Shown: piece by piece, positions 1 through 64,000 of the stretch | How the letters are laid out: every line of letters starts with the position of its first letter | Position numbering within the stretch: position 1 is the stretch's first letter | Assembly: GCA_017484085.1 (NCBI GenBank) | Contig: JAFUTW010000014.1 | Span: forward strand, 1-64,000 | Direction: 5' to 3' | From: Clostridia bacterium | GTDB taxonomy: Bacteria; Bacillota; Clostridia; Christensenellales; Aristaeellaceae | DNA: 64,000 nt | Position numbers and translations under genes: made by a program | Notes under the pieces: model-generated | What the model saw: only the letters and a program-made list of their open reading frames with translations | The model's database searches: none | Told to the model about the DNA's origin: nothing

Positions 1-1
1 C

Positions 2-676
2 GGCTTTAACAAGAGCTTCTCCAAGCATCCGGAACTCTGGGGCACCGGCATCCCGAACGGCGTCGCCGCAACCGAATCGGCCAACAACGGCTGCTCCGGC
101 GGCGCGATGATCCCGCTGCTCTCCCTGGGCGTCCCGGGCGACGCCGTCACCGCCGTGCTGCTGGGCGCCTTTATCATGAAGGGCATCCAGCCCGGACCGA
201 TGATGTACGTAAACGAGCTGCCCACCGTCTACCGCGTCTTCGCCTCCATGATGCTGGCCAATCTGGCCATGCTGCTGGTGGGCTGCGCGGGCGTGCGCTT
301 CTTCGCCAAGATCGTCTCGGTCGAGAAGAAGATGCTCTACCCCATCATCCTGGTCATTTCCCTGCTGGGCGCTTTCGCCATCAACAAAACCATTTTCGAT
401 GTGGGCGTCTGTATCCTCTTCGGTGTGCTCGGCTGGCTGATGAACAAGTACGAGTTCCCGCTCTCCCCCATCCTGCTGGCCCTCATCCTGGGGCCGATGT
501 GCGAGCAGAACTTCGTGCGCTTCGTGGATGTCAACAACGGCAACTTCTGGGAGATCCTGCACCGGCCCATCGCCGTCGGCTTCTTTGCCGTGTCCGTGCT
601 CACCATCCTGTACGGCATTTACAATCAGCGCAAGATAGCCGCGCGGGAAGAATCCGCCAGAGAAGACGCACGGTGA
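2..676 (+). CDS. tctA: Tripartite tricarboxylate transporter permease, TctA family (5' truncated)
   Basis: The C-terminal 224 residues of a large membrane permease of the tripartite tricarboxylate transporter family, which imports carboxylates such as citrate with a periplasmic binding protein and a small TctB subunit. The frame is open from base 2. Just inside it is the family signature region with GVAATESANN followed by a Gly-rich stretch and LGVPGDAVTAVLLGA. At least four hydrophobic helices follow, and the tail is basic and charged. The start and any tctB/tctC partners lie left of the window. A strong terminator follows, so this is the last gene of its operon. The substrate cannot be read from this fragment. 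Confidence 0.9.
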   Translation, partial: GFNKSFSKHPELWGTGIPNGVAATESANNGCSGGAMIPLLSLGVPGDAVTAVLLGAFIMKGIQPGPMMYVNELPTVYRVFASMMLANLAMLLVGCAGVRFFAKIVSVEKKMLYPIILVISLLGAFAINKTIFDVGVCILFGVLGWLMNKYEFPLSPILLALILGPMCEQNFVRFVDVNNGNFWEILHRPIAVGFFAVSVLTILYGIYNQRKIAAREESAREDAR

Positions 677-713
677 TGTCTTTCCAGATTCAACCGGGGG
701 ATAAACAGCATAA

Positions 714-744
714 GAGACTGCGGCAGCTGTTCTGCCGCAGTCTC
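714..744 (+). terminator. Rho-independent terminator after tctA
   Basis: A perfect 13-bp stem (GAGACTGCGGCAG and its complement) closes a 5-base loop and is followed by a T-rich stretch. It lies between the convergent tctA (+) and the ThrE-like pair (-), so it may serve both directions. Confidence 0.85.
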
Positions 745-771
745 TCTATTCATTTTAGCAGGGCAAAGCCT

Positions 772-1203
772 CTACACCTGCCGGATCTTCGGATGAAACA
801 CCTTCCCCGGCAATTCGAAGACCAGGATGATGCCCAGTACGATCGCGACCGCCGTCTTGACCGCCGAAAAGCCCGTCGCACGCGCGTCCGCCAGCGCGCC
901 CGTCACAAGATAATAGGATGTCCAGTAGATGCCCGCCCCGGGCACCAGCGGGAAAATCCCCGCGATCAAAAACACCGTAGCCGGACACTTCTGCCATACG
1001 GCCGCAAACCGCGACAGCAGCGCGACCGCGAGCGCCGCAAAGAAAGTCGCCTCCGCCGCAGAGAGCCCGGCGCCCTCCAGCAGCAGGTACAATAGCCATC
1101 CGGCCGCACCGATGAAGCCGCAGCCGGGATAAAAGCGTCTCGGCACGCCGAAGAGGAGCGCAAAGGCGACCGTTCCGACAAAAGCGGCCGCAACCGTGAT
1201 CAT
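772..1203 (-). CDS. ThrE/YjjB-type exporter, small subunit (DUF3815-like)
   Basis: A 143-residue integral membrane protein with about four or five helices, matching the C-terminal half of threonine/serine exporter ThrE and the E. coli YjjB protein. Visible landmarks are the FGVPRRFYPGCGFIGAAGW start and the PLVPGAGIYW motif typical of this family. The ATG start overlaps the stop of the upstream partner by one base (TGATG), which implies translational coupling. In the family the two halves together export small amino acids or dicarboxylates; the substrate here is not determined. A longer frame runs upstream but overlaps the partner gene, so the short start is chosen. Confidence 0.85.
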   Translation of the reverse strand: MITVAAAFVGTVAFALLFGVPRRFYPGCGFIGAAGWLLYLLLEGAGLSAAEATFFAALAVALLSRFAAVWQKCPATVFLIAGIFPLVPGAGIYWTSYYLVTGALADARATGFSAVKTAVAIVLGIILVFELPGKVFHPKIRQV

Positions 1204-1994
1204 CACAGCCACACACCTCCTCCCAGCCTTTGCCCCAGGGTCAGCACAGCGCCCACCCCGATCGCAACGCCGAAGAAGACGAGCATCGCATCCAGCATGC
1301 GCACGGCGCCGGAGATGTAGTCCCCGTCCGCGATATCGCGGATGCCGTTGACGAAGGCCACGCCGGGCACCAGCGGGATGATGCTGCCGATGATCATATG
1401 TGAAAGATCCTGCCCGATCCCCGCAGCGCGCAGCAGCAGGCAGACGAGGCTGACCAGCGCCCCGCCGCCCATGCTGCCCACCAGCTTGGACAGGTGCGGA
1501 GCGCTGAGCTTCAGCACATACAGATACAGCACAAAACCCGCAATAAACGCCGCCGCGGCATCCCAAGGGCTGCCGCCGAACAGCACGCAGAAAGCCGCGC
1601 TGCCCACGGCGGAGGCCAGCACCTGCATGCTTCCCCTTTTCCCCGGGCTCCGGCGGATCGCCTCCAAGCGCTCCGCAACCTCTTCCAAAGTCAGCCTGCC
1701 TTCTTCCGTTTCACGGGAAAGCTGGTTGACGGCCACCACGCGGTCCATCTGCGCGCCGTGCACGGGGATGTGCTCCACCCGGGCAAAGCGCCCGGAAACG
1801 CTGCCGCCCGTCGTAAAAATACCGTTGCTCAGCACGAAGAAGCTTCCGGAATCCACGCCGAAATGGCGCGTGATCCGCTCCATCGTCTCTTCCACACGGG
1901 AAATCTCCGCGCCGTTTTCCAGCAGGATGTGTCCCGCCTCCATCGCGATTTCCAGCACCTGCTGTTCGCGCTCCGTCTCCCTGTCCGCAGACAC
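1203..1994 (-). CDS. ThrE/YjjP-type exporter, large subunit (DUF1212)
   Basis: A 263-residue protein of the YjjP/ThrE N-terminal family. About 110 soluble residues carry the typical LLENGAEISRVEETMERI region, followed by about five membrane helices with PLVPGVAFVNGIRDI, the counterpart of the motif in the partner gene. The start is a GTG preceded by an AGAGG ribosome site about 12 bases upstream. With the downstream gene it forms a two-component exporter; YjjP/YjjB has been linked to succinate export and ThrE to threonine/serine export. The internal repeat of the PLVPG motif in both subunits fits the known split-fusion relationship of this family. Confidence 0.88.
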   Translation of the reverse strand: MSADRETEREQQVLEIAMEAGHILLENGAEISRVEETMERITRHFGVDSGSFFVLSNGIFTTGGSVSGRFARVEHIPVHGAQMDRVVAVNQLSRETEEGRLTLEEVAERLEAIRRSPGKRGSMQVLASAVGSAAFCVLFGGSPWDAAAAFIAGFVLYLYVLKLSAPHLSKLVGSMGGGALVSLVCLLLRAAGIGQDLSHMIIGSIIPLVPGVAFVNGIRDIADGDYISGAVRMLDAMLVFFGVAIGVGAVLTLGQRLGGGVWL

Positions 1995-2036
1995 GCGCCC
2001 GACCTCTCTTCCTTCTCTCGTTTAAACCGGGAAGCT

Positions 2037-2684
2037 TTACTCTTTATCCTTAAACACGCTGTTTAAGAAGACCACGATCATCAGGATATAGCAGACCGTC
2101 TTCGGCAGCATCAGCATCCCCAGCATCGGCACGGCGCCCGCGCCCACAGCCACCGGGATGTAGAACAGGAAGGACAGCAGGATAAGCAGCCAAAAGCTCC
2201 CGAAGCGCTTGTTCTGTGTCCTCTTGCGGTAAAACAGGGTGATGATGAGTGCGCCGAGCAGGACGAACGGTACGTTGCGCAGGATCCCCCAGGTCATATC
2301 ACTGCTGTTCTGCAGCCACCCGTTCTGCGGGAAGAGGCACAGAAGGATGCGCACGGTGACCAGCACTAGGACCGTGCGCAAAGTCCCGGGGTCCTCCTTC
2401 TCATTGTAGACGCCCAGCCAGATCCTGTATACGATAACGTAGAAGACCGTCATCGTCACAGAGGTGACCAGCTTGCCGATCCCCAACGCTGCCGTAAGGT
2501 CCGCAGAGCTGAAGTAGTTCAGCACCCGGGGCACCAGGTGGAACGCATCCCCGCATCCCAGGATGAGCGCCGCTGCGCCCATGTTCGTCTCGGTCCGGTT
2601 TTTGGCGTGCTTCAGGATCCTGCACCCGCTGATGATGGCAAAAAGCAGATAGAGCACGTCAAATGCAGATTCTCCGTATTTCAT
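2037..2684 (-). CDS. Conserved-looking membrane protein, function unknown
   Basis: A 215-residue protein with about six or seven predicted membrane helices and a short charged C-terminus. ATG start with GGGAGGG five bases upstream. No catalytic motif or familiar signature was recognised. An acidic loop (residues about 98-104, NEKEDPG) separates the two halves. It lies 42 bases upstream of the ThrE-like pair and about 78 bases downstream of dinB, so it may be cotranscribed with either. I do not assign a function. Confidence 0.6.
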   Translation of the reverse strand: MKYGESAFDVLYLLFAIISGCRILKHAKNRTETNMGAAALILGCGDAFHLVPRVLNYFSSADLTAALGIGKLVTSVTMTVFYVIVYRIWLGVYNEKEDPGTLRTVLVLVTVRILLCLFPQNGWLQNSSDMTWGILRNVPFVLLGALIITLFYRKRTQNKRFGSFWLLILLSFLFYIPVAVGAGAVPMLGMLMLPKTVCYILMIVVFLNSVFKDKE

Positions 2685-2762
2685 ATCTTCCCTCCCGATG
2701 CGCTTTTCGCGCTTTTTCTCCGATACGTCGCCGGCCAGCCGTAGAATCGGCCCCGAAATCCT

Positions 2763-3956
2763 TCAGCTGTGCCGCCTCATGTACTCTACCGTGCGGTAGA
2801 GCGTCTCCCCGCGGAACAGCTGCTGCAAATGCCCCGCAAAATCCAGCCCGTAACGCCGCTGCAGCCGCTGCAGAGCTGCGTGAATGACCTCGCGGCGGCG
2901 CTGCTCCGTCTCCGGCAAAAGGTCGTCAAAGTGCACCTGCCGGCCTTCATCGCCGCGCAGATGGTACAGTCCCGCGCCGATCAGCCGGACCGGCTTTTTC
3001 GGGACCTCGCCGAGCAGTCTCACCGCCTCTGCGTATACGTCCGCCGCGGAACGCGTGGACGGGATGAGCCTGGAGCGCGTGATGCTCTTCATGTCCGCAT
3101 ACGTCAGTTTCAGCGTCACGCCCTCTCCGTACAGCGAGACCCGCTCCGCCCGCCGTTCTACGCTGAGGGCGAGGAGCAGAAGGACGTCTTCCAGAAAAGA
3201 GAAATCCTCCACGTTTTCCTGAAAGGTCAGTTCCCGACTGATGGATTTGGCGTCCTCCGGCTTGTAGGCAACCACCCTCCGTTCGTCCCGGCCGCTCGCC
3301 AGACGGGTCAGCCACTGTCCCTGCTTGCCCAGCAGCCGGATGACTTCTTCTGCCTGTTCCCGCACGTCGCGGACCGTGCGGATGCCTGCGCGCTTCAGCT
3401 TCTCCGCTGTCTTCTCCCCCACGGTGTACAGCACGCGCACGTCGCGTTCCGATATCAGGCTGACGTAAGCCTGCGGCGTTGGGATCTCGAAATACCCGTC
3501 CGGCTTCTTCTCTTCGCTGGCCGTCTTTGCGGCCGACTTGGAATACGCCACGCCGACGGAGCAGCTGAGGCCCAGTTCTTCCCGCGTCCGCTGCTTGATG
3601 GTCCTGGCGATCGCGCAGGCGTTTTTCCAGTTTCCAGCCGTTTCAGTCACATCCAGATACGCTTCATCCAGCGCGATCGTCTCCGAAGCCGCCGCATAGG
3701 TGTTCCAAATTTCATGGAGCCGGTCGGAAACGGCCCGGTACTTTTCAAAGTCCGGATGCATATAGATGCCCTTCGGGCACAGCCGATAGGCTTCCTTGAT
3801 GTTCATTGCGGAGTGGATGCCGTATTTGCGCGCCTCATAGCTGCAGGTCGCCACCACGCCGCGCTCCTGCGGCAGGGCGCCGATGATGAGCGGTTTCCCC
3901 CTGAGCGCCGGGTTGTCGCGGATCTCGACAGAGGCATAGAACGCATCCATATCCAC
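2763..3956 (-). CDS. dinB: DNA polymerase IV (Y-family translesion polymerase)
   Basis: A Y-family translesion polymerase of about 400 residues. Catalytic motifs are visible: DMDAFYASVE at the N-terminus and SETIALDEAYLDVT with the acidic pair, then the helix-hairpin-helix region (VGEKTAEKLKRAGIRTVRDV) and little-finger domain. The coordinates use the first conventional start, a GTG. That start has no ribosome site and removes the first beta strand. The reading frame continues upstream through IIIHV to an ACG codon at 3975-3977, which sits nine bases after a perfect AGGAGG, exactly where the family normally begins. The gene lies at the distal end of the pectin ABC operon, an odd location for an SOS-type gene. 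Confidence 0.93.
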   Translation of the reverse strand: MDMDAFYASVEIRDNPALRGKPLIIGALPQERGVVATCSYEARKYGIHSAMNIKEAYRLCPKGIYMHPDFEKYRAVSDRLHEIWNTYAAASETIALDEAYLDVTETAGNWKNACAIARTIKQRTREELGLSCSVGVAYSKSAAKTASEEKKPDGYFEIPTPQAYVSLISERDVRVLYTVGEKTAEKLKRAGIRTVRDVREQAEEVIRLLGKQGQWLTRLASGRDERRVVAYKPEDAKSISRELTFQENVEDFSFLEDVLLLLALSVERRAERVSLYGEGVTLKLTYADMKSITRSRLIPSTRSAADVYAEAVRLLGEVPKKPVRLIGAGLYHLRGDEGRQVHFDDLLPETEQRRREVIHAALQRLQRRYGLDFAGHLQQLFRGETLYRTVEYMRRHS

Positions 3957-4124
3957 ATGGATGATGATCTGCTCCGTATGCGTCCGCCTCCTTCCGCACA
4001 GTTCCGGCTTCCTGCGCCTTCACAAAAGGCTGCCGGCACTCTCCGCCGTTGATTGACCTGCGGAAAAATGCCGGCGTATTCATTTTGTCAAAAGGGGGCC
4101 GGGATCCACGCCCGCGTCCTCTTC

Positions 4125-5195
4125 TCAGATGACCTTCTCCGTCTCCCCATCAAACAGGTACACGGCCGAGTACGGGATGTAGAAGGTGAAGGGCGCATCG
4201 GTCTCAGGGGTGTCATGGCTGTCCACCTTGAGGATGGCCTGCTGCTCGCCGACCTTGATGTAGACGTTGGTGTAATCGCCCAGCATCTCCGTAAGCTCCA
4301 CGTCGCAGTCGATCCGGTAGGCATCCTCCTGCGGCTGCAGGACGACTGCTTCAGGCCGGAAGCCGAAGACGATCTCTTTGCCCTCCATCTTCCCGATCTC
4401 CGGGCAGCGCGGGGTAAGATCGATCGAAGTCCCGCCAAAGCGGATGCTGCCGCCGGAAACCTTGCTGCGCACGAAGTTCATGGGCGGCTCGCCGATAAAC
4501 CCGGCGACGAACACGTTAGCCGGTTTGAAGTACAGCTCGTAAGGCGTGCCGATCTGCTGCACGTAGCCTTCCTTCATCACGACGATCTTGTCCGCCAGCG
4601 TCATGGCTTCCGTCTGGTCATGGGTGACGTAAATCGTCGTCGCGCCCGTCTCCCGGTGGATCTTCGCGATCTCGTAGCGCATCGTGACGCGCTGCTTCGC
4701 ATCCAGGTTGGAGAGCGGCTCGTCCATGAGGAAAATGCCGACCTTGCGGATGATGGCGCGCCCGATCGCGACCCTCTGCCGCTGGCCGCCCGACAGCGCG
4801 CGCGGCAGCCTGTCCAGGTAGTCCGTAAGGCCGAGGATCCTCGCCGTCTCTTTGACGCGCTTGTCGATGACGTCCTCATCAACGCCCTGCAGCGTCAGTC
4901 CGAAGGCGATATTGTCGTACACCGTCATCTGGGGATACAGCGCGTAGCTCTGGAAAACCATCGCCACCTTCCGCTCCCTGGGGCCCATCTCATTGGCGCG
5001 CTTTCCCTCGATCAGGAATTCGCCGTTGGAGATGTTCTCCAGGCCCGCGATCATCCGCAGCGTCGTGGATTTACCGCATCCGGAAGGGCCGACGAAAACC
5101 ACAAATTCTCCCTTCTCAATCTCCAGATTGAAGTTGTGTACCGCATGATACCCATTGGGATAGATCTTGTTAATGTTCTTCAGCTCGATATACAT
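4125..5195 (-). CDS. ABC transporter ATP-binding protein, MsmX/UgpC type (copy B)
   Basis: A 356-residue nucleotide-binding subunit of a CUT1-type carbohydrate importer. Walker A is GPSGCGKST near residue 37, the Q-loop is MVFQSYALYPQ, the signature is LSGGQRQRVAIGRA, Walker B is IFLMDEPLSNLDA and the switch is VTHDQ. The C-terminal 120 residues form the TOBE/OB-type regulatory domain of MsmX-like proteins. It energises uptake by docking to permeases such as those at 12.0-14.0 kb. This is the second ATPase in one locus, which is unusual because the pectin-oligosaccharide importers of this type usually rely on a single shared ATPase. It follows the GH105 gene by about 54 bases. Confidence 0.95.
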   Translation of the reverse strand: MYIELKNINKIYPNGYHAVHNFNLEIEKGEFVVFVGPSGCGKSTTLRMIAGLENISNGEFLIEGKRANEMGPRERKVAMVFQSYALYPQMTVYDNIAFGLTLQGVDEDVIDKRVKETARILGLTDYLDRLPRALSGGQRQRVAIGRAIIRKVGIFLMDEPLSNLDAKQRVTMRYEIAKIHRETGATTIYVTHDQTEAMTLADKIVVMKEGYVQQIGTPYELYFKPANVFVAGFIGEPPMNFVRSKVSGGSIRFGGTSIDLTPRCPEIGKMEGKEIVFGFRPEAVVLQPQEDAYRIDCDVELTEMLGDYTNVYIKVGEQQAILKVDSHDTPETDAPFTFYIPYSAVYLFDGETEKVI

Positions 5196-5249
5196 CCGGT
5201 TTGGCCTCCTTGACTGCTTCGTCCCTCAAGCGGGATCCGCTGAATCCGT

Positions 5250-6383
5250 TTACGCTTCGCTTCCGAGTCGCCTGATCTCGCTGTAGCACAGCACGAAGGG
5301 TGCGACCCCCTTTGCGTCGTTGCTGACCACAGGTTCTGAAATATAGTATTCATAAGAGCCGTCCCGCTCTTTGCCGCCCATCGTTCCGAGGCCCGCCACC
5401 AGGCAGATGTGGTCAAGCCCCATCCGGCCGTCCTCAAAGGTCAGGTGCCGCTGTGCCAGGCCGTCGAAGGTCTTCCGGCCCAGCCCGCGGTATTCGTCAT
5501 CCAGCACGCCGAGGCGCGCGCCTTTCAGCATGCTGTAGGCGATCATGGCACTGCCGCTGCTTTCCAGATAGTTTCCTTCCCGCCCCGGCTGATCCACGAC
5601 CTGCCAGTACAGGCCGGTTTCTTCGTCGCAGTAGGCGCGCAGGCTCCGCATGAGATCCCGGAGGATCTCCGCGATTTCTGCCGCGGCGTCCGCATCGGTC
5701 ACGATCTCGCACAGATCCGTGAGCGCCACGCTGAACCAGCCGATCGCCCTCAGCCAGAAGCTGCGGCTGAGGCCCGTCACCGGGTCCGCCCAGTAAGCCT
5801 TGCGGCTGTAATCGTAGCCGTGATAATACAGCCCCGTTTGGGGATCCCTCATCCGGTCCCGGACCGTCCGGATCTGTCTTACGATATCCGAGTAGTCGCC
5901 CTGCCCGAAATGCCGCTCATACAGCGCCTGGAACGGCATCGCCATGTAGATCCCGTCGAGCCAGACCTGGTTCGGATAGACTTCCTTGTGCCAATAGCTG
6001 CCTTCTCCTGTTCTCGGCTGTGCCTTCAGCGCGCGGTGAAGGGTCTCGGCCGCAAGGCGGTACTTCTCCTTCCCGGACTTCTGATAGACCGGGAAGAGCA
6101 CGCGTCCTTCGTTGATATCATCCAGCCGGTGCTTTTCCGCGTCGAAGCTGTCGATCGAGCCGTCGTCGCGCACATACGCGTCCAGCACGCTCTCGACAAA
6201 ATCCGCAAAGCTCTTTTCGCCGGTGATTTCCGACAGCGTCTGGAGTGCTGTCAGCATACAGCCGTCGATGTAGTTCCAGCCCGTCTTGCCCGGCCTGGTC
6301 AGGCGCTCCACGTTCCAGGCGGTCCGCTCCGGCGTGGACTGCTCCACAAGGCTTTGGATAAAGCGGTCTATTCTCTCATCCAT
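5250..6383 (-). CDS. Glycoside hydrolase family 105/88, unsaturated rhamnogalacturonyl hydrolase
   Basis: A 377-residue cytoplasmic-looking (no signal peptide) alpha6/alpha6 barrel enzyme of the YteR/YesR type. It removes unsaturated galacturonic acid from rhamnogalacturonan or pectin oligosaccharides made by lyases. The family motif NQVWLDGIYMAMPF, which holds the catalytic aspartate, is present around residue 140, with RSFWLRAIGWF and the SSGSAMIAYSMLKG region further on. The chosen ATG (6381-6383) has a GAGG site and lies 7 bases after the upstream membrane-protein stop. An in-frame ATG 12 codons earlier would overlap that gene. Its place inside the importer operon fits intracellular processing of imported oligosaccharides. 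Confidence 0.93.
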   Translation of the reverse strand: MDERIDRFIQSLVEQSTPERTAWNVERLTRPGKTGWNYIDGCMLTALQTLSEITGEKSFADFVESVLDAYVRDDGSIDSFDAEKHRLDDINEGRVLFPVYQKSGKEKYRLAAETLHRALKAQPRTGEGSYWHKEVYPNQVWLDGIYMAMPFQALYERHFGQGDYSDIVRQIRTVRDRMRDPQTGLYYHGYDYSRKAYWADPVTGLSRSFWLRAIGWFSVALTDLCEIVTDADAAAEIAEILRDLMRSLRAYCDEETGLYWQVVDQPGREGNYLESSGSAMIAYSMLKGARLGVLDDEYRGLGRKTFDGLAQRHLTFEDGRMGLDHICLVAGLGTMGGKERDGSYEYYISEPVVSNDAKGVAPFVLCYSEIRRLGSEA

Positions 6384-6390
6384 AACAACC

Positions 6391-7029
6391 TCAATGCTCC
6401 ATAACCCCGGCCTGTGCATCCCTCAGAATGCGCCTCGCCATCCGTTTGGCCGCCAGCAGGAGCAGATCCCATCCGGTGCAGAACAGCCCGAAGAAGATCG
6501 GCCCCACGCCCAGCGGGATCCGGTCCTGCGCTCCTGTCAAGGCGATCAGCAGGACATTTGCCGCGTTGTAGGTCAGCACCACCAGAAACAGGATGACGTA
6601 GCCGTACACGATATTGAGCGGCAGGGTGGCGTAGCTGTTCTTCGGGAACATCATCCACCGGTCGTTTTCTCCCGGCGTTTTGGCGTAAAACCGGAAGATG
6701 TTGTTGGTGAAGAGGTCCGTCACCGTCCCCAGCGCCAGCCCGACGATGATCAGCTGGTTCTCCCGGTTCGGCACGACGGTGCCGAGCCCCCACAGGAAGA
6801 AGAAGCAGACCGCACCGGCAAACCACCATTTGAGCAGGACCGCTTTCATCCAGTCGGACAGCCTGATCTTCGGGCCCGAACGGTACTTGCGCAGCTCCTC
6901 TTCGCTGACCTTGGGACTGTTGGACACATCCGCATTGACCAGATCGTCGACAGCCTTGGTCTTAAGATTATAATAATCGTTTATCTTCTCTTGCTCTTGA
7001 GGCGCCGACTTCCTGTTCTTTTTCGCCAT
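6391..7029 (-). CDS. Small four-helix membrane protein of the pectin ABC locus (M4)
   Basis: A 212-residue protein I do not recognise. The first 60 residues are soluble and charged (MAKKNRKSAPQEQEKIND, then a KVSEEELRKYRSG segment). About four membrane helices follow at roughly 63-85, 90-108, 135-158 and 172-195, with a GENDRWMMFPKNSY loop between helices 2 and 3. No enzymatic motif is seen. It starts four bases after the M3 gene stop and is followed seven bases later by GH105, so it is firmly within the operon. It could be an accessory subunit of the importer or a membrane scaffold; neither is shown. Confidence 0.75.
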   Translation of the reverse strand: MAKKNRKSAPQEQEKINDYYNLKTKAVDDLVNADVSNSPKVSEEELRKYRSGPKIRLSDWMKAVLLKWWFAGAVCFFFLWGLGTVVPNRENQLIIVGLALGTVTDLFTNNIFRFYAKTPGENDRWMMFPKNSYATLPLNIVYGYVILFLVVLTYNAANVLLIALTGAQDRIPLGVGPIFFGLFCTGWDLLLLAAKRMARRILRDAQAGVMEH

Positions 7030-7033
7030 CGGA

Positions 7034-7597
7034 TCATTCGTCTCCGTCGCCGGAGTCGATCACGCCCATGTCCTCGTTCGCCTCGACTTCGATCGAGGTG
7101 TTGATGCTCTTGATCCACTTGGAGTAGACCGGCAGCAGGGCCGTCAGCGCTGCGCCGATGATGACGATCACCGTATGCACCTTCAGCATGGCGGAAGCGC
7201 TCGTGATATAGCTGTTCGCCCCGGTCGGATCAATCGGGTTTTCGGCGCGTGTGACAGCCGCCGTGATCCTTCCGCCGTAATAGAAATCACAGTAGAGGAT
7301 GATCGCCAGCATCAGGTACATCAGCACCAGCATCGGGATATTGGTCTTCTTACGGTGAGGAAACGCGTTCATAAAGCAAACCAGGCTGAGGATAGACAGC
7401 AGCATGGTCGCAAACCCGGCCAGGCCCATGCCGGGGCCCTGGATTTTTGCGGTCGTGTTGGATACCTGCGTCAGATTCAGCGAATAGTAGAGGAAGGCGA
7501 TTCCGAGCGTGACCAGTGCGATCATCTGAGGCTTCCGCTTCAGGCTGACGATCCGCTTGCGGAGAAACTCGCTCATCCCGGAAGGCTGCTTTGCCAT
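7034..7597 (-). CDS. Small four-helix membrane protein of the pectin ABC locus (M3)
   Basis: An unrecognised protein of about 187 residues. A basic N-terminus (FLRKRIVSLKRKPQ) is followed by four hydrophobic helices (about 28-45, 60-80, 88-107 and 140-162) and an acidic tail (EANEDMGVIDSGDGDE). Two ATGs are possible. The first (7601-7603) forms an ATGA overlap with the ATPase-A stop. The second (7595-7597) has the better nine-base spacing from GGGAGG and is used here. Tight coupling to ATPase A upstream and M4 downstream suggests a common complex, but function is inferred from position only. Confidence 0.75.
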   Translation of the reverse strand: MAKQPSGMSEFLRKRIVSLKRKPQMIALVTLGIAFLYYSLNLTQVSNTTAKIQGPGMGLAGFATMLLSILSLVCFMNAFPHRKKTNIPMLVLMYLMLAIILYCDFYYGGRITAAVTRAENPIDPTGANSYITSASAMLKVHTVIVIIGAALTALLPVYSKWIKSINTSIEVEANEDMGVIDSGDGDE

Positions 7598-7599
7598 CG

Positions 7600-8673
7600 T
7601 CATTTTCCTCCCTTCCGGATCGCGTTCGTTGTCTCTTTATCGAAGAAGTGCTTCCGGCCCAGCTTTACCATGACCGTATCGCCGTCTTTGTAATCCGTCC
7701 ATCCGCGCAGCTTGGCCGTGATCCGGCTCCCGCCCGCCAGCGTGCCGTGCACGAGCGTGTTCATGCCGAGGTTTTCGTTGCTGAAGACCTTGACCGGCAG
7801 GTTTCCGCCCTCCGATACGTCCTCCGGGCGGACGCCCAGGGTGATCTCCTTGCCCACATAGCCCGCGATGGTCGCCTTCTCTTCATCGCTCAGCTCCACC
7901 GTGAAGCCTTTGCCCTTGAGTACGCCGTCCTCAAAGACGACATCGTAGAAGTTCATGGGCGGCAGGCCGATGAAGCCGGCCACAAATATGTTGTTCGGCG
8001 AATCGTAGAGCTCCAGCGGCGTACCGATCTGCTGAACATGACCCATGCTCATGCAGACGATACGGTCCGCAAGGGTCAGCGCTTCCGTCTGGTCGTGCGT
8101 GACGTAAAGCATCGTCGCTTTCAGGCGTTTGTGCAGCAGCAGGATCTCACGCCTCGTCGCGCCGCGCAGCTTCGCATCCAGGTTGGAAAGCGGCTCGTCG
8201 AAGAGGAAGACCTTGGGGCTGCGGACGATGCTGCGCCCCATTGCCACGCGCTGGCGCTGTCCGCCGGAAAGCTGAGCCGGCTTCTTGTTCAGCTGGCTGG
8301 TCAGCCCCAGGATATCCGCCGCCGCCAGCACCTTCTTATGGATGACGTTGACGTCTTCCTTGCGCAGCGTCAGCGAAAAAGCCATGTTCTCGTAGACCGT
8401 CATGTGGCCGTACAGCGCGTAGTTCTGGAACACCATGGCCATATCGCGGTCCTTTGCCGGCGTCTGGGTAATGTCCTTGCCGTCCAGCAGGAGCTTGCCC
8501 CTGGAGATGTCCTCCAGGCCGGCGACCATGCGCAGCGTCGTCGACTTGCCGCAGCCGGAAGGTCCGACCAGGACGATCAGCTCACCGTCCTTGACATCCA
8601 TATTGAAGTCAAAGACCGCCTGCACGTTGTTGTCGTAAATCTTATCCAGGTGCTGCAAACTCATTTGGGCCAT
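7600..8673 (-). CDS. ABC transporter ATP-binding protein, MsmX/UgpC type (copy A)
   Basis: A 357-residue carbohydrate ABC ATPase with GPSGCGKST (Walker A), MVFQNYALYGHMTV (Q-loop region), LSGGQRQRVAMGRS (signature), VFLFDEPLSNLDA (Walker B) and VTHDQ (H-loop), then a C-terminal TOBE domain. It resembles but is clearly distinct from copy B 2.4 kb downstream. The ATG follows the M2 stop by one base and has GGAGG nine bases upstream inside M2. Located between two pairs of small membrane proteins (M1/M2 and M3/M4), it may serve both the permeases and these unknown proteins. Confidence 0.95.
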   Translation of the reverse strand: MAQMSLQHLDKIYDNNVQAVFDFNMDVKDGELIVLVGPSGCGKSTTLRMVAGLEDISRGKLLLDGKDITQTPAKDRDMAMVFQNYALYGHMTVYENMAFSLTLRKEDVNVIHKKVLAAADILGLTSQLNKKPAQLSGGQRQRVAMGRSIVRSPKVFLFDEPLSNLDAKLRGATRREILLLHKRLKATMLYVTHDQTEALTLADRIVCMSMGHVQQIGTPLELYDSPNNIFVAGFIGLPPMNFYDVVFEDGVLKGKGFTVELSDEEKATIAGYVGKEITLGVRPEDVSEGGNLPVKVFSNENLGMNTLVHGTLAGGSRITAKLRGWTDYKDGDTVMVKLGRKHFFDKETTNAIRKGGK

Positions 8674-8674
8674 T

Positions 8675-9184
8675 TTATGCAGCCTCCTTTGCTTTCTGGG
8701 CCGTTAAGGTCTTCTCATACTCGGCCAGTGTCCTGCTCTTGTTCTGGTTGATCCACGCGGCCGCGATAAGGCAGCCTGCGCTGATCAGCAGATACAGGAC
8801 ACAGCGGATGAACTGCGCATTGCCCATCACCAGCGTCTCCACGTTGCTGACCTTGATCACGGCGCGGTGCGCCATGGAAGGAAGGATGAAGATGCGGATG
8901 ATCTGTCCGATCCCCAGGCCGTACAGCATCCAGCTGTAATTGGCCTTGTAGTTCTTGACGCCTTCGGATGACAGGAACGCCATCAGCATAAACAGCAGGT
9001 TGTAGACGATGGAGATGCCGATCAGCATCTGGTAATACCAGGAGCCGACATCCGACTGATATATTGAAACGAAATACAGAACATTCATCAGAATGGCCAG
9101 ATAGCAAAGTCTCGAGGAGGCCGTGTTTTTCACATAGCGCATCCGGTCCATCCGTATCTGGCGGTCATCCATGGCCTGTGTCAT
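8675..9184 (-). CDS. Small four-helix membrane protein of the pectin ABC locus (M2)
   Basis: A 169-residue protein with a charged start (MTQAMDDRQIRMDRMRYVKN), four membrane helices (about 27-43, 50-70, 83-103 and 125-145) and a Lys/Glu-rich cytoplasmic-looking tail. No family motif recognised. The ATG overlaps the M1 stop in an ATGA and has GGAAGGAGG upstream. The C-terminal tail of this gene also contains the ribosome site of ATPase A. Together these show strict translational linkage M1-M2-ATPase A. Confidence 0.75.
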   Translation of the reverse strand: MTQAMDDRQIRMDRMRYVKNTASSRLCYLAILMNVLYFVSIYQSDVGSWYYQMLIGISIVYNLLFMLMAFLSSEGVKNYKANYSWMLYGLGIGQIIRIFILPSMAHRAVIKVSNVETLVMGNAQFIRCVLYLLISAGCLIAAAWINQNKSRTLAEYEKTLTAQKAKEAA

Positions 9185-9771
9185 GCGGACGCCTCCTTCC
9201 CCTTTGCGATCAGGGTTTGTTCCTCTTTCATCAGTTTCCGTTTCCAGATGAGGTTTGCGATCAGCAGGATAATGCCGATGATCAGCAAACCGAAGACGAG
9301 ATAATGAATGTCAAACCAGAATGTAGATTCCGTATACAGGCTCTTTTTCTTCGCGGCGTTTTCGGCCAGCTCCTCGAAGTTGATCTGGAGGAACTGCGCT
9401 TTGTAGAATTCGATCTGCTTGTGCGCCCACGCCGTAAAGGCAACGCCGCACACCGCTACCAGACCGGTCGCCGCATAGTTGCCGATGTAGTACTTGCGGC
9501 GCGTGTGCGTGTTGGTTACAAACAGTGAAAGGCTGACGATGAGCATACCGATCGCCGCATGCAGGAAGTTCCGGTTGAATCCCTGCATATCGTAGTAGAT
9601 CCTGGATCCGGTCACCGTGGTCTTGTCCAGTTTCGCCGGGTTCCGGATCGTATTGTACAGCGCATCATACAGATCGGTCATAATCGCCAGCGAATAGAGA
9701 AAAATGAGCGCACAGATGATCAGTATCCCCAGGCACAGGATCTTCTGCAGTGCCACCTGTTTTTTATACAT
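9181..9771 (-). CDS. Small four-helix membrane protein of the pectin ABC locus (M1)
   Basis: A 196-residue protein of unknown function that starts at MYKKQVALQK with AGGAGG nine bases upstream; an in-frame ATG further up lies in the intercistronic hairpin and is rejected. Helices are near 12-32, 69-87, 96-114 and 155-175. A 37-residue polar loop follows helix 1 (DALYNTIRNPAKLD region) and a Glu/Lys-rich loop precedes helix 4. The layout of short helix pairs joined by polar loops resembles M2 and M3, but no clear sequence similarity was seen by eye. It is the first gene after the solute-binding protein. Confidence 0.75.
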   Translation of the reverse strand: MYKKQVALQKILCLGILIICALIFLYSLAIMTDLYDALYNTIRNPAKLDKTTVTGSRIYYDMQGFNRNFLHAAIGMLIVSLSLFVTNTHTRRKYYIGNYAATGLVAVCGVAFTAWAHKQIEFYKAQFLQINFEELAENAAKKKSLYTESTFWFDIHYLVFGLLIIGIILLIANLIWKRKLMKEEQTLIAKGKEASA

Positions 9772-9809
9772 ATACGACCGACCTCCTGAGGTTTGATTGA
9801 AGTGGGCCG

Positions 9810-9835
9810 GCTGCCCGGGGTTGCCCCCGGGCAGC
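9810..9835 (-). other. Strong intercistronic stem-loop downstream of the solute-binding protein gene
   Basis: An 11-bp GC-rich stem (GCTGCCCGGGG and its complement) with a 4-base loop lies between the binding-protein stop and M1. No U-tract follows on the minus strand, so it is unlikely to be a full terminator. Hairpins in this position commonly stabilise the 3' end of a processed binding-protein mRNA, allowing more binding protein than membrane subunits. Confidence 0.7.
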
Positions 9836-9846
9836 GGCAAAAGGTA

Positions 9847-11922
9847 TTACAGTTCCTCGTTGTAGTCCAGCAGAGCTTCCCAGGCGCCTTCCTTGATGTC
9901 CAGGTACTGGACGCCCATCATGGCGTCGGCAACGGTTTCAGCCGCTTCTTCGGGGCTGCCCATGCCTTCCGCGGTGAAGCCCTTCGCGATGATGTCGACC
10001 AGAACATTCTCCTGGTCCTTGTTCTGCATGAACTTGTTGTTCAGGTCCGTGTATTCGCCCAGCTGCTGGTTCTCAGTGGTCGTCGTCGGCAGGATGGTCG
10101 GAACGGAAGTGTACCACGGATTCTCGGCGATCTCCAGCAGCGGATGCTTGATGGTGCCGAGGCCGATGGCCGTGGAGATCTTGCCCGCGCCCTCTTTGCC
10201 GACTTCGTGCGTGCACTGATACTCAAACGCCTGGCTCTTCATGAAGCTCAGCGTGGAGCCGAGGTAGAAGCGGGCATAGTTGGTGTAGTTGCCGGAAGCC
10301 TTCTCCCAGAGCTCCGCATAGGTCGCGTCCGCGATCACGGGCATCTCCTGTCCGTTGAACACGAAGGTCTCGTAGCTGCCGTCTTCCTTCGTCTTGATGA
10401 AGGCGTCCGGGCCGTAGCTCATCAGGATCGTTCCTTCCGGAGAGTAGGCGAAATCGATGAGGGACAGCGCAGCGTTCAGCTTGTTCTCGTCATCGCCGAT
10501 GCCGGCCTTGGAGATTCCCCAGCCGTCGGTCTTGACGGAGCGCCAGCTCTCGGTAAAGCGCATGTAAACGCCGTCCTCGCTCGTGCCGTCGTACCAGTGT
10601 GCGACAGGTACCATGACCGCCATGTACTTTTCGCCGGCCGCGGCGTCCAGCTTGGTGTTCAGGATCGTCTGGGTCTGGTTGTAGTCGTAGTGCATGAAGC
10701 CGAGGTCTTCCTCGAGATAGTTCGAGCTCTTGACGTCCTCGCCGTTGATGAACGCCTGGGAGAGCAGGCCCTCCTGCGCCATGTCGTGCATACGGGACAT
10801 CGCCTCGTACGTCGCCACTTCCTGACGCGCGTCGTGCATTTCCTCGTCAGCGCCGACATAGAGGTAGTCCTGACGGGACTCCAGGCCGCGCACGCCGAAG
10901 AGATGGCCGGCCAGGCGCATCATATCGACGCGGCGCTGGTTGTTGGCGTCCTCACGGCTGAAGATGCCCTGCACCATTTCGGTGCCGTTCAGCGTCTGCG
11001 GGTTCGCCACGACGCAGCGCAGCAGCGCGACGAGCTCATCCACGTCCCAGGCCGCGTTCTGTCCGATGAACAGGTCCGCGCGCTCGGTGCCGTAGTATCC
11101 GTCATAAGCCTCGTCGATGTAAGTGCGCAGCATGTTGACGGCGGCCACGCCGTCCAGAGCGCCGGCTTCGTTCATCTTTGCGACGATGTTGCCGGCCTTG
11201 TCGTAATTCTTGGCGATGGTCTCCACGCCGGTGCCGTCCGGTGTCACCACGTCGATGGAAACGCTGCCCTCGGTGGGCATGTAGGGCTGATAGACAGGCG
11301 CCGCCAGCGGCTTGCACGCGTCAGCGGTGAACTCGCCTTCGCCGTTCAGCAGCTTCGTGACCCAGTCCACGCGCATGAGCGGCATACGCTCGATGTCGTT
11401 AACGCCGTCGAAATAGGGGCTGAAATAGATGGCGCCGGTATCCGTGTTGCCCGTGATGGACAGACGGACGATCGGGTTGGCGTCCAGATAAGCCTTGAAG
11501 TTGGGCATATCCTCGAGGTAGTCGGCGATGTTGACGACGAGGCCCGCCTCGCCGGCTTCGCTCAGCTTGGCCGCCGTGCCGGAGAGCATGTCGACGTCGC
11601 CCATCTTCTCTTTCCAGTAATCAAATTCCTTCGTCGCGCTGTTGCCCTGGTACACGCTGTCGAATTTGATGCCGAGCTTGTCCTGAACCGCCACCCAGGT
11701 GGGCTTCAGGTCGCCGGAGTTGTACGTCTTGCCGTCCGCGAGCGTGATGCCCTCGCCCGCGACTTCCGGATCGAACGTCAGACCGGTTTTCGCATTGTTG
11801 TAGCCGGTGCCCATGCGAAGCGTTGTTCCCTCATCATAAGAGAGCTCCGCAGAAGCGATGCTGGCCATGGCAAACACCATCGTCAGCGCCAGAAGAAGAG
11901 AAACGACCTTGGATGCTTTCAT
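9847..11922 (-). CDS. Large extracellular solute-binding protein (carbohydrate ABC importer)
   Basis: A 691-residue secreted binding protein, longer than the usual 400-550 residues of YtcQ/LplA-type proteins. A classical type I signal peptide (MKASKVVSLLLALTMVFAMA, cleavage likely after ASA at about residue 25) is present. No lipobox cysteine is seen, so it is predicted soluble after export. The ATG has AGGAGG. Placement directly after two YteP/YtcP-type permeases and before the accessory membrane proteins indicates that it captures the imported oligosaccharide, probably a rhamnogalacturonan or pectin fragment given the neighbouring GH105, GH28, CE8 and CE12 genes. The exact ligand cannot be read from sequence. 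Confidence 0.88.
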   Translation of the reverse strand: MKASKVVSLLLALTMVFAMASIASAELSYDEGTTLRMGTGYNNAKTGLTFDPEVAGEGITLADGKTYNSGDLKPTWVAVQDKLGIKFDSVYQGNSATKEFDYWKEKMGDVDMLSGTAAKLSEAGEAGLVVNIADYLEDMPNFKAYLDANPIVRLSITGNTDTGAIYFSPYFDGVNDIERMPLMRVDWVTKLLNGEGEFTADACKPLAAPVYQPYMPTEGSVSIDVVTPDGTGVETIAKNYDKAGNIVAKMNEAGALDGVAAVNMLRTYIDEAYDGYYGTERADLFIGQNAAWDVDELVALLRCVVANPQTLNGTEMVQGIFSREDANNQRRVDMMRLAGHLFGVRGLESRQDYLYVGADEEMHDARQEVATYEAMSRMHDMAQEGLLSQAFINGEDVKSSNYLEEDLGFMHYDYNQTQTILNTKLDAAAGEKYMAVMVPVAHWYDGTSEDGVYMRFTESWRSVKTDGWGISKAGIGDDENKLNAALSLIDFAYSPEGTILMSYGPDAFIKTKEDGSYETFVFNGQEMPVIADATYAELWEKASGNYTNYARFYLGSTLSFMKSQAFEYQCTHEVGKEGAGKISTAIGLGTIKHPLLEIAENPWYTSVPTILPTTTTENQQLGEYTDLNNKFMQNKDQENVLVDIIAKGFTAEGMGSPEEAAETVADAMMGVQYLDIKEGAWEALLDYNEEL

Positions 11923-12012
11923 CGTTGGATTTGACCTCCTTTAAGTCTCCGTCAGCCTCTTACGGCCGCGGAAGCTGCTTTATCTGCACCCGATTCTCAC
12001 GGGCCACATTCA

Positions 12013-12903
12013 TTACTCCTTCACGCCGCCGACGTTCGTGCCCTTGGCGAAGTACTTCTGGATGAAGGGATAGATGATGAGGATCGGCACGATGGAGCAG
12101 ACGATGAGCGCGTAGATGACGCTGTCAGAGGCATACGCCCTGTTCCAGCCGGCCATCTGCTCCGGGTCCGTATACTGCTCCAGCTGCAGGCGGATGAAGA
12201 CCTGCAGCGGGTGCTCGTTCTGGTTGCTGATCATCTGTCTGGCCCAGAAGTATCCGTTCCAGCGGCTGATCGCAAAGAACAGCGCGACGGTCGCGATCGT
12301 CGATTTGCTCATCGGGATGTAGACCTGCCCCAGGATCTGGAACTCGGTCGCGCCGTCGACAATCGCGGCTTCCTCGATCTCGCTGGGCACGTTTTCAAAC
12401 GCGTTGCGCAGCAGGATGATGTTCATGGCCGCCATGCCCATGGCGATGACCACCAGCCACTTGTCGTCCATGATGCCCACGGAGCGGAAGACCTTCTGCG
12501 TATCCAGGTAATTGAGGTACTGCGGCACGATGCCTGCCGAGAACCACATGGTGAAGACAAGGAAGAAGTTGAAGAACTTGCGGAAGAGCAGCCGCTTCTT
12601 CGAGAGCGCGTACGCGCCCAGGATCGACACGCCCAGCGCCCAAACGGTTCCGTACAGCGTAAGGAACAGCGTATTGGAATACGCGTTCCAGAACATGTTG
12701 TTTCCGAACATCATCGAGAACGCTTCGAACTGTATATCCTTCGGGAAGAGGACCACCTCGCTGTACTCCACCGCGTGGCGGCCGGAGATGGAGGCGGATA
12801 CCGCATACAGGAAGGGATACAGGCACATGAGGGCGAAGACCGTCAGCAGGACGTAGCTGACAATCTTGAAGATGAGTTCGGAAACTTCCAGTTTTCTTTT
12901 CAT
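12013..12903 (-). CDS. Carbohydrate ABC transporter permease, LplC/YtcP type
   Basis: A 296-residue CUT1 permease with about six helices. The cytoplasmic EAA loop that contacts the ATPase is visible (EIEEAAIVDGATEFQILGQV, residues about 195-215), as is the conserved TMWFSAGIVPQYL region. It ends in the usual FAKGTNVGGVKE tail of the YtcP/LplC group. It pairs with the permease gene 19 bases upstream to form the heterodimeric channel. ATG start with AGGAG about ten bases before. Confidence 0.95.
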   Translation of the reverse strand: MKRKLEVSELIFKIVSYVLLTVFALMCLYPFLYAVSASISGRHAVEYSEVVLFPKDIQFEAFSMMFGNNMFWNAYSNTLFLTLYGTVWALGVSILGAYALSKKRLLFRKFFNFFLVFTMWFSAGIVPQYLNYLDTQKVFRSVGIMDDKWLVVIAMGMAAMNIILLRNAFENVPSEIEEAAIVDGATEFQILGQVYIPMSKSTIATVALFFAISRWNGYFWARQMISNQNEHPLQVFIRLQLEQYTDPEQMAGWNRAYASDSVIYALIVCSIVPILIIYPFIQKYFAKGTNVGGVKE

Positions 12904-12921
12904 TCGAACTCTCTCCTCTCT

Positions 12922-13977
12922 TTAATACAGCGATGTGTTGGACGCCTTGCGCGCGATGGTGTTCGCGCCGATGACGAGCAGCATGCCGACCACGTTGTTC
13001 ATCATTTCCGCAGCGGAGGCGATGCCTGTTCCGGCGCCGCCGGAGAGGCCCGTCCTGTACGCCAGGGTGGAGATGACGTCCGCCGTGACATACGTCTTGG
13101 TGTTGTAGAGCAGCAAGACCTTTTCGTAGCCGATGTTCAGCAGGCTGCCGATCCGGGTGATCAGCATGATGACGATCGTGGAGAGCATGCAGGGGATAAC
13201 CACGTAACGCATCTGCGCCATCTTGCCCGCTCCGTCGATCTGCGCCGCTTCATAGCTCGTGGGCGAGATCGCGATGATCGCCGCGAAGAAGACGATGCTG
13301 TCGTAGCCCGCGCTTTCCCAGATGCCGCTGATCTGGTAGATCGCGCGGAAGAATCCGGGGTTGTTGAGCAGGCCTGCATTGCCGACCTCCTCGGTGATGA
13401 GGCCCAGCTTGACCAGCGCCTGGCTCACGATGCCCATCTGGCCGATGAGCGAGCCCTGCTTGACCAGCATGGTCACCAGGGAGGTCATGACGACCGTGGA
13501 CATGAACTTCGGCAGATATGTCATCACCTGATAGACGCTGCGCGCCGCGTTGGACCGGATCTCGTTGAAGAACAGCGCCAGGATGATCGGCATGGGGAAG
13601 CCGAAGCACAGCCCGTAGAAGCTGAGCAGGAAGGTGTTGCGCATGGCCATCCAGAAGTTGGCGCTCAGGCTGTCCCCGCCGACCAGCAGCCGCTTGAAGT
13701 AGCTGACGCCGCAGAACAGCTGCTCGCTGACCGGGAGAACCGTGTCGGACACTTTGAAGCAGCCCAGCAGTTCATACATGGGGAAATAACGCCAGAACAG
13801 GAAGACCAGCAGCATGGGGATCATCATGACGTACAGCCGCCAGTCCTTCGCGATCGCCCTTCCGACATTCAGCCAGTAGTGCTTCTCCACGTCATCCCGG
13901 ACAGCCTGCTCGGGGCTTTCGCGGTACGTGCCCGTCGCCTTGTCCAGAATAAGGTAGTCTGTTGCATTCCCCTTCAT
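12922..13977 (-). CDS. Carbohydrate ABC transporter permease, LplB/YteP type
   Basis: A 351-residue CUT1 permease, partner of the downstream LplC-type gene. A 45-residue N-terminal extension precedes the first helix (residues about 50-68). The EAA loop is SYEAAQIDGAGKMAQMRYV near residue 240, and the GYEKVLLLYN region near the C-terminus is typical of the YteP/LplB group. The ATG overlaps the upstream stop as ATGA, and AAGGAGG precedes it. In Bacillus, YteP/YtcP import rhamnogalacturonan oligosaccharides, consistent with this locus. Confidence 0.95.
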   Translation of the reverse strand: MKGNATDYLILDKATGTYRESPEQAVRDDVEKHYWLNVGRAIAKDWRLYVMMIPMLLVFLFWRYFPMYELLGCFKVSDTVLPVSEQLFCGVSYFKRLLVGGDSLSANFWMAMRNTFLLSFYGLCFGFPMPIILALFFNEIRSNAARSVYQVMTYLPKFMSTVVMTSLVTMLVKQGSLIGQMGIVSQALVKLGLITEEVGNAGLLNNPGFFRAIYQISGIWESAGYDSIVFFAAIIAISPTSYEAAQIDGAGKMAQMRYVVIPCMLSTIVIMLITRIGSLLNIGYEKVLLLYNTKTYVTADVISTLAYRTGLSGGAGTGIASAAEMMNNVVGMLLVIGANTIARKASNTSLY

Positions 13978-14558
13978 CGAACTCCTCCTTCAGGGTCCCG
14001 GGGTTCATTGACCCGGGCCAGATAGTGTTTTTGATCCTCCAGCATTCCGTCCATCCGCGATGCGATCCACACGATCAGCATCGTAAAAACATAAGAAAGC
14101 ACGTCGGTCGTGATAAAGCCCAGCGCGATGACCGGCGCCGTCCCCAGCAGGATGGACACCAGCCCTCTGCCCGCCTGCATGCCCAGCAGCACGAGGGCGC
14201 TGTAGAGCAGGTTCATCCAGGAGACGTTTCGGATCCGCTCCCATCCCCACCGGCGGATCAGCGGCAGGGCCGTCAGGCACAGCAGGTTTCCGAGCCCGTA
14301 AATGGCAAACTGCCGCAGGGTCCCGTGAGAGCACAGCGCAAAGACGATGCCGCCCAGCATTGCGTGTAGCGCGCCCCACGGGCCCCACCGGATCATCACG
14401 ATGGCAGTGACCGCCGCCACGGACGATACGCTCCAGGCTTCAGCGGAAAACCACACGTTTGATGCGTGTACGATCAGGCTTTCAAAGACGATCAGGATGA
14501 GGGCAAACATCGAAAGATCGATCGCGCGGTATGCCCCAAGGGTCCTTTGCCTCTCCAA
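13974..14558 (-). CDS. Membrane protein resembling an ECF S component, first gene of the pectin ABC operon
   Basis: A 194-residue protein with about six helices starting at TTG, with GGAGG seven bases upstream. The motif IRWGPWGALHAMLGG and the overall layout resemble S components of energy-coupling-factor transporters, but this is by eye and I do not claim a substrate. A charged C-terminus (residues about 165-194) follows the last helix. As the promoter-proximal gene it is overlapped by the YteP-type permease (ATGA). No EcfT or EcfA genes are near, so if it is an S-like protein it either borrows another module or has a different role here. Confidence 0.6.
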   Translation of the reverse strand: MERQRTLGAYRAIDLSMFALILIVFESLIVHASNVWFSAEAWSVSSVAAVTAIVMIRWGPWGALHAMLGGIVFALCSHGTLRQFAIYGLGNLLCLTALPLIRRWGWERIRNVSWMNLLYSALVLLGMQAGRGLVSILLGTAPVIALGFITTDVLSYVFTMLIVWIASRMDGMLEDQKHYLARVNEPRDPEGGVR

Positions 14559-14604
14559 GCCCAGTCCTCCGTTCCGCTGTCAAAATGCCCTTAAAATTTT
14601 TCTT

Positions 14605-14633
14605 ATTATACACCAAAGAGGTTGTCTCGTAAA
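14605..14633 (-). promoter_or_regulatory. Sigma-A-type promoter of the pectin ABC operon
   Basis: On the minus strand a -35 of TTTACG and a perfect -10 TATAAT are separated by 17 bases. The -10 lies about 47 bases upstream of the TTG start of the S-like gene. No clear operator palindrome overlaps it. Confidence 0.7.
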
Positions 14634-14675
14634 TGGAAAGTTAGCGAAAATAACCAACAAATTGCTTTGCATTTG

Positions 14676-16271
14676 TCATTTCGCCGGATTCACAGCTTCC
14701 TGTTTATGTATGTCATCTGTCCCTTCACGGATGACGACGCTGCCGCAGTCCAGAGCATCGACCGCCTCCCCCTCGATACCGTCCAGCGTGACGTTTTCAA
14801 ACTCGGCCTCGCCGACCCATCTCAGGATCAGCCCCCGCCGGGAAACCGACTCGACCCCTTCCGCCATCGCCGGCTGCATCGGTTCCTCCTCCCCCAAGAA
14901 GGAAAAGGCGCAGTCCTTCATCACAAGGTGCCCGACGGGCCGCTCCGGAAGCCCCAGCGCGTACGCCGCCGAAGCTTTGCAGCCCGTGGCGCGGACACGT
15001 TCGAAGGTGATGCTCCCGATCGTCGGCGTCGTATCGTCGACCGGCTGTTTTTCCCTGCTCTGCACCCATTGCGTGCTTCCGTCCGGGTCGCAGTGGTAAA
15101 AGCTGTTGATGACCAGCGGCGCCTTGACGCCGTCCATGGCGACATCCCTGAAGGTGATCCCGTCCACGACGCCGTGCTTTCCCCTGCCCCGCCTGGTCTT
15201 GACGCGCAGGCCCCGGTCGTTCCCCCGCATATAGCAGTGATGGACCTGCACGTTCCGGATGCCGCCGGCCATCTCGCTGCCGAGGGTCACGCCGCCGTGT
15301 CCGTCCAGCATGGCGCACCAGGCGATCTCGATGTCCTCGCATGGGATGTGATACCGGCTGCCCAGGTAGATTTTCCCGGACTTGATCGCGATGCAGTCGT
15401 CGCCGACCGAAAACTCCGCGCCCAGCAGCCGCACCCTGCTGCAGCTCTCCGGGTCAAAGCCGTCCGTATTCGGGCTGTGGTAGGGCGCCTTCACCCGCAC
15501 ATTCAGAAAATCCAGCCCGGTGCTGAAGGCGGGGTGCAGGTTCCAGCAGGGGCTGTTTTCAAAGGTTACGCCCTGTACGGTGATGTTTTCGCACCGCTGC
15601 AGGAAAAAGAGATTGCCGCGGAACGCGCCTTTCACCTTCTTGTGGTCGATCCACCAGTCCCCTTTGTCGGCCTGTCCGTCCACCACGCCCGCTCCGATGA
15701 CGGCGGTATTGCGGATGCCGATGCCGTTCAGCGCGCCGGCAAAGCAGTCGAGCGGGTTGCCCTCGAACAGGCCCAGAATGACCTCGCCCTGCTCGTCCGT
15801 CGTACGGGTCACACCGGGCAGGATGGGGAACCGCTCCCTGTCCGTCAAAAGCCGCAGCCGGGCGCCTTCCTTCAGTTCCAGCGTCATGTCGCTCTTCAGA
15901 AACAGCGGCCCCGTGAGATAATCCCCGCGCGGCAGGAATACGCGTCCGCCCGCCGGGCAGCTGAGGATCGCCGCCTGCAGCATGGCCGTGTCGTCGCTCT
16001 TCCCGTCTCCCTTCGCGCCGAAGCGCCGGACATCCAGCGAGCAGGTTTCCTCTTGCGTCCGGAACACCAGCTTTTCCGTCCGGTTCCCGCAGCGGCTTTC
16101 CAGCCGGTACTCCGTATCCGGCCACAGGCCGAAGAGCGAGCAGACGGAACGCTTCTCCTCGCCCAGTTCCTTTCCGTTCAGCACAAGGCTGTGCGGCTCC
16201 CGCGCCTCATAAGCCCCTTCGGGATCCAGCAGGACCGTCACACTGCGGGACGAGCAAAACAGTTTTTTCAC
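14676..16271 (-). CDS. Polygalacturonase, glycoside hydrolase family 28
   Basis: A 531-residue GH28 enzyme that hydrolyses galacturonan. Residues about 1-75 look like a fibronectin-III-type N-terminal domain, followed by the beta-helix. Catalytic landmarks are SPNTDGFD, VGDDCIAIKSG with the paired aspartates, DGHGG with the histidine, and LRVKT. There is no signal peptide, so it may act inside the cell on imported oligogalacturonides, like exo-acting GH28 enzymes of similar architecture. The GTG start overlaps the upstream stop (GTGA) and has GGAGGG seven bases before. It is the last gene of the second pectin operon. Confidence 0.95.
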   Translation of the reverse strand: MKKLFCSSRSVTVLLDPEGAYEAREPHSLVLNGKELGEEKRSVCSLFGLWPDTEYRLESRCGNRTEKLVFRTQEETCSLDVRRFGAKGDGKSDDTAMLQAAILSCPAGGRVFLPRGDYLTGPLFLKSDMTLELKEGARLRLLTDRERFPILPGVTRTTDEQGEVILGLFEGNPLDCFAGALNGIGIRNTAVIGAGVVDGQADKGDWWIDHKKVKGAFRGNLFFLQRCENITVQGVTFENSPCWNLHPAFSTGLDFLNVRVKAPYHSPNTDGFDPESCSRVRLLGAEFSVGDDCIAIKSGKIYLGSRYHIPCEDIEIAWCAMLDGHGGVTLGSEMAGGIRNVQVHHCYMRGNDRGLRVKTRRGRGKHGVVDGITFRDVAMDGVKAPLVINSFYHCDPDGSTQWVQSREKQPVDDTTPTIGSITFERVRATGCKASAAYALGLPERPVGHLVMKDCAFSFLGEEEPMQPAMAEGVESVSRRGLILRWVGEAEFENVTLDGIEGEAVDALDCGSVVIREGTDDIHKQEAVNPAK

Positions 16272-16780
16272 AGCGCAGCCCTCCTGTGTTCTTCCGCGGC
16301 CATCGCATAAGCCTCCCCGTCCGCAGGCAGCCTGCAAAACGCATCGAATGCCGGTTCAAGATAACGCTCCTCATCCAAAAGCCCCAGGCGGATCCCTTTC
16401 AGGACGGCATAGACGGCAAGCGGATCCTGCCGCCCCTCCGAGCGCACAAAGGCCTGCGCCGCCTCCAGCAGCAGGTCCGCCAGGCAGCGGTAATGCTCAT
16501 AGATCTGTATATCCATCTGCTCAACCGTATCGGCCAGCGCCGCCATATAAGCGCCGTCGCAGATGCCCTCCCCGCCGGGGCGCTTTCTCGCCTCGGTAAA
16601 CAGCCGCGCGATGTGCCCCGCTTCCAGGCTCTTCTGGCATACGGCGTCATAGGCGGCATACGCGCTGCCATAACGCAGCAGATTCTGCGGCAGCGCCTGT
16701 TCCGCTTCCGGCAGCGCCTTCATTTTCTGCGTCAGCCGTTTCAGCCGGTCCATGTCCTGCTTTTCCCAAAGCGTCTTCAT
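16268..16780 (-). CDS. Small helical protein with GH105-like C-terminal region
   Basis: A 170-residue all-helical protein with no signal peptide. Its C-terminal stretch AVYAVLKGIRLGLLDEERY lines up with MIAYSMLKGARLGVLDDEY of the GH105 enzyme at 5.25-6.38 kb, and an earlier segment around GICDGAYMAA weakly recalls WLDGIYMAM. The family's WLDG aspartate motif and most of the barrel are absent, so catalytic activity is unlikely. It may be a shrunken GH105 derivative or a non-catalytic relative kept in pectin operons. Its stop overlaps the GH28 start, and GGAGGG lies just before the ATG. Confidence 0.65.
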   Translation of the reverse strand: MKTLWEKQDMDRLKRLTQKMKALPEAEQALPQNLLRYGSAYAAYDAVCQKSLEAGHIARLFTEARKRPGGEGICDGAYMAALADTVEQMDIQIYEHYRCLADLLLEAAQAFVRSEGRQDPLAVYAVLKGIRLGLLDEERYLEPAFDAFCRLPADGEAYAMAAEEHRRAAL

Positions 16781-16843
16781 AATCCCTCCGGAACCTCTCT
16801 CGAGCAGGTTCCCCTTCTTTCTGTATTAATAGGGTACGGCTCT

Positions 16844-18556
16844 TCAGCAGCCTTTGTCCTTTACGACGTCATCCTCTCGGAGGATGAGTTCCTCCAGGCC
16901 GTCGCCCGCATCTTGCGATGCGCCTCCCGGACGCCATTGTTTTCCCGCAAGCCCGTCGAGAAAGAGCTTTGCGATTCTGACAGCACCGCGTTCCTGCAGA
17001 TGGCTGTCGTCCGCGCGCCCCTCCGGATAGTTCGGGCTGCCCGCAGGCACGTGGCAGTAGATGCTTTTGCTCCCCTCCGGTCCTTCGCCTGACAGCAGCT
17101 CCGTCGTCGCACTCTCCAGATCGACCAGGCGCACACCGAGGCTTTCCGCCGTCCGGCGCATGGCCGAAGGATACGCCCCGTGTGTGGGAACGGGCTTTCC
17201 GGATGCGTCAAAGCGCCGCCTTGCGATGGACGTCACGAGGATGGGCTCCACCCCTTTCTGCCTCGCCGTATCGATGTAGAGGCCCAGGCACTCCCGATAG
17301 GTGCTTTCGGGGTCTGTATGGCGCGCTTTGTCCGGCTTTTCGTCGTTGTGACCGAAGCAAACGATCAGCTTGTCGCCCGCCCTGAGACAGCACTCTATAT
17401 AATGAAGGCGCTGCTCCGTGATAAAGCTTTTGCTGGAGCGGCCGTTCACCGCCTCGTTCTGGATGAAGACCGTCCCGTCCGTCAGGGCCTGCAGCTTCTG
17501 CCCCCACCCCGTCATCGGATAGGCTTCCGCTGGATAATCCGCCATGGTCGAATCCCCGCAGAGGAACCAGGTCGGCACACGCCTGTCCGGCCGCCAGCCG
17601 TCGAATCCGCCGATCACCTCCGGCAGGTTCAGGATCTGCGCCTCTTCATCCGTCAGCTGCCGCTCGCCCGGGTGCCGCATCTCAAGGGATGCCCGCGCGC
17701 CTTCCGTCCGCCACTCCCCGCAGCGGTCCGTCACCCGGCGCTCCTCATCCCAGTCGCAGAAGCCGCAGGGTGCAACGCACGCATCCATCCGGCACTCGAG
17801 AAAGACCGTCCTGGCAAACCGCCTCCAGGGCCTCCCTAGGAATGCGGCGCCTGCAGCGCATTCTCCCGTCAGCGTGCAGCGGTGAAACACCATGCCGTAG
17901 GGCTGGTGCTCCGGCGTGTTGGCCGCCGTATAGTACCCGCCGTGCCGGTTCATGAACAGAGTGCACCGCTCAAACCAGCAGCGGTACGGCCCGAAGATGA
18001 AATCGATATCCCCGCGGATAAAGCAGTCTTCAAAGTAGAGGCGGCCATGCGTCACCGGGCTGTCGCCGACGCTCGGCACGCACTCGGCGGAGCTGATCCT
18101 GGGCGCGGTGTCCGCATTCACCTTTTCCATCACGGGGCCGCAGAACAGCGTATCCTGATGGGCGATCAGGTCGCAGTTCCGCCAAACGCCGCGGTCTCCG
18201 GCAGCGTAAACGGCAACGGCCTGTCCCGCCGTGCTGCCGTCTCCCGCGTCATTTCGCACGGTCAGGTTCTCCACCTCGACGTTCTTCCCCGTAACGATCA
18301 GCGTCGCGGAGAGAAAGGTCCCCCGGGGCGTCCCGTCCGGAGCCGGATCCTTTGCACAGCCGGAGGCCGTGAGGACCGTCTCCTTCCGGTCTTCGCCGAC
18401 GATGCGAAGGTTGTCCTTATGGATGACGACCCGGCCCGTATATACCCCTTTACGGATGAGCAGCAGGGTCGGCGCCCGGTCCCCCTCCGGTATCCGGTCG
18501 ATCGCCTCCTGTATATCGGTAAAATCTCCGCTTCCATCCCTGGCTACGACAAACAT
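16844..18556 (-). CDS. Pectin methylesterase (CE8) fused to SGNH rhamnogalacturonan acetylesterase (CE12-like)
   Basis: A 570-residue two-domain de-esterifying enzyme. The N-terminal beta-helix (residues about 1-310) has the pectinesterase catalytic set: GQAVAVY, HQDTLFCG, GDIDFIFG and FLGRPWRR. After a short linker an SGNH hydrolase (about 345-540) shows FLCGDSTM, GRSSKSF, FGHNDEK and a late DDSH catalytic pair. No signal peptide is seen at the preferred ATG (18554-18556, GGAAGGA upstream), so cytoplasmic action on imported fragments is likely. A longer upstream frame overlaps the isomerase gene and is rejected. It would strip methyl and acetyl groups before GH28/GH105 cleavage. Confidence 0.93.
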   Translation of the reverse strand: MFVVARDGSGDFTDIQEAIDRIPEGDRAPTLLLIRKGVYTGRVVIHKDNLRIVGEDRKETVLTASGCAKDPAPDGTPRGTFLSATLIVTGKNVEVENLTVRNDAGDGSTAGQAVAVYAAGDRGVWRNCDLIAHQDTLFCGPVMEKVNADTAPRISSAECVPSVGDSPVTHGRLYFEDCFIRGDIDFIFGPYRCWFERCTLFMNRHGGYYTAANTPEHQPYGMVFHRCTLTGECAAGAAFLGRPWRRFARTVFLECRMDACVAPCGFCDWDEERRVTDRCGEWRTEGARASLEMRHPGERQLTDEEAQILNLPEVIGGFDGWRPDRRVPTWFLCGDSTMADYPAEAYPMTGWGQKLQALTDGTVFIQNEAVNGRSSKSFITEQRLHYIECCLRAGDKLIVCFGHNDEKPDKARHTDPESTYRECLGLYIDTARQKGVEPILVTSIARRRFDASGKPVPTHGAYPSAMRRTAESLGVRLVDLESATTELLSGEGPEGSKSIYCHVPAGSPNYPEGRADDSHLQERGAVRIAKLFLDGLAGKQWRPGGASQDAGDGLEELILREDDVVKDKGC

Positions 18557-18602
18557 GGTATTTCCTTCCTTCTCATTGTGGCCGCGCCCGAAAAGCGGCC
18601 CT

Positions 18603-19451
18603 TCAAATCCCCATCTGCCGGGCTGTCCGCTCCAGGAAGAGACGGCTTGCCTGTGCATTCTCGGGTTTCGTGTTTTCCAGCGTTATCGGCAGGCCGTTGG
18701 CGGCCGCCAGGCGCAGCAGGGCATCATAGTACATGTGTCCTGTGCCGCAGGCGACCGGCGTCGGCCTGGGGGCCCCGGGATCAGGGACAAAGTCCTTGAA
18801 GTGCAGCACAGCGGTGCGCTCTCCCAGCCTTCGGACGGCATCCGTGATGATGTCCTCTGCGCAATCCACGTGCGCCGAGTCGATGAGATTGACCGCATCC
18901 AGGATGATTTTTACCCTGTCACAGCCGAGGTCGGAAAGCATGCGCTCCGCCAGCGGCGCATCATGGATGATGTGGCTGCACACCGGCTCGACCGCCAGGT
19001 CCACGCCTTCCTCCCGCGCAAAGCGGGCCACAGGCCGGATGCGCTCCAGAAACAGCTGATAGAGCGCCTCCGTATGGCAGGCTTCACCTTCCCCTGCGGC
19101 AGCGGGCGCCGGCGGGGTCTCCGTCCCCACGCATCCGGCGCCCATCCAGCCCGCAAAGCGCAGGTGCGCTTCGTAGATTCGTCGCGTCTTCTCAGCGGCC
19201 GCGTTGTCCGGATCCGCGAGCTTCAGATAGCAACCCAGCACCGCGCAGCCGATGCCCCTGTCTTCCAGCGCGCCGCGCACTTTGCCGGCGAGCTCCCGCG
19301 TCAGCAATTCCGGCGCATCCTGCATCTTAAAGCCGGGGATCACCTTCTGCATCGCCAGATGGATGCACGAAAAGCCCTGCTGCCGGACAGCGTCCAGCCG
19401 TTCCTCCGGCGTGCCGGGCAGCGTGTCGTGCAGCCTGATACCGATATTCAT
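18603..19451 (-). CDS. Sugar phosphate isomerase/epimerase family TIM-barrel protein
   Basis: A 282-residue protein of the xylose-isomerase-like TIM-barrel superfamily (AP endonuclease 2 fold). Metal-binding acidic and histidine residues are visible in VEPVCSHIIHD, KIILDAVNLID, LHFKDF and the final ITLENTKPEN strand. Such enzymes interconvert keto and aldo sugars or epimerise them. Between the AKR-like gene and the pectin esterase it probably acts on a pectin-derived sugar or uronate, but the substrate is unknown. ATG start with GGGAG upstream. Confidence 0.85.
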   Translation of the reverse strand: MNIGIRLHDTLPGTPEERLDAVRQQGFSCIHLAMQKVIPGFKMQDAPELLTRELAGKVRGALEDRGIGCAVLGCYLKLADPDNAAAEKTRRIYEAHLRFAGWMGAGCVGTETPPAPAAAGEGEACHTEALYQLFLERIRPVARFAREEGVDLAVEPVCSHIIHDAPLAERMLSDLGCDRVKIILDAVNLIDSAHVDCAEDIITDAVRRLGERTAVLHFKDFVPDPGAPRPTPVACGTGHMYYDALLRLAAANGLPITLENTKPENAQASRLFLERTARQMGI

Positions 19452-19477
19452 CCTTCATTCTCCCGTCTCTTTTGTCC

Positions 19478-20635
19478 TTATGCGCCGAAGAGTTCCGCCG
19501 TCTTCCGCATGCGGCCGGCAACCGGTACGCCGAACGGGCAGCGCCCCTCGCAGCTGCGGCAGCCCACGCACGCGGAGGCTGTCTGTCCCAGCGCAAGATA
19601 GTGCTCGCGCACGCTCGCGGGAACTTCCGCCTGCTGCACCGCCAGATCGTAAAACTTGTTGACCATCGCGATGTCGATATTGACCGGGCAGGGCTTGCAG
19701 TGCCCGCAGTAGGTGTATTCACCCGTATATGCATGCAGCGGCGCGGAAGCGATCACGCTGGCATAGTCCTTTTCGTCCTCCGTCGCCGTCTCATAGGACA
19801 GCGCCTGATCGACCTGAGCCGGCGTATCGTAGCCGCAGAGGATCGAGGCCACGCCCGGGCGGGTCAGGCTGTAATGGATGAGCTGCGGCGCCGTAAAAGC
19901 CGTGCCGAACGGCGAGGTTTTTGCGTCAAACAGCCTCCCGCCGAAGAAGCCCTTCATCACGGTGATGCCGACGTCCCGCTCTTCGCACAGCCGGTAGAGG
20001 GCCGAGCGCTCCGGATCGATGCCGGAGAGAGTCGTGTCATAGCCCGTGAACAGGCTGTCCAGGTCCTCCGTGGCGGGCCGCATGTCGAACGCGGGGTTGA
20101 TCGAAAAGAGGATCATCTCGATAAAACCGGTTTCGGCCGCCATTGCGGCGATCCTTGGATTGTGCGTGCTGAGGCCGATATGGCGGATGATGCCCTGCTC
20201 GTGCAGCGCATGCACATAGCGGATGTACTCCGTGTTCATCGCCGTTTCCCACTCCTGCACGGAGTCGATGTAATGGATCATCCCCAGATCGATGTATCCG
20301 CCACCGATCCGGGAAAGCAGATCCTCAAAGGCCGGTTTGACGAACCGCATATCGCGCGTGCGCACATACTGTCCGCCCTGCCAGGTGGAGCCGATATGCC
20401 CCTGCACGAACCACTCGTCCCGGCAGTCCGCGATCGCCTCTCCGATGATATCGCGCGACTTGGGGTCCGGCATCCAGCAGTCGATGAGGTTGATGCCCCG
20501 GCTGTGCGCATAGCGGACCAGCTTCACGGACTCCTCCTTCGGATGCCGCTCCAGCCACTCGCCGCCAAAGCCGATTTCGCTGACCGAAAGGCCCGTCTTC
20601 CCCAGTCTTCTGTACGTCATTCCGTCCTTCTGCAT
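19478..20635 (-). CDS. Aldo/keto reductase-like protein with C-terminal ferredoxin-type Fe-S domain
   Basis: A 385-residue protein. The first 290 residues are an AKR barrel, and the C-terminus carries two Cys clusters: CGHCKPCP near residue 315 and CVGCRSCEGRCPFG near 355, enough for two 4Fe-4S clusters. The usual AKR tetrad is altered. The position of the catalytic tyrosine after NLID reads CWMPD, and the lysine strand reads VQGHIG, while the histidine in MIHYID is kept. It leads the second pectin operon from its own promoter. The likely role is redox chemistry on a sugar acid, but the missing residues make ordinary AKR catalysis doubtful. ATG with AAGGAG. Confidence 0.88.
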   Translation of the reverse strand: MQKDGMTYRRLGKTGLSVSEIGFGGEWLERHPKEESVKLVRYAHSRGINLIDCWMPDPKSRDIIGEAIADCRDEWFVQGHIGSTWQGGQYVRTRDMRFVKPAFEDLLSRIGGGYIDLGMIHYIDSVQEWETAMNTEYIRYVHALHEQGIIRHIGLSTHNPRIAAMAAETGFIEMILFSINPAFDMRPATEDLDSLFTGYDTTLSGIDPERSALYRLCEERDVGITVMKGFFGGRLFDAKTSPFGTAFTAPQLIHYSLTRPGVASILCGYDTPAQVDQALSYETATEDEKDYASVIASAPLHAYTGEYTYCGHCKPCPVNIDIAMVNKFYDLAVQQAEVPASVREHYLALGQTASACVGCRSCEGRCPFGVPVAGRMRKTAELFGA

Positions 20636-20689
20636 AACTGTCTCCTTCCGGCCGGTGCACCCGGTATGTGTTCAAAACTCGTTGATCCT

Positions 20690-20719
20690 ATTATATCTGC
20701 TGTCCTCCGCCTCTGACAA
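20690..20719 (-). promoter_or_regulatory. Promoter of the second pectin operon
   Basis: On the minus strand TTGTCA and a perfect TATAAT lie 18 bases apart, about 55 bases upstream of the AKR-like start. The sequence diverges from the promoter of the FNT-type gene on the other strand. Confidence 0.7.
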
Positions 20720-20746
20720 CCCATAACAGATCCTTTTTGCCGAAGT

Positions 20747-20766
20747 GCGGAGGACTTTGCCTCCGC
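20747..20766. repeat. Inverted repeat between divergent promoters
   Basis: A 7-bp GC-rich inverted repeat (GCGGAGG / CCTCCGC, 6-base loop) upstream of the FNT-type promoter. It could be an operator or a weak terminator; nothing in the sequence decides between these. Confidence 0.4.
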
Positions 20767-20769
20767 GTC

Positions 20770-20798
20770 TTCCTTTCCGCCCGTAAATCCGTTATAAT
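20770..20798 (+). promoter_or_regulatory. Probable promoter of the FNT-type gene
   Basis: A perfect -10 TATAAT at 20793-20798 with a poor -35 (TTCCTT) 17 bases upstream, about 53 bases before the ATG. Confidence 0.5.
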
Positions 20799-20850
20799 CA
20801 GGGCAGAGTGCAAAGGCGCTTTTAACAGCTTCTCATCAGGGAGGGTTCCT

Positions 20851-21483
20851 ATGTCCAATCCGAAGAGTTTTCGTCCTGCCTGCATCCGCAAGGCCGTCGC
20901 CGCCGGCATGCTCATTACCATGGGGTGCGCAGTGCGCCTGGCCGTCGGCGGTCTGCCCGGTGTCGTGCTGTTTGCGGCAGGGCTCTACTTCGTCATGATG
21001 ATGAATGCGCAGCTCTTTACCGGCATCGCCGCGGAGGCGGATATCCGCTGGGGCGACAAAGCCCTGATCCTCGCGGGGAACATCCTCGGCGCGTTCTTCA
21101 CCGCTTCCGCCATCGCTTCCTTCTCCCCTGCCGTCAGGGAAGCCGCCGTCACGCTGATGGGCAGTTTCCGCTATGGGCTTGGCACGTACACCGCTGCCGT
21201 CTTCTGCGGCATCTGCATGTGGCTGGCGACCCGCAGAGTTTCCGGCGTTCCGCAGCCGCTCAGCATCCTCTTCGGTGTGTGCGTCTTCATCCTCAGCGGA
21301 TATACGCACAGCATCGCCATGGCCGGTTATGTCGGCCTGGCCGCGCCGGACGGCTTTGCCGCCTTCTGGAGCTATGCCCTGTCCAACGTCCCCGGCCTCG
21401 TTGGCTGCGCGCTCTGCAATCTTGCCGGCAGCTACCTCGCTTTCTTCCTGCTCGGCGGCATATCGCTGCCCTGGAAGCTGTAA
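20851..21483 (+). CDS. Formate/nitrite transporter (FNT) family membrane protein
   Basis: A 210-residue, roughly six-helix protein. FNT landmarks are AGNILGAFF near residue 68, FCGICMWLATR near 115 in the place of the family CNxLVCLA motif, and FILSGYTHSIAM near 145 in the place of the GFEHSVAN helix. It is shorter than the 260-290 residues of FocA/NirC, lacking much of the N-terminal extension. FNT channels pass formate, nitrite, hydrosulfide or lactate; the substrate here is not predicted. The ATG has GGGAGG seven bases before it. Monocistronic, closed by a strong terminator. Confidence 0.8.
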   Translation: MSNPKSFRPACIRKAVAAGMLITMGCAVRLAVGGLPGVVLFAAGLYFVMMMNAQLFTGIAAEADIRWGDKALILAGNILGAFFTASAIASFSPAVREAAVTLMGSFRYGLGTYTAAVFCGICMWLATRRVSGVPQPLSILFGVCVFILSGYTHSIAMAGYVGLAAPDGFAAFWSYALSNVPGLVGCALCNLAGSYLAFFLLGGISLPWKL

Positions 21484-21524
21484 AGCCCGCCGGCTGCAAG
21501 CGGTCTTTGTCTGCATACAAGGAT

Positions 21525-21558
21525 CCCCCGGTCTTCACACTTTGCAGAAGACCGGGGG
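21525..21558 (+). terminator. Terminator after the FNT-type gene
   Basis: A 12-bp perfect stem (CCCCCGGTCTTC) with a 10-base loop, followed by a short T-rich run. Confidence 0.8.
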
Positions 21559-21626
21559 GTGTGTTTATTCCTTCAGGGAGCCACCGGATGCCGCACTTCC
21601 GGTTGTAACTGAAATCTGAGGTGTAC

Positions 21627-21664
21627 AGCAAAAGCCCAGATCTTTAAAGATCTGGGCTTTTGCT
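21627..21664 (-). terminator. Terminator of the tRNA-Met pair (perfect 38-bp palindrome)
   Basis: A perfect inverted repeat of two 19-base arms with no spacer lies two bases beyond the encoded CCA end of the elongator tRNA gene. The arm ends in a T-rich stretch on both strands, so it can stop transcription from either side. Confidence 0.8.
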
Positions 21665-21665
21665 G

Positions 21666-21742
21666 TGGTAGCGGGAGGGGGATTCGAACCCTCGACAGAC
21701 CGGGTATGAACCGGTTACTCTAGCCAACTGAGTTATCCCGCC
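21666..21742 (-). tRNA. tRNA-Met (CAT), elongator type
   Basis: A 77-base gene including encoded CCA. The cloverleaf is readable: 7-bp acceptor GGCGGGA/TCCCGCT, D arm with GGCTAG, anticodon stem ACCGG/CCGGT holding TTCATAC, and T arm GAGGG TTCGAAT CCCTC-like. The first pair is G-U, not the unpaired C1-A72 of an initiator, so this is the elongator form. A tRNA-Ile2 with modified CAT cannot be ruled out by sequence alone. Confidence 0.9.
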
Positions 21743-21750
21743 ATAAAAAA

Positions 21751-21827
<77 letters not shown>

Positions 21828-21854
21828 ATACAGTCGCCTTCAGACGACTGATGT

Positions 21855-21883
21855 AGTATACCGCATTTGCCCTGGAATGTCAA
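21855..21883 (-). promoter_or_regulatory. Consensus promoter of the tRNA-Met operon
   Basis: A perfect -35 TTGACA and TATACT -10 spaced by 17 bases. The TGA stop codon of the upstream ppx/gppA gene is embedded in the -35 hexamer, so the tRNA promoter uses the last codons of a protein gene. Confidence 0.92.
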
Positions 21884-22779
21884 CCCATTTGCCTAAATTT
21901 TTTCTTAAGGTATCCATCCATGTTTCCCTGTGCAGAAAGCCTCAGTACACTGATGGACAGCGTGGTCATCACTGCATCCAGTATGGCGATCCCCGCCGGG
22001 ATGATATCCGCGCGGTGCGGCATCAGCCCCGTCGTGTGCCGGCGTTCCTCCATGGGCATCACCGCCAGTCTGCGGCCCCAGGAGGCAACCTCGCGGCGTG
22101 TCATCCCCATGCCTTCACAGGTGTCTGAATCAAACAGCGGAATACCCCGCTGCATCGCGCCCAGGGTGGTCATCGTCCCGCCGACGCCCGTCCAGATGCG
22201 GCCGGAAGCTTCCTTCTCCCAGCCTGGCGCTTTTTCCAGGAGGAGTGCCATGGCGCGCTCCCGGGTCCGCTCGTACCCTGCTTCATCCGTCACGGCCTCC
22301 AGGCGGCTGTAACGCACGGCGCCCATCTGCAGGCTGATTGCCCTTTCGGGGATGCCGTCTTTTCCGATCGTCAGCTCCGTTGAGCCGCCGCCGATATCGA
22401 TGACGCCGCTCGGTTCACACCCGCATGCGCCCAGGTAAGACAGCCTGGCTTCTTCCTCACCCGAAATGATTTCAGGCACAGCGCCGCACGCCGCTTCACA
22501 GCGCGCGGCAAAGTCACCGCCGTTTTTAGCGTCCCTTGCGGCGCTCGTCGCAAAAAGAAAAATCTCCTGTGCGCCGCTTTGCCGTGCCAGCCCTGCCAGC
22601 TCGGCTACCGCGTCCACAGAAGATTGCATACTTTCATCCGTCAGGACTCCGTCCTTGAGTCCGGCAAACAGTCTTGTCCCCCTGCGCTCACGGATGACCC
22701 CGCACAGCGCCTGTCCGTCCCACTCGGCGCTCAGCATACGGATCGCGTTGGATCCAACGGCAATACAGGCCAAACGCAT
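21880..22779 (-). CDS. Ppx/GppA-family exopolyphosphatase / guanosine pentaphosphatase
   Basis: A 299-residue single-unit Ppx/GppA phosphatase of the ASKHA (actin-like) fold, the short form without the C-terminal HD domain. Motifs are the N-terminal CIAVGSNAIRML (usual DIGSNSxR), EIISGEEEARLSYLG, GVIDIGGGSTELT and the late WTGVGGTMTTL. It hydrolyses polyphosphate or pppGpp. The ATG at 22777-22779 has GGGGGAG upstream. The open frame that continues upstream is the shadow of the divIC-like gene. It follows that gene by 20 bases. The Ala and Val before GSN differ from the usual Asp/Ile-Gly pair. Confidence 0.92.
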   Translation of the reverse strand: MRLACIAVGSNAIRMLSAEWDGQALCGVIRERRGTRLFAGLKDGVLTDESMQSSVDAVAELAGLARQSGAQEIFLFATSAARDAKNGGDFAARCEAACGAVPEIISGEEEARLSYLGACGCEPSGVIDIGGGSTELTIGKDGIPERAISLQMGAVRYSRLEAVTDEAGYERTRERAMALLLEKAPGWEKEASGRIWTGVGGTMTTLGAMQRGIPLFDSDTCEGMGMTRREVASWGRRLAVMPMEERRHTTGLMPHRADIIPAGIAILDAVMTTLSISVLRLSAQGNMDGYLKKKFRQMG

Positions 22780-22799
22780 AGGCAACTCCCCCTCAGCTG

Positions 22800-23150
22800 T
22801 CAATTCTGTCCGTATACCTGAAAATCCGGCTTTGTCTGCTCCGGAAGATTGGCAACTTCGTAGATGGTTTCCCCGTACCAGCAGTAGCCGTAATCCCTGC
22901 GCGCCACGCGCTCCACAAAGTCGCTGGTATCGCTCTCCGCGAGCAGCTGCCGCAGGCGGTTGTTCTCCTCCTGGGCTTTCCAGTAGGCATCGGCAGCGCT
23001 CTGCAGCTTGCGCTGTTCCTCTTCCGCGCTGACCTCCCGCTGCGGCAGACGCACCATCACCGTCACAGCCATGACAGCCAGTACTGCGAGCAGCACCCTG
23101 AACGGCAGCGGGCGAAAGCTGCTGTTCTTTTTCTTGCGTTTTGTCCTCAC
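22800..23150 (-). CDS. Septum formation initiator, FtsB/DivIC family
   Basis: A 116-residue bitopic protein: a very basic N-terminus (RTKRKKKNSS), one membrane helix (about residues 18-38), a coiled coil rich in Glu/Gln (AEEEQRKLQSAADAYWKAQEENNRLR) and the compact RRDYGYCWYGETIY motif typical of DivIC/FtsB. It should act at the division septum with FtsL and FtsQ/DivIB homologues. Two GTG starts are possible. The one at 23148-23150 has GAGGGG at the proper eight-base distance and is preferred over that at 23157-23159. Confidence 0.88.
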   Translation of the reverse strand: MRTKRKKKNSSFRPLPFRVLLAVLAVMAVTVMVRLPQREVSAEEEQRKLQSAADAYWKAQEENNRLRQLLAESDTSDFVERVARRDYGYCWYGETIYEVANLPEQTKPDFQVYGQN

Positions 23151-23239
23151 AAAAGCCACCCCTCATCGAATCCCTCTTGTTCTTTTTCGACGGGGATGGA
23201 AAAACTCCTGCCGGTAAATGAGACTTTTCGTCGGTTTTT

Positions 23240-23271
23240 GAAAAAAATCTTTCGCGAGGCCCGCCTTCGCG
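23240..23271 (-). terminator. Terminator after the alpha/beta hydrolase gene
   Basis: An 8-bp GC-rich stem with one bulge (CGCGAGGC with GCCTTCGCG) is followed on the minus strand by a run of seven T. It ends the darA-to-hydrolase operon. Confidence 0.7.
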
Positions 23272-23279
23272 TAGATCAG

Positions 23280-24248
23280 CTACTTCGGTCTGTTTTGTGA
23301 AAGAAATTCGAGGACCTCCGTGACATAAGGGCGAAGGACGGCATCCTCGGAGAAATAAATCTCATGCTTGGCGTCACACTGCACCAGCCTGCCCTGTCCT
23401 ACTCCGTCCGCAAAGCGCTTCTGTTCCGGCAGCAGGACGATCGTATCCTTCTTGCCCTGAAACAGCAGGACCGGCGTTTGGATCCTCGCCAGATTCTGCC
23501 GGTTCAGCAGCCCGCGCGTCACACCGACAGCCTCGCGTGCCCATCGGTAGCTGGGTGAACAGTTCTGCAGATGCCGGTGTCCCGCCCGCTTTTGGGCGTA
23601 ATAGGCATAACGTTCCCGGCTGGTTGCACAGCTGTTTTCAAAGGTTTCCGCCTCCGCGTCGAACGGTTTCCCGATAAAGGCACGCTCCTTCCCTTTTCCA
23701 AGGAAGCTCATGCAGCCGGTTATAGCGCCTACCGCCCAATTTGGTACCGGCGCGCTGCTCGGCGCGATCATCGGCGAAGACAATACGGCCGCAGAAAACG
23801 CCTCCGGCCTGCGCATCAGCAGGAACCCGGCCACCGCGCCGCCCATCGAGTGCCCGAATAAAACAGACCTGAGGCCTGTTTTATTCGGCTGTATCAGTTT
23901 GTCAAGGATCTCTTCGGCATCGTCGACATAGTCTTTAAAGTGCTCGACGTCCGTCAATGATGTGTCTTCCGACAGGCGCACCGAATGCCCGTGACCGCGC
24001 TGATCCGGGGCGTAAACCGCAAAACCGGCCTGTGTGAAATACCAGATCATCTCGCGGAATTTCTCGGCCGATTCCGTGTAGCCGTGCAGCAGCAGAAGCG
24101 CGGCATGCGCTTTGTCAGGCTCATAGACCTCAACGTGCAGTTTGCCGCCCTGCACCGGAAGATAAACCTCTCGGCGGATCGCGGCCAGCGCCGGTTCCAC
24201 CGTACCGGTCATCATTTCACTGTAATCATCTTCTTTAACCCAGATCAT
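23280..24248 (-). CDS. Alpha/beta hydrolase, monoacylglycerol lipase/lysophospholipase type
   Basis: A 322-residue serine hydrolase. The oxyanion region is LLHGYTESAEKF, the nucleophile elbow FGHSMGGAV, and the acid and histidine are in KKDTIV and AKHEIY. The DQRGHGHS motif is characteristic of the monoglyceride lipase and lysophospholipase group (Hydrolase_4). No signal peptide, so cytoplasmic. The gene start overlaps the DmpA-type gene by 14 bases and its ribosome site lies inside that gene. A 13-bp inverted repeat lies within the coding region just upstream of the codons for the nucleophile elbow. Confidence 0.9.
   Translation of the reverse strand: MIWVKEDDYSEMMTGTVEPALAAIRREVYLPVQGGKLHVEVYEPDKAHAALLLLHGYTESAEKFREMIWYFTQAGFAVYAPDQRGHGHSVRLSEDTSLTDVEHFKDYVDDAEEILDKLIQPNKTGLRSVLFGHSMGGAVAGFLLMRRPEAFSAAVLSSPMIAPSSAPVPNWAVGAITGCMSFLGKGKERAFIGKPFDAEAETFENSCATSRERYAYYAQKRAGHRHLQNCSPSYRWAREAVGVTRGLLNRQNLARIQTPVLLFQGKKDTIVLLPEQKRFADGVGQGRLVQCDAKHEIYFSEDAVLRPYVTEVLEFLSQNRPK
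23854..23888. repeat. Intragenic 13-bp inverted repeat in the hydrolase gene
   Basis: CCGAATAAAACAG and its exact complement are separated by nine bases inside the coding region. The A/T-rich stem stands out from the surrounding GC-rich codons. It could fold in mRNA or be the relic of a small inserted element. Confidence 0.6.
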
Positions 24249-25302
24249 ATGAGCCTCCGCTCAGATAGTCCGCAAGGCTGTCGTACCGTGTGCCGTCCTC
24301 CGCCGTCTGCGGCTTTGCCGCCACAAGAGAATTGAGCACAGCTTCCTCTGTCGCTTCCGCCACCGCGAAAAAGGCCTGTTCCAGCGAGTGCTCTGTCAAA
24401 ACCTGCTGCTGCAGCACGCGGTGCATCCCGCCGGCCGGCATCCGGTTGGCAGTGGAGAAGCCGATCATCACATCCCCGCTGCCGTGCCCCAGATAGGAAC
24501 CGCAGCGCGCAAGCCCAACGCTGCAGCGTTTCAGGATGCGCCGCAGCTGCCTGTCGCTGACCGGCAGGTCCGTTGCCACGATCATCATGATGCTGCCGAG
24601 GTCCTGCGGCTCCTGACGTGCTCTCCGGTTTTGCGCACGCATGATTTCTTCGCCGATCCGCCTGCCGCGGATCGTCAGTTCTTCCAGACAGCCGTGGTTG
24701 CTCTGCACCAGTACGCCCAGGGTATAGACGCCGCCCGCGATGCGAAGGACGCGCGAGGCTGACCCGATGCCGCCCTTCAGCCCATGGCATACCGTCCCGG
24801 CGCCGGCGCCGACATCCCCTTCTTCAAAATCTTCGCCGGCAGATTCGATCGCCCTGCGAACATCCTCCTCGTGAACGGCCCTGTCCAGGATGTCATTCAG
24901 CCGGGAATCGTTCGTCTCCCCCACGACGGGATTGATGGAGCGCATGGGGATATGCTCTGCCGCGCACCGCTCCGCCATGACAGAGACCAGCGCATCCGCC
25001 ACGAGCCCGGTGTTCAGCGTGTTGGTCAGCGCGATCGGGGTTTCCAGCGTCCCCAGTTCATCGATCTGGACGAGCCCGACAGTCTTGCCGAAGCCGTTCT
25101 GCACAAAGGAAGCTGCCGTCAGCTTATTGGGGAACGGGTTGTCTTCGCAGGGCAGGATGATCGTCACACCGGTCCTGTGCCGCGCGTCCCGTATCGTCGC
25201 GTGGCCGACCTTCACCCCCGGGACATCCGTGATGCGGTTGCGCGCTCCGCGTTCTCCGCTGCCGATCCGGATCCCATAATCGGCGATCCTCTTTTTCGTC
25301 AT
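24235..25302 (-). CDS. P1/S58-family aminopeptidase, DmpA/BapA type
   Basis: A 355-residue N-terminal-nucleophile peptidase. Family marks are the RNRITDVPGVKVGH start, NPVVGETNDS, GDVGAGAGTVCHGLKGGIG, and LGSIMMIVATDLPV, where self-cleavage before the serine would create the two subunits and the active nucleophile. DmpA-type enzymes release N-terminal residues, including D-amino acids or beta-peptides. The ATG overlaps the capA-like stop (ATGA) and has GGGAGG upstream. It is within the darA-holB-ricT operon. Confidence 0.92.
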   Translation of the reverse strand: MTKKRIADYGIRIGSGERGARNRITDVPGVKVGHATIRDARHRTGVTIILPCEDNPFPNKLTAASFVQNGFGKTVGLVQIDELGTLETPIALTNTLNTGLVADALVSVMAERCAAEHIPMRSINPVVGETNDSRLNDILDRAVHEEDVRRAIESAGEDFEEGDVGAGAGTVCHGLKGGIGSASRVLRIAGGVYTLGVLVQSNHGCLEELTIRGRRIGEEIMRAQNRRARQEPQDLGSIMMIVATDLPVSDRQLRRILKRCSVGLARCGSYLGHGSGDVMIGFSTANRMPAGGMHRVLQQQVLTEHSLEQAFFAVAEATEEAVLNSLVAAKPQTAEDGTRYDSLADYLSGGSYDLG

Positions 25303-26567
25303 GGCAAGTCCTCCCCGTACAGCGCTTCCCGCACTATGGCAGACGCCTGTGCCGCCGCGCTGCGCTCTGCAGCCGTAAGGCCCGTCAGCGACGCTTCGTT
25401 CTCCGCTTCCACGATCCTCCAGAAGGGCCTGCCTTCCTCCTCCTGCCTTGAAATGTACAGGGGGATGATCTCCGGCTCCCCGATGACGGTGCGGCGTTCT
25501 TCCCTGTCATACGCCAGTTCCAGGCGCAGGATCACGCCGGCGCTGTTCTCCGGCGCGCGGGAGTCGTTCAGCAAGCTCCCCAGCGAGTAGCAGATCAGCG
25601 TTTCGTATGTTCTGCCGTCTGCGCGCGTCACTTCCAGCCGCTCGATCTCATGCACGACGTTGGAATGCGCGCCCAGGATGATGTCCGCGCCGGCCTGGGC
25701 CAGTTCCCCGGCCAGCTGCCGTACGCTCTCCGGTGTATCCGTTCGGTTCTTGATTCCCCAATGGGGCATCAGGATGACGACCTCGGCGCCCGCCGCGCGC
25801 GCGGCCGCTATGTCCGCCGCGATCCGTTCCTTCTCCAGCAGCGCCGCAAAGCCCCTGGCGTCCTTGTTGGTTTGGGCCGCGCCTTCTTCATCCAGGCCGT
25901 ATGTATACCCAAGCAGCGCCACGCGGATCCCCTGGATGCCGATCATCGTTCCCGGCAAGCCGTCCCCGCCTCTGATGCCGAGAGCATCCAGTCCCCGCGA
26001 GACGAACTCCGACAGCGTATGATCCAGCCCTTCGTAGCCCTTGTCGAGCACGTGCTCCGTTCCCAGTGAGAGCGCATCCAGCCCCAGCGTCCGCAGCGCA
26101 TCCAGCACTTCCGGCGGCGCATTGACGGTATCATATGCCTGCGTGCTGTCTGCAAGCGTCTCCATCGTCGCCAGGGACAGATCCGCATCCGACAGCGTGG
26201 AACCCAGCCCAAGAAACAGGGTCGAAAAGTCGTAGTGTCCGGTGTCCTGGGCAAACTCGCGGATGGAGCGCGGGACGTTCACCGTACCGGCCGCGGCGAT
26301 CGTAAAACTGCTGCGCTCCGGGCCTGCCGTCGTCTCCGGCCGGGGTGTCGCGGTCAGGGCCGGCAGCGGCGTCTCTCCTCTGTCCTCCGAAGGCGTCTGC
26401 ACGGGTTCCGCCTCCGGAGCCGTTTCCTCTCGGCCGGGAAGGGAAACGCTCTCAGGCTTCCCGCCGTACACCATAAGCAAAAAGAAGGCCGAGACGAGCA
26501 GCAGCGCCGCCGCCGCGATCATCGCAATGACAGTCCCGCGCGTAAACCGTACGCGTGCGCTTCCCAT
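25299..26567 (-). CDS. CapA-family protein with degenerate metal-site motifs, membrane anchored
   Basis: A 422-residue protein with an N-terminal membrane helix (about 13-33), a Pro/Glu/Thr-rich linker (about 38-90) and a CapA/PgsA-like domain. The fold is recognisable from the order of motifs, but the expected ligands are changed. The family GD reads AAAGTVN, NLE reads TME, LANNH reads LGTEH, and HPH reads AHSN. HWG and YSLG are retained. It therefore probably lacks the metallo-phosphoesterase-type activity and may be a structural or binding protein at the cell surface. The chosen ATG (26565-26567) has GGGAGG; a longer frame is unlikely. Confidence 0.85.
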   Translation of the reverse strand: MGSARVRFTRGTVIAMIAAAALLLVSAFFLLMVYGGKPESVSLPGREETAPEAEPVQTPSEDRGETPLPALTATPRPETTAGPERSSFTIAAAGTVNVPRSIREFAQDTGHYDFSTLFLGLGSTLSDADLSLATMETLADSTQAYDTVNAPPEVLDALRTLGLDALSLGTEHVLDKGYEGLDHTLSEFVSRGLDALGIRGGDGLPGTMIGIQGIRVALLGYTYGLDEEGAAQTNKDARGFAALLEKERIAADIAAARAAGAEVVILMPHWGIKNRTDTPESVRQLAGELAQAGADIILGAHSNVVHEIERLEVTRADGRTYETLICYSLGSLLNDSRAPENSAGVILRLELAYDREERRTVIGEPEIIPLYISRQEEEGRPFWRIVEAENEASLTGLTAAERSAAAQASAIVREALYGEDLP

Positions 26568-26655
26568 GTCTCCGCCTCCCTTCTTATGCAGAAAAGCCTG
26601 CTGCACAGCTGCCTGTCAGCCGCGCAGCAGGGCTATGTTCCTATTGTCCGGCAGT

Positions 26656-27612
26656 TTATGCCTCGGGTTCAGGCGCCGCTTCTTCCCCAGGCTGTTCAGC
26701 CGGCTTCTTTCGGGGCGCCGGGCGCCCTTCCCGCGGCTCTTTCGGGGCCCGTCTGGGTTTATCTGCCTTTTCCGTCTCCGGCTTTACGGCCTGCACGGTA
26801 TCGGCAGCGGGCCTTTGGCACTCATCGATGGAGTACTGCCGGAGCTCAAAGGTGTCGCCTACCGCAATGCGCACGCGCACCGTCTCGGAAAGCGCATTCA
26901 CCGCGCTGACCGTACCCGGGCCGTCCGGCGTCAGGATCTCCTTGCCCGTCCGGGGCAGGCGCTTGCGGGTCGCTTCATAATGATCCTGCTCGTACTTGAG
27001 GCAGCACATCAGCTTGTCGCACAGGCCCGAGATCTTCGTCGGATTCAGCGAGAGGTTCTGTTCCTTGGCCATTTTGATGGTAACGGGCGTCAGCTCTCCC
27101 AGGAAGCTCTGGCAGCAGATCGGCCGGCCGCACGGGCCGATCCCGCCCAGCATCTTCGCTTCGTCGCGGACACCGATCTGTCTCAGTTCAATGCGCGTCT
27201 TAAAGATCGCCGCCAGGTTTTTGACCAGCGTGCGGAAGTCCACACGCCCATTCGCCGTGAAATAGAAAGTGATCTTCGAATGATCGAAGGCGTACTCCAC
27301 GTCCACAAGCTTCATTTCCAGCTTGTGCTCCGCGATGCGCTCCTCCGCGATGGCGAAGGCTTCCTTCTCCCGGCGCTCGTTTCGCGCCTGCGTTTCGATG
27401 TCTTCCTCCGTCGCAACGCGCAGAATGGGTTTCAGCGGATAGGTGATCCGCTCATCCGGGATCTCCAGCACGCCGGACATACAGTCGCCCATTTCAATGC
27501 CGCGCACCGTCTCGGTGATGACCTTCATGCCTGTATGCAATTCAGCACCGTTCGGATCGAAATCATAAAACTTACCGGCCCGCTTAAAGCGGACCTTGAC
27601 TACCATGGCCAT
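26656..27612 (-). CDS. ricT: PSP1-domain protein RicT/YaaT
   Basis: A 318-residue PSP1 protein. The conserved Cys-rich block is visible: GGIGPCGRPICC and CDKLMCCLKYE, the cysteines that bind an Fe-S cluster in the Ric complex (RicA/F/T) of Firmicutes. That complex influences RNase Y-dependent mRNA maturation, sporulation and competence. The last 60 residues are a low-complexity Lys/Pro/Glu tail not found in YaaT of Bacillus. The ATG overlaps the end of holB and GGAGG lies ten bases upstream. The gene order darA-holB-ricT is the usual Firmicute one. Confidence 0.95.
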   Translation of the reverse strand: MAMVVKVRFKRAGKFYDFDPNGAELHTGMKVITETVRGIEMGDCMSGVLEIPDERITYPLKPILRVATEEDIETQARNERREKEAFAIAEERIAEHKLEMKLVDVEYAFDHSKITFYFTANGRVDFRTLVKNLAAIFKTRIELRQIGVRDEAKMLGGIGPCGRPICCQSFLGELTPVTIKMAKEQNLSLNPTKISGLCDKLMCCLKYEQDHYEATRKRLPRTGKEILTPDGPGTVSAVNALSETVRVRIAVGDTFELRQYSIDECQRPAADTVQAVKPETEKADKPRRAPKEPREGRPAPRKKPAEQPGEEAAPEPEA

Positions 27613-28586
27613 TGTCCGTATTCCTCCGCTATTTCCAGCAATATCGTCTCCAGCACGCCCTGAAAGCTGACGTGGCTGGTCAGCATCTGCTGCGCTGTCT
27701 GCACAGCACCCATCAGTTTCACGCCGCCTGAAAGCGGCACACGGGCGGCATAGTCGCGCGCCCCGTCCGGATAGACTGTCTCCTCCAGCTTCAGCGCGCC
27801 GGCTTGCGCCGCCATCACGTCCCGCACGATGTCTTCCACATCGGAGAGGAGCTGTGCCCTGTCCAGCTTTTCATCCTTATAAGCATCGGTCACGGCCGGA
27901 ATGTCCTCGACGCCGTGAACGCCGAACAGCGCGGCGCTCAGCTGTCTGCGCCGCTCCAACATCCCCTCGTCCATCTGCAGCCCTTTGCCGACACAACCCT
28001 GCGAAAGCCGCGCAGCCGCTGCGGCGCGCTCCGCCGGGAATCCAAGCTCCTCCAGCCGCTTCGCTGCCGCAGCCGTTTCCAGCGCATGGAAGCGCACCAG
28101 CCTCAGCCGGGAGCGGACAGTCGGCAGCAGCGCGGCCGGTCTGGCTGTCGACAGGATGAACACCGTATTTTCCGGCGGCTCCTCCAGCGTCTTCAGCAGG
28201 CTGTTCTGCGCCTGCGAGTTCATCTTGTCTGCGTCGGGGATCAGGAAGATCTTCGCGCCGTCCTCAAACGAGTGAACATTTACTTCATCCAGCACACTGC
28301 GCATCACGCCGACGGTGATGTCGCGCTTCCCCTTTTCCGGCTGCACCGTATGCACGTCCGGGTGCGTATCGGCCAGCACGCGCCTGCAGGGACCGCATTC
28401 CCCGCACGGGCCGTCCATACCGCGCTCGCAGAGCGCCGCCATGGCCAGCAGCCTTGCGACGCTGCGCTTGCCCGTCCCTTCCGGCCCCGCGAACAGGTAA
28501 GCATGGGAAAAGGCACGGGCCGAAAACTCGCGGTGCAGCCGGGCAATGTGCGCGCTCTGCCCTTCAAAATCCTTGAACGCCGGCAT
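27600..28586 (-). CDS. holB: DNA polymerase III subunit delta'
   Basis: A 328-residue clamp-loader subunit of the AAA+ type. It has a P-loop GPEGTGKRSVAR near residue 34 and the zinc module formed by cysteines in CERGMDGPCGECGPCRRV (about 52-70). The sensor region STARPAALLPTVRSR with an SRC-like arginine is present near 150. It loads the beta clamp at the replication fork with DnaX and HolA. It starts one base after the darA stop. Confidence 0.93.
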   Translation of the reverse strand: MPAFKDFEGQSAHIARLHREFSARAFSHAYLFAGPEGTGKRSVARLLAMAALCERGMDGPCGECGPCRRVLADTHPDVHTVQPEKGKRDITVGVMRSVLDEVNVHSFEDGAKIFLIPDADKMNSQAQNSLLKTLEEPPENTVFILSTARPAALLPTVRSRLRLVRFHALETAAAAKRLEELGFPAERAAAAARLSQGCVGKGLQMDEGMLERRRQLSAALFGVHGVEDIPAVTDAYKDEKLDRAQLLSDVEDIVRDVMAAQAGALKLEETVYPDGARDYAARVPLSGGVKLMGAVQTAQQMLTSHVSFQGVLETILLEIAEEYGQWPW

Positions 28587-28587
28587 G

Positions 28588-28923
28588 TCACACCTTCAAA
28601 AACTGGCTGACCTCCAGCACAAACACAGTCGCGCCGCCCACGGTCACCTTCACCGGGTAATGGGTGTGGCCCATGCCGCCCATGCCGACGGCCGGCGAGG
28701 CCGGCGTCGTCGTTACCTGCTGCCGGCTGCGGCAAAGCCGCTCGATGATTTCCAGCGCCTCGTCCAGGCGTTCATCCTCCACGCCGCTGATCAGCGTGGT
28801 ATTGCCTGCGCGCAGGAATCCGCCCGTCGTCGCCAGCTTGGTCACGCCGAAGTGCTCTTCCATCAGCGTACTGATCAGCCGCTGGGCGTCTTCATCCTGG
28901 ACGATCGCAATGATCAGTTTCAT
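28588..28923 (-). CDS. darA: Cyclic-di-AMP receptor, DarA/PstA family (DUF970)
   Basis: A 111-residue PII-like trimeric signal protein. It matches the family across its whole length: MKLIIAIVQDEDAQRLISTL at the start, TTGGFLRAGNTTL in the nucleotide-binding region and the VGGATVFVLEV strand at the end. DarA binds c-di-AMP in Firmicutes; its downstream targets are not settled. It is the first gene after a good promoter and begins the darA-holB-ricT-capA-dmpA-hydrolase operon. Confidence 0.95.
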   Translation of the reverse strand: MKLIIAIVQDEDAQRLISTLMEEHFGVTKLATTGGFLRAGNTTLISGVEDERLDEALEIIERLCRSRQQVTTTPASPAVGMGGMGHTHYPVKVTVGGATVFVLEVSQFLKV

Positions 28924-28990
28924 CCTTTATCTCCTTTCACAGGACATCCTCCCGATTCGGGAAGAACAGAATGCATCTATGTTATTCTTC

Positions 28991-29019
28991 ATTATACACC
29001 GGCAGCCGTTTTTGCTCAA
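28991..29019 (-). promoter_or_regulatory. Promoter of the darA operon
   Basis: Minus-strand TTGAGC and perfect TATAAT separated by 17 bases, about 68 bases upstream of the darA ATG. Confidence 0.78.
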
Positions 29020-29039
29020 GTCCCCGCATATACAGAACT

Positions 29040-29063
29040 GCGCGCCCGTCAATACAGGCGCGC
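29040..29063 (-). terminator. Probable terminator after the glycosyltransferase pair
   Basis: A 7-bp GCGCGCC stem with a 10-base loop lies 28 bases beyond the stop of the glycosyltransferase gene. A modest T-rich region is on the minus strand; a weak or Rho-independent-like end. Confidence 0.5.
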
Positions 29064-29091
29064 CTATTATGTTAGAGTATCGATCCAGTAT

Positions 29092-30792
29092 CTATCTCGG
29101 AATCAACAGCGCATAGCGTCCGAAGCTTTCGTATGTAAAGTCTTCATCCTCCCATATCCAACTACGGATTTCCCGCTGCAGTACAACGTGGATACAGCCT
29201 TTTTCCGGTCCGTCCTCGCCCTCCGGCCAATAGATCTCGCCATAGGTGTCCGGAAATTGGGCTACAGTATTCATGTCGGCATCCACGGTATAGTAGAGCA
29301 TCATGCGTGCAGCTTCATCCGGCATGGCATGCGGATACACGGAAGAGGTGATATAAAGCTTTGCCCCTGTTGCACCCTGTGCTTCTCTCGCTGCCTGTAT
29401 TGCCTGCGGATAATCCGTAAAGTACACATTGGCTCCTTGTGCATACGGGCCGCCAAACAGAGATATGCAGAGCGATATGAAACCAGCGGCAAAAATCATA
29501 AGGAACCCTCTTGCAGCCCATCTGCTGCGCCGCTGGACAAAGATCAAGGCTACAACCGCCAAAAGAACTGTATAAGGGAACAGTTGCGAATGATCCCATA
29601 TGCTCGTCGTGCCGTTGATCTCCATCTCACCCACACTGCCGAAAAACAATTCTGCCAGCAGTGTTGCACAGCCAAAGCTCACCATAAGTCTGACGGGCGG
29701 AGAAAAACGCTGCCCTTTGAGCCTGTATGTTATCCCGGCCAGCAATCCGGCAAGTGCAAGCGGCACGCTGAACAGACCGAGCGCTGTTTTGCCATCTGTT
29801 GCAAACAAGCTGTAGGCAATGTTGCTGTGCATCACGTTCTGAAAGAATCCGCCTGTCAGCACTGCCCACATCTTGGTAAAGACAAGACTGTCCGGATGAA
29901 GGTGCCCTTTCAGCATCGTAAAGAGATTCTTTGCCTTGTCATATTCTTCCAGGTGCGAAATCAGCAGCGGGCCTATCGAAAGATCTGCGCCGCCCTGCCT
30001 GTTTGCAAAGGCTGTCAGTATTCCCGGCAAACAGATAATCATCCCCATAAATGCCGCAGGAATCACGTAACGGAATGGCCTTCCGCACAGCAATGCCTGC
30101 ACGGCGAGCAGAAAAACCAGGGCCGCCGAAAGATAGAAATATAGATTCTGCGCATAGGACAGGAGGCCAATCAGTAAAAAAGCGGGTACGAGAAAGCCGG
30201 AGCGTTTCAGACCTCGCAAAGAAAAGAAGAAGGTCCAAGGAATCAGGCAAAAAGTGAGGGAAGCCGCTGCGGTCAGTCTGGCCGTCAGAACGAAGATAGG
30301 GCTCACGGCAAAGAACATCAGCGTCCACATTCCTGCTCTCTTTCCACCCAACTCCACACCTGACAGATAAGCTGCCGGTAAAGCCATACAGGAAAGCAAG
30401 GCCAAGGGCAGACGAACAGCCAATTCTGTCATCCCCAGCAGGCCGACAAACGGGGCTGTGAGTACTGCCAGCAGCGGCCCCGCAGGATCTCCCGTCCATT
30501 GCGGCAGCTGCGTCACAAGACCTTTCGCATCCAAAAAGCTCCCTGTTTGCCAGAGCGCTTTAGCCTGCACGGCAATCAGTGCCTCCTCCGCCGAAATCCC
30601 TCCCGGCAAAGAAGCTAATCTTGCCAATCGAGCGAAGCAGCCGATTACAACTGCAGCGATGCAGATCCATAAGATGCTCTTTTCCGGCTCTGTTTCCCCG
30701 TATCCCCGGCCAAAGTGATCCGCAAGAAGAAGGAGCGCACAGCTCAGCAGCGCCAGACAGACGGAAAGCACATCCGGTGCAGTCATGACCAT
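29092..30792 (-). CDS. Polytopic membrane glycosyltransferase, GT-C/GT39-like
   Basis: A 566-residue integral membrane protein with about eleven or twelve helices and a C-terminal extracytoplasmic domain of some 110 residues. The acidic first loop (LPGGISAEEALIAVQAKALW near residue 70) is in the position of the catalytic acidic motif of GT-C enzymes that use polyprenyl-phosphate sugars. The ATG at 30790-30792 has GAGGAGGG nine bases upstream; an earlier in-frame ATG overlaps the preceding gene. The base composition is visibly lower in GC than the surrounding genes. Likely glycosylates a surface molecule; substrate unknown. Confidence 0.78.
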   Translation of the reverse strand: MVMTAPDVLSVCLALLSCALLLLADHFGRGYGETEPEKSILWICIAAVVIGCFARLARLASLPGGISAEEALIAVQAKALWQTGSFLDAKGLVTQLPQWTGDPAGPLLAVLTAPFVGLLGMTELAVRLPLALLSCMALPAAYLSGVELGGKRAGMWTLMFFAVSPIFVLTARLTAAASLTFCLIPWTFFFSLRGLKRSGFLVPAFLLIGLLSYAQNLYFYLSAALVFLLAVQALLCGRPFRYVIPAAFMGMIICLPGILTAFANRQGGADLSIGPLLISHLEEYDKAKNLFTMLKGHLHPDSLVFTKMWAVLTGGFFQNVMHSNIAYSLFATDGKTALGLFSVPLALAGLLAGITYRLKGQRFSPPVRLMVSFGCATLLAELFFGSVGEMEINGTTSIWDHSQLFPYTVLLAVVALIFVQRRSRWAARGFLMIFAAGFISLCISLFGGPYAQGANVYFTDYPQAIQAAREAQGATGAKLYITSSVYPHAMPDEAARMMLYYTVDADMNTVAQFPDTYGEIYWPEGEDGPEKGCIHVVLQREIRSWIWEDEDFTYESFGRYALLIPR

Positions 30793-30806
30793 AAGTTTGT
30801 CCCTCC

Positions 30807-32552
30807 TCAATAGATCCAGTAGCGCGGATATGCCGCACAATAATTGCTGAAAGTCGTAACCTCATATTCCTCAGGATCAAAGCGACCTGCTTCCTCTTTC
30901 GGGAAGATATATACTGCACAGTCCATCGGGTTAGGCTCAAACTCATCCCAGTCTTTTACTATGATGTAGCGGTCATTAAAATACCATCCGCAAGGCTGTC
31001 CGTCCAGCCCCGGTAAATCCTTTTCTTCAGAGAGCAATGCATAGTCGATCTGATGGGCGAACATCACCTGCGTCAATGCAATTTTATCCTGATCGAAGAC
31101 GTAATAGTGGTCATAATCCCAGTTTTTTGTTTGGACAAGCGCCTCCTGTAATCCTTCCCGAAACGAACGCGCAACCCTGTCCTGATAGGCCTCATCACCA
31201 AAATAATTGACGCATAAGCCAGCAAAGGCCGCAAGCAGCATCGCTGCCATCGCGCATCCTGCAAGTTTCAGACGCTTTGAAGCATGCCAAATACCGTAAG
31301 CGGTCAGAAACATCAACGGGTAATAGACGGCATTCTGCCGATTGATCACGCCAGGGATCAGCATACCGTTAACCGCTGCGCCGAGCAGCCAAAAGCTGAT
31401 AATCCGAAACAGGTCTTCGCTGGCGGACGATGCTTCGCATGCGTCTTTCAGTCGTCCTTCTTTCCTGCTTTTCTGCCACCACAAATACAAGCCTGATATA
31501 TACAACAGCACCGTAAAAGGATACATAGTATGCGCCCAAGCAATCTCATTGTATGGTGCTCCATAGGAATTGACAAGGAATTGCTGCAGAAAAGCTCCAA
31601 AGCAGCTGACCATCCGCACATAAGGATTCTCTGCAAACAGGGAGATATCTCCCGCCCGCATGGTGTCATAAAAACGCGGCAGTGAAAACGGGCCGATCAT
31701 CATCGTGTCCCATTCGAAGGTCTGAATCGCCAATGTAAGGAAATACGGGCCGGCCACCGCCGTAAAAATCAATACACAAACCAGTGCCTGCCAAAGGCGA
31801 ACCCGTCTCTTGGCAACAAAATACACCGCTACAGGAATAAGCAGTACAGGCGTCACAAAAGTGGCTACACCATATGCATACGGCGTAAGGCCAAAGAATA
31901 CCATAGAAAAACAGAGAGCCCAAGGATTGCTGCGGCCCAGATAGAGAAGCCAGCAAGCCACCAGCAGCACGTGAGGCATCAGATTGGCTTCCAGTGCCCA
32001 CCGGCTTTGCAGAATATGCCAGGGGTTGAGCGCTGCAACCAGCAAAAAGAGAAGACCGTACCCCTTGCCCAGAGCGCGTCTGGCCAGGTCCCAGCCGGCC
32101 AATATCGCCAGCAGACTGCACAGCAGCATAGGCAGCCGAAGTGCCAGCTTCGTCAAACCGAGTAGATGGATAAAAGGAATCAGGATATAGGAATACAGTG
32201 TCGACATCTGTGTGCCGCCCCACGCCTCAAAATATGTCGGCCAGGGATGTCCCATGTGATCCACACCGTCACGCATCAGACAGAAAGCTTCTACCGCCGC
32301 CATCGTCCCATCCTGGTTCTGTCCCCTTGGCAGGACGGTAAACGCCCATGACCGCACCAATACAGCTACGCCAAAGAGCAGGATGACCGTCAGCATTTCA
32401 TGACGCAGAATCAGCACGGTAAACCTTTGCAGTGCACTTTCGGCACCGGCAACCGCCGGTTGCGCAAGCAGCCGCAGCCTAACCCGTGCAACCAGTGCAG
32501 CAAACAGGAACACCCCTGTCAATACGAGGAACAACCACATCATGTTCTGCAT
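30807..32552 (-). CDS. Polytopic membrane glycosyltransferase, PMT/ArnT-like
   Basis: A 581-residue protein with about twelve helices and a soluble C-terminal domain of about 130 residues that contains several aromatic/acidic motifs (WDYDHYYVFDQDK, CGWYFNDRYIIV). The first external loop has the GT-C-type acidic motif in PRGQNQDGTMAAVEAF near residue 77. It has the same architecture as the next gene, 14 bases downstream, so the two may act in series. The start is an ATG with GAGG. Lower GC than flanking genes points to horizontal acquisition of the pair. Confidence 0.8.
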   Translation of the reverse strand: MQNMMWLFLVLTGVFLFAALVARVRLRLLAQPAVAGAESALQRFTVLILRHEMLTVILLFGVAVLVRSWAFTVLPRGQNQDGTMAAVEAFCLMRDGVDHMGHPWPTYFEAWGGTQMSTLYSYILIPFIHLLGLTKLALRLPMLLCSLLAILAGWDLARRALGKGYGLLFLLVAALNPWHILQSRWALEANLMPHVLLVACWLLYLGRSNPWALCFSMVFFGLTPYAYGVATFVTPVLLIPVAVYFVAKRRVRLWQALVCVLIFTAVAGPYFLTLAIQTFEWDTMMIGPFSLPRFYDTMRAGDISLFAENPYVRMVSCFGAFLQQFLVNSYGAPYNEIAWAHTMYPFTVLLYISGLYLWWQKSRKEGRLKDACEASSASEDLFRIISFWLLGAAVNGMLIPGVINRQNAVYYPLMFLTAYGIWHASKRLKLAGCAMAAMLLAAFAGLCVNYFGDEAYQDRVARSFREGLQEALVQTKNWDYDHYYVFDQDKIALTQVMFAHQIDYALLSEEKDLPGLDGQPCGWYFNDRYIIVKDWDEFEPNPMDCAVYIFPKEEAGRFDPEEYEVTTFSNYCAAYPRYWIY

Positions 32553-32649
32553 TCTTTTTACCTCAAATCCTCTTCTTGCTTTTATTCATACAATCGGTTT
32601 TCTATTATAGACAGATTATTGTTTTTTGTACAGCGATAACCACATACTT

Positions 32650-32677
32650 AAGGGTTTCCCCTTTCGGGGAAGCCCTT
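32650..32677 (-). terminator. Hairpin downstream of the orphan solute-binding protein gene
   Basis: A 12-bp stem with one G-T pair (AAGGGTTTCCCC / GGGGAAGCCCTT, four-base loop) 22 bases past the binding-protein stop. No strong T-tract, so it may be an attenuated terminator. Confidence 0.6.
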
Positions 32678-32699
32678 ACTGTTCAGTTTGGCTTTGCCC

Positions 32700-33719
32700 T
32701 CAGTGCAGCTCAGCGTACAGCGCGTTCCACTTCTCCAGCAGCTCGGCCTTATGCTCGGTGAGCCAGGCGGTGTCGCGCGGCACCCAGTTGATGGTGTCGT
32801 CCGCCGGCAGCCACTTGATCTCGTAGGTGGCCTTCGGGTTGGTGAAGCGCAGGGTCTCCAGCCTGTTCGCCAGGGCGGTCTGTCCTTCGGGGCTCATCAG
32901 GAAGTTGATCATGGCCTTCGCCGCTTCCGGATGCGGGCAGCCCTCGATCATCGCGCAGCCCATGGAGGTGGCGCTGGCGCCGTTCTCCGGATACTGGATG
33001 CGGATGTTCTGGGAACCGGCCTTGAGCAGGGTGTCCGCGCCGTCCTCGTAGGTCAGGCCCACGACGTACTCGCCGGAATCGACGCTCTTGAAGCACACAG
33101 AGGAAGAGGTGGAGATGACCAGGCCGTTCTCCAGCATGCCGCGCAGGATGGCCCAGGCCTCGTCGCTGTCATAGCCGTAGACGGCGAAGATATTGCACAC
33201 GTTGTTCCAGGCTGCGGAAGAGGAGTTGGGATCAGAGAGCACGATGCGGCCGGCCAGGCGCGGATCGAGCAGATCCTCGTAGGTCTTGATCTCCATGCCC
33301 AGTTCCTTCTCCAGCTCTACGTTGATGCAGAAGCAGACGGTGGAAAGGTGGTCCTGGTTGTAGCGGCCGTTGTGGGACTTGTAATCGTCCGGCAGATCCT
33401 CCTCATACGGAGACGTGTAAAGCGCGAAGATGTCGTCGTTGGCGCTGCCGTCCGCGGGAGACAGTCCGCCCCACTGCAGGTCGCCCTGGGGATTGTCCTT
33501 CTCGGCACGGGCACGGGCCTCCAGCTCGCCGGCAGAACCGTTGACCACCTCGACCTCCACATCGGGATACACCTCATTGAAGGCCTCGATCAGGTTGTCG
33601 ATGTCATTGTCCGTCATGGAGCTGTAGAGGACCAGCGGGCCGCTGACGCTCTCGGCGAGAGCAGCCGCGCACAGCATCAATACTGCAGCCGCAAGGAGAA
33701 GGGTAAGCAGTTTCTTCAT
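32700..33719 (-). CDS. ABC transporter solute-binding protein (iron/phosphonate/polyamine-like, orphan)
   Basis: A 339-residue exported binding protein of the type that binds ferric ion, 2-aminoethylphosphonate or thiamine-like ligands. The signal peptide is MKKLLTLLLAAAVLMLCAAA; the cysteine in it is not in a lipobox (LMLC), so cleavage by signal peptidase I after ALA is expected. The domain shows LVLYSSMTDNDIDNLIEAF and GSAGELEARARAEKDNPQGD, typical of the FutA/PhnS-like group. ATG with GGAGG nine bases upstream and its own promoter. No permease or ATPase gene is adjacent, so the cognate transporter lies elsewhere. Confidence 0.85.
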   Translation of the reverse strand: MKKLLTLLLAAAVLMLCAAALAESVSGPLVLYSSMTDNDIDNLIEAFNEVYPDVEVEVVNGSAGELEARARAEKDNPQGDLQWGGLSPADGSANDDIFALYTSPYEEDLPDDYKSHNGRYNQDHLSTVCFCINVELEKELGMEIKTYEDLLDPRLAGRIVLSDPNSSSAAWNNVCNIFAVYGYDSDEAWAILRGMLENGLVISTSSSVCFKSVDSGEYVVGLTYEDGADTLLKAGSQNIRIQYPENGASATSMGCAMIEGCPHPEAAKAMINFLMSPEGQTALANRLETLRFTNPKATYEIKWLPADDTINWVPRDTAWLTEHKAELLEKWNALYAELH

Positions 33720-33799
33720 AGAACATGACCTCCTTTTTCTATGTTCACAGGCTCTGCCTGCGAAAAACAAACGGTATCCGTCAGCCTTCTGACAGAGAG

Positions 33800-33828
33800 A
33801 ATATAGCATAATCCGCCCCTGAAATCAA
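33800..33828 (-). promoter_or_regulatory. Promoter of the orphan solute-binding protein gene
   Basis: Minus-strand TTGATT and TATATT with a 17-base spacer, about 80 bases upstream of the ATG. Confidence 0.75.
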
Positions 33829-33893
33829 CACTTCTTTCGTCAAATCTGCATAATAGTCTCTGCATTCATTCCGCAATCTGACTGTTTTCACGC

Positions 33894-33921
33894 TTGACAT
33901 TCCGTGCATTCGGAATACAAT
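33894..33921 (+). promoter_or_regulatory. Promoter with overlapping palindromic operator upstream of glycerol-1-phosphate dehydrogenase
   Basis: TTGACA and TACAAT are separated by 16 bases. The spacer is almost entirely an inverted repeat, ATTCCG-6-CGGAAT (33899-33916), that touches both hexamers. A protein bound there would block the polymerase, so this gene is probably repressor-controlled. Confidence 0.75.
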
Positions 33922-33957
33922 GGACGCATACACGCTAAAGACAGGAGGCGCTTTTCC

Positions 33958-35316
33958 ATGCTGCTTGATCCCACCCTGCCCGTACGGGCTTATCCCGGTA
34001 AGACCTTTCAGTGTTCCTGCGGGCGCGAGCACTCGACACGCCTTCAGGAGGTGATCATCGAACCCGGCGCGCTCAAAAAGGTGCCCGGCCTGCTGGCGCG
34101 CCTCGGATTCGCCCGCCCGCTCGTCGTTTTCGATACGAACACGCGCGCCGCTGCCGGCGATGCGCTCATGGCCATCCTGAAGGAGGCCGGTCAGCCGTTT
34201 GATTTCTTCTGCTTTGAGAATCCGGAGCTGATCGCCGACGAAGCCGGCCTCGGCGCGGTGCTCATGGCGCTGACCGATGCCAACGACAGCCTGCTGGCTG
34301 TCGGCACCGGCACCATCAATGACCTGTGCAAGTACACCGCCCACATGACAAACCGCCCGTACGCCGTGGTCGGCACGGCGCCGTCCATGGACGGCTTCAG
34401 TTCCGGCGTCTGCGCGCTCATCCGCAGCGATATGAAAACGACGCTGCAGGGCACCATGCCCCGGGCCGTCGTCGGCGATGTGGATGTGCTGCGCCTTTCC
34501 CCCATGGACATGATCCAGGCGGGCGTCGGCGACATCCTAGGCAAGTACACCTGCCTGCTGGACTGGAAGCTTTCCCATATCATCAACGACGAATACTACT
34601 GCCCGGCGATCGCGGAGATGATGAAGCGGGCAGTCGATACCGTCGCCGAAAACGCCGCCGGCGTCTATGCCAGAGAGCCTGATGCCGTCGCCGCCGTGAT
34701 GGAGGCGCTGGTCCTCAGCGGCATCGCCATGAGCTATTCCGTCAACTCCCGCCCCGCGTCCGGCTGTGAGCACCACATCTCCCATTACCTCGAGATGCGC
34801 TTCATGTTCGATGGGCGCAAGCCTGTGCTGCACGGCCGCAAGGTAGGCACCGCCACGACCTTGGCCGCCTACTGTTACCACCGGCTTGCAGAGGAATCCC
34901 CGGATTTCGACGCGGCGTCCAACGTCGTCTCCTTTGACTTTGACGCCTGGGCCGACAGGATCCGGCGTTCCTACACCCGCGCTGCAGACAGCGTCATCAG
35001 CCTCGAGCGGGAAGCGCACAAAAACGAACCGGATCGCGTCCGCGCGCGCCTTGCCGCCGCAAAAGCGCATTGGGACGAGATCCGCTCCGCTATTGAGGAG
35101 CTGCCCTCCGCCGCGCAGATCGAGGGGATGCTGCGCGCCAGCGGCGCGCCGACGACCCCTGCCGAGATCGGCGTCGAAGTCCCGCTGCTGCGGGAGGCGA
35201 TCTGCCGCTGCAAGGAGGTGCGAAACCGCTATACCCTCTGGCAGCTGCTCTACGACCTCGGGATGCTGGAGCGCTATGCTGACGAGGCGGCACCCCTCTT
35301 CGGGAAAGCGGAGTAA
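33958..35316 (+). CDS. sn-Glycerol-1-phosphate dehydrogenase (EgsA/AraM family)
   Basis: A 452-residue iron/zinc-alcohol-dehydrogenase-like enzyme that reduces dihydroxyacetone phosphate to sn-glycerol-1-phosphate with NAD(P)H. In Bacillus, AraM feeds the heptaprenylglyceryl-phosphate pathway, the same stereochemistry as archaeal lipids. Visible are LLAVGTGTINDLCKY, VGTAPSMDGFSSG, VGDILGKYTCLLDW and SGCEHHISHYLEM, with the metal-binding aspartate and histidines. The N-terminus carries a CSCGREH cysteine motif, and the protein is longer than AraM (about 390) with a helical C-terminal extension. ATG with AGGAGG nine bases before. It stands alone, with the next gene convergent. Confidence 0.9.
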   Translation: MLLDPTLPVRAYPGKTFQCSCGREHSTRLQEVIIEPGALKKVPGLLARLGFARPLVVFDTNTRAAAGDALMAILKEAGQPFDFFCFENPELIADEAGLGAVLMALTDANDSLLAVGTGTINDLCKYTAHMTNRPYAVVGTAPSMDGFSSGVCALIRSDMKTTLQGTMPRAVVGDVDVLRLSPMDMIQAGVGDILGKYTCLLDWKLSHIINDEYYCPAIAEMMKRAVDTVAENAAGVYAREPDAVAAVMEALVLSGIAMSYSVNSRPASGCEHHISHYLEMRFMFDGRKPVLHGRKVGTATTLAAYCYHRLAEESPDFDAASNVVSFDFDAWADRIRRSYTRAADSVISLEREAHKNEPDRVRARLAAAKAHWDEIRSAIEELPSAAQIEGMLRASGAPTTPAEIGVEVPLLREAICRCKEVRNRYTLWQLLYDLGMLERYADEAAPLFGKAE

Positions 35317-35320
35317 CGAC

Positions 35321-35464
35321 AAAAAGAATAACGGCTGTATGGGAGAACCCTTCCACCCCCTTCGGCGGTCCCCCTCCCCTTTCAGGGGAGGCATCGGATT
35401 GCTTGGGGACTGCGTCAAAAGCGTAAGTGACTGAGGTTCTCTTTATACAGCCGTTTTTCTTTTT
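35321..35464. repeat. Large nested inverted-repeat element between convergent genes (MITE/REP-like)
   Basis: The two ends are imperfect inverted arms of about 29 bases (left 35321-35349, right 35435-35464) sharing ACGGCTGTAT / ATACAGCCGT and AGAACC / GGTTCT, with A-tracts outside. Inside is a perfect 8-bp hairpin CCTCCCCT-TTC-AGGGGAGG (35373-35391), next to a CCCCCTTCGGCGG stretch. It lies exactly between convergent stops and can act as a two-way terminator. The layout resembles short non-coding repeats common in gut Clostridia. No open frame with credible start occupies it. Confidence 0.65.
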
Positions 35465-35469
35465 GAGTC

Positions 35470-36420
35470 TTACTCCAGGATCCCGATCTCCCGGTAGTAG
35501 CGCGCGGCGCCGTCATGCAGCGGAACGCCAGCCAGGTCGGTGCAGGCCTGTGCCGGATCGGCGGCGGCGAGCGCCTTGTGCGTGCCGGTGAGCAGGTCCC
35601 AGTTTTCCCAGAAGACCTTGGTCATCTGATAGACCGTCTCCTCGTCCACGTCCGATGTGATGAAGAGGGTCAGCTTGACGGCGCTGGTTGCCACATCCTC
35701 ATCCTGCTTGTCGTACGTGCCTGCCGGTATCGTGTAGTGTGCGTACCACGGATAATCGGCCTTCAGCGCATCGATCAGCTCCGCGGGAATAGAGAGGATC
35801 TTCGAATCGGTGGTGGTCATGATCTGCGCGACTGCCGAATTCGGCGTACCCGCCATGATCCACGCGCCGTCCAGCTGCTTGTTGGCGATGGCATCCGCAG
35901 CGGAACCGGTGTCCATATACTCCGTCTTGAGATCGCTGTCCAGGCTGAGGCCGAGCGCCGCCAGGTGAACCGACGCCTCGTCGACCGTCGTCGAGCCCGC
36001 GGCGCCCACGGAGAAGTGCGCGCCCTTCAGCCCTTCGATGCTGTCGATGCCGCTGGCCTTCGTCACGATCACCTGATTCGGATTGTAGTACAGGCCGGCA
36101 AAGATCCGGATGTTTTCGTTGGGTTCTCCGTCGAAACTGGCGATACCCTGCTGGGACTGGTAGACCAGGTTGGCGTTGGCGATACCGATCTGCGCTTCGC
36201 CGTCCAGCGCCTGGTTAAGGTTGTCCACACCGCCGCCGCTCGGCGTCGCCGTGGCGTTCATCCCCTCGATATTCCGATTCCAGAGGTCCGCCACCGTCAC
36301 GCTGATGGGATAGAAGGTCGACTGGGTGCCTGCGGTGACAAAGTTGATGTTCGCCGCCAGCGCGCCGGTGCCAAGGGACAGCGACGCAGCGGTCAGGAGA
36401 ATCGCCAGGAGTTTCTTCAT
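35470..36420 (-). CDS. TAXI-family TRAP transporter solute-binding protein
   Basis: A 316-residue exported binding protein of the TRAP-associated extracytoplasmic immunogenic family. The signal peptide MKKLLAILLTAASLSLGTGA ends near ALA and has no lipobox. The family marks INFVTAGTQSTFYPISVTVA at the mature start and FSVGAAGSTTVDEA around residue 136 are clear. It delivers a carboxylate-like substrate to the fused TRAP permease encoded 57 bases upstream. ATG with GAGG. Confidence 0.93.
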   Translation of the reverse strand: MKKLLAILLTAASLSLGTGALAANINFVTAGTQSTFYPISVTVADLWNRNIEGMNATATPSGGGVDNLNQALDGEAQIGIANANLVYQSQQGIASFDGEPNENIRIFAGLYYNPNQVIVTKASGIDSIEGLKGAHFSVGAAGSTTVDEASVHLAALGLSLDSDLKTEYMDTGSAADAIANKQLDGAWIMAGTPNSAVAQIMTTTDSKILSIPAELIDALKADYPWYAHYTIPAGTYDKQDEDVATSAVKLTLFITSDVDEETVYQMTKVFWENWDLLTGTHKALAAADPAQACTDLAGVPLHDGAARYYREIGILE

Positions 36421-36477
36421 GTCGTTTCCTCACTTTCTTTCTGTTCTGTCATCCCGGGTTTGTCCCGGCATTCGAAT

Positions 36478-38454
36478 CTAAGACAGTTTCGGGTGCAGCG
36501 CCAGCCGGTCCAGCGCGGTTTCGCCCGCGATCAGCGCGAGCGCGGCAGCGTCGCTCGCAACGGAAGGATGGATGAACAGCAGCCCGGCAGCCACCAGCAT
36601 CCCCCGGGTGAGAAGGAGGAGCACAAGTCCGCCGCCCTCCCGCCGCTCCGGCAGCCCGGCCAGGCCGGAGGACAGCGCCAGCACGCCGATACAGGCCGTC
36701 GCAAAGCAATACAGCGTCAAAAGAGCAGGTACGCCCTGCGTGCTCCCGTAGAGCAGCACGGGGTTATCCAGGAAAAAGAAGGGCACGATAAACCCGGCGA
36801 TCCCCAGCCGGATCGCGATGAGGCTCGTCTTCGTCATGTCGCTGTCCGCGATGCCGGAGGCCACATAGCTGCTCATCGCCACCGGCGGCGTGATGTTGGA
36901 CAGGCACGCGTAGATGAGGCAGAAGAGATTGGCCGCCATCTCCGTCGCGCCTACCTGGCGCAGGACCGGCACCGCCACCGCATAGACGATGACGTACGCC
37001 GCGACGCCCGGCACGCCCATGCCCAGGATAATGGACATCACCATGACCATGATGCCGCCCAGGAAAAGCTGTCCCTCCCCCACGACGCGCAGGATGAGAT
37101 TGCCGAAGTTGACGCCGAGGCCCGTCATATTGACGGAACCGATGATGACGCCGATGATGATGCAGCTGATGCCCACGCCGATGGCGCTGCGGCTGCCCTC
37201 GACGACAGCCCGGAGGATCACTTTCGGCCCCATGCGCGTGCCCTTCCGCAGCCAGGAGACCGCGACGGTCGCAAAGATCGCAAGGATCGCAGCGTAGAGC
37301 GGCGTATAACCCATGGCCATCATCGCAAGCAGCAGCACCAGGGGCAGCAGGAGATGGCCGCGCTCCCGCAGCACCTTCCCCGCTTTCGGGATGTTTTCCG
37401 GCGCAAGGCCCGAAAGCCCCAGCCGCTTTGCCTCCAGATGAACTGACCAAAGCAGCGCCAGGTAATAAAGGAAAGCCGGGATCGCCGCGGCGAGCATCAC
37501 CTGCGTATAGCTGACGGACATGAACTCCGCCATGACAAAGCCAACCGCCCCCATGATCGGCGGCGTAAACTGTCCGCCCGTGGAGGCCACCGCTTCCACC
37601 GCGCCGGCAAATTCCTTCCGGTAGCCCGTCTTCTTCATCAGCGGGATGGTGATCGTGCCCGTGGTCGCCACGTTGGCGATGGCTGAGCCGTTGATCATCC
37701 CCATCAGCGCGGAAGCGATGACGCTCACCTTGGCCGGCCCGCCGGGCGAGCGCCCGACCAGCGTCAGCGAGATGTCGTTGATGAACTGGGAAAAACCGCT
37801 GTACTTGAGAAACGCGCCGAAAAGCACGAAGACGAAAATATACGTAGCGGAAACCCCGGCTCCCGTTCCCAGGATGCCGATGGTATCCCAGACCAGCGAC
37901 TTGATCACGCGCTTCAGCGTAAAGGCTGCCGTGCCGAAAGTGCCCGGCACAAAGCGCCCCCACAGGGCGAAGTACGAAAAGAAGACCAGTGCGATGAGGG
38001 CCAGATTCCCCGAGGCCCGCCTCGCCGCCTCAAAGGCGAGCAGCAGGCAGACGACGCCGATCCACACATCCGTCTGATTCAGCCTGCCGGTCTTGGCCAT
38101 CGCGTCATAACGCCAAAGGATGTAGCCAAAGCAGAATACCGCAGCGGCGATCAGCGCCAGGTCCCAGACGGGCGGCGCCTTGCGCCGCCTCTTCTCCTTT
38201 CGGAAGGTAGGATACAGCAGAAAGCACAGCGGCAGCAGAAAGAGGATGTGCGCCGTGCGCAGCTTTACCGCGCCCAGCCTGCCCGTCAGGTTCGCCCAAA
38301 GCTCAAACGCCGTCCAGAAAACCAAAAGACAGGTGACAACTTTGTCCGCCCATCCGTGGTAGCTCCGCGTCCGGCTGTCCGCTTCCTTCTCTTCCACAAG
38401 GCGCTGCGCGCGCTCATCCAAAGAAGGATCCGGAACTTTGTCCGCTCCGTTCAT
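36478..38454 (-). CDS. TRAP transporter permease, fused 4TM/12TM type
   Basis: A 658-residue secondary transporter membrane subunit in which the small DctQ-like and large DctM-like parts are one chain. Hydrophobic helices start near residue 35 after a charged N-terminus (DPSLDERAQRLVEEKEADS). The large part contains GMINGSAIANVATTGTITIPLMKKTGY, GGQFTPPIMGAVGFVMAEF and GMGVPGVAAYVIVY, conserved in this group. It works with the TAXI binding protein encoded just downstream, driven by an ion gradient. A short AAGGG precedes the ATG. Confidence 0.93.
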   Translation of the reverse strand: MNGADKVPDPSLDERAQRLVEEKEADSRTRSYHGWADKVVTCLLVFWTAFELWANLTGRLGAVKLRTAHILFLLPLCFLLYPTFRKEKRRRKAPPVWDLALIAAAVFCFGYILWRYDAMAKTGRLNQTDVWIGVVCLLLAFEAARRASGNLALIALVFFSYFALWGRFVPGTFGTAAFTLKRVIKSLVWDTIGILGTGAGVSATYIFVFVLFGAFLKYSGFSQFINDISLTLVGRSPGGPAKVSVIASALMGMINGSAIANVATTGTITIPLMKKTGYRKEFAGAVEAVASTGGQFTPPIMGAVGFVMAEFMSVSYTQVMLAAAIPAFLYYLALLWSVHLEAKRLGLSGLAPENIPKAGKVLRERGHLLLPLVLLLAMMAMGYTPLYAAILAIFATVAVSWLRKGTRMGPKVILRAVVEGSRSAIGVGISCIIIGVIIGSVNMTGLGVNFGNLILRVVGEGQLFLGGIMVMVMSIILGMGVPGVAAYVIVYAVAVPVLRQVGATEMAANLFCLIYACLSNITPPVAMSSYVASGIADSDMTKTSLIAIRLGIAGFIVPFFFLDNPVLLYGSTQGVPALLTLYCFATACIGVLALSSGLAGLPERREGGGLVLLLLTRGMLVAAGLLFIHPSVASDAAALALIAGETALDRLALHPKLS

Positions 38455-38557
38455 ACGCCCTTTTCGCCCATCCTTTCATCCGCAGACGATACCGGTAAAG
38501 TGTAACACCAAGATGACAAACTGTCAACCTGATTTTATCCTTTTCCGAAAGGCAATC

Positions 38558-38580
38558 AAAAAGCTCCCCATGCGGGGAGC
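38558..38580 (-). terminator. Terminator after the peptidoglycan-binding lipoprotein gene
   Basis: A 7-bp stem GCTCCCC with an ATGC loop followed by five T on the minus strand, just past the stop. Confidence 0.8.
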
Positions 38581-38587
38581 CGTTCAT

Positions 38588-39508
38588 TTACCAGATCACA
38601 GAGGCCTCCTCGAGTTCCACGATGTGCAGACCGATCTGGGAGAGGACCGCTGCGGGCACCCAGACCTCGGAGCCATAGACGTAGACGGGCGCGTCGCACA
38701 GCAGCAGCGTATCATCCACCGCCCCCATGGCGCCGTCCAGCCTTCCGTCCTCCTCCCCTGCAATCAGCGTCACCGTCCCGCCGGAAGGAGCGGCCATTTC
38801 CCAGACGCCGCCTGAGGCCGTGCAGGTATACCCGCGGTGCATCTGGATGCCGCAGAGCGGGTAGATCGTCTGTCCGTCCGCCTTCCCCAGCATCAGGGCC
38901 GTCTTCGTTTCACCGATGTAGATGTCCTTCTGCACCACGTCAAACGGAGCGCCTTCCGCAGAAGGGACCGCGGTCGCCCGCGGCATGGGTGTGGGCGTCG
39001 GCGTGGGCGCAGGGGTGGCGGTCGGCCTTGCCGTCGGGGTCGGGGTCGGCGTCGGGCGTGGCATCAGCTCTGCACCGAACAGGCGCTCCAACGTCTCTTC
39101 CCCTGTTTTGCCGTCCACTTTCTCCAGCCCGCTGTCGCGCTGGAACTGCGCCACGGCGTCGATCGTCAGCCGGCCGTAAACGCCGTCCGCCTCGCCGTCC
39201 AGATAGCCCAGCTCGGTCAGCCGGCGCTGGACCTGCAAAACGTCGGCCCCCTGCATGCCGCGCCGCAGCACGCGCTGTCCGACGCCTGCCTCGGCCAGCG
39301 TCTCTTTCGTCCAGCCTTCCGGCTGCCCTCCAGTGTTCTCCGGTCCCTCCGCAGGGCCTTCTGCCGGCTCCTGCGAAGGCGCCGGCGTCCAGGGGATGCG
39401 CACGCCGAGGTTCACCGGCGTCTCCTCTGCGGCGCTCTCGGCTTTGCAGCCTGCGCAGAGCACAAGCAGCAGTGCAGCGAGGCAGTACAGGTAGCGTCTC
39501 TTGTTCAT
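38588..39508 (-). CDS. Peptidoglycan-binding lipoprotein with Pro-Thr linker
   Basis: A 306-residue lipoprotein. The signal sequence ends with a lipobox LCAGC (Cys about 21). A Pro/Glu/Gly-rich spacer follows, then a peptidoglycan-binding domain (about 85-140: GADVLQVQRRLTELGYLDGEADGVYGRLTIDAVAQFQ split by normal loops). Next come a roughly 30-residue Pro-Thr/Ala repeat linker (about 150-180) and a C-terminal domain that ends like copper-amine-oxidase-N or stalk domains (VPAAVLSQIGLHIVELEEA). It should anchor at the membrane and contact the cell wall. It is the only lipobox protein in the window, in contrast to the three binding proteins. Confidence 0.85.
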   Translation of the reverse strand: MNKRRYLYCLAALLLVLCAGCKAESAAEETPVNLGVRIPWTPAPSQEPAEGPAEGPENTGGQPEGWTKETLAEAGVGQRVLRRGMQGADVLQVQRRLTELGYLDGEADGVYGRLTIDAVAQFQRDSGLEKVDGKTGEETLERLFGAELMPRPTPTPTPTARPTATPAPTPTPTPMPRATAVPSAEGAPFDVVQKDIYIGETKTALMLGKADGQTIYPLCGIQMHRGYTCTASGGVWEMAAPSGGTVTLIAGEEDGRLDGAMGAVDDTLLLCDAPVYVYGSEVWVPAAVLSQIGLHIVELEEASVIW

Positions 39509-39523
39509 GCTCTCCTCCGTCCG

Positions 39524-40168
39524 TCAGATGAAGAAGTCATCCATCGCGCCCGCATGGCTCATGTGGAAGCCGTTGATCCCGCTGTCCATCGCCGCCTCCA
39601 CGTTCTTCTCGCTGTCGTCGATGAAGAGCGTCCTTGCCGGGTCCAGACGGCACTCGCGGATGAGGGTTTCGTAAATCTCTTTCTCCGGCTTCAGCTGGTG
39701 CGCGTAGCAGGAGATGACGCCGCCGTCGAAGATGCCGAACAGGTCGCCGTACTTCTCCCGCACCCGCTCATAGCCGCGTTTGGGGTAATTGCTGAGCAGG
39801 TACAGGCGCATGCCCGCCCTGCGACAGCGCCTTGCGGCGCGCCAGCCTTCCTCGATCGGGCGCTTCAGCTCGATCCAGCCGGTCAGGGCATGCATGTAAT
39901 CTTCCACAGAGTGCCCGTACTCCTGAGACAGGCGCTCGGCCGCATCCTCATATTCCCGCACGCCGCGGTCGAAGTCCAGCCAGTACTTGCCCTGATATAC
40001 CTGATCCAGCATGTCCTTCTGCATCTGCTCGTCCCCGGGGAACAGCTGCTGCAGAAAATCCTCGGGCGCATAGTAAATCAGCACGTTTCCGATGTCGAAC
40101 ACCACCGAATCGCAGTGGTGCCAGGGCATCGACTGATACTTTTTATCAAACCGGATTCCGCGTTCCAT
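39524..40168 (-). CDS. HAD-family phosphatase, YihX-like
   Basis: A 214-residue HAD hydrolase of subclass I. Motif I reads VVFDIGNVL with Gly in place of the second Asp, as in E. coli YihX (glucose-1-phosphate phosphatase). Motif II is LYLLSNYPK, the lysine is in HQLKPEKEIYE, and motif IV is LFIDDSEKNVEAA. A helical cap lies between motif I and II. The ATG at 40166-40168 follows GGAAGG; a longer N-terminus is open but has no ribosome site. Possibly part of sugar phosphate metabolism with pgmB and phosphoglucomutase elsewhere in the window. Confidence 0.88.
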   Translation of the reverse strand: MERGIRFDKKYQSMPWHHCDSVVFDIGNVLIYYAPEDFLQQLFPGDEQMQKDMLDQVYQGKYWLDFDRGVREYEDAAERLSQEYGHSVEDYMHALTGWIELKRPIEEGWRAARRCRRAGMRLYLLSNYPKRGYERVREKYGDLFGIFDGGVISCYAHQLKPEKEIYETLIRECRLDPARTLFIDDSEKNVEAAMDSGINGFHMSHAGAMDDFFI

Positions 40169-40262
40169 CCTCTTTCCGTCCTTCCTGTCAGAACTCATGA
40201 CTTGCATATCATACCACAGATTGCCTGCGGATGCAAAAAGAAGGCATGCCCTGTATTCTCTC

Positions 40263-40291
40263 TTGCCATCTGCAAAGGATGCTCTTATAAT
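40263..40291 (+). promoter_or_regulatory. Promoter of the isocitrate dehydrogenase gene
   Basis: TTGCCA and a perfect TATAAT spaced 17 bases apart, about 42 bases before the ATG. Confidence 0.8.
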
Positions 40292-40332
40292 TCACCTGAA
40301 CGATACTATTTGAATGCCAAGGAGAACCACCC

Positions 40333-41334
40333 ATGAAAAAGATAACCGTATTCCGCGGAGACGGCATCGGCCCCGAGATCGTGTCCGCCGTGCTCCAGAT
40401 CCTGGATGCCGCCCATGTGCCGCTTCAGTATGAGATCTTCGACGTCGGCAAGAACGAGTACGCGAAGAACGGAAAGCTCATCTCTGACGAGGCTTACGCT
40501 TCCTTTGACAGGAACCGCATCCTGCTGAAGAGCCCGATCACCACCCCGATCGGCCACGGCTTCCGCTCGCTCAATGCCTCCCTGCGCATCAAGTACGACC
40601 TGTACGCCAATGTGCGCCCGGCCAAGTCCAACCCGGCGGTCGTCACGCCCTACCCCGACGTGTACATCGTCACAGTCCGAGAGAATACGGAGGACGTGTA
40701 CGCAGGCGTGGAAGAGCGGATCTCGGACGATGAGATGCACACCATCAAGATCGTCACCCGCATGAAGTCGGAGCGCATCATCCGCGACGCCTTCAACTAC
40801 GCGCGGGCCCACGGCCGCAAAAAGGTCACCTGCGTCCACAAGGCCAACATCATGAAGCTGACGGACGGCATGTTCCTCGATATCTTCCACGATATCGGAC
40901 ACGGCTATCCGGAGATCGAAAAGGAAGACATGATCATCGACGCCACCTGCATGAACATGGTCATGCATCCGGAGCGCTTTGATGTCGTCGTCACCCTGAA
41001 TATGTACGGCGACCTGCTTTCCGATCTGACGGCCGGCCTCATCGGCGGCCTGGGCCTGCTGCCGAGCGCCAACCTGGGGCGGGACTACGCCATGTTCGAG
41101 GCTGTCCACGGCTCAGCCCCGGACATCGCCGGCAAAGGCATCGCCAACCCCATCGCCTTCCTTTGGTCCGCCTGCATGCTGCTGGAGCACATCGGTGAGG
41201 ACGCCATCGCGGCAAACATCCGCAGGGCGGTGGATACCGTACTGCTAGAGGGTACCTTCAAGACGCCCGACATCGGCGGCAGTGCCACGACGGCGCAGTG
41301 CACCCAGGCCATCATCTCCCATCTGGCAGACTGA
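40333..41334 (+). CDS. NAD-dependent isocitrate dehydrogenase (IDH/IMDH family)
   Basis: A 333-residue beta-decarboxylating dehydrogenase. The N-terminus is VFRGDGIGPEIV. The segment FRSLNASLRIKYDLYANVRP holds the Ser and Arg residues expected for isocitrate rather than isopropylmalate binding. RENTEDVYAG, CVHKANIMKL and the metal-binding DLLSDLTAGLIGGLG follow, and EAVHGSAPDIAGKGIANP is the cofactor region, with the layout of NAD enzymes. It converts isocitrate to 2-oxoglutarate. AGGAG precedes the ATG. No other TCA genes flank it. A homoisocitrate or tartrate-type activity is a less likely alternative. Confidence 0.9.
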   Translation: MKKITVFRGDGIGPEIVSAVLQILDAAHVPLQYEIFDVGKNEYAKNGKLISDEAYASFDRNRILLKSPITTPIGHGFRSLNASLRIKYDLYANVRPAKSNPAVVTPYPDVYIVTVRENTEDVYAGVEERISDDEMHTIKIVTRMKSERIIRDAFNYARAHGRKKVTCVHKANIMKLTDGMFLDIFHDIGHGYPEIEKEDMIIDATCMNMVMHPERFDVVVTLNMYGDLLSDLTAGLIGGLGLLPSANLGRDYAMFEAVHGSAPDIAGKGIANPIAFLWSACMLLEHIGEDAIAANIRRAVDTVLLEGTFKTPDIGGSATTAQCTQAIISHLAD

Positions 41335-41358
41335 TTCCGGATTGCAACTATATAAAGC

Positions 41359-41387
41359 GCTCAGCCGGGCTTTACGCCCGGCTGAGC
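41359..41387. terminator. Bidirectional terminator between idh and phosphoglucomutase
   Basis: A perfect 12-bp stem GCTCAGCCGGGC with a TTTAC loop, followed by TTTATT on the plus strand, located between convergent stops. Confidence 0.85.
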
Positions 41388-41420
41388 TTTATTGTGCGAA
41401 TCTGTTTCGGTCTTGCGGTC

Positions 41421-43145
41421 TTACGCCAGCATCTTCTTGCAGGCTTCGACCAGCGCGTCGTTCGCCGCGTGCGCCGCCTGCTCGTCCTTGTCGTTGGTGT
41501 TGACGTAGAGCTTGATCTTGGGCTCCGTGCCGGAGGGACGGATGCAGACCCAGTCGCCGCCTTCAAGCTCGAAGTAGAGCACGTCGCTCTTGGGCAGGCC
41601 GGCCGCGGTCACGGTGCCGTCCGCAGCGGTGCGCTTGTCGGTGAGGTAGTCGCGCACGGCGAGGATCGGCTTGCCGCCCAGATCCTTGGGCGGGTTGGCG
41701 CGCAGGTTCTTCATGATCTCCTGCATCTTCGCAAGGCCGTCCTTGCCCGGCAGGGTCACGCTGACGACCTTTTCGACGTAATAGCCGTAGGTCTTGTAGA
41801 TCTCCTGCAGGATGTCGTAGAGCGTCTTGCCCTGGCTCTTTGCCCAGGCAGCCGCTTCTGCGATCAGCAGGGAGGCGTTGACGCCGTCCTTGTCGCGCAC
41901 GAAGGTGGAGCTGAGGAAGCCGTAGCTCTCTTCAAAACCGAAGAGGAAGGTATGCTCGCCGCTCTCTTCAAACTGCTGGATCTTGTTGGCGATCCACTTG
42001 AAGCCCGTCAGGGTGTCGAAGCAGACGAGGCCAAAGCTCTCCGCGATCTTGCGGGCCAGTTCCGTGGAAACGACGCTCTTGCACACCGCGCCGTCGGCGG
42101 GCAGCGTGCCCAGCGCCTTGCGGCTCTTCAGAATGTAGTAGAGCAACGTGCTGCCGATCTGGTTGCCGTTCATCAGGTAGTACTTGCCTTCGTCGTCCTT
42201 GACGGCGATGCCCACGCGGTCGCAGTCAGGGTCGGTGCCGAAGATGCAGTCCGCGCCGACTTCGTCCGCCAGCTTCATCGCCAGGGTGAAGGCCGCGGGA
42301 TCCTCGGGGTTGGGCACCTTGACGGTGGAGAAGTTCGGATCCGGGAGCTCCTGCTCCTTGACGACGTACACGTTCTCGATGCCGATCTCCTTCAGGATAC
42401 GGCGGACAGGCTTGTTGCCCGAGCCGTGGATGGGCGTGTAGACGATCTTCAGCTCCTTGCCGGCCGTCTTCATCAGTTCCGGCTGGACGGAGAGCGTGCG
42501 CTCCTGAGCGATGTAGTCGTCGTCCACTTCCTTGGCGCCGATGATGGAGAGCAGGCCCGCAGCCTTCGCCTCGGCCTCGTCCATCTCCACGGCATCCTGA
42601 TAACGGTTTGCGCGGATGCACGCGAGCACCTGATCGGCGTACTCGGGCGGCATCTGCGCGCCGTCCTCCCAGTAAACCTTGTAGCCGTTGTACTGCGGCG
42701 GGTTGTGGCTGGCCGTGATGACGATGCCCGCGATGGCGTGCAGGTGGCGCACCGCGTAGGAGAGCACCGGCACAGGGCGCAGCTCGTCAAACAGGAAAGC
42801 GTGGATGCCTTCCTTCGCCAGCACCAGTGCGGAAGCCTTGGCGAATTCCGGGCTCATCCGGCGGCTGTCATAGGCGATGACCACACCGCGCTCCTTATAG
42901 GAGGGATCGCGCGCGTTGATATAATCCGCAAAGCCCTTGGTCGCCCGGCGGACATTGTAGAGGTTCATGCGGTTCGTGCCGGCGCCCAGAACGCCGCGCA
43001 TGCCCGCCGTGCCGAAAGCCAGCTCCGTATAAAACCGGTCCTCGATCTCCTTCTCGTCACCCGCGATCGCCTTCAGTTCCGCAACCGTCGCAGCGTCGTC
43101 CGCAAACTCACGCAGCCACTTTTCGTATTCCTGACGATAGTCCAT
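41421..43145 (-). CDS. Phosphoglucomutase/phosphomannomutase, PgcA type
   Basis: A 574-residue alpha-D-phosphohexomutase. Sequence marks are LAFGTAGMRGVLGAGTNRMN at the start, the phosphoserine loop TASHNPPQYNGYKVYW, metal loop DPDCDRVGIAV, sugar loop GFEESYGF and phosphate loop RPSGTEPKIKLY. It interconverts glucose-6-phosphate and glucose-1-phosphate for polysaccharide precursors and glycogen. The ATG at 43143-43145 has AGGAGGAG upstream. It has its own promoter with a T-flanked GCCGG-CCGGC hairpin in the leader. Confidence 0.95.
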   Translation of the reverse strand: MDYRQEYEKWLREFADDAATVAELKAIAGDEKEIEDRFYTELAFGTAGMRGVLGAGTNRMNLYNVRRATKGFADYINARDPSYKERGVVIAYDSRRMSPEFAKASALVLAKEGIHAFLFDELRPVPVLSYAVRHLHAIAGIVITASHNPPQYNGYKVYWEDGAQMPPEYADQVLACIRANRYQDAVEMDEAEAKAAGLLSIIGAKEVDDDYIAQERTLSVQPELMKTAGKELKIVYTPIHGSGNKPVRRILKEIGIENVYVVKEQELPDPNFSTVKVPNPEDPAAFTLAMKLADEVGADCIFGTDPDCDRVGIAVKDDEGKYYLMNGNQIGSTLLYYILKSRKALGTLPADGAVCKSVVSTELARKIAESFGLVCFDTLTGFKWIANKIQQFEESGEHTFLFGFEESYGFLSSTFVRDKDGVNASLLIAEAAAWAKSQGKTLYDILQEIYKTYGYYVEKVVSVTLPGKDGLAKMQEIMKNLRANPPKDLGGKPILAVRDYLTDKRTAADGTVTAAGLPKSDVLYFELEGGDWVCIRPSGTEPKIKLYVNTNDKDEQAAHAANDALVEACKKMLA

Positions 43146-43198
43146 GGTCCTCTCCTCCTGTTTTTTCCCGCCGGTCATCCGGCTTTTTTTCACACTCT

Positions 43199-43227
43199 AT
43201 TATATAGCACGGGATTCATTTTTTAAA
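43199..43227 (-). promoter_or_regulatory. Promoter of the phosphoglucomutase gene
   Basis: TTTAAA and perfect TATAAT on the minus strand, 17 bases apart, 54 bases before the ATG. A small GCCGG-TCAT-CCGGC hairpin (43170-43183) lies in the transcribed leader. Confidence 0.72.
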
Positions 43228-43253
43228 GAGGAAATCCAAAAAGAGAAAAGCCC

Positions 43254-43273
43254 TTGCAGCGCAAGCGCTGCAA
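43254..43273 (-). terminator. Terminator at the end of the AT-rich cassette
   Basis: A perfect 9-bp stem TTGCAGCGC with a two-base loop, then a T-rich tract on the minus strand. It directly follows the phosphoesterase-tail remnant, 24 bases after its stop. Confidence 0.75.
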
Positions 43274-43296
43274 AAGCTTTGTTTCTGTTCAGGCCA

Positions 43297-43411
43297 TTAT
43301 TTCAAATAGAGTGTGCAGGTTTCCCGTCTTTGGGAGAGATAGTCGTCCGGCAGTTTATAAAACATGCTTTTCAGCCTCAGAGCTTCTAAAGGAATTCTCC
43401 TTTTCAAATCA
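43297..43411 (-). pseudogene. Remnant of a metallophosphoesterase C-terminus
   Basis: The last codons read KLPDDYLSQRRETCTLYLK and a stop. This matches the tail KLMPDDYLAKERENYTLEL of the intact phosphoesterase whose stop lies at 46845, and the DNA is similar too (CATCCGGCATCAGCTTATA versus CGTCCGGCAGTTTATA). No start codon or ribosome site fits, and upstream the frame runs into the end of the membrane protein. It looks like the left-over 3' end of a related gene, left when the AT-rich cassette was acquired. Confidence 0.55.
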
Positions 43412-44865
43412 TTAATTGTCTGCTCTCTTCTCTGAAACCCAATGCTCTGCAACCGGCAAAAACATGCCAACGAGAATAATTTCGTAACTGACAGATTGTC
43501 TTGGATGGGATTCCCAAAAAACATAGAACAGCAAAGCTCCTAAGAAATATATCAAAAGAGCAGTCTCCACTTCTGAATATCTTTTCCAGGATATGATTAT
43601 GCCTAAAAGGATAAAGAGAAAAAGCGCGTTATTGTATGCTTGCATATAAGACTTAAAAAGCGCAGCTTTGTCTCCAACAAGGAAATGTTTGATATGGCTG
43701 TCTCCCGTCGTCTGCCATGTATAGCGTTCATAGTTTTTTCTCCTTCAGTCCAAACATTTTCCTCTTTTGCCAATATCAACCTAATATTACCGAGAATCCC
43801 ATTTGTTCTAATCCTATTAATCCACACTTCTTTCGTTGCTTGTATTCGCTCTTCTTTTGTTGAAAAACTCTTCGTAAAATCCACATCTGGGCCAAAGTAT
43901 GTCCCACTTGTTTCCTTATTTGCCCCCATCATCAAATAGTGGGTCACAGGGATTTCTGTATCTCTTGTTTCGAACGGTATATGATAATGATACAGTGGAA
44001 TCCAAATAATAGAGAAAATCAGCGCTCCAATAACACAAAAAACTATACTCCGGATGAACGCTTTGAGTTTACGGTAAATTACCAATGTTAGTACGATGCT
44101 GATTATAATAAAGCAACTGGTAACTCGAACTTTGGTCGCAAACGCCAATAGGAATCCACCAAGTACTAGATGAAGTCTCTTGAACTTCGTATCTTCCGAA
44201 AGTCCCCACACCATATGAGATAATCCTGCAACAGTAAACGCCATCGAAACGGTATCTGTATAATAGTATGATGCATAAGCGATACAGACAGGATTTGCAA
44301 GAACAAAAAGCATTACGTAAATTGCCGTTTCCTTCTTAGTAACCCTGATTAGAATTCGATATGCATTCACATACATCCAAAGAAGCAATAACACATTCCA
44401 TAAACCGCCTGTCAGTAGATCGTCATTGGCTCCTATGACTCTACCCGTTTTAAACACCCAATATATCAAAATACCCAGAGGTATATTATTGGTGCAACTT
44501 CCAAAGTAAGCCTGATCAGTAAACTCGTGAAGCCCTTCATCTAACAAGTACCCTGCTTCATCAATGATATGTGACAAGTCCACAGTTGGCAACAGGCGCA
44601 TTTTAAAAGCAATATGAAACTCCAATAACACAATACCAGACATGACCATGAACAAAATGATCTCATTTTGCTTTAATGTCAACTTTGCCATCTTTTTCCC
44701 AATCCACAAATATGATGCTAAACAGATTACTGTGAGTATCAGTGTAAGCGCTATTCTATCAGAGTGTACACGAAAAGGGTAATTAATAGAAGCAAACAAC
44801 AGATACGCTGACGCTATCAAACCAATCATCTTCATGAAACGAATTGCCAATGAAGATCGCTCCAT
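43412..44865 (-). pseudogene. Polytopic membrane protein, glycosyltransferase-like, interrupted by a -1 frameshift
   Basis: From the ATG at 44863-44865 (AGGAGG upstream, TAATG overlap with the previous gene) a frame encodes a GT-C-like membrane protein with about ten helices. It includes SHIIDEAGYLLDEGL in the acidic loop position. At a run of six A (minus strand; T6 at 43734-43739) the frame departs. The second frame then continues the protein sensibly, NYERYTWQTTGDSHIKHFLV, to two more helices and a stop at 43412. One more A, or a -1 slip on A6-C, would restore about 484 residues. Without it the product ends after about 40 unrelated residues at 43603. AT-rich composition marks it as foreign. 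Confidence 0.75.
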
Positions 44866-46775
44866 TATATCCTCCTGTTCTCCCTCTGTTCGTTACTCTT
44901 TAACGTGCTGACAAGTAAAATAAAAGGCAGCACCATACAAATCGGGAACAGATACCGGAAATAGCTGCCAGATGTCGGTCCCAACAGATTGATGATCTCT
45001 TGAAAAAGCGGAATAACAGCAATAGTAACTTTTTTTCTTTTTGCGAGTAAACAGCCAAAAATAGTAAGTGGTATCCATAAGTATAAGGCTGCACTTAAAA
45101 AGATATTCAGCAAGGGGAGACGCCATATTCCTTCACGGACCGTTTCCAACGCTCTCGCCGGTGCTGCGAAAGCTGCTGGCTGTCTGAACGCTGCATCCAA
45201 TGGTTTCAAAAAACGGTTAGCCCTTTCGATTTCACCTGAAGTATTCTGATAGCTATACAGATTGCTCGTGAGTCTAGGCGTTGGGTAGAAGTAATTGTAT
45301 TTCCACTCCATAAAAGCATCTAAATATACACCCGGGTGTTTCTTGAACATCTTGCCCCAACAGAACAGATACTGCATAACTTCCTTCCGTGTGCACGACT
45401 GCCGGAAACTGCTTTTGACAGAATCAGCAAGCGTCGGTGTGTATCGCTCCGCAAGGTGTTCATAATCGACGACAGCGTTGATCGTCTTTTCTTCCTCTTG
45501 CGATACATCCTCCGGAAACAGCTTGACATAACGCGCCGTTTGCTGTAGTGGAACCGACAACGCTTCCCTGATACTTCCCGGCGATACTCGCAGCGCAGGA
45601 AGTACAGCATGATTCCATACAGCCACGAAGCAAAATATGCCCGATAAATAAAGAAGGACCTCCTTCCTTGTTTGCTTGTTCATCAACAGTTCAATAAGAC
45701 AGAAGCCAAACAGTATATACTTTCCTTCATTTCGAAACAGTATAACACCCGCTGTTGAAACAAGCACCCCTGACAGGCAAAGGCGGCTGGGAACACTTTT
45801 CCACGAATAGACACAGGTGAGCCACAGCAGGAGAAAGCCGGAATAGATTACGTCTTTCGTAACCAGATTTACAAAATTGCATAGTCTGGGATGTAATGCA
45901 AAGTACAGGACATAAAGAACCGCAATTCTTTCTTTAACCCCGCTTTTGATCAGCAAAGCTGTCGATAAAGAAATGGTAAGGATGAGAAAGGCTGTCTGTA
46001 CTATAACATACAGCATCAATCCTGCGTTCCACGACGAAAAAAGCCGTTTTCCAAGATTAACACAGGCTGTCAACAACAACGTATGCATAACCGGATGATG
46101 GTTGCTGAGACGGCTGCCCTCATAAATAATCCGGTTATAGGGTGAGAATGCATTTACATTGAATCCGTCTGCCATCTGATAAGCAGCGTCTCCGGACAGC
46201 AACGCGGGGTAATTCATAACAATCCATGGGAGATACGCTATCAGAAGGGTAACCACACAGATTTGCACCGGGTGTTCTATCAATGCCACAGTATACTTGT
46301 GTATGATACCAGTTCTTTTGCACTGAACAGGGCAGTCTGTTCTGTTCCAAATCAGTGCGTTCCAGTCTGTTATACAAACAATCAGCAACAACCGCCTAAA
46401 AAGAACAGCAAAACCAACCAACTTGATAACCGTTTTGATTCTTGCTGCAGTTCCACCAAACAGGCTTAACGTTCCAAAGCTTTCATAAGCCGCCCCAACA
46501 ACTGTCATACCAGAGAAGAACAAAGCGAATACAAACGCTGTCCTTTTCATTCGCTTTGTCGATTTGTCTTCTGTTTTTCCTGTCTTTTCAAAAAGAAAAA
46601 ACAATGCTGTAAACAGAATACTATGCAGCAGCAAATCCACATTAAACAGTTCGCTTATATTATGAAGCAGGCTTGCAAAGCCTGCTTCTGTGATCTCCTG
46701 ATAATCGTTTTTAACTGCCAATGAAAGAAGGACGATTATCGCAGATAACAGAGAACCCTTTCTTCCCTTTTGCAT
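44865..46775 (-). CDS. Large polytopic membrane protein, DUF6020-like, probable surface glycosyltransferase
   Basis: A 636-residue protein with about thirteen helices. I recognise the general pattern of the DUF6020/GT-C-like group from NYPALLSGDAAYQMADGFN and SNHHPVMHTLLL, an acidic and His-rich loop likely at the active site, and HPRLCNFVNLVTKDVIY. The preferred ATG (46773-46775) has GGGGG seven bases upstream; an earlier in-frame ATG lacks a site. It is markedly AT-rich relative to the flanks, as is the next gene, with which it is translationally coupled. Probably adds or moves a sugar on a surface polymer. Confidence 0.75.
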   Translation of the reverse strand: MQKGRKGSLLSAIIVLLSLAVKNDYQEITEAGFASLLHNISELFNVDLLLHSILFTALFFLFEKTGKTEDKSTKRMKRTAFVFALFFSGMTVVGAAYESFGTLSLFGGTAARIKTVIKLVGFAVLFRRLLLIVCITDWNALIWNRTDCPVQCKRTGIIHKYTVALIEHPVQICVVTLLIAYLPWIVMNYPALLSGDAAYQMADGFNVNAFSPYNRIIYEGSRLSNHHPVMHTLLLTACVNLGKRLFSSWNAGLMLYVIVQTAFLILTISLSTALLIKSGVKERIAVLYVLYFALHPRLCNFVNLVTKDVIYSGFLLLWLTCVYSWKSVPSRLCLSGVLVSTAGVILFRNEGKYILFGFCLIELLMNKQTRKEVLLYLSGIFCFVAVWNHAVLPALRVSPGSIREALSVPLQQTARYVKLFPEDVSQEEEKTINAVVDYEHLAERYTPTLADSVKSSFRQSCTRKEVMQYLFCWGKMFKKHPGVYLDAFMEWKYNYFYPTPRLTSNLYSYQNTSGEIERANRFLKPLDAAFRQPAAFAAPARALETVREGIWRLPLLNIFLSAALYLWIPLTIFGCLLAKRKKVTIAVIPLFQEIINLLGPTSGSYFRYLFPICMVLPFILLVSTLKSNEQRENRRI

Positions 46776-46844
46776 TTGTTTTCCCCCTGCAATAATGCCA
46801 ATTCTTAAAATCATCTGTTCTGGACTTCAACTGCAAAAACTGAT

Positions 46845-48692
46845 CTAATTTTCGCTATTCAGCTCCAGTGTGTAATTTTCTCTCTCCTTCGCCAAATAAT
46901 CATCCGGCATCAGCTTATATGCTTTTATGCCTTTTGCCGAAAGTATCGTCGGACCGCTGTCCTCATTCCCGTACCATCCCATACGTGAGAAAAACACCCG
47001 ATCCTCATAAATCATCGCATATCCGCAGGTGCTCATGGTACTGGCAGGATTATCTCCAAGATAACCCACGTATCCTGCATTCATATAAATAAAATTCAGC
47101 ACGTGTCTCGTATAGTGAGTCGTCTTGTTTTCACCCTCTACTGGTGCCGGTATCAGAATCTCATCACCGGGGGCTAAAAAACTGCTCCCGCCTCCGATAC
47201 TGCTGTCTCCCAACCCCGCATGATCATGTCCATAGAGGAAGATGATATTCAAGTCTTTTCCCGCTTCATTCAGCACATCGAAAAAAGCTTTGCTATAAAC
47301 GTTATCGCCGCTGACTGTTATTTCGGTAAAATGCAGCGGTACATGTGTGGCGATAAAAATCGGCCGTGTTTCTCCTGCCTCAATTAAGCCGTCCAGACAC
47401 TCTTTCAGCAATGCCGCTGACTGCTCTACTGTCTCTTTAGCCCCGGGCCATGAAGTCTGTCTGAAGGGATTTGCCGTCTGCGTATTCATTACGTAGACGA
47501 GGCAGGCACCGTAGTCGTGCAGGCCGTCTTCTGCAAAATCCCCTTCATCCCTGTCGTGGTTTCCTTGGACGAAGAGGAGGCTCTTGCGCGGGCTGAAACC
47601 ATAGAAGAAATCCTCCAGGTAAACCGTGATCTCCTCCAGGAATTCAACCACAGACGCCCCGTAATTGCTGCCGCCTTCATGGAAGTAGTCCCCGCAGAAG
47701 AGCACCAGGCTGGGCGTGATCTGTGCGTCGTCAAAGGCGCCCAGAAGCACCGGGAAGACGTATTTCGCATCCACGTTTTCGTTAAGCTGGTAATCGGATG
47801 CGGTCATGACGACGGCCAGCGGCACATCCATCGGCTGAGGCGCGCTCCACTCAGAGGCGCAGATCGTTTTCTTCTCCTTCGCGTATACGCTGCGGATGCG
47901 GCAAAAGTAATTGCCCGGCCGCTTTTCCACGTCCACGGTCAGCTCCGTCTTTTTGCGTCCGGAAAGCTTATGGAGCTCAGAGTCGGCAAAGTCGGCCGTC
48001 TTTGAAACCTGAACCTCGTAACCGGTCGCGCCGCCGCACTCCTGCCAGGAGAGCTCTGCCTCCTTCACGTTTCCGGAGAAAATCCTGGTGAACGTCGGCT
48101 GCTCCGGCATCACGGTCAGCCGCACTTTGCAGCTGGCCCGTTTATAATTTGTGGTCGCCGGCGCCGATACCGTCAGGTTGGCCACGCCGGTAAAGCCCGC
48201 TTTGATGCGGATGACGCCCGACTTTGTCACGGTGATGCCGGACGCATTGCAGGAGACGGTCAGCTTCGCGTCGCCGGTCTGCTCCGCCTCCAGCGCCACT
48301 TCGCGCTTTTCGCCGCTGTAAGCAAGGACCATGTCCTCGGCAAAGAGTTCATTCTCCGCCCGGCGGATCGTGAACTGCTTCTGCGCCTTGCCCTGGTAGC
48401 CGCCGATCCCTTCGATCCGGATGCTTGCCTTGCCCGCGTCCGTGTTCTTAGCGTAGGTGACGGTATAGTCGATACCCTCCGCGAGCGTCTCGCCCTTATA
48501 GGTCACCGTCACGCCGGGCGTGCATTCCTCGCCGGTATACGTGTACTCCGTCTGCTCCAGCGTGATCTTCGCGTTTTTGACAGATGGCAGCCGGCTCTTT
48601 GCGGTTGCCGCCAGCGCAGGGGAAGATACTAACAGTGCAAACATCAAACAGAGTACCGCCAGAATCCGGCTGACTCCCCGCACTCCGCTCAC
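46845..48692 (-). CDS. Exported metallophosphoesterase with N-terminal Ig-like and FnIII-like domains
   Basis: A 615-residue secreted protein with a signal peptide (about 1-29, ending ALAA). Residues about 38-200 are beta-rich, like bacterial surface repeat modules (GIDYTVTYAKNTDAGKASI), then an FnIII-like segment (about 205-290). A calcineurin-like phosphoesterase (about 295-570) has GDYFHEG, GNHDRDEGD, THVPLHF and YGHDHAG. The first metal motif is SDYQ instead of DxH. The GTG start has GGAGGG. The 3' third (below about 47,500) is AT-richer than the 5' part, so the gene may be a chimera. No sortase signal is seen. Confidence 0.88.
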   Translation of the reverse strand: MSGVRGVSRILAVLCLMFALLVSSPALAATAKSRLPSVKNAKITLEQTEYTYTGEECTPGVTVTYKGETLAEGIDYTVTYAKNTDAGKASIRIEGIGGYQGKAQKQFTIRRAENELFAEDMVLAYSGEKREVALEAEQTGDAKLTVSCNASGITVTKSGVIRIKAGFTGVANLTVSAPATTNYKRASCKVRLTVMPEQPTFTRIFSGNVKEAELSWQECGGATGYEVQVSKTADFADSELHKLSGRKKTELTVDVEKRPGNYFCRIRSVYAKEKKTICASEWSAPQPMDVPLAVVMTASDYQLNENVDAKYVFPVLLGAFDDAQITPSLVLFCGDYFHEGGSNYGASVVEFLEEITVYLEDFFYGFSPRKSLLFVQGNHDRDEGDFAEDGLHDYGACLVYVMNTQTANPFRQTSWPGAKETVEQSAALLKECLDGLIEAGETRPIFIATHVPLHFTEITVSGDNVYSKAFFDVLNEAGKDLNIIFLYGHDHAGLGDSSIGGGSSFLAPGDEILIPAPVEGENKTTHYTRHVLNFIYMNAGYVGYLGDNPASTMSTCGYAMIYEDRVFFSRMGWYGNEDSGPTILSAKGIKAYKLMPDDYLAKERENYTLELNSEN

Positions 48693-48711
48693 GCCATTGC
48701 CCTCCTGTCTC

Positions 48712-49335
48712 TTACTCTCCGTAGAGTTCCTGCAGCAGACCGATCAGCGCCGCTGCCGTATCCTTGTTTTTGCTGTGCTCCAGCACCGCGAGAACGGTAC
48801 CCTCCGGATCATTGCCGAAGGCAGAGAGCCCTTTCAGCCCTCCGGCCTGTATGCCGTAAACGCCATTGCCGTCCCAGCCCTTCAGCGCATCCCCGCCGGC
48901 GGTGAAAACGCCGGCCTCCGCGTACGCGGAGAGATCCGCCAGTGCGGCGGAAGGGCCTTCCGTGCCGCAGAGGCGGTTGTACTCCTCCACAGAGAGCAGC
49001 AGCAGATCGCCTTCGCCTGCACCGATATAGGTCATGTACTGCATCCTCGCGTACATATCGTCGCGTGCCAGGTTGATCGAAACGACCGTCAGTTCCTCCT
49101 GCTCCGGACACCGCTCCTTCAGCGCCGGCCAGAGCGCCTGCTGCAGTGCGTCTCCCTGCACCGCGCCGTTGGTCACGTAAAAGGACAGCTTTTTCTCTGC
49201 CGGCGGCCTGTACCTCGTCATGTCGAAGAGCATGGAGATGCCCATCGCGCAGAGCGCAGCGGCCAGCGCATATTTCCACCAGCTGTAGGCAAAGTGATTC
49301 TTCACCCGGGAGCGGGTCAGCCTGCCGCTTTGCAC
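48712..49335 (-). CDS. Membrane-anchored protein of unknown function
   Basis: A 207-residue protein. After about 20 residues (VKNHFAYSWWKY) comes one membrane helix (about 24-42), then a globular extracytoplasmic domain with ENLARDD- and GAGEGDLLLLSVEEYNRL-like stretches. No catalytic motif was recognised. The start chosen is GTG at 49333-49335 with GGAGG eight bases before; another GTG five codons upstream is less well placed. It lies between the DUF815 ATPase and the phosphoesterase, probably in the same operon. Confidence 0.65.
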   Translation of the reverse strand: MQSGRLTRSRVKNHFAYSWWKYALAAALCAMGISMLFDMTRYRPPAEKKLSFYVTNGAVQGDALQQALWPALKERCPEQEELTVVSINLARDDMYARMQYMTYIGAGEGDLLLLSVEEYNRLCGTEGPSAALADLSAYAEAGVFTAGGDALKGWDGNGVYGIQAGGLKGLSAFGNDPEGTVLAVLEHSKNKDTAAALIGLLQELYGE

Positions 49336-49383
49336 AAGTATCGCCTCCACATCCTGCCGACTGCCCGAAGCGCCGCTCCGAAG

Positions 49384-50724
49384 TTATGCTTCTTCAGGCT
49401 TCTCCGGCTCTGATCCGGCCGCTTCGTCTTCATCCTTCACCCGCTCGCCGATAATAAAATCGACGAACTGTCTGGCGATCCTGGGGCTGCGCCCCGCGCG
49501 GGAAACAGACCAGGCGCGCGCACGCGCCTCCGTCTCCTCCCATTCGCCCTCCCAGCCCCTCGCCTCCAGCAGGCGGCGGCAGATAGTGAAGTACTCTTCC
49601 AGGGAAGGCTCCAGGAAGGTGAGCCGCAGATCGAAGCGGTCCGCCAGGGAGAACTTTTCCTCCAGCGTATCCCGCTCGTTAACGTCGTCCTGCCGCTCGG
49701 AGAAGCGCTGGCGCACGATATTGCGCCGGTTGCTGGTTGCGTAGACGACGACGTTGCCCGGCCGCGCCTCCAGCCCGCCCTCCAGCACCGTCTTGAGTGC
49801 CGTATACTCCGGGCAGGAGTCATTGAAGGCCAGATCGTCCACAAAGACGATGAATTTGCACGGCTGCGTGCGCAGGCACGCGAAGATCGCCGGGAGATTG
49901 GTGAGATGTGCGGGCTGTACCTCGACGATCCGCAGGCCTTCCTGCCAGAAATCGTTGAGCAGCGCCTTGACCGTCGCGCTCTTGCCCGTACCCTTGTCGC
50001 CGTAGAGCAGGATGTTGCACGCAGGCCTTCCCTCCAGCAGGCGGCGCGTATTCTCGATGAGCGCGCTGCGCTGCTCTTCGTAGAGCACCAGATCCTCGAG
50101 CCGGATGGGATCCGGCTGGGAGACGCCGCGCAGGCCCATGGGGTGTGCCGCGTCGACACCAGTCCATGTGCAGCCGGGGTAGCGCGCAAAGATGCCCGTT
50201 CCGTGGCGGCGGAAGAACTCTGCCACGCGCTGCGCGCCCTCGCGGGTCAGAAGTTCCGAATCCAGCCGCGGGTCCGTCTGTTCCCCGCCAAGGACGGGCT
50301 CCCACACCGGCAGGCGCACCGCTGTGCCGCCGGACATTCCCGCGCGCTCGCACAGCAGCAGGAACATCGCGGGCTCGATCGCCGTCAGGCGCCCCAAGCA
50401 CTCCAGGTCATGGGACATAGCGCTCATCAGGCTGTAAGGGAGTTCGCCCCCCGCCGCGCACAGCGCAGCCGCCGGACTCTCCTCAAAGAGCACCGCCTCC
50501 AGCGCCTCCCGCACAAAGCCGCCGCGGCCCTGGGCCGCAGCCGCCAGCCAGGCGTTGTACGTCCTGCAGTACGCATCGGTGATATCCTCTTGCGAGCTGC
50601 GGTCATCCACACAGGCGACACACAGATCGGTCAGCGCTTCGATGGCGGGATTGTCCAGCACATGACGCAGCGCCGTCATACAGGAAAGATCCAGCAACAG
50701 GGTCCTCAGTTCGTTCAAATCCAT
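49384..50724 (-). CDS. AAA ATPase, DUF815 family
   Basis: A 446-residue P-loop ATPase. The N-terminal 200 residues are helical. The ATPase core begins near residue 230 with NILLYGDKGTGKSATVKALLND (Walker A), then FIVFVDDLAFND (Walker B), VVVYATSNRRNIVRQRF (sensor) and a winged C-terminal part. DUF815 proteins are widespread, and their role is unknown. The C-terminus is acidic (EDEAAGSEPEKPEEA). ATG with GGGAGG. It follows argS by 62 bases. Confidence 0.9.
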   Translation of the reverse strand: MDLNELRTLLLDLSCMTALRHVLDNPAIEALTDLCVACVDDRSSQEDITDAYCRTYNAWLAAAAQGRGGFVREALEAVLFEESPAAALCAAGGELPYSLMSAMSHDLECLGRLTAIEPAMFLLLCERAGMSGGTAVRLPVWEPVLGGEQTDPRLDSELLTREGAQRVAEFFRRHGTGIFARYPGCTWTGVDAAHPMGLRGVSQPDPIRLEDLVLYEEQRSALIENTRRLLEGRPACNILLYGDKGTGKSATVKALLNDFWQEGLRIVEVQPAHLTNLPAIFACLRTQPCKFIVFVDDLAFNDSCPEYTALKTVLEGGLEARPGNVVVYATSNRRNIVRQRFSERQDDVNERDTLEEKFSLADRFDLRLTFLEPSLEEYFTICRRLLEARGWEGEWEETEARARAWSVSRAGRSPRIARQFVDFIIGERVKDEDEAAGSEPEKPEEA

Positions 50725-50786
50725 CTGCTCTTCCTCCCTTTATCTCCCGGTCCCGGCGGTTTGCTCCGCCGGATGTTTGCGTCCTG

Positions 50787-52505
50787 TCACATCCGTTCCG
50801 GCGCCTCGATGCCCACGAGCCAGAGACCGGTGCGGATGACATCCCGGACAGCCTGCGTCAGCATCAGGCGGGCCTGCGTCCCTTCGGGGTCTCCGTCCTC
50901 CATGATGCGGTGCTCGAAGTAATACTTGTTGTAAGCCTGCGCCAGCTGCGTCGTATGCCTTGTGATCATGGAGGGCTCATTTCCCTCCATGGCGCGATGC
51001 ACCGTCTCCGGGAAACGGGCCAGCAGCATCAGCGTGTCCTGCGCCTCGTCGTCCGTCACGGCATCCCAGCGTGGCTGTCCTTCCACGCCCGCTTCCTTCG
51101 CCTTGCGCAGCACGCTGCAGCAGCGCGCGTGCGTGTACTGGACATACGGGCCTGTCTCTCCGTCGAAGTTGAGCGCACGCTCCCAGCGGAAGTCGATGTC
51201 CTTGTTGCGGTCGTTGTGCAGATCGAAGTAGACGACAGCGCCGACGCCGACCTGGCGCGCCACCTCGTCCTTGTTCGGCAGATTCGGGCTCTTCTCCTCG
51301 ATGATCTCCCGCGCCTTGTCGATGGCCTGACGCAGCAGGTCCTCCAGGTAAACGACGCGGCCCTCCCGTGTGCTGAGCGTCTCCCCCTCGTAGCTCACCA
51401 TACCGAAGGAGACGTGCTCCATCCCCGCGGCCCAGTCGTTGCCCATAAGCTCAAGGATCTTGAAGAGCTGGCGGAAGTGCAGGTTCTGCTGATAGGCCAC
51501 GACGTACAGGCTCTTGTCAAAGCGGTACGTGTTGTGCCGGTAGTACGCCGCCGCCAGATCGCGCGTGATGTAGAGCGTCGCGCCGTCGCTGCGCAGGATC
51601 AGCGCAGGCGGCATGCCGTATTCCTCCAGATCCACGACCTGCGCCCCCTGGCTCTCCACCAGCAGGCCCTTGTCCCTCAGTTCCTGTACGACGGGCTCCA
51701 TCTGGTCGTTGTAAAAGCTCTCGCCCGCATAGGATTCAAAGGTGACGCCAAGCAGGTCGTACACGCGCTTCGCATCCGCCAGCGTGACCTCTTTGAACCA
51801 GTTGAAGATCTGCAGCGCTTCCGGGTCGCCGTCCTCCATCTTCTTGAACCAGGCGCGCCCCTCGTCCTCCAGGGTGGGGTCGCTCTTGGCCGCCTCGTTG
51901 AAGCGGACGTAGAGATCCACCATGGCCTGCACGCCGCCGGCCTCCACCTCTTCGCGGGTGCTCCACTTCTTGTAGGCGCAGATCATCTTGCCGAACTGCG
52001 TGCCCCAGTCGCCCAGGTGGTTGATGCCGATGCCGGTATAGCCGTTGAATTCATAGATGCGCTTCAGGCTGTGCCCCAGCATGGTCGTGGAAAGGTGCCC
52101 GATGTGGAAGCGCTTGGCGATGTTGATGGAAGAGTAATCCAGGCAGACCGTCTTGCCCTTCCCCTCCTCGGATGCGCCCCAGCGCCCGTCCGCAGCCAGC
52201 ACGCCCTGCACGATCTCCCGCGCCAGGCACGCCCGGTCCAGGAAGAAGTTGAGGTAGCCGCCAACCACCTCGCAGCGCTCCAGCTCCGGGCAGTCCATCT
52301 TCTCCGCCAGCGCTGCGGCAATCACCGGCGGCGCCTTGCGCAGCGTTTTGGAAAGCCGGAAGCAGGGCAGCGCGTAATCCCCCAGCTTGCGCTCCGGCGG
52401 CGTCGAAAACATCGCCGATACTTCCTCCGGTGTAAGTCCGCATCCTTCAAAAGCTGCCTCGGCCGCTGCAGCCGCGGCTTTTGCGATGGTAAGCTTAAAA
52501 TCCAT
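50787..52505 (-). CDS. argS: Arginyl-tRNA synthetase
   Basis: A 572-residue class Ia synthetase. The N-terminal Add1 domain is followed by YSSINIAKRFHIGHLSTT (HIGH motif near residue 135) and HLGDWGTQFGKM. The late SYEGETLSTREGRVV stretch lies in the place of the KMSKS loop, which is often degenerate in ArgRS. The DALR anticodon domain closes the protein. It charges tRNA-Arg. The 280-base region upstream holds a hairpin but I could not identify a T-box. Confidence 0.96.
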   Translation of the reverse strand: MDFKLTIAKAAAAAAEAAFEGCGLTPEEVSAMFSTPPERKLGDYALPCFRLSKTLRKAPPVIAAALAEKMDCPELERCEVVGGYLNFFLDRACLAREIVQGVLAADGRWGASEEGKGKTVCLDYSSINIAKRFHIGHLSTTMLGHSLKRIYEFNGYTGIGINHLGDWGTQFGKMICAYKKWSTREEVEAGGVQAMVDLYVRFNEAAKSDPTLEDEGRAWFKKMEDGDPEALQIFNWFKEVTLADAKRVYDLLGVTFESYAGESFYNDQMEPVVQELRDKGLLVESQGAQVVDLEEYGMPPALILRSDGATLYITRDLAAAYYRHNTYRFDKSLYVVAYQQNLHFRQLFKILELMGNDWAAGMEHVSFGMVSYEGETLSTREGRVVYLEDLLRQAIDKAREIIEEKSPNLPNKDEVARQVGVGAVVYFDLHNDRNKDIDFRWERALNFDGETGPYVQYTHARCCSVLRKAKEAGVEGQPRWDAVTDDEAQDTLMLLARFPETVHRAMEGNEPSMITRHTTQLAQAYNKYYFEHRIMEDGDPEGTQARLMLTQAVRDVIRTGLWLVGIEAPERM

Positions 52506-52808
52506 GTTCAGTCCCTCGTAACGCGGTTTGATCCGCCTTCCTCTTTTTATCCAACTTATTTTAGCAGAGGCTTTTCAAAAAGAAAAGCCCCGCAGAAGCC
52601 GCAGCGGCGCGGATTTGTACCCCCGGCGCCCTTCCATTCCGCTTTCAAAGCCGCCTGCGTCATTTTCTTACTCTCCAAATTGGCTGTTCTGTCCTCTTTA
52701 GCAGGACGGCATGCAGTGCATTGCTCCATTTTGTATTGTAATCTTTGTCTATTTCGCTTATAATATTTATAATACAGGTTACAGGACCTGATGAAGGAGG
52801 ATACCGTT
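52506..52808. other. Intergenic region between argS and pfp
   Basis: About 300 bases between divergent genes. On the minus side, 50-85 bases upstream of argS, there is an 8-bp GGCTTTTC hairpin (52569-52589) preceded by GC-rich potential stems. This suggests a leader with attenuation, but no T-box or other riboswitch core was convincing. On the plus side two overlapping sigma-A promoters drive pfp. Confidence 0.55.
52736..52773 (+). promoter_or_regulatory. Two overlapping promoters of the phosphofructokinase gene
   Basis: Pair 1 is TTGTAA and TATAAT (52759-52764), pair 2 is TTGTCT and TATAAT (52768-52773). Both have 17-base spacers and the -10 boxes are nine bases apart. The dual arrangement would support high or staggered initiation. 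Confidence 0.75.
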
Positions 52809-54032
52809 ATGGGCAATAATGCCATCGTCGGCCAGAGCGGAGGCCCGACTTCCGTCATCAACTCCAGTCTCGCAGGCGTGCTGCAGGCATGCCAAATGCG
52901 CGGCGCCAACCACGTTTACGGCATGCTGAACGGCATACAGGGCCTGCTTGAAGAGCGCTACTGCGATCTCTCCGGCAAATTGGGCTCCTCGATGGAGATC
53001 GAGCTGCTCAAGCGCACTCCGTCCTCCTATCTGGGCAGCTGCCGCTACAAACTGCCGGATGCAGCCGCCGACCCCGCCGTCTATGAAAAGCTCTTTTCCA
53101 TCCTGGACAAGCTGGACATCGGCTACTTCTTCTATATCGGCGGCAACGACAGCATGGATACCATCGCCAAGCTGTCCGAATACGGGCGCCAGACGGGCTC
53201 CAAGATCCGCTTCATGGGCGTTCCCAAGACCATCGACAACGACCTGATGCTCACCGACCACACCCCCGGTTACGGCTCCGCTGCCAAGTACATCGGCGTC
53301 GTCATGAAAGAGATCATCCGGGACGCCACCGTTTACGGCACGAACTTCGTCACGATCGTGGAGGTCATGGGCCGCAACGCAGGCTGGCTGACCGCCGCCG
53401 CCGCGCTGGCCCGCGGCGAGGACTGCGAAGGCGTCGACCTCATCTGCCTGCCGGAGATCCCGTTCCATACGGACCGCTTCCTCGCCAAGGTGGAAGCGAT
53501 GCAGAAGGAGCGCGCCTCCATCGTCATCGCTGTCTCCGAAGGCGTCAAGCTGCCGGATGGCCGCTACGTCTGCGAGCTCTCGGACGATACGCGCTTTGTG
53601 GATGCTTTCGGCCACAAGAGCCTCACCGGCACCGCGCGCTATCTGGCCAACCTGGTGGCGCGGAACCTGCCGACCCGCACGCGCTCCGTGGAGCTCTCCA
53701 TCCTGCAGCGCTGCGGCGCGCATCTGGCCAGCCGCACCGACATCACGGAAGCCTACCAGGTCGGCGGCGCCGCGGCCAAGGCCGCTTTTGAGGGGCATAC
53801 GGGCGAGATGGTGGCGCTGAAGCGCCTCTCCAACGATCCCTATCAGTGCACCACGGAGCTGGTGGACATCACCAAGGTGGCCAACCTGGAAAAGAAGGTC
53901 CCCACCGAATGGATCAACAGCTACCGCACGGACATGCTCCCCGAGTTCCTCGCTTATGCCCGGCCGCTCATTCAGGCTGAACTGACGCCCATTTACATCA
54001 ACGGTCTCGCCCAGCATATCGTCGGGCGCTGA
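52809..54032 (+). CDS. pfp: 6-phosphofructokinase, probably pyrophosphate-dependent
   Basis: A 407-residue PFK of the longer group. IVGQSGGPTSVINSSLAG is the nucleotide/PPi loop, YFFYIGGNDSMDTI holds the GGxD motif in the PPi form (GGND rather than GGDGS), VPKTIDNDL contains the lysine of PPi-dependent enzymes, and VEVMGRNAGWL is also conserved. It phosphorylates fructose-6-phosphate, and the PPi form is reversible. The ATG at 52809 has GGAGG eight bases before; an earlier in-frame ATG (52791) overlaps that site and is rejected. Ends in a strong terminator. Confidence 0.92.
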   Translation: MGNNAIVGQSGGPTSVINSSLAGVLQACQMRGANHVYGMLNGIQGLLEERYCDLSGKLGSSMEIELLKRTPSSYLGSCRYKLPDAAADPAVYEKLFSILDKLDIGYFFYIGGNDSMDTIAKLSEYGRQTGSKIRFMGVPKTIDNDLMLTDHTPGYGSAAKYIGVVMKEIIRDATVYGTNFVTIVEVMGRNAGWLTAAAALARGEDCEGVDLICLPEIPFHTDRFLAKVEAMQKERASIVIAVSEGVKLPDGRYVCELSDDTRFVDAFGHKSLTGTARYLANLVARNLPTRTRSVELSILQRCGAHLASRTDITEAYQVGGAAAKAAFEGHTGEMVALKRLSNDPYQCTTELVDITKVANLEKKVPTEWINSYRTDMLPEFLAYARPLIQAELTPIYINGLAQHIVGR

Positions 54033-54068
54033 AGCCGTTCCTGCGCAGCCCCCTTTTGTGAGCCTTCC

Positions 54069-54093
54069 GTCCCCGGTCCGTCGGACCGGGGAC
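54069..54093 (+). terminator. Terminator after pfp
   Basis: A perfect 11-bp stem GTCCCCGGTCC with a three-base loop, followed by a T-tract that merges with the bioY operator. Confidence 0.85.
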
Positions 54094-54097
54094 GTTT

Positions 54098-54129
54098 TTG
54101 TAAACCTTTCGATAAGTTTAGGTTGACAT
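54098..54129 (+). promoter_or_regulatory. BirA biotin operator overlapping the bioY promoter
   Basis: TTGTAAACC and GGTTGACAT are separated by 14 bases, the inverted-repeat layout of the BirA operator (7 of 9 positions match in the second half). The second half-site contains the -35 TTGACA (54123-54128). A weak -10, TACCCT, follows 17 bases later at 54146-54151. Biotin-loaded BirA would repress. Confidence 0.8.
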
Positions 54130-54203
54130 AAATCCGGCTGTGTGCTACCCTCTGTTTCGTCAACTCCAAATGACAATCAGTTTACGAAAAGAGGTCATCT
54201 CCC

Positions 54204-54767
54204 TTGAACACCGAAAAGCAAAACACCCTCGACGTCCGCTCCCTGTCCGCCTGCGCCCTGATGGCCGCGCTGACCGCCGTCTGCTCCCAGATCCAGATCC
54301 CGCTGCCGATGGTGCCGATCAACCTTGCGCTCTTTGCAGTCCACCTGAGCGGCGCGCTGCTCGGGGCGAAGCGCGGCACGCTGTCCATGGGCGTCTACGC
54401 GCTGCTTGGGCTTGTCGGCATCCCGGTCTTTGCCGGCTTCAAGGCCGGACCGGCTACGCTGTTCGGCCGCACGGGCGGTTACATCATCGGCTATCTCTTC
54501 TGCGCCGCGGTGGTCGGCCTCCTCATGAAGCGGGGGCCCTTCACTTTCCCGCACCTCTGCCTGTCCATGGCCGCCGGCGTATTCGTCTGCTACCTCTTCG
54601 GCACGCTGTGGTTCATGGCGCTGACCAGGATGGACCTCATGACCAGCCTGACCTACTGCGTTTTCCCCTTCCTTCCCGGGGATGCTGTCAAGATCGTCCT
54701 GGCCGCCGTGCTCTCTCTGCGCCTGAAGCAGCCGCTCGCCCGTCTCGGTCTCATCACAGAAGATTGA
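54204..54767 (+). CDS. bioY: Biotin transporter, BioY S component
   Basis: A 187-residue six-helix S component for biotin uptake. Family motifs are LMAALTAVCSQIQIPLPMVPINL, SGALLGAKRGTLSMGVYALLGLVGIPVFAG and GRTGGYIIGYL. It works alone or with an ECF module. The start is TTG at 54204 with AAGAGG upstream. The BirA operator 80 bases upstream explains its regulation. Confidence 0.95.
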   Translation: MNTEKQNTLDVRSLSACALMAALTAVCSQIQIPLPMVPINLALFAVHLSGALLGAKRGTLSMGVYALLGLVGIPVFAGFKAGPATLFGRTGGYIIGYLFCAAVVGLLMKRGPFTFPHLCLSMAAGVFVCYLFGTLWFMALTRMDLMTSLTYCVFPFLPGDAVKIVLAAVLSLRLKQPLARLGLITED

Positions 54768-54841
54768 CATACCGCTCCCGCGCGTGATAAAGTAAGGCCA
54801 TCCATAAATAATCCGCGCATCGCGCGACGGGAGAGATGAGC

Positions 54842-55558
54842 ATGCTGGAACTCAACATCGAAAAATCGTGGGTCAGCGCCGTATGGCGGCGCAGCTCCGT
54901 TCGGAATTACACCGGTGCGCCGGATGAGGCGCAGTTGAAGCGCTTGGGCGCGCTCTGCCGCAAGCTGAGCTGGCAGGGCGTCACGCTGCGGCTGTTCCAG
55001 GGGCCGGGTCTGCGCTCTGCCATCAAGGGGACGGACGTCTACGCCGTCATCGTCGCCAAGGAAGGCACGCCGCCCGAGACGGAAGGCTACATGGGCGAGG
55101 CGCTGGTGCTGGAAGCCACCGCCATGGGTCTGGGCACCTGCTGGCTGGGCGCCGGTTTCATCCCGGACATCATCGAGCGGAACGTGGACCTGCAGAACAA
55201 CGAAGCCGTTCACTGCGTCATCGCCATCGGCAAGGCCAACCTGCCTGCTTTCGCGCCCAAGCGGAAAGCGCTGGAGAAGATCTGCGGCATGAGCGAAGCG
55301 CAGCTGGATGCATTGGGCACCTGGCAGAAGGATGCCGTGCTCTCCGCGCGCGTGGCCCCCAGTGCGATCAATATGCAGCCCTGGAAGATCACCGCAGACT
55401 CCGCCAGCGTGAAGATCGAAGAAAACGCGCTGCTGTACAAGAAGTATTCCCGCCTCGACTGCGGCATCTGCATGCTGCACGCGGCCGTCGGCGCCGCCGG
55501 CGCGGGCCGCACGCCCCGCTGGAAAAAGGTCGACGACGCTTATGTGCTGACCGCGTAA
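54842..55558 (+). CDS. Nitroreductase-family protein (TM1586 type)
   Basis: A 238-residue tandem nitroreductase-like FMN protein. It has RRSSVRNYTGAP at the start, MGEALVLEATAMGLGTCWLGAGF, and VAPSAINMQPWKI, which in this group replaces the dimer-forming arrangement of ordinary nitroreductases. Both halves of the active site are on one chain. The ATG at 54842 has GGGAGA seven bases before; another ATG six bases upstream is too close. Substrate unknown. Confidence 0.88.
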   Translation: MLELNIEKSWVSAVWRRSSVRNYTGAPDEAQLKRLGALCRKLSWQGVTLRLFQGPGLRSAIKGTDVYAVIVAKEGTPPETEGYMGEALVLEATAMGLGTCWLGAGFIPDIIERNVDLQNNEAVHCVIAIGKANLPAFAPKRKALEKICGMSEAQLDALGTWQKDAVLSARVAPSAINMQPWKITADSASVKIEENALLYKKYSRLDCGICMLHAAVGAAGAGRTPRWKKVDDAYVLTA

Positions 55559-55579
55559 GCCCTGAAGGACGATGCTAAA

Positions 55580-55614
55580 GCCCCGGTTCTGCTGCAAGTA
55601 AGCGGAGCCGGGGC
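55580..55614 (+). terminator. Terminator after the nitroreductase gene
   Basis: A stem GCCCCGGTTC/GAGCCGGGGC with one G-T pair, extended by a three-base inner pair, then TTTCTT. It lies between convergent genes. Confidence 0.8.
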
Positions 55615-55619
55615 GTTTC

Positions 55620-57119
55620 TTATTCCCTGCTGAGGGCTATCGACAGGGCGACCTTGCCGGTCCGTCTGTCGATGACGAGGACGTGCGCGTCCTCATCCTG
55701 CTCTTCCCAAGTGTCGAAGTAATAGGTTTCCTTTCCGTCCTGCGTCAGACTGAGGTCGATCCACTCCCCGTCCATCCTGCAGAAGACCGTTCCGAAGGAG
55801 GTCTCAAATTCCTCCTCCCTGCAGCCGTAGAGCTCGTGGATCTCCCCCCTGTCCCTGTCCACGGCGAGGAAATATCCGGCCCCTTCACCGTCCGCGTACT
55901 GGAGACCCTCCAGCGGGTTCAGCCTGGCGGAGACCTTTTCATCGTCCCAGTGGACGTGTTCCCTCGCGATGTTCTGCAGCAGATCCTGGATGTGGAAGTC
56001 GGAGGTGGAAAACCCGGGCCGCATCGTCAGCACGACGCTGAAGTCCCTGTCGTGCAGCAGCATCAGGGCGCTTCTCAGACCGTCCTCCTGCTCAGCCATC
56101 GTCCGCAGCTTTTCTTCGATGTAAGCGTCGTAATCCTTCTGCCAGCCGGCATAAGCCGTCTCTCCCCGCCTGTCTGGAAGTGCGCAGAAATCCCTCAGAT
56201 ATCTGCCCAGGTAGTCGGATACCTTCTGCACGCCGGAAGGGTTGAGGTGGGAAGCCGGATCGTAGCAGTCCGTGTAGTAATCCACCACGCGGTCCATCTG
56301 GACAAAGTTGAGGAAAGCCACGCCGTACTCCTGTGCGATGGCTTCCACGGTATAGGCGCTCTTCTTCGTGTTGTCAAAAGCGGGGTGCGGCGCCAGCATC
56401 AGGATGACGGCGATGCCCCTGCTTTGGCACTCCTCGATCGTCCTGCGCAGGTACGCGTAACCCGGGCCGTTTTCCGGGGATCTGTCCCCCTCATAGGCGC
56501 CCAGATGGGACGCGTCCGGATCGGTGACATGGATGCGCTGCGCGGCGCCCTTTTGCGCGTTGTAGCGCGGTTTAAAGTCCTCCTGCGACAGGCTGCTCCA
56601 CCGCGAATGGTACTGGATGAGCGGAAAGATCATCTCCCAACGGAGCTCCTCTGCCGTCTTCCCGTACTGGTCCGTTTCCTGCGTGTCCGTCAGATCCAGG
56701 ATGGCACGCAGCTTCGTCGGACTCATCGGAAAAGCGTCAAATGCGGTATGCACCTCTCCGAAGCTGTCGGAAAGCTTGAGAGGATACCCCACGTCCATCA
56801 CGCCGATCACGACCGCTTTGGGCTCCGCGTAATCGAGCGCGTTCATCAGCGTCCAGTACGTCATGGGGAGCATGCAGTTCGACCAGCCGAGGTTGTACGA
56901 CGTGATGCCGTAATCCCGGTAGATTTCCAGCGGGCTGACGCCGTAATACACCTGGCTGTCGCCCAAAAACAGGACGTCCGCTTCCTTTGCCGTGTCCAGG
57001 AAAGGCTTCAGCTTCTCCTCGCTCTCCTTCATGCGCAAAACGCGCGAAGCAGCGGTGATCAGCACGCACAGCAGCGCCAGAAAGGCCGCAGCCCGGGCGG
57101 CAGGTATCAAGCGTCTCAT
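55620..57119 (-). CDS. DHHW/DltD-like SGNH-family surface protein
   Basis: A 499-residue protein with an N-terminal membrane helix (about 7-25) and an extracytoplasmic SGNH-like hydrolase. VLFLGDSQVYYG carries the nucleophile serine (about residue 55), LNLGWSN-like GW motif and DPASHLNPSGVQKVSDYLG the late Asp-His. The C-terminal 130 residues form a separate beta-rich region. Proteins of this type often move acyl groups on cell-wall polymers with an MBOAT partner, but none is adjacent. Without that partner its role is uncertain. Confidence 0.75.
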   Translation of the reverse strand: MRRLIPAARAAAFLALLCVLITAASRVLRMKESEEKLKPFLDTAKEADVLFLGDSQVYYGVSPLEIYRDYGITSYNLGWSNCMLPMTYWTLMNALDYAEPKAVVIGVMDVGYPLKLSDSFGEVHTAFDAFPMSPTKLRAILDLTDTQETDQYGKTAEELRWEMIFPLIQYHSRWSSLSQEDFKPRYNAQKGAAQRIHVTDPDASHLGAYEGDRSPENGPGYAYLRRTIEECQSRGIAVILMLAPHPAFDNTKKSAYTVEAIAQEYGVAFLNFVQMDRVVDYYTDCYDPASHLNPSGVQKVSDYLGRYLRDFCALPDRRGETAYAGWQKDYDAYIEEKLRTMAEQEDGLRSALMLLHDRDFSVVLTMRPGFSTSDFHIQDLLQNIAREHVHWDDEKVSARLNPLEGLQYADGEGAGYFLAVDRDRGEIHELYGCREEEFETSFGTVFCRMDGEWIDLSLTQDGKETYYFDTWEEQDEDAHVLVIDRRTGKVALSIALSRE

Positions 57120-57157
57120 GGGTCCCCCTTCTCCCGAGAAGCCGTACTCTCAGGATG

Positions 57158-57179
57158 AAAAAAGCTGCCCGCGGGCAGC
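57158..57179 (-). terminator. Terminator after pgmB
   Basis: A 16-bp perfect palindrome (GCTGCCCG-CGGGCAGC) followed by six T on the minus strand. Confidence 0.85.
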
Positions 57180-57195
57180 CGTTGTCAGGATGCGT

Positions 57196-57837
57196 TTAAA
57201 GACAGATTTGGGAAAGCTGCCGGAAGTGTTCCATGGGGTAAGTCGTCATCGCAAAAGCAGACGCCTCCCCTAGGCCGGCGCTGTCAAAGCCGCCTGCGGC
57301 GGCCGCGCGGATGCCCGCCTCGGCGTCCTCGACCACCAGGCACTGCGAAGCCGGCAGGCCCAGGAACTCCGCCGCCATGGTAAAGACCTGCGGATCCGGC
57401 TTACTCCGCTGGATGTTAGTACCGTCCGAAACGGCATCAAAGAAGCCAGAAAGGCCCAGCCGCTCCAGGATCATCTTCGTGTTCTTGCTGGAAGAGCCGA
57501 TGGCCAGCTTCAGCCCCGCCGCGCGCAGCGCCTCCAGCGTCTCCTTCACTTCAGGGGAGAGATCGCGGGGCGACATGTTGAGCAGCAGTGCCTTGTACAG
57601 ATCGTTCTTCTTCTCTGCCAGCGCCGCCTTTTCTTCTGCGTTATACGGCCGGTCGCTGCGCTCCAGGATGATATCCAGGCTGTCCATCCGCGAAACGCCG
57701 CGCAGGCGGTTGTTGATCTTCTCGTCGAAGTAGACGCCGATCTCATCGGCCACCTGCTTCCAGGCCTGAAAGTGATACTGATCGGTAAAGCAGATGACGC
57801 CGTCCAAATCGAAGATTACGCCCTGATACTTTCCCAT
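57196..57837 (-). CDS. pgmB: Beta-phosphoglucomutase-like HAD hydrolase
   Basis: A 213-residue HAD protein. Motif I is GVIFDLDGVICFTDQYHFQAWK, with the aspartate pair and the His/Lys of beta-PGM; the cap contains NRLRGVSRMDSL. Motif II is AIGSSSKNTK, the lysine is in RSKPDPQVF, and motif IV is VVEDAEAGIRAAAA. It interconverts beta-glucose-1-phosphate and glucose-6-phosphate, usually after maltose, trehalose or kojibiose phosphorylase, none of which is in the window. It follows the HU gene by 20 bases. Confidence 0.92.
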   Translation of the reverse strand: MGKYQGVIFDLDGVICFTDQYHFQAWKQVADEIGVYFDEKINNRLRGVSRMDSLDIILERSDRPYNAEEKAALAEKKNDLYKALLLNMSPRDLSPEVKETLEALRAAGLKLAIGSSSKNTKMILERLGLSGFFDAVSDGTNIQRSKPDPQVFTMAAEFLGLPASQCLVVEDAEAGIRAAAAGGFDSAGLGEASAFAMTTYPMEHFRQLSQICL

Positions 57838-57857
57838 ATCGCTCCCTGCCGGCCGTC

Positions 57858-58133
57858 TCAGTCGCAGACGGCCTGTTTCATCATTTTGCCCGGCTTGAAG
57901 ATGGGGGATACCCGCTCGCCGAGCTGCACCTCTTCGCCCGTCTTGGGGTTGCGCGCCTTGCGCGCCGGGCGGTGCTTGACCTCAAAAGCGCCGAAGCCGA
58001 CGATCTGGACCTTTTCGCCCTCACTCAGCTTCTCGCAGATGATCTCGCTCATATTGACAACAGCGGCCTCCGCGTCACGGCGGCTGATTCCCGCCCTTCT
58101 GGCGATTTCAGCGCTCAGTTCGGTCTTATTCAT
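57858..58133 (-). CDS. hup: HU-family DNA-binding protein
   Basis: A 91-residue HU protein with MNKTELSAEIARRAGISRRDAEAAV, VQIVGFGAFEVKHRPARKARNPKTGEEV (the DNA-binding beta arms with the RNP motif) and a C-terminal FKPGKMMKQAV. It compacts the nucleoid as a dimer. ATG with AAGGAGG ten bases upstream. A 15-bp palindrome lies about 58 bases upstream of its start. Confidence 0.96.
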   Translation of the reverse strand: MNKTELSAEIARRAGISRRDAEAAVVNMSEIICEKLSEGEKVQIVGFGAFEVKHRPARKARNPKTGEEVQLGERVSPIFKPGKMMKQAVCD

Positions 58134-58190
58134 AACGGTAGCTCCTCCTTATAAACCGGTCTCAAAGTTTTTATTTTGCAGTCGATACAG

Positions 58191-58205
58191 AACAAACTGT
58201 TTGTT
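58191..58205 (-). promoter_or_regulatory. Palindrome upstream of hup
   Basis: AACAAACTGTTTGTT is a 7-1-7 inverted repeat about 58 bases upstream of the hup ATG, near AT-rich promoter-like sequence. It may be an operator, or part of autoregulation by HU; no known regulator was matched. Confidence 0.4.
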
Positions 58206-58285
58206 TTCACAAATGAAAACTACGATCTTGATTTTACATTCTTTCTGTATTTCCCGCAAGAGGGAAACACCCCTCCGGCAAAATT

Positions 58286-59644
58286 TTAATTCCGGCCGTC
58301 TTCCGTTTCCCTCCGGATCCGCTCAGACGTCGCGGTCCGAAGGCATGTTTCCGCATCCAGCGACAGCGCGTCGGCCAGCGCGCAGGCCGCTTCCAGCATA
58401 GTGCCCAGGCTGCCCTCGTCTGCCACCGTTTCGGCAAAGCGGCAAAGCGCCTGCCGGGCGTCTGCCGCATCGGCGGACAGGCCCTTCGCCCGGCGCTGCC
58501 TGCGCAGGACCTTCTGGGCCCGCATCAGCGCCGGCAGGGAAACCGGCACTTCGGCCATCTGTTCTGCGGCGTTCTGAACGCCGCGCTCCTTCTCCTTGGC
58601 CGCCTCCCATACGCGGTTCACGTCGTCGGCATCCCTCACCTGTTCTTCAGCAAAGACATGCGGGTGGCGCAGGATCATCTTGCGCACGATGGCGCTGGTC
58701 ACGTCCCTGTCGGTAAACGCCCGGTGCTCCTCTCCAATGCGGCTGTTCAGTGCCACCTGCAGCAGCACGTCGCCCAGCTCGTCTGCCAGCTTCGCAGGAT
58801 CGCCCGCATCCATCGCTTCCGCCGCCTCGCAGGCCTCCTCGATCATATAGCGCCGCAAGGTTTCGTGCGTCTGCTTCCTGTCCCAGGGGCATCCGCCCGG
58901 GCCGCGCAGCCGCGCGACCACCCGGATGAGATCCTCGAAATCCGCGCGCTGCCGCTGCATGAAAGATACGGCCGGCACAAACACGGCCGTCCGGTGATCG
59001 TACTCCGGCTGCCTGTCCAGCGCATACAGCGGGATCGGTTCCGCCCCGCAGCCCTGCTGCGCTGCATCCCTCAGGAAGTAAACCGTCATCTCGTCGTCAT
59101 AGAGATCGGAGAGCCACAGCTTGACATCTGCAGCCAGCCGGGCATCGTTGATCTCCGTGATGACGAGGGGCACATCCGCCGAAGGCCGAAGCCCCGACAG
59201 CGACAGCGCTGTGATGCTTCGCAGGTTCTCCGTATCCGCGCCGCAGGCAAGCGCCGCGCACGCGGCGTTCTCCGCGAGGGAAACACCGCCCAAAACGCGC
59301 AGGCAGCCGGTCCCCTGAACGGCCTTGGCCAGCTGCCGCACCGTCGCGTCACTGACAGGATCGCTGACCGCATAGCAGAGATCCGCCCGGCCGGCCGCAA
59401 AAAGCAGCCGCTCGCAGGCGGCCGCTGTCAATTCGTCAAAATCCCCGCTGGATTCGTACAGCGCATCCAGCGTCTCAAAAGCAATCCCCTCACTCTGAAG
59501 CAGCGATGCGGCGGCATGCCGCCCGGTACGCAGGATGAGCTGCTTCGCCTCCCGCAGCGTTTCAAGCGCCCCGAGGGTGAGCAGTTTCCCATCATCCGGC
59601 CCCAGGGCGACCACGAGGATCTCATGCACCGATTGCGCTGTCAT
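58286..59644 (-). CDS. MazG-family nucleotide pyrophosphohydrolase with N-terminal tetrapyrrole-methylase-like domain (YabN)
   Basis: A 452-residue fusion. The first 220 residues resemble the SAM-dependent tetrapyrrole-methylase fold (ILVVALGPDDGKLLTLGALE and GTGCLRVLGG regions). The second part is a double MazG domain with CPWDRKQTHETLRRYMIEEACEAAEAM and DELGDVLLQVALNSRIGEE, the EExxE...ExxD metal motif. It hydrolyses aberrant NTPs. The N-terminal domain's substrate is unknown. ATG start, four bases upstream of the GT2 gene's stop. Confidence 0.92.
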   Translation of the reverse strand: MTAQSVHEILVVALGPDDGKLLTLGALETLREAKQLILRTGRHAAASLLQSEGIAFETLDALYESSGDFDELTAAACERLLFAAGRADLCYAVSDPVSDATVRQLAKAVQGTGCLRVLGGVSLAENAACAALACGADTENLRSITALSLSGLRPSADVPLVITEINDARLAADVKLWLSDLYDDEMTVYFLRDAAQQGCGAEPIPLYALDRQPEYDHRTAVFVPAVSFMQRQRADFEDLIRVVARLRGPGGCPWDRKQTHETLRRYMIEEACEAAEAMDAGDPAKLADELGDVLLQVALNSRIGEEHRAFTDRDVTSAIVRKMILRHPHVFAEEQVRDADDVNRVWEAAKEKERGVQNAAEQMAEVPVSLPALMRAQKVLRRQRRAKGLSADAADARQALCRFAETVADEGSLGTMLEAACALADALSLDAETCLRTATSERIRRETEDGRN

Positions 59645-59648
59645 CGCT

Positions 59649-60623
59649 TCACTCGTCCGCCTTTCCGGACGTGTTCAGCACGCTCTCGATGATGAACCGC
59701 GGGCGGCGCTTGGTTTCATTGTAGATCTTGCCGATGTATTCACCCACGATGCCGAGGCCCAGCAGCTGGATGCCGCCCAGCATCCAGATCGATGCCATGA
59801 GGCTGGCCCAGCCGTTTGTGGGATGCCCGGTCGCCTTCACGATGATGGCATAGAGGAACATGATGAGGCTGATCAGAAAGACGATGACGCCCGCTGAAAA
59901 GACCAGGCGGATCGGTTTGACCGAGAAAGAGGTGATGCCGTCCGCGGCGAATGCCAGCATCTTCTTGAGGGGATACTTGCTCTCACCCGCAAAGCGCTCA
60001 GCGCGCTCGTAGGTCACCGTCGTCCACTTGTAGCCGATCTGCGGCACAATGCCGCGCAGGAAGAGGTTGACCTCCGTAAACTGCGCCAGACCTTCCACGG
60101 CGCGGCGGCTCATCAGGCGGTAGTCCGCGTGGTTGAACACGATATCCACGCCCAGCGCCCGCATGACCTTGTAAAAGCCTTCCGCCGTAAAGCGCTTGAA
60201 GAAGGTGTCCGTCTCGCGCTTGCTCCGAACGCCGTAGACCACTTCATACCCTTCGTGATAAGCATCCACCATGGCGTCCACGGCATTGATGTCGTCCTGC
60301 AGGTCGGCATCCATGGAGATGATCATATCCGCATAGTTGACAGCGGTCAGCAGGCCGGCCAGCAGCGCATTCTGATGCCCGCGGTTGCGGGAGAGATTGA
60401 CGCCGGAAAACATTTCCGGCTCCTGCTCGTGCAGGCGGCTGATGATCGGCCAGGTGTCGTCCTTCGAGCCGTCGTTGACGAACATCACGCGGCTGTCGCG
60501 GCTGATCTTGCCCGCCGCCATCAGGGCGGTCATCTTTTCCTTCAGCCGCCGGCTCGTCTCCGGCAGCACTTCCTGCTCCTTATAGCAGGGCACGACGATA
60601 TACAGCGTGTTCTTTTCGTTCAT
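59649..60623 (-). CDS. Glycosyltransferase family 2, GtrB/DPM1-like
   Basis: A 324-residue enzyme that attaches a sugar to a polyprenyl phosphate. The GT-A domain shows VVPCYKEQEVLPETSRRL, FVNDGSKDDTWPI, SMDADLQDD (the DXD) and YGVRSKRETDTFFKRF. Two C-terminal helices (about 230-255 and 265-290) match the GtrB membrane anchor. The ATG overlaps the coiled-coil gene stop (ATGA). It could supply substrate to the GT-C enzymes elsewhere in the window. Confidence 0.93.
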   Translation of the reverse strand: MNEKNTLYIVVPCYKEQEVLPETSRRLKEKMTALMAAGKISRDSRVMFVNDGSKDDTWPIISRLHEQEPEMFSGVNLSRNRGHQNALLAGLLTAVNYADMIISMDADLQDDINAVDAMVDAYHEGYEVVYGVRSKRETDTFFKRFTAEGFYKVMRALGVDIVFNHADYRLMSRRAVEGLAQFTEVNLFLRGIVPQIGYKWTTVTYERAERFAGESKYPLKKMLAFAADGITSFSVKPIRLVFSAGVIVFLISLIMFLYAIIVKATGHPTNGWASLMASIWMLGGIQLLGLGIVGEYIGKIYNETKRRPRFIIESVLNTSGKADE

Positions 60624-61369
60624 CTTGCAGTCCTTTCCGCAGAAGTGTTCTGGCCGTCCCCCTGTCCCGGTGAAAGCAGCGAATCCCGCAGCTGGGCCAT
60701 CTCGCCCGCACTGCGCGAAAGCGCCGCAGCGGCGCCGCTCAGCATGAGGTCGGTCTGGTGGGCAGCCTGCTGCATCACGCTGGCCGCGCGCTCCTCTGCA
60801 TCTTGGCGGATCTGGCTGGCGAACGCCTGGGCGCGCCGTGAGATCTCGCTCTCCTCCACCAGGCGCTGCGCCTGCTGCTGCGCCGCTTCGATGATCTGCT
60901 GTGCGCGGGTCCTGGCGTCCTCCACGGTCGCCTCGGCCTCCTCCTGCGCTTTGGTCATCAGCTGCATGCGGTAATTCTCCGCATCCGTGCGCGTCTGCTT
61001 GTCGTAGGCATCCGCTTCCTCACGCCGGTCACGGTAAAAGCGCTCCGCTTCCTCGCGCCTTGCGCGGGACTGCGTCTCGGCGTCTTCTGTGATCTCGTCG
61101 CGGCGGGCCAGGACACCCTGGGCCTCCCGCACCATCTTGGGCAGCACGATCCGCAGCTGTCCCATCAGGTCTTCGTACGCGTCCTCCCGGATGAGGCGGT
61201 GCGTCTTGACGATCGGCGTCTGGGAAGCCTCGCGGAAGAGGCGGTCCATCTCCTCGATGACGGCTTTGCCTTCGGCAAGCGCGCCGCTCTCCGACGGCTC
61301 CTGCACATTCTGAGCGCCCTGGGCCGTCCGGCGAAGCGTTCTTTCCGGTCTCTGGTCCCTATCTTCCAT
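60620..61369 (-). CDS. Coiled-coil protein, V-type ATPase subunit H/DivIVA-like annotation
   Basis: A 249-residue protein of Glu/Arg/Ala-rich heptads (EEAERFYRDRREEADAYDKQ, EEAEATVEDARTRAQQ) flanked by shorter charged ends. Proteins of this type beside coaD are usually called ATPase or DivIVA-like, but no nucleotide motif is present. The start chosen is the ATG at 61367-61369 with GGAGG eight bases upstream. It overlaps the coaD stop by 11 bases. Likely a scaffold; function unproven. Confidence 0.75.
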   Translation of the reverse strand: MEDRDQRPERTLRRTAQGAQNVQEPSESGALAEGKAVIEEMDRLFREASQTPIVKTHRLIREDAYEDLMGQLRIVLPKMVREAQGVLARRDEITEDAETQSRARREEAERFYRDRREEADAYDKQTRTDAENYRMQLMTKAQEEAEATVEDARTRAQQIIEAAQQQAQRLVEESEISRRAQAFASQIRQDAEERAASVMQQAAHQTDLMLSGAAAALSRSAGEMAQLRDSLLSPGQGDGQNTSAERTAR

Positions 61370-61865
61370 GATGCTCTCCTCCATCCTGCCCGCGCGCAAG
61401 CGCTATGATGATCTCCTCTGCCAACCCGTCCGGCACCATTCGGCTGATATCGCCGCCGAAGGAAGCGATCTGCCTCACGATGCTGGAACTGATATCCGCG
61501 AATTGCTCCGAAGTGACGAGCATCAGCGTTTCCACGCCGCCCATCATCCGGTTGATCCTTGCCATCTGATATTCCGTCTCAAAGTCGCCCAGCGGGCGAA
61601 TACCGCGGACGACAGCCTGTACGCCCTGCTCTCTCGCGCAGTCGACCAGCAGCCCACCATGCGCGATCACTTGCACGTTCGGAAGCTGCCGGCACGCCAG
61701 TTTCAGCAGGCGCACCCGCTCTTCGGGCGGGATCGCCCCTTTTTTGTCCGGGTTCACCATCACCGCGACCACCAGGGTATCACACAGCGCCGCTGCCCGG
61801 CTGATGATGTCCACATGCCCCCGGGTGACGGGATCGAAGCTCCCGGCGAAGAGCAGTTTATCCAT
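61359..61865 (-). CDS. coaD: Phosphopantetheine adenylyltransferase
   Basis: A 168-residue nucleotidyltransferase of CoA synthesis (4'-phosphopantetheine + ATP to dephospho-CoA). The TxGH motif is GSFDPVTRGHVDII, and VVRGIRPLGDFETEYQMA and ISSSIVRQIASFGGDIS are family-typical. The ATG at 61863-61865 has GGGGG. It overlaps rsmD by eight bases, the usual rsmD-coaD pairing of Firmicutes. Confidence 0.96.
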   Translation of the reverse strand: MDKLLFAGSFDPVTRGHVDIISRAAALCDTLVVAVMVNPDKKGAIPPEERVRLLKLACRQLPNVQVIAHGGLLVDCAREQGVQAVVRGIRPLGDFETEYQMARINRMMGGVETLMLVTSEQFADISSSIVRQIASFGGDISRMVPDGLAEEIIIALARGQDGGEHHGR

Positions 61866-62424
61866 CTTGTTCCCCCTGCGCTGCCGGCACGACAAAGCTG
61901 ATCTCCGTATCGCCGTAACGGCGGCAGCCGTCCACTCTGAAATGCGCGTCCACTTCCGGCGGCGTTCCGCGCCGGTGTTCCACGACGATCAAGGCCTCTT
62001 CCGACAGCAGGCCCGCCTCCCGCAGCCGGCTGCAGATCTCGCCGGTGTTCTCCATCCGGTAAGGCGGATCCAGGAAGACGATGTCAAAAGGTTTTTCTCC
62101 CGAAAGGCGGCGGATGCAGGCGGCATAATCCCCCGCAAAGACGCTGCAGCGGTCTCCGCAGCGCACCGCTTCGATGTTCTTTCGGATGCAGGAGAGCGCC
62201 GCGCGGTCCTTGTCGCAGAGGGCGGCATACGCCGCGCCGCGGCTGATCGCCTCCAGCGACAGCGCGCCCGTTCCGGCGAACAGATCCAGCACCCGTGCGT
62301 CCTCCAGGCGGGGAGCCAGGATATTGAACAGGGATTCCCTCACATAGTCCTGCGTCGGGCGCGTTCCGCTGCCCGCCGGCGCGACCAGCGTACGCCCTCT
62401 GGCTTCCCCTGCGATGATCCGCAC
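61858..62424 (-). CDS. rsmD: 16S rRNA (guanine966-N2)-methyltransferase
   Basis: A 188-residue SAM-dependent methyltransferase. RIIAGEARGRTLVAPAGSGTRPTQDYVRESLF is the N-terminal RNA-side motif, VLDLFAGTGALSLEA the SAM site and FDIVFLDPPY the catalytic DPPY. The start is GTG with AAAGGG ten bases upstream. Normally paired with coaD. Confidence 0.95.
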   Translation of the reverse strand: MRIIAGEARGRTLVAPAGSGTRPTQDYVRESLFNILAPRLEDARVLDLFAGTGALSLEAISRGAAYAALCDKDRAALSCIRKNIEAVRCGDRCSVFAGDYAACIRRLSGEKPFDIVFLDPPYRMENTGEICSRLREAGLLSEEALIVVEHRRGTPPEVDAHFRVDGCRRYGDTEISFVVPAAQGEQDG

Positions 62425-62488
62425 TCCCTGTCAGCCCTTTCTGTTTATTATATCAAAGGCACTGTGCCTTTTCAAGACTGCATGCGCT

Positions 62489-63328
62489 TCATACGAGGCG
62501 CTTGTGTTCCTGCTTTTCCGCGTCCCTGCGCTGTCCGTAATGCACCTCACCGCCGCCGCGTGTCAGCTCGTCCGCAAGCTTCTTTTTGCCCTGTCTGCGC
62601 ACGGCGGCGCGCGCGGCTTTCCGTTCCTTCGTCTCCAGCGCAGCCTGACGGCGCGGCCCCATGCAGTACGCCGCAAAATACGCCAGGGGATAGATCAGCA
62701 AAAACAGCGGCGAAAGCGTGTCCAGCGCAAAGGCCTGCTTCTGCGCATCCGGGAAGAACCCGATAAAGGGCATTTCCATGAGGCGCACCGCCATCCGGAT
62801 CCAGACCCGCATGCCCGGTACCTCCGGCTGCAGATACGCAGCCAGCGGCGCCATGACATCTTCCCGCGCGCCGTATGTTGAGGTAAGCCAGGTCGGCAGA
62901 TCCTGCAGCGTATACCGGTACGGTTCCGCCGTCAGCGCGATGAAGCCCGCCAGGATCAGCGGGACCGCAAAGACGAGCAGCAGCGCCGCAGCCGCCTTCA
63001 GCGGATGCCAGCAGGCCGCGTCCTCTTCAGCAGAGACCGCTGTGCCTTCCGCCTCCAGCTTTGCCGCCCTTGAGCCGGCCGCTGCATCCCGCATCCCGCA
63101 GGAGAGCCCCTCCGAGAAGAACAGCGCCGTGATGCCCGCGAGGATCACCGCCGAGAGCAGGATCCGCACGATCCATGTGCTGATCGCGGACAGGCCGCTG
63201 AACATGAGCCCCAGCACCACGGCGCCGAGCAGCAGCAGCGCGATCCGGCCGGCCATACGCAGCACCGGCGCGCCCCATCTGCGTGCCATCCTGGGTTTTT
63301 GCGCCTTTACCGCTTTTCGCTCCGTCAT
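62489..63328 (-). CDS. Membrane protein of unknown function
   Basis: A 279-residue protein with about five helices. A basic start (MTERKAVKAQKPRMARR) precedes helices at about 25-50, 55-72, 110-130 and 190-222, and the C-terminus is very rich in Lys/Arg (RRQAALETKERKAARAAVRRQGKKK). The cytoplasmic tail may bind nucleic acid or membrane, but this is only charge-based. The start overlaps the cyclo-ligase stop (ATGA). No family recognised. Confidence 0.65.
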   Translation of the reverse strand: MTERKAVKAQKPRMARRWGAPVLRMAGRIALLLLGAVVLGLMFSGLSAISTWIVRILLSAVILAGITALFFSEGLSCGMRDAAAGSRAAKLEAEGTAVSAEEDAACWHPLKAAAALLLVFAVPLILAGFIALTAEPYRYTLQDLPTWLTSTYGAREDVMAPLAAYLQPEVPGMRVWIRMAVRLMEMPFIGFFPDAQKQAFALDTLSPLFLLIYPLAYFAAYCMGPRRQAALETKERKAARAAVRRQGKKKLADELTRGGGEVHYGQRRDAEKQEHKRLV

Positions 63329-63912
63329 CTATCTTCTCCTTCGGAGGGCAGAATCCCATCCGTCGTCAGTATCGCATCCATGCGGCAGTCCCACGGGTCC
63401 GCAGGAACCCTGCCGATGACGCAGCCCGAATGGGCAACGCCCAGCCGGAAGGCCTGCGTGCACGGCAGGAAGCGGTCGTAATACCCTGCCCCCTGCCCCA
63501 GCCTTCCGCCGCGGCGGTCAAACGCGAGGCCGGGTACCAGGATGAGGTCGATCTCCTCCGGAGCGACGGCCGTACAGCCCTCCACAGGCTCCGGTATGCC
63601 CATGCAGCCCGGAGCAAGATCCTCCGGGCCCCGCACGGCCAGCGCAGCCAGCCTGTTTCCCTCGCAGCGCGGCAGCACGACCCGCCGCCCTTCATGCCAG
63701 AGCGCCTGCAGCGCCGCTCCGAGGTCCGGCTCCCCGCGCACGGCGGCGTAGGCCATCACGGTCCGGGCCTGCCGCCAGGGGCTCCACGCCTCCAGCCGCT
63801 CAAGCAAAAGCCGCGCTGTTCTTTGCTGCGCTTCCGCTCCCAGCGATTTCCTGAAAGCCCGCATCTCACTGCGCAGGCGTGCCTTCTCCTGCCGGATCAG
63901 AAGTTCATCCAT
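63325..63912 (-). CDS. 5-formyltetrahydrofolate cyclo-ligase
   Basis: A 195-residue enzyme that converts 5-formyl-THF to 5,10-methenyl-THF. RQEKARLRSEMRAFRKSL at the start, VVLPRCEGNRLA, GIPEPVEG, and the ATP-binding DLILVPGLAFDRRGGRLGQGAGYYDRFL are characteristic. The ATG at 63910-63912 has an AGGGTG site. It overlaps the alr end by 16 bases. Confidence 0.95.
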   Translation of the reverse strand: MDELLIRQEKARLRSEMRAFRKSLGAEAQQRTARLLLERLEAWSPWRQARTVMAYAAVRGEPDLGAALQALWHEGRRVVLPRCEGNRLAALAVRGPEDLAPGCMGIPEPVEGCTAVAPEEIDLILVPGLAFDRRGGRLGQGAGYYDRFLPCTQAFRLGVAHSGCVIGRVPADPWDCRMDAILTTDGILPSEGEDR

Positions 63913-64000
63913 ACCCGGGGCACCCTGGCACTGGGCGAACACAGCACTTCATAATCGATGGTATCCAGCCACCCGGCCATCTCCTGGGCAGAGATGCATT
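63897..64000 (-). CDS. alr: Alanine racemase, C-terminal end (5' truncated by the window)
   Basis: A frame too short for normal calling but clear in sequence: residues AQEMAGWLDTIDYEVLCSPS then ARVPRV and a stop at 63897. This matches the end of PLP-dependent alanine racemases, where a helix with MAGWLDTIxYEVLC and the ARVPR tail are typical. It makes D-alanine for peptidoglycan. The start lies right of the window. Confidence 0.8.
   Translation of the reverse strand, partial: CISAQEMAGWLDTIDYEVLCSPSARVPRVWMNF

Follow-up and report, generated by a model that had tools for sequence, protein, structure and literature searches.

A conserved operon that may encode an ABC importer for acidic pectic oligosaccharides with two ATPases and five additional membrane proteins

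Introduction

In its textbook form, a type I ABC importer combines two permeases and a dimer of ATPases with a solute-binding protein (SBP). To our knowledge, how long charged chains pass through the narrow pore of an ABC transporter is not settled. The alginate importer of Sphingomonas sp. A1, AlgM1-AlgM2-(AlgS)2 with AlgQ1/AlgQ2, combines a permease heterodimer with an AlgS homodimer, and the passages on it in the source name no further membrane subunits; excerpts of the same source present TogMNAB of Dickeya dadantii as an ABC importer for pectic oligomers (PMC7055323). The pectin importers of Bacillus subtilis are described, in the relevant passages, as having one SBP, two permeases, and the shared ATPase MsmX, and YtcQP-YteP together with MsmX has been tied to the use of polygalacturonan and rhamnogalacturonan (PMC5730181). 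In ECF transporters, according to an excerpt, an S component pairs with an EcfAA'T module (PMC4820897); passages of a further source report the S-component fold in ECF transporters, 5TMR sensor kinases, and MreD scaffolds, and an AxxxA motif in helix 1 as a feature of S components (PMC11109136).

Here, we present an analysis of an operon that shares features with each of these systems. As in the alginate importer, the permease pair and the SBP are related in sequence, the permease is predicted to be heterodimeric, and the likely cargo is an acidic polysaccharide; unlike in the alginate importer, there are two ATPase clades, a protein that we refer to as S, four proteins that we refer to as M1 to M4, and a longer SBP. 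Likened by description rather than by sequence, the operon resembles YtcQP-YteP/MsmX in its SBP, two permeases, and MsmX-type ATPase, and TogMNAB in its likely pectic oligomer cargo. YtcQP-YteP borrows a single multitask ATPase, whereas one ATPase (A) is encoded within the operon here and in its relatives, and the passages on YtcQP-YteP (PMC5730181) and TogMNAB (PMC7055323) describe no counterpart of S or M1 to M4. S is similar to ECF S components in its predicted fold; however, the system differs from ECF transporters in that S has no conserved AxxxA motif, the operon proteins have no EcfT match in Pfam, and the permease pair is SBP dependent. In the open-licence PMC literature, the titles and abstract beginnings among the matches listed describe no such accessory subunits and mention no protein of the S-component fold alongside an SBP-dependent sugar importer.

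Results

The window, i.e., the whole 64,000-nucleotide stretch of DNA analyzed, carries on its minus strand an operon with the gene order S, YteP, YtcP, SBP, M1, M2, ATPase A, M3, M4, GH105, and ATPase B. The first gene, S (13974..14558), encodes a 194-residue membrane protein with a predicted S-component fold. It is followed by genes for an AlgM1-like permease of the YteP type with a conserved N-terminal extension of ~40 residues (12922..13977), an AlgM2-like permease of the YtcP type (12013..12903), and a 691-residue SBP related to AlgQ1/AlgQ2 that has a signal peptide without a lipobox (9847..11922). The small membrane proteins M1 (9181..9771) and M2 (8675..9184) precede ATPase A (7600..8673), which in turn precedes the membrane proteins M3 (7034..7597, or from 7603) and M4 (6391..7029), the latter with an N-terminal tail of ~60 residues. 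The operon ends with a GH88/GH105-type unsaturated uronyl hydrolase (5250..6383; PF07470, E 9e-84) and ATPase B (4125..5195). S/YteP and M1/M2 overlap by ATGA, and the gaps are 1 base between M2 and A, 2 between A and M3, 4 between M3 and M4, and 7 between M4 and GH105; thus, the open reading frame list agrees with the original prediction in coordinates, strand, overlaps, and short gaps. Upstream, on the same strand, lie genes for a GH28 polygalacturonase-family protein (14676..16337; PF00295, E 1.2e-36) and a pectinesterase fused to a GDSL/SGNH esterase (16844..18658; PF01095 and PF13472). Riboswitch control of the operon was considered and dropped, the Rfam scan having returned two tRNAs only.

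The core proteins are those of a type I ABC importer, with two BPD_transp_1 permeases (PF00528, both above the cut-off), a MalK-type ATPase that contains ABC_tran and OB/TOBE domains and keeps its catalytic motifs, and a related SBP. YteP matched AlgM1 with an E value of 1.4e-60, the alignment starting at residue 40, and YtcP matched AlgM2 at E 1.2e-76; a profile built from 27 SBPs recovered AlgQ1 at E 6.9e-11 and AlgQ2 at E 2.5e-10 (range for AlgQ1/AlgQ2, E 6.9e-11 to 4.5e-10). By sequence, the nearest solved relative is therefore the AlgM1/AlgM2/AlgQ2 alginate importer. The original prediction had taken Bacillus-type importers for comparison and had described them correctly; the shared layout holds, and the nearest solved relative is the one named here.

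To assess conservation, we analyzed 133 loci that had been retrieved via M1 or M4, so that core operons lacking both could not appear. The order S-YteP-YtcP-SBP-M1-M2-A-M3-M4 was complete in 79 of them, supporting the earlier view of one coupled transporter set, and in 52 of the remaining 54 loci, genes were missing only beyond the ends of the available stretch. The other two (L190 and L231) represent one place with a divergent operon, in which M1-, M2-, ATPase-, M3-, and M4-like genes follow in order with a single ATPase, no S within 20 kb, and heparinase II/III-like and DUF4962 proteins as neighbors. The loci are recorded under Clostridia, Erysipelotrichaceae, and Spirochaetota, two of them with strain names, and Bullifex porci is one example of a carrier isolate. 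In a set of 200 genomes from the order, the same nine carried M1 to M4 and S, and four extra matches were weak or divergent. A search of 397 other genomes sampled from the phylum did not detect M1. As the original prediction requires, M1 to M4 were accompanied by ABC genes at every confident match that was traced: none lacked YteP, YtcP, and SBP where the stretch extended far enough. The exceptions are marginal, namely, an M2-like match (G182, E 5.9e-4) with no ABC set around it and short M3 matches in G112 and G131. For loci retrieved in this way, the arrangement is far beyond chance, and because both order and co-occurrence are conserved, we exclude that the extra genes are hitchhikers or a chance grouping.

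Both ATPases, A and B, are of the MalK/MsmX type, in agreement with their initial assignment as MsmX-type. Each of the five catalytic motifs is present in 75 of 75 A sequences and in 52 to 59 of 59 B sequences, and 37 near-fixed differences separate the 75 A from the 59 B sequences. In the second of two trees, both based on samples of A and B sequences, each forms its own clade (support 0.995 for 27 sequences and 1.0 for 25, respectively). A and B appeared as sister clades in the first tree, from which a motif filter had removed nine ATPase ORFs, including the B orthologues L115-L118; this relationship was dropped because the second tree, which included L115-L118 and L190 and left out the other five ORFs as well as L110 and L111, gave the joint clade a support of only 0.247. 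The residue pair after YALY is GH in 75/75 A and PQ in 59/59 B of the close relatives; it fails as a general marker, distant A having AH, HQ, or PQ and distant B having PH or PN.

The original prediction that both ATPases are local holds strictly for A, every one of the 79 complete sets having it between M2 and M3, whereas B can lie outside the core block. B was unscored in 22 of the 79 sets. Among these, 11 have a B orthologue elsewhere in the genome, three have a partial B at the end of the locus by blastp (L019, L061, and L078), and four have B in the fetched flanks (G660, G689, G735, and G754); the flanks of G658, G668, and G700 (up to ~19.5 kb a side) contain no B, and in G717 the contig ends. 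On this basis, we rejected the idea that B is an optional extra. By genome, a B orthologue was present in all eight checked, in 12 of 15 without B at the locus of the first scan (the other three having none at E 1e-110), and in the flanks in four of seven further genomes (none in the flanks of three). In six regions examined where B lies outside the core block, it is located among genes for uronate catabolism, and the YteP, YtcP, and SBP profiles, applied at E 1e-5, matched nothing beyond the operon. MatE-type transporters, which are not ABC parts, adjoin B in L146 and L148; the neighbors of B are thus no proof of its partner.

In the relatives, uronate catabolism is represented by KduI, KduD, UxaC, tagaturonate reductase, and altronate/galactarate dehydratase. 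Based on these enzymes, on the location of B, and on the GH28, pectinesterase, and GH105 proteins of the window, galacturonides are favored over the rhamnogalacturonan proposed originally. From gene context, the cargo would be acidic pectic oligosaccharides, most likely oligogalacturonides.

S, SBP, and M1 to M4 did not reach any Pfam or NCBIfam cut-off. When all members of the M1 to M4 alignments were scanned against Pfam, only scattered weak matches were obtained, among them transporter matches to EamA (2/56 M1 members) and ThrE (2/61 M4 members); EcfT was not matched by these members or by the operon proteins. YteU and YesV of Bacillus pectin loci are DUF624 membrane proteins; M1 to M4 differ from these accessory proteins, DUF624 being absent from the families listed for the alignment members at E 0.01. 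The prediction of four helices agrees with the predicted structure of M1 (four long helices, mean pLDDT 90.2) and with the four main hydrophobic regions of M2 and of M3; M4 shows three such regions, the first of which could hold two. Conserved positions in M1 to M4 were found on both membrane faces. Consistent with M1 to M4 belonging to no described family, no solved relative of M1 or M2 was detected by sequence at E 1, and a Foldseek search with the M1 model gave no match at E 0.001. Designed four-helix bundles ranked first in that search, uroplakin, PRPH2-ROM1, CD20, and TARP ranked lower, and we claim no family for M1. Weak matches of M3, M4, and S to solved structures, such as S to EMC4 (E 0.014), were judged to be due to chance. 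A common origin of S and M1 to M4 by duplication was rejected (hhalign probabilities at most 1.9 in all ten pairs), as was kinship of these proteins with the YteP/YtcP permeases, profile similarity being absent. The first gene had been noted as S-like; the predicted fold bears this out, and S would join M1 to M4 as a further unrecognized subunit, giving five. Compared with three relatives, the dN/dS of S and M1 to M4 was 0.05-0.38 (one of 15 values saturated), indicating purifying selection and, hence, real genes.

Discussion

We consider it probable that the operon encodes one dedicated importer that is driven by an A:B motor and has five additional subunits in the membrane. In this model, the AlgQ-like SBP would capture the chain and hand it to the AlgM1/AlgM2-like YteP/YtcP pair, which would be powered by two specialized ATPases. 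In the simplest arrangement, these would form an A:B heterodimer, each permease being seated on one of them. S and M1 to M4 would be constitutive membrane subunits around the permease core. S probably offers the pocket or surface of its S-component fold as a docking element in the membrane, without toppling with an ECF module. M1 to M4 probably form a collar, in contact with the SBP face on the outside and with the ATPases on the inside, that eases the passage of a long charged chain. In the cytoplasm, GH105 and then the KduI/KduD and Uxa routes would break down the cargo.

An alternative that we regard as unlikely, yet as the strongest competitor, is that S and M1 to M4 are helpers or sensors, i.e., factors for assembly, stability, or regulation rather than standing parts, with a motor that is perhaps an A or B homodimer. 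The S-component fold also occurs in sensor kinases and MreD scaffolds, as noted in passages of PMC11109136, and AxxxA is present in at most 8 of 62 S sequences at any helix-1 position. Moreover, S has a higher dN/dS than the permeases in each of the three comparisons with relatives, and no other core gene reaches its value when L010 or L011 is the reference (0.25 and 0.38), although this does not hold for L014; that of M4 exceeds the permeases' against both relatives where it was measurable. However, all five proteins are strictly ordered and co-occur with the core, and the operon ORFs include no regulator gene.

The suggestion of a second, embedded ABC machine is not favored. Here, A would work with M1 to M4, and perhaps S, while B would drive YteP/YtcP as MsmX does in Bacillus. 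The position of A between M2 and M3 and the separate encoding of B in some relatives, reminiscent of a shared MsmX, would fit, as would the joining of an S component to EcfAA'T in ECF transporters, as excerpted from PMC4820897. However, the lack of profile similarity between M1 to M4 and YteP/YtcP, the few and weak transporter matches in Pfam, and the constant company of YteP/YtcP/SBP at confident matches, where the stretch extended far enough, make this arrangement improbable. It is also at odds with A itself, which is of the MalK type and has an OB fold; ATPases of this type are known to pair with EAA-loop permeases. That M1 to M4 hold or anchor a nonlipidated SBP at the membrane is highly improbable: the SBP of the window and those of 26 of 72 untruncated relatives lack a lipobox, but the other 46 have one together with the same M1 to M4, so that M1 to M4 do not track its loss (loose pattern; eight truncated SBPs excluded).

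If, as we propose, S and M1 to M4 are standing subunits of a single importer, it would contain seven kinds of membrane subunit where the textbook importer has two, pointing to a sugar-import machine of a larger kind, and an S-component fold would be placed inside an SBP-dependent sugar importer. We tentatively raise the possibility, short of expecting it, of a new class of ABC importers for acidic polysaccharides, with a nine-subunit core that unites an AlgM1/AlgM2-type pore and an S-component-fold subunit in one machine with two dedicated ATPases and an M1 to M4 collar; the divergent L190 operon would make this collar a reusable module. For the passage of long charged chains, the operon is a naturally occurring system that supplies candidate parts. 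The analysis also yielded profiles for six protein families, blank in Pfam and NCBIfam, from pectin users of the rumen and gut.

Organization and core components of the operon

Position, ATGA overlaps and short intergenic gaps of this minus-strand operon are as the original prediction stated. Based on Pfam, YteP and YtcP are BPD_transp_1 permeases, while ATPases A and B are MalK-type proteins with OB/TOBE domains, for which the UgpC subfamily model of NCBIfam is closest (A, 431.1 bits vs a cut-off of 432; B, 446.2 bits). The membrane protein S, the solute-binding protein (SBP) and the small membrane proteins M1, M2, M3 and M4 reached no cut-off in Pfam and NCBIfam, and a Pfam scan of all members of the S and M1-M4 alignments gave only weak, scattered matches. 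Where measurable in comparisons with three relatives, dN/dS was <0.4 for each operon gene.

YteP matched the AlgM1 chain of the alginate importer in 4tqu (E = 1.4e-60), YtcP matched AlgM2 (E = 1.2e-76), and the SBP profile matched AlgQ1/AlgQ2, with weaker matches to SBP chains including 5gx8 and 5gub. Based on these matches, the core belongs to the acidic-polysaccharide type of importer. The YteP alignment starts at residue 40 and leaves ~40 conserved N-terminal residues unmatched by the AlgM1 chain, which may be a shortened construct, so that full-length AlgM1 may differ less. Residues 1-50 of YteP (gene 12922-13977) are strongly conserved (D.L..D.....Y...PEQ.VRDDVEKHYW), and extra subunits may make contact with this stretch. 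The signal peptide of the SBP (9847-11922) contains no lipobox; a lipobox is also lacking in 26 of 72 untruncated relatives, of which 22 are from records with Clostridia-like names and four from Spirochaetales. Two more SBP-like ORFs in the window (32700-33809 and 35470-36420) look lipobox-free by eye.

We conclude that the operon represents a real, conserved variant of a type I importer with the extra proteins as candidate complex subunits; among the literature matches listed, there was no description of such a variant. With some reservation, we favor that it would encode one dedicated importer with S and M1-M4 as extra membrane proteins and an A:B motor.

Distribution and conservation of gene order

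Searching genome contigs from bacteria and archaea with M1 gave 117 relatives, the best 80 of which were kept. Their record titles include Clostridia, Clostridiales, Erysipelotrichaceae, Solobacterium, Sphaerochaetaceae, Spirochaetales, Gemmiger and others, and almost all are assemblies of metagenomic or uncultured origin. Bullifex porci strain NM-380-WT-3C1 (Spirochaetota) and Erysipelotrichaceae bacterium NK3D112 lack such a label and look like isolates, arguing against a binning artefact.

By profile scoring, the nine core genes (S to M4) are complete and in order in 79 of 133 loci, which are not independent since some share one genome; all were found via M1 or M4, and core operons without these genes fall outside the count. 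The remaining 54 loci comprise 22 contig-cut loci from the first scan, L230 (on a 3.3-kb contig), L190 and 30 short loci (L231-L260); no internal gene is absent in 52 of them, while L190 and L231 are the same place and represent a divergent variant. Of the complete sets, 62 had a scored GH105 and 57 a scored B. Across 200 genomes from the order to which the window belongs, 9 had M1, 10 M2, 11 M3, 10 M4 and 9 S, and all five are present in the same nine genomes. The extra matches were G182 for M2 (E = 5.9e-4), G112 and G131 for M3 (both over short stretches) and G079 for M4 (E = 1.7e-14); following the last of these revealed the divergent variant. A wider M4 profile matched 24 of 347 genomes, and its 14 new places had the full set in 13, the remaining one being a short contig. 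In a phylum-wide sample of 398 genomes, M1 was found solely in the window's own genome. Altogether, the system is rare and patchy, but intact where present. The M2-like membrane protein in G182 (L191:8964-9524) is a weak match (E = 3e-5 within its locus), and no ABC set surrounds it.

The divergent operon L190:1746-12721 in genome G079 encodes YteP, YtcP, SBP, M1-like (E = 4e-9) and M2-like (E = 5e-8) proteins, one ATPase that scores alike with A and B, M3-like (E = 6e-4) and M4-like (E = 9e-18) proteins, and then DUF4962 and Hepar_II_III_C proteins; S was not found within 20 kb. This gene content suggests, from one example, that the M1-M2-ATPase-M3-M4 block can serve another importer, the cargo of which is perhaps a lyase-cleaved acidic polysaccharide. 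In 224 genomes of the family, the sole strong match of the L190 M4 was to itself, and a further 45 matches were weak; 29 of the latter became loci, with M3 beside M4 in all and A in 27.

M1-M4 and S

M1 is predicted to form four long helices (pLDDT 90.2), and structure searches with this model gave no informative structural relative. The charges suggest that both ends of M1 would be inside; this is less clear for M2-M4. Using loop borders set by hand from hydropathy, positions at least 90% conserved in M1 comprise 27/74 in the outer loop, 19/43 in the inner segments and 18/79 in the membrane, and in M4 12/63 in the N-terminal tail and 20/83 in the membrane. Strongly conserved positions of M1-M4 lie on both membrane faces, which, given the hand-set borders, would fit contacts with partners on either side of the membrane. 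S (gene 13974-14558) has a conserved C-terminal tail following the last predicted membrane helix; in residues 170-182, D170, G171, E174, Q176, Y179 and R182 are present in 62/62 sequences.

ATPases A and B

The ATPase of the alginate importer is an AlgS homodimer (PMC7055323); in contrast, the window operon encodes ATPases of two clades. In a sampled tree, the A clade (27 sequences) had a support of 0.995 and the B clade (25 sequences) of 1.0, while the sister relation of A and B had a support of 0.247. Between 75 A and 59 B sequences, 37 near-fixed positions differ. All five motifs are present in 75/75 A sequences; in B, Walker A is as written in 52/59, LSGGQ is present in 58/59 and the other three motifs in 59/59. 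The simplest reading would be an A:B heterodimer.

In these two sequence sets (75 A, 59 B), the residue pair that follows YALY distinguishes A from B without exception (GH in A vs PQ in B). However, distant A sequences have AH, HQ or PQ and distant B sequences PH or PN, ruling out this pair as a clade marker.

B is sometimes encoded outside the operon. It is present in 8/8 genomes tested (55-81% identity) and in 12/15 genomes of a second set, with none at E = 1e-110 in three. For eight further loci, B was in the fetched flanks in four genomes and was not found in the flanks in three, and the contig ends in one. The failure of the YALY marker in distant relatives and B being unfound near four of these eight loci slightly lower our confidence in a dedicated importer with an A:B motor.

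In all six regions read with B outside the core block, the neighbors of B resemble uronate-catabolism genes. In L143, L144 and L148, ten proteins scanned by family were identified as pectinesterase, UxaC-type isomerase, altronate/galactarate dehydratase, tagaturonate reductase, KduI, KDPG aldolase, a KDG-kinase-like kinase, KduD, a GH4 protein and a TIM-barrel protein; ten further proteins included UxaC (L144 and L146), KduI (L145 and L147) and MatE-type transporters, the genes of which adjoin that of B (L146:4414-5835 and L148:11073-12470). In the six regions, the profiles of YteP, YtcP and the SBP matched no ORF other than the operon's own at E = 1e-5, with the family scan covering part of the ORFs. 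Most likely, B serves this importer.

Four loci (L134, L135, L136 and L140; genomes G145, G158, G014 and G193) each encode one more MalK-like ATPase, with 39-45% identity to B where listed; these proteins have neither LSGGQ nor the THDQ H-loop and appear degenerate. MsmX is common to the pectin importers of B. subtilis (PMC5730181). The window's own genome encodes two MsmX-like ATPases (L100 and L101) that share 53% and 55% identity with A and whose 1.5-kb flanks lack the operon's families; they are candidates for shared motor ATPases.

Cargo

Based on Pfam families, a GH28 protein, a pectinesterase-GDSL protein and a GH105 protein are encoded beside or in the operon. Together with the KduI/KduD and Uxa genes in relatives, they point to galacturonides, and our best guess from gene content is that both saturated and unsaturated galacturonides are transported; rhamnogalacturonan pieces are a less likely candidate cargo. 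The pectinesterase is fused to the GDSL/SGNH esterase domain in one protein (16844-18658). In an Rfam search of the window, the sole matches were two tandem tRNA genes (21669-21742 and 21754-21827).
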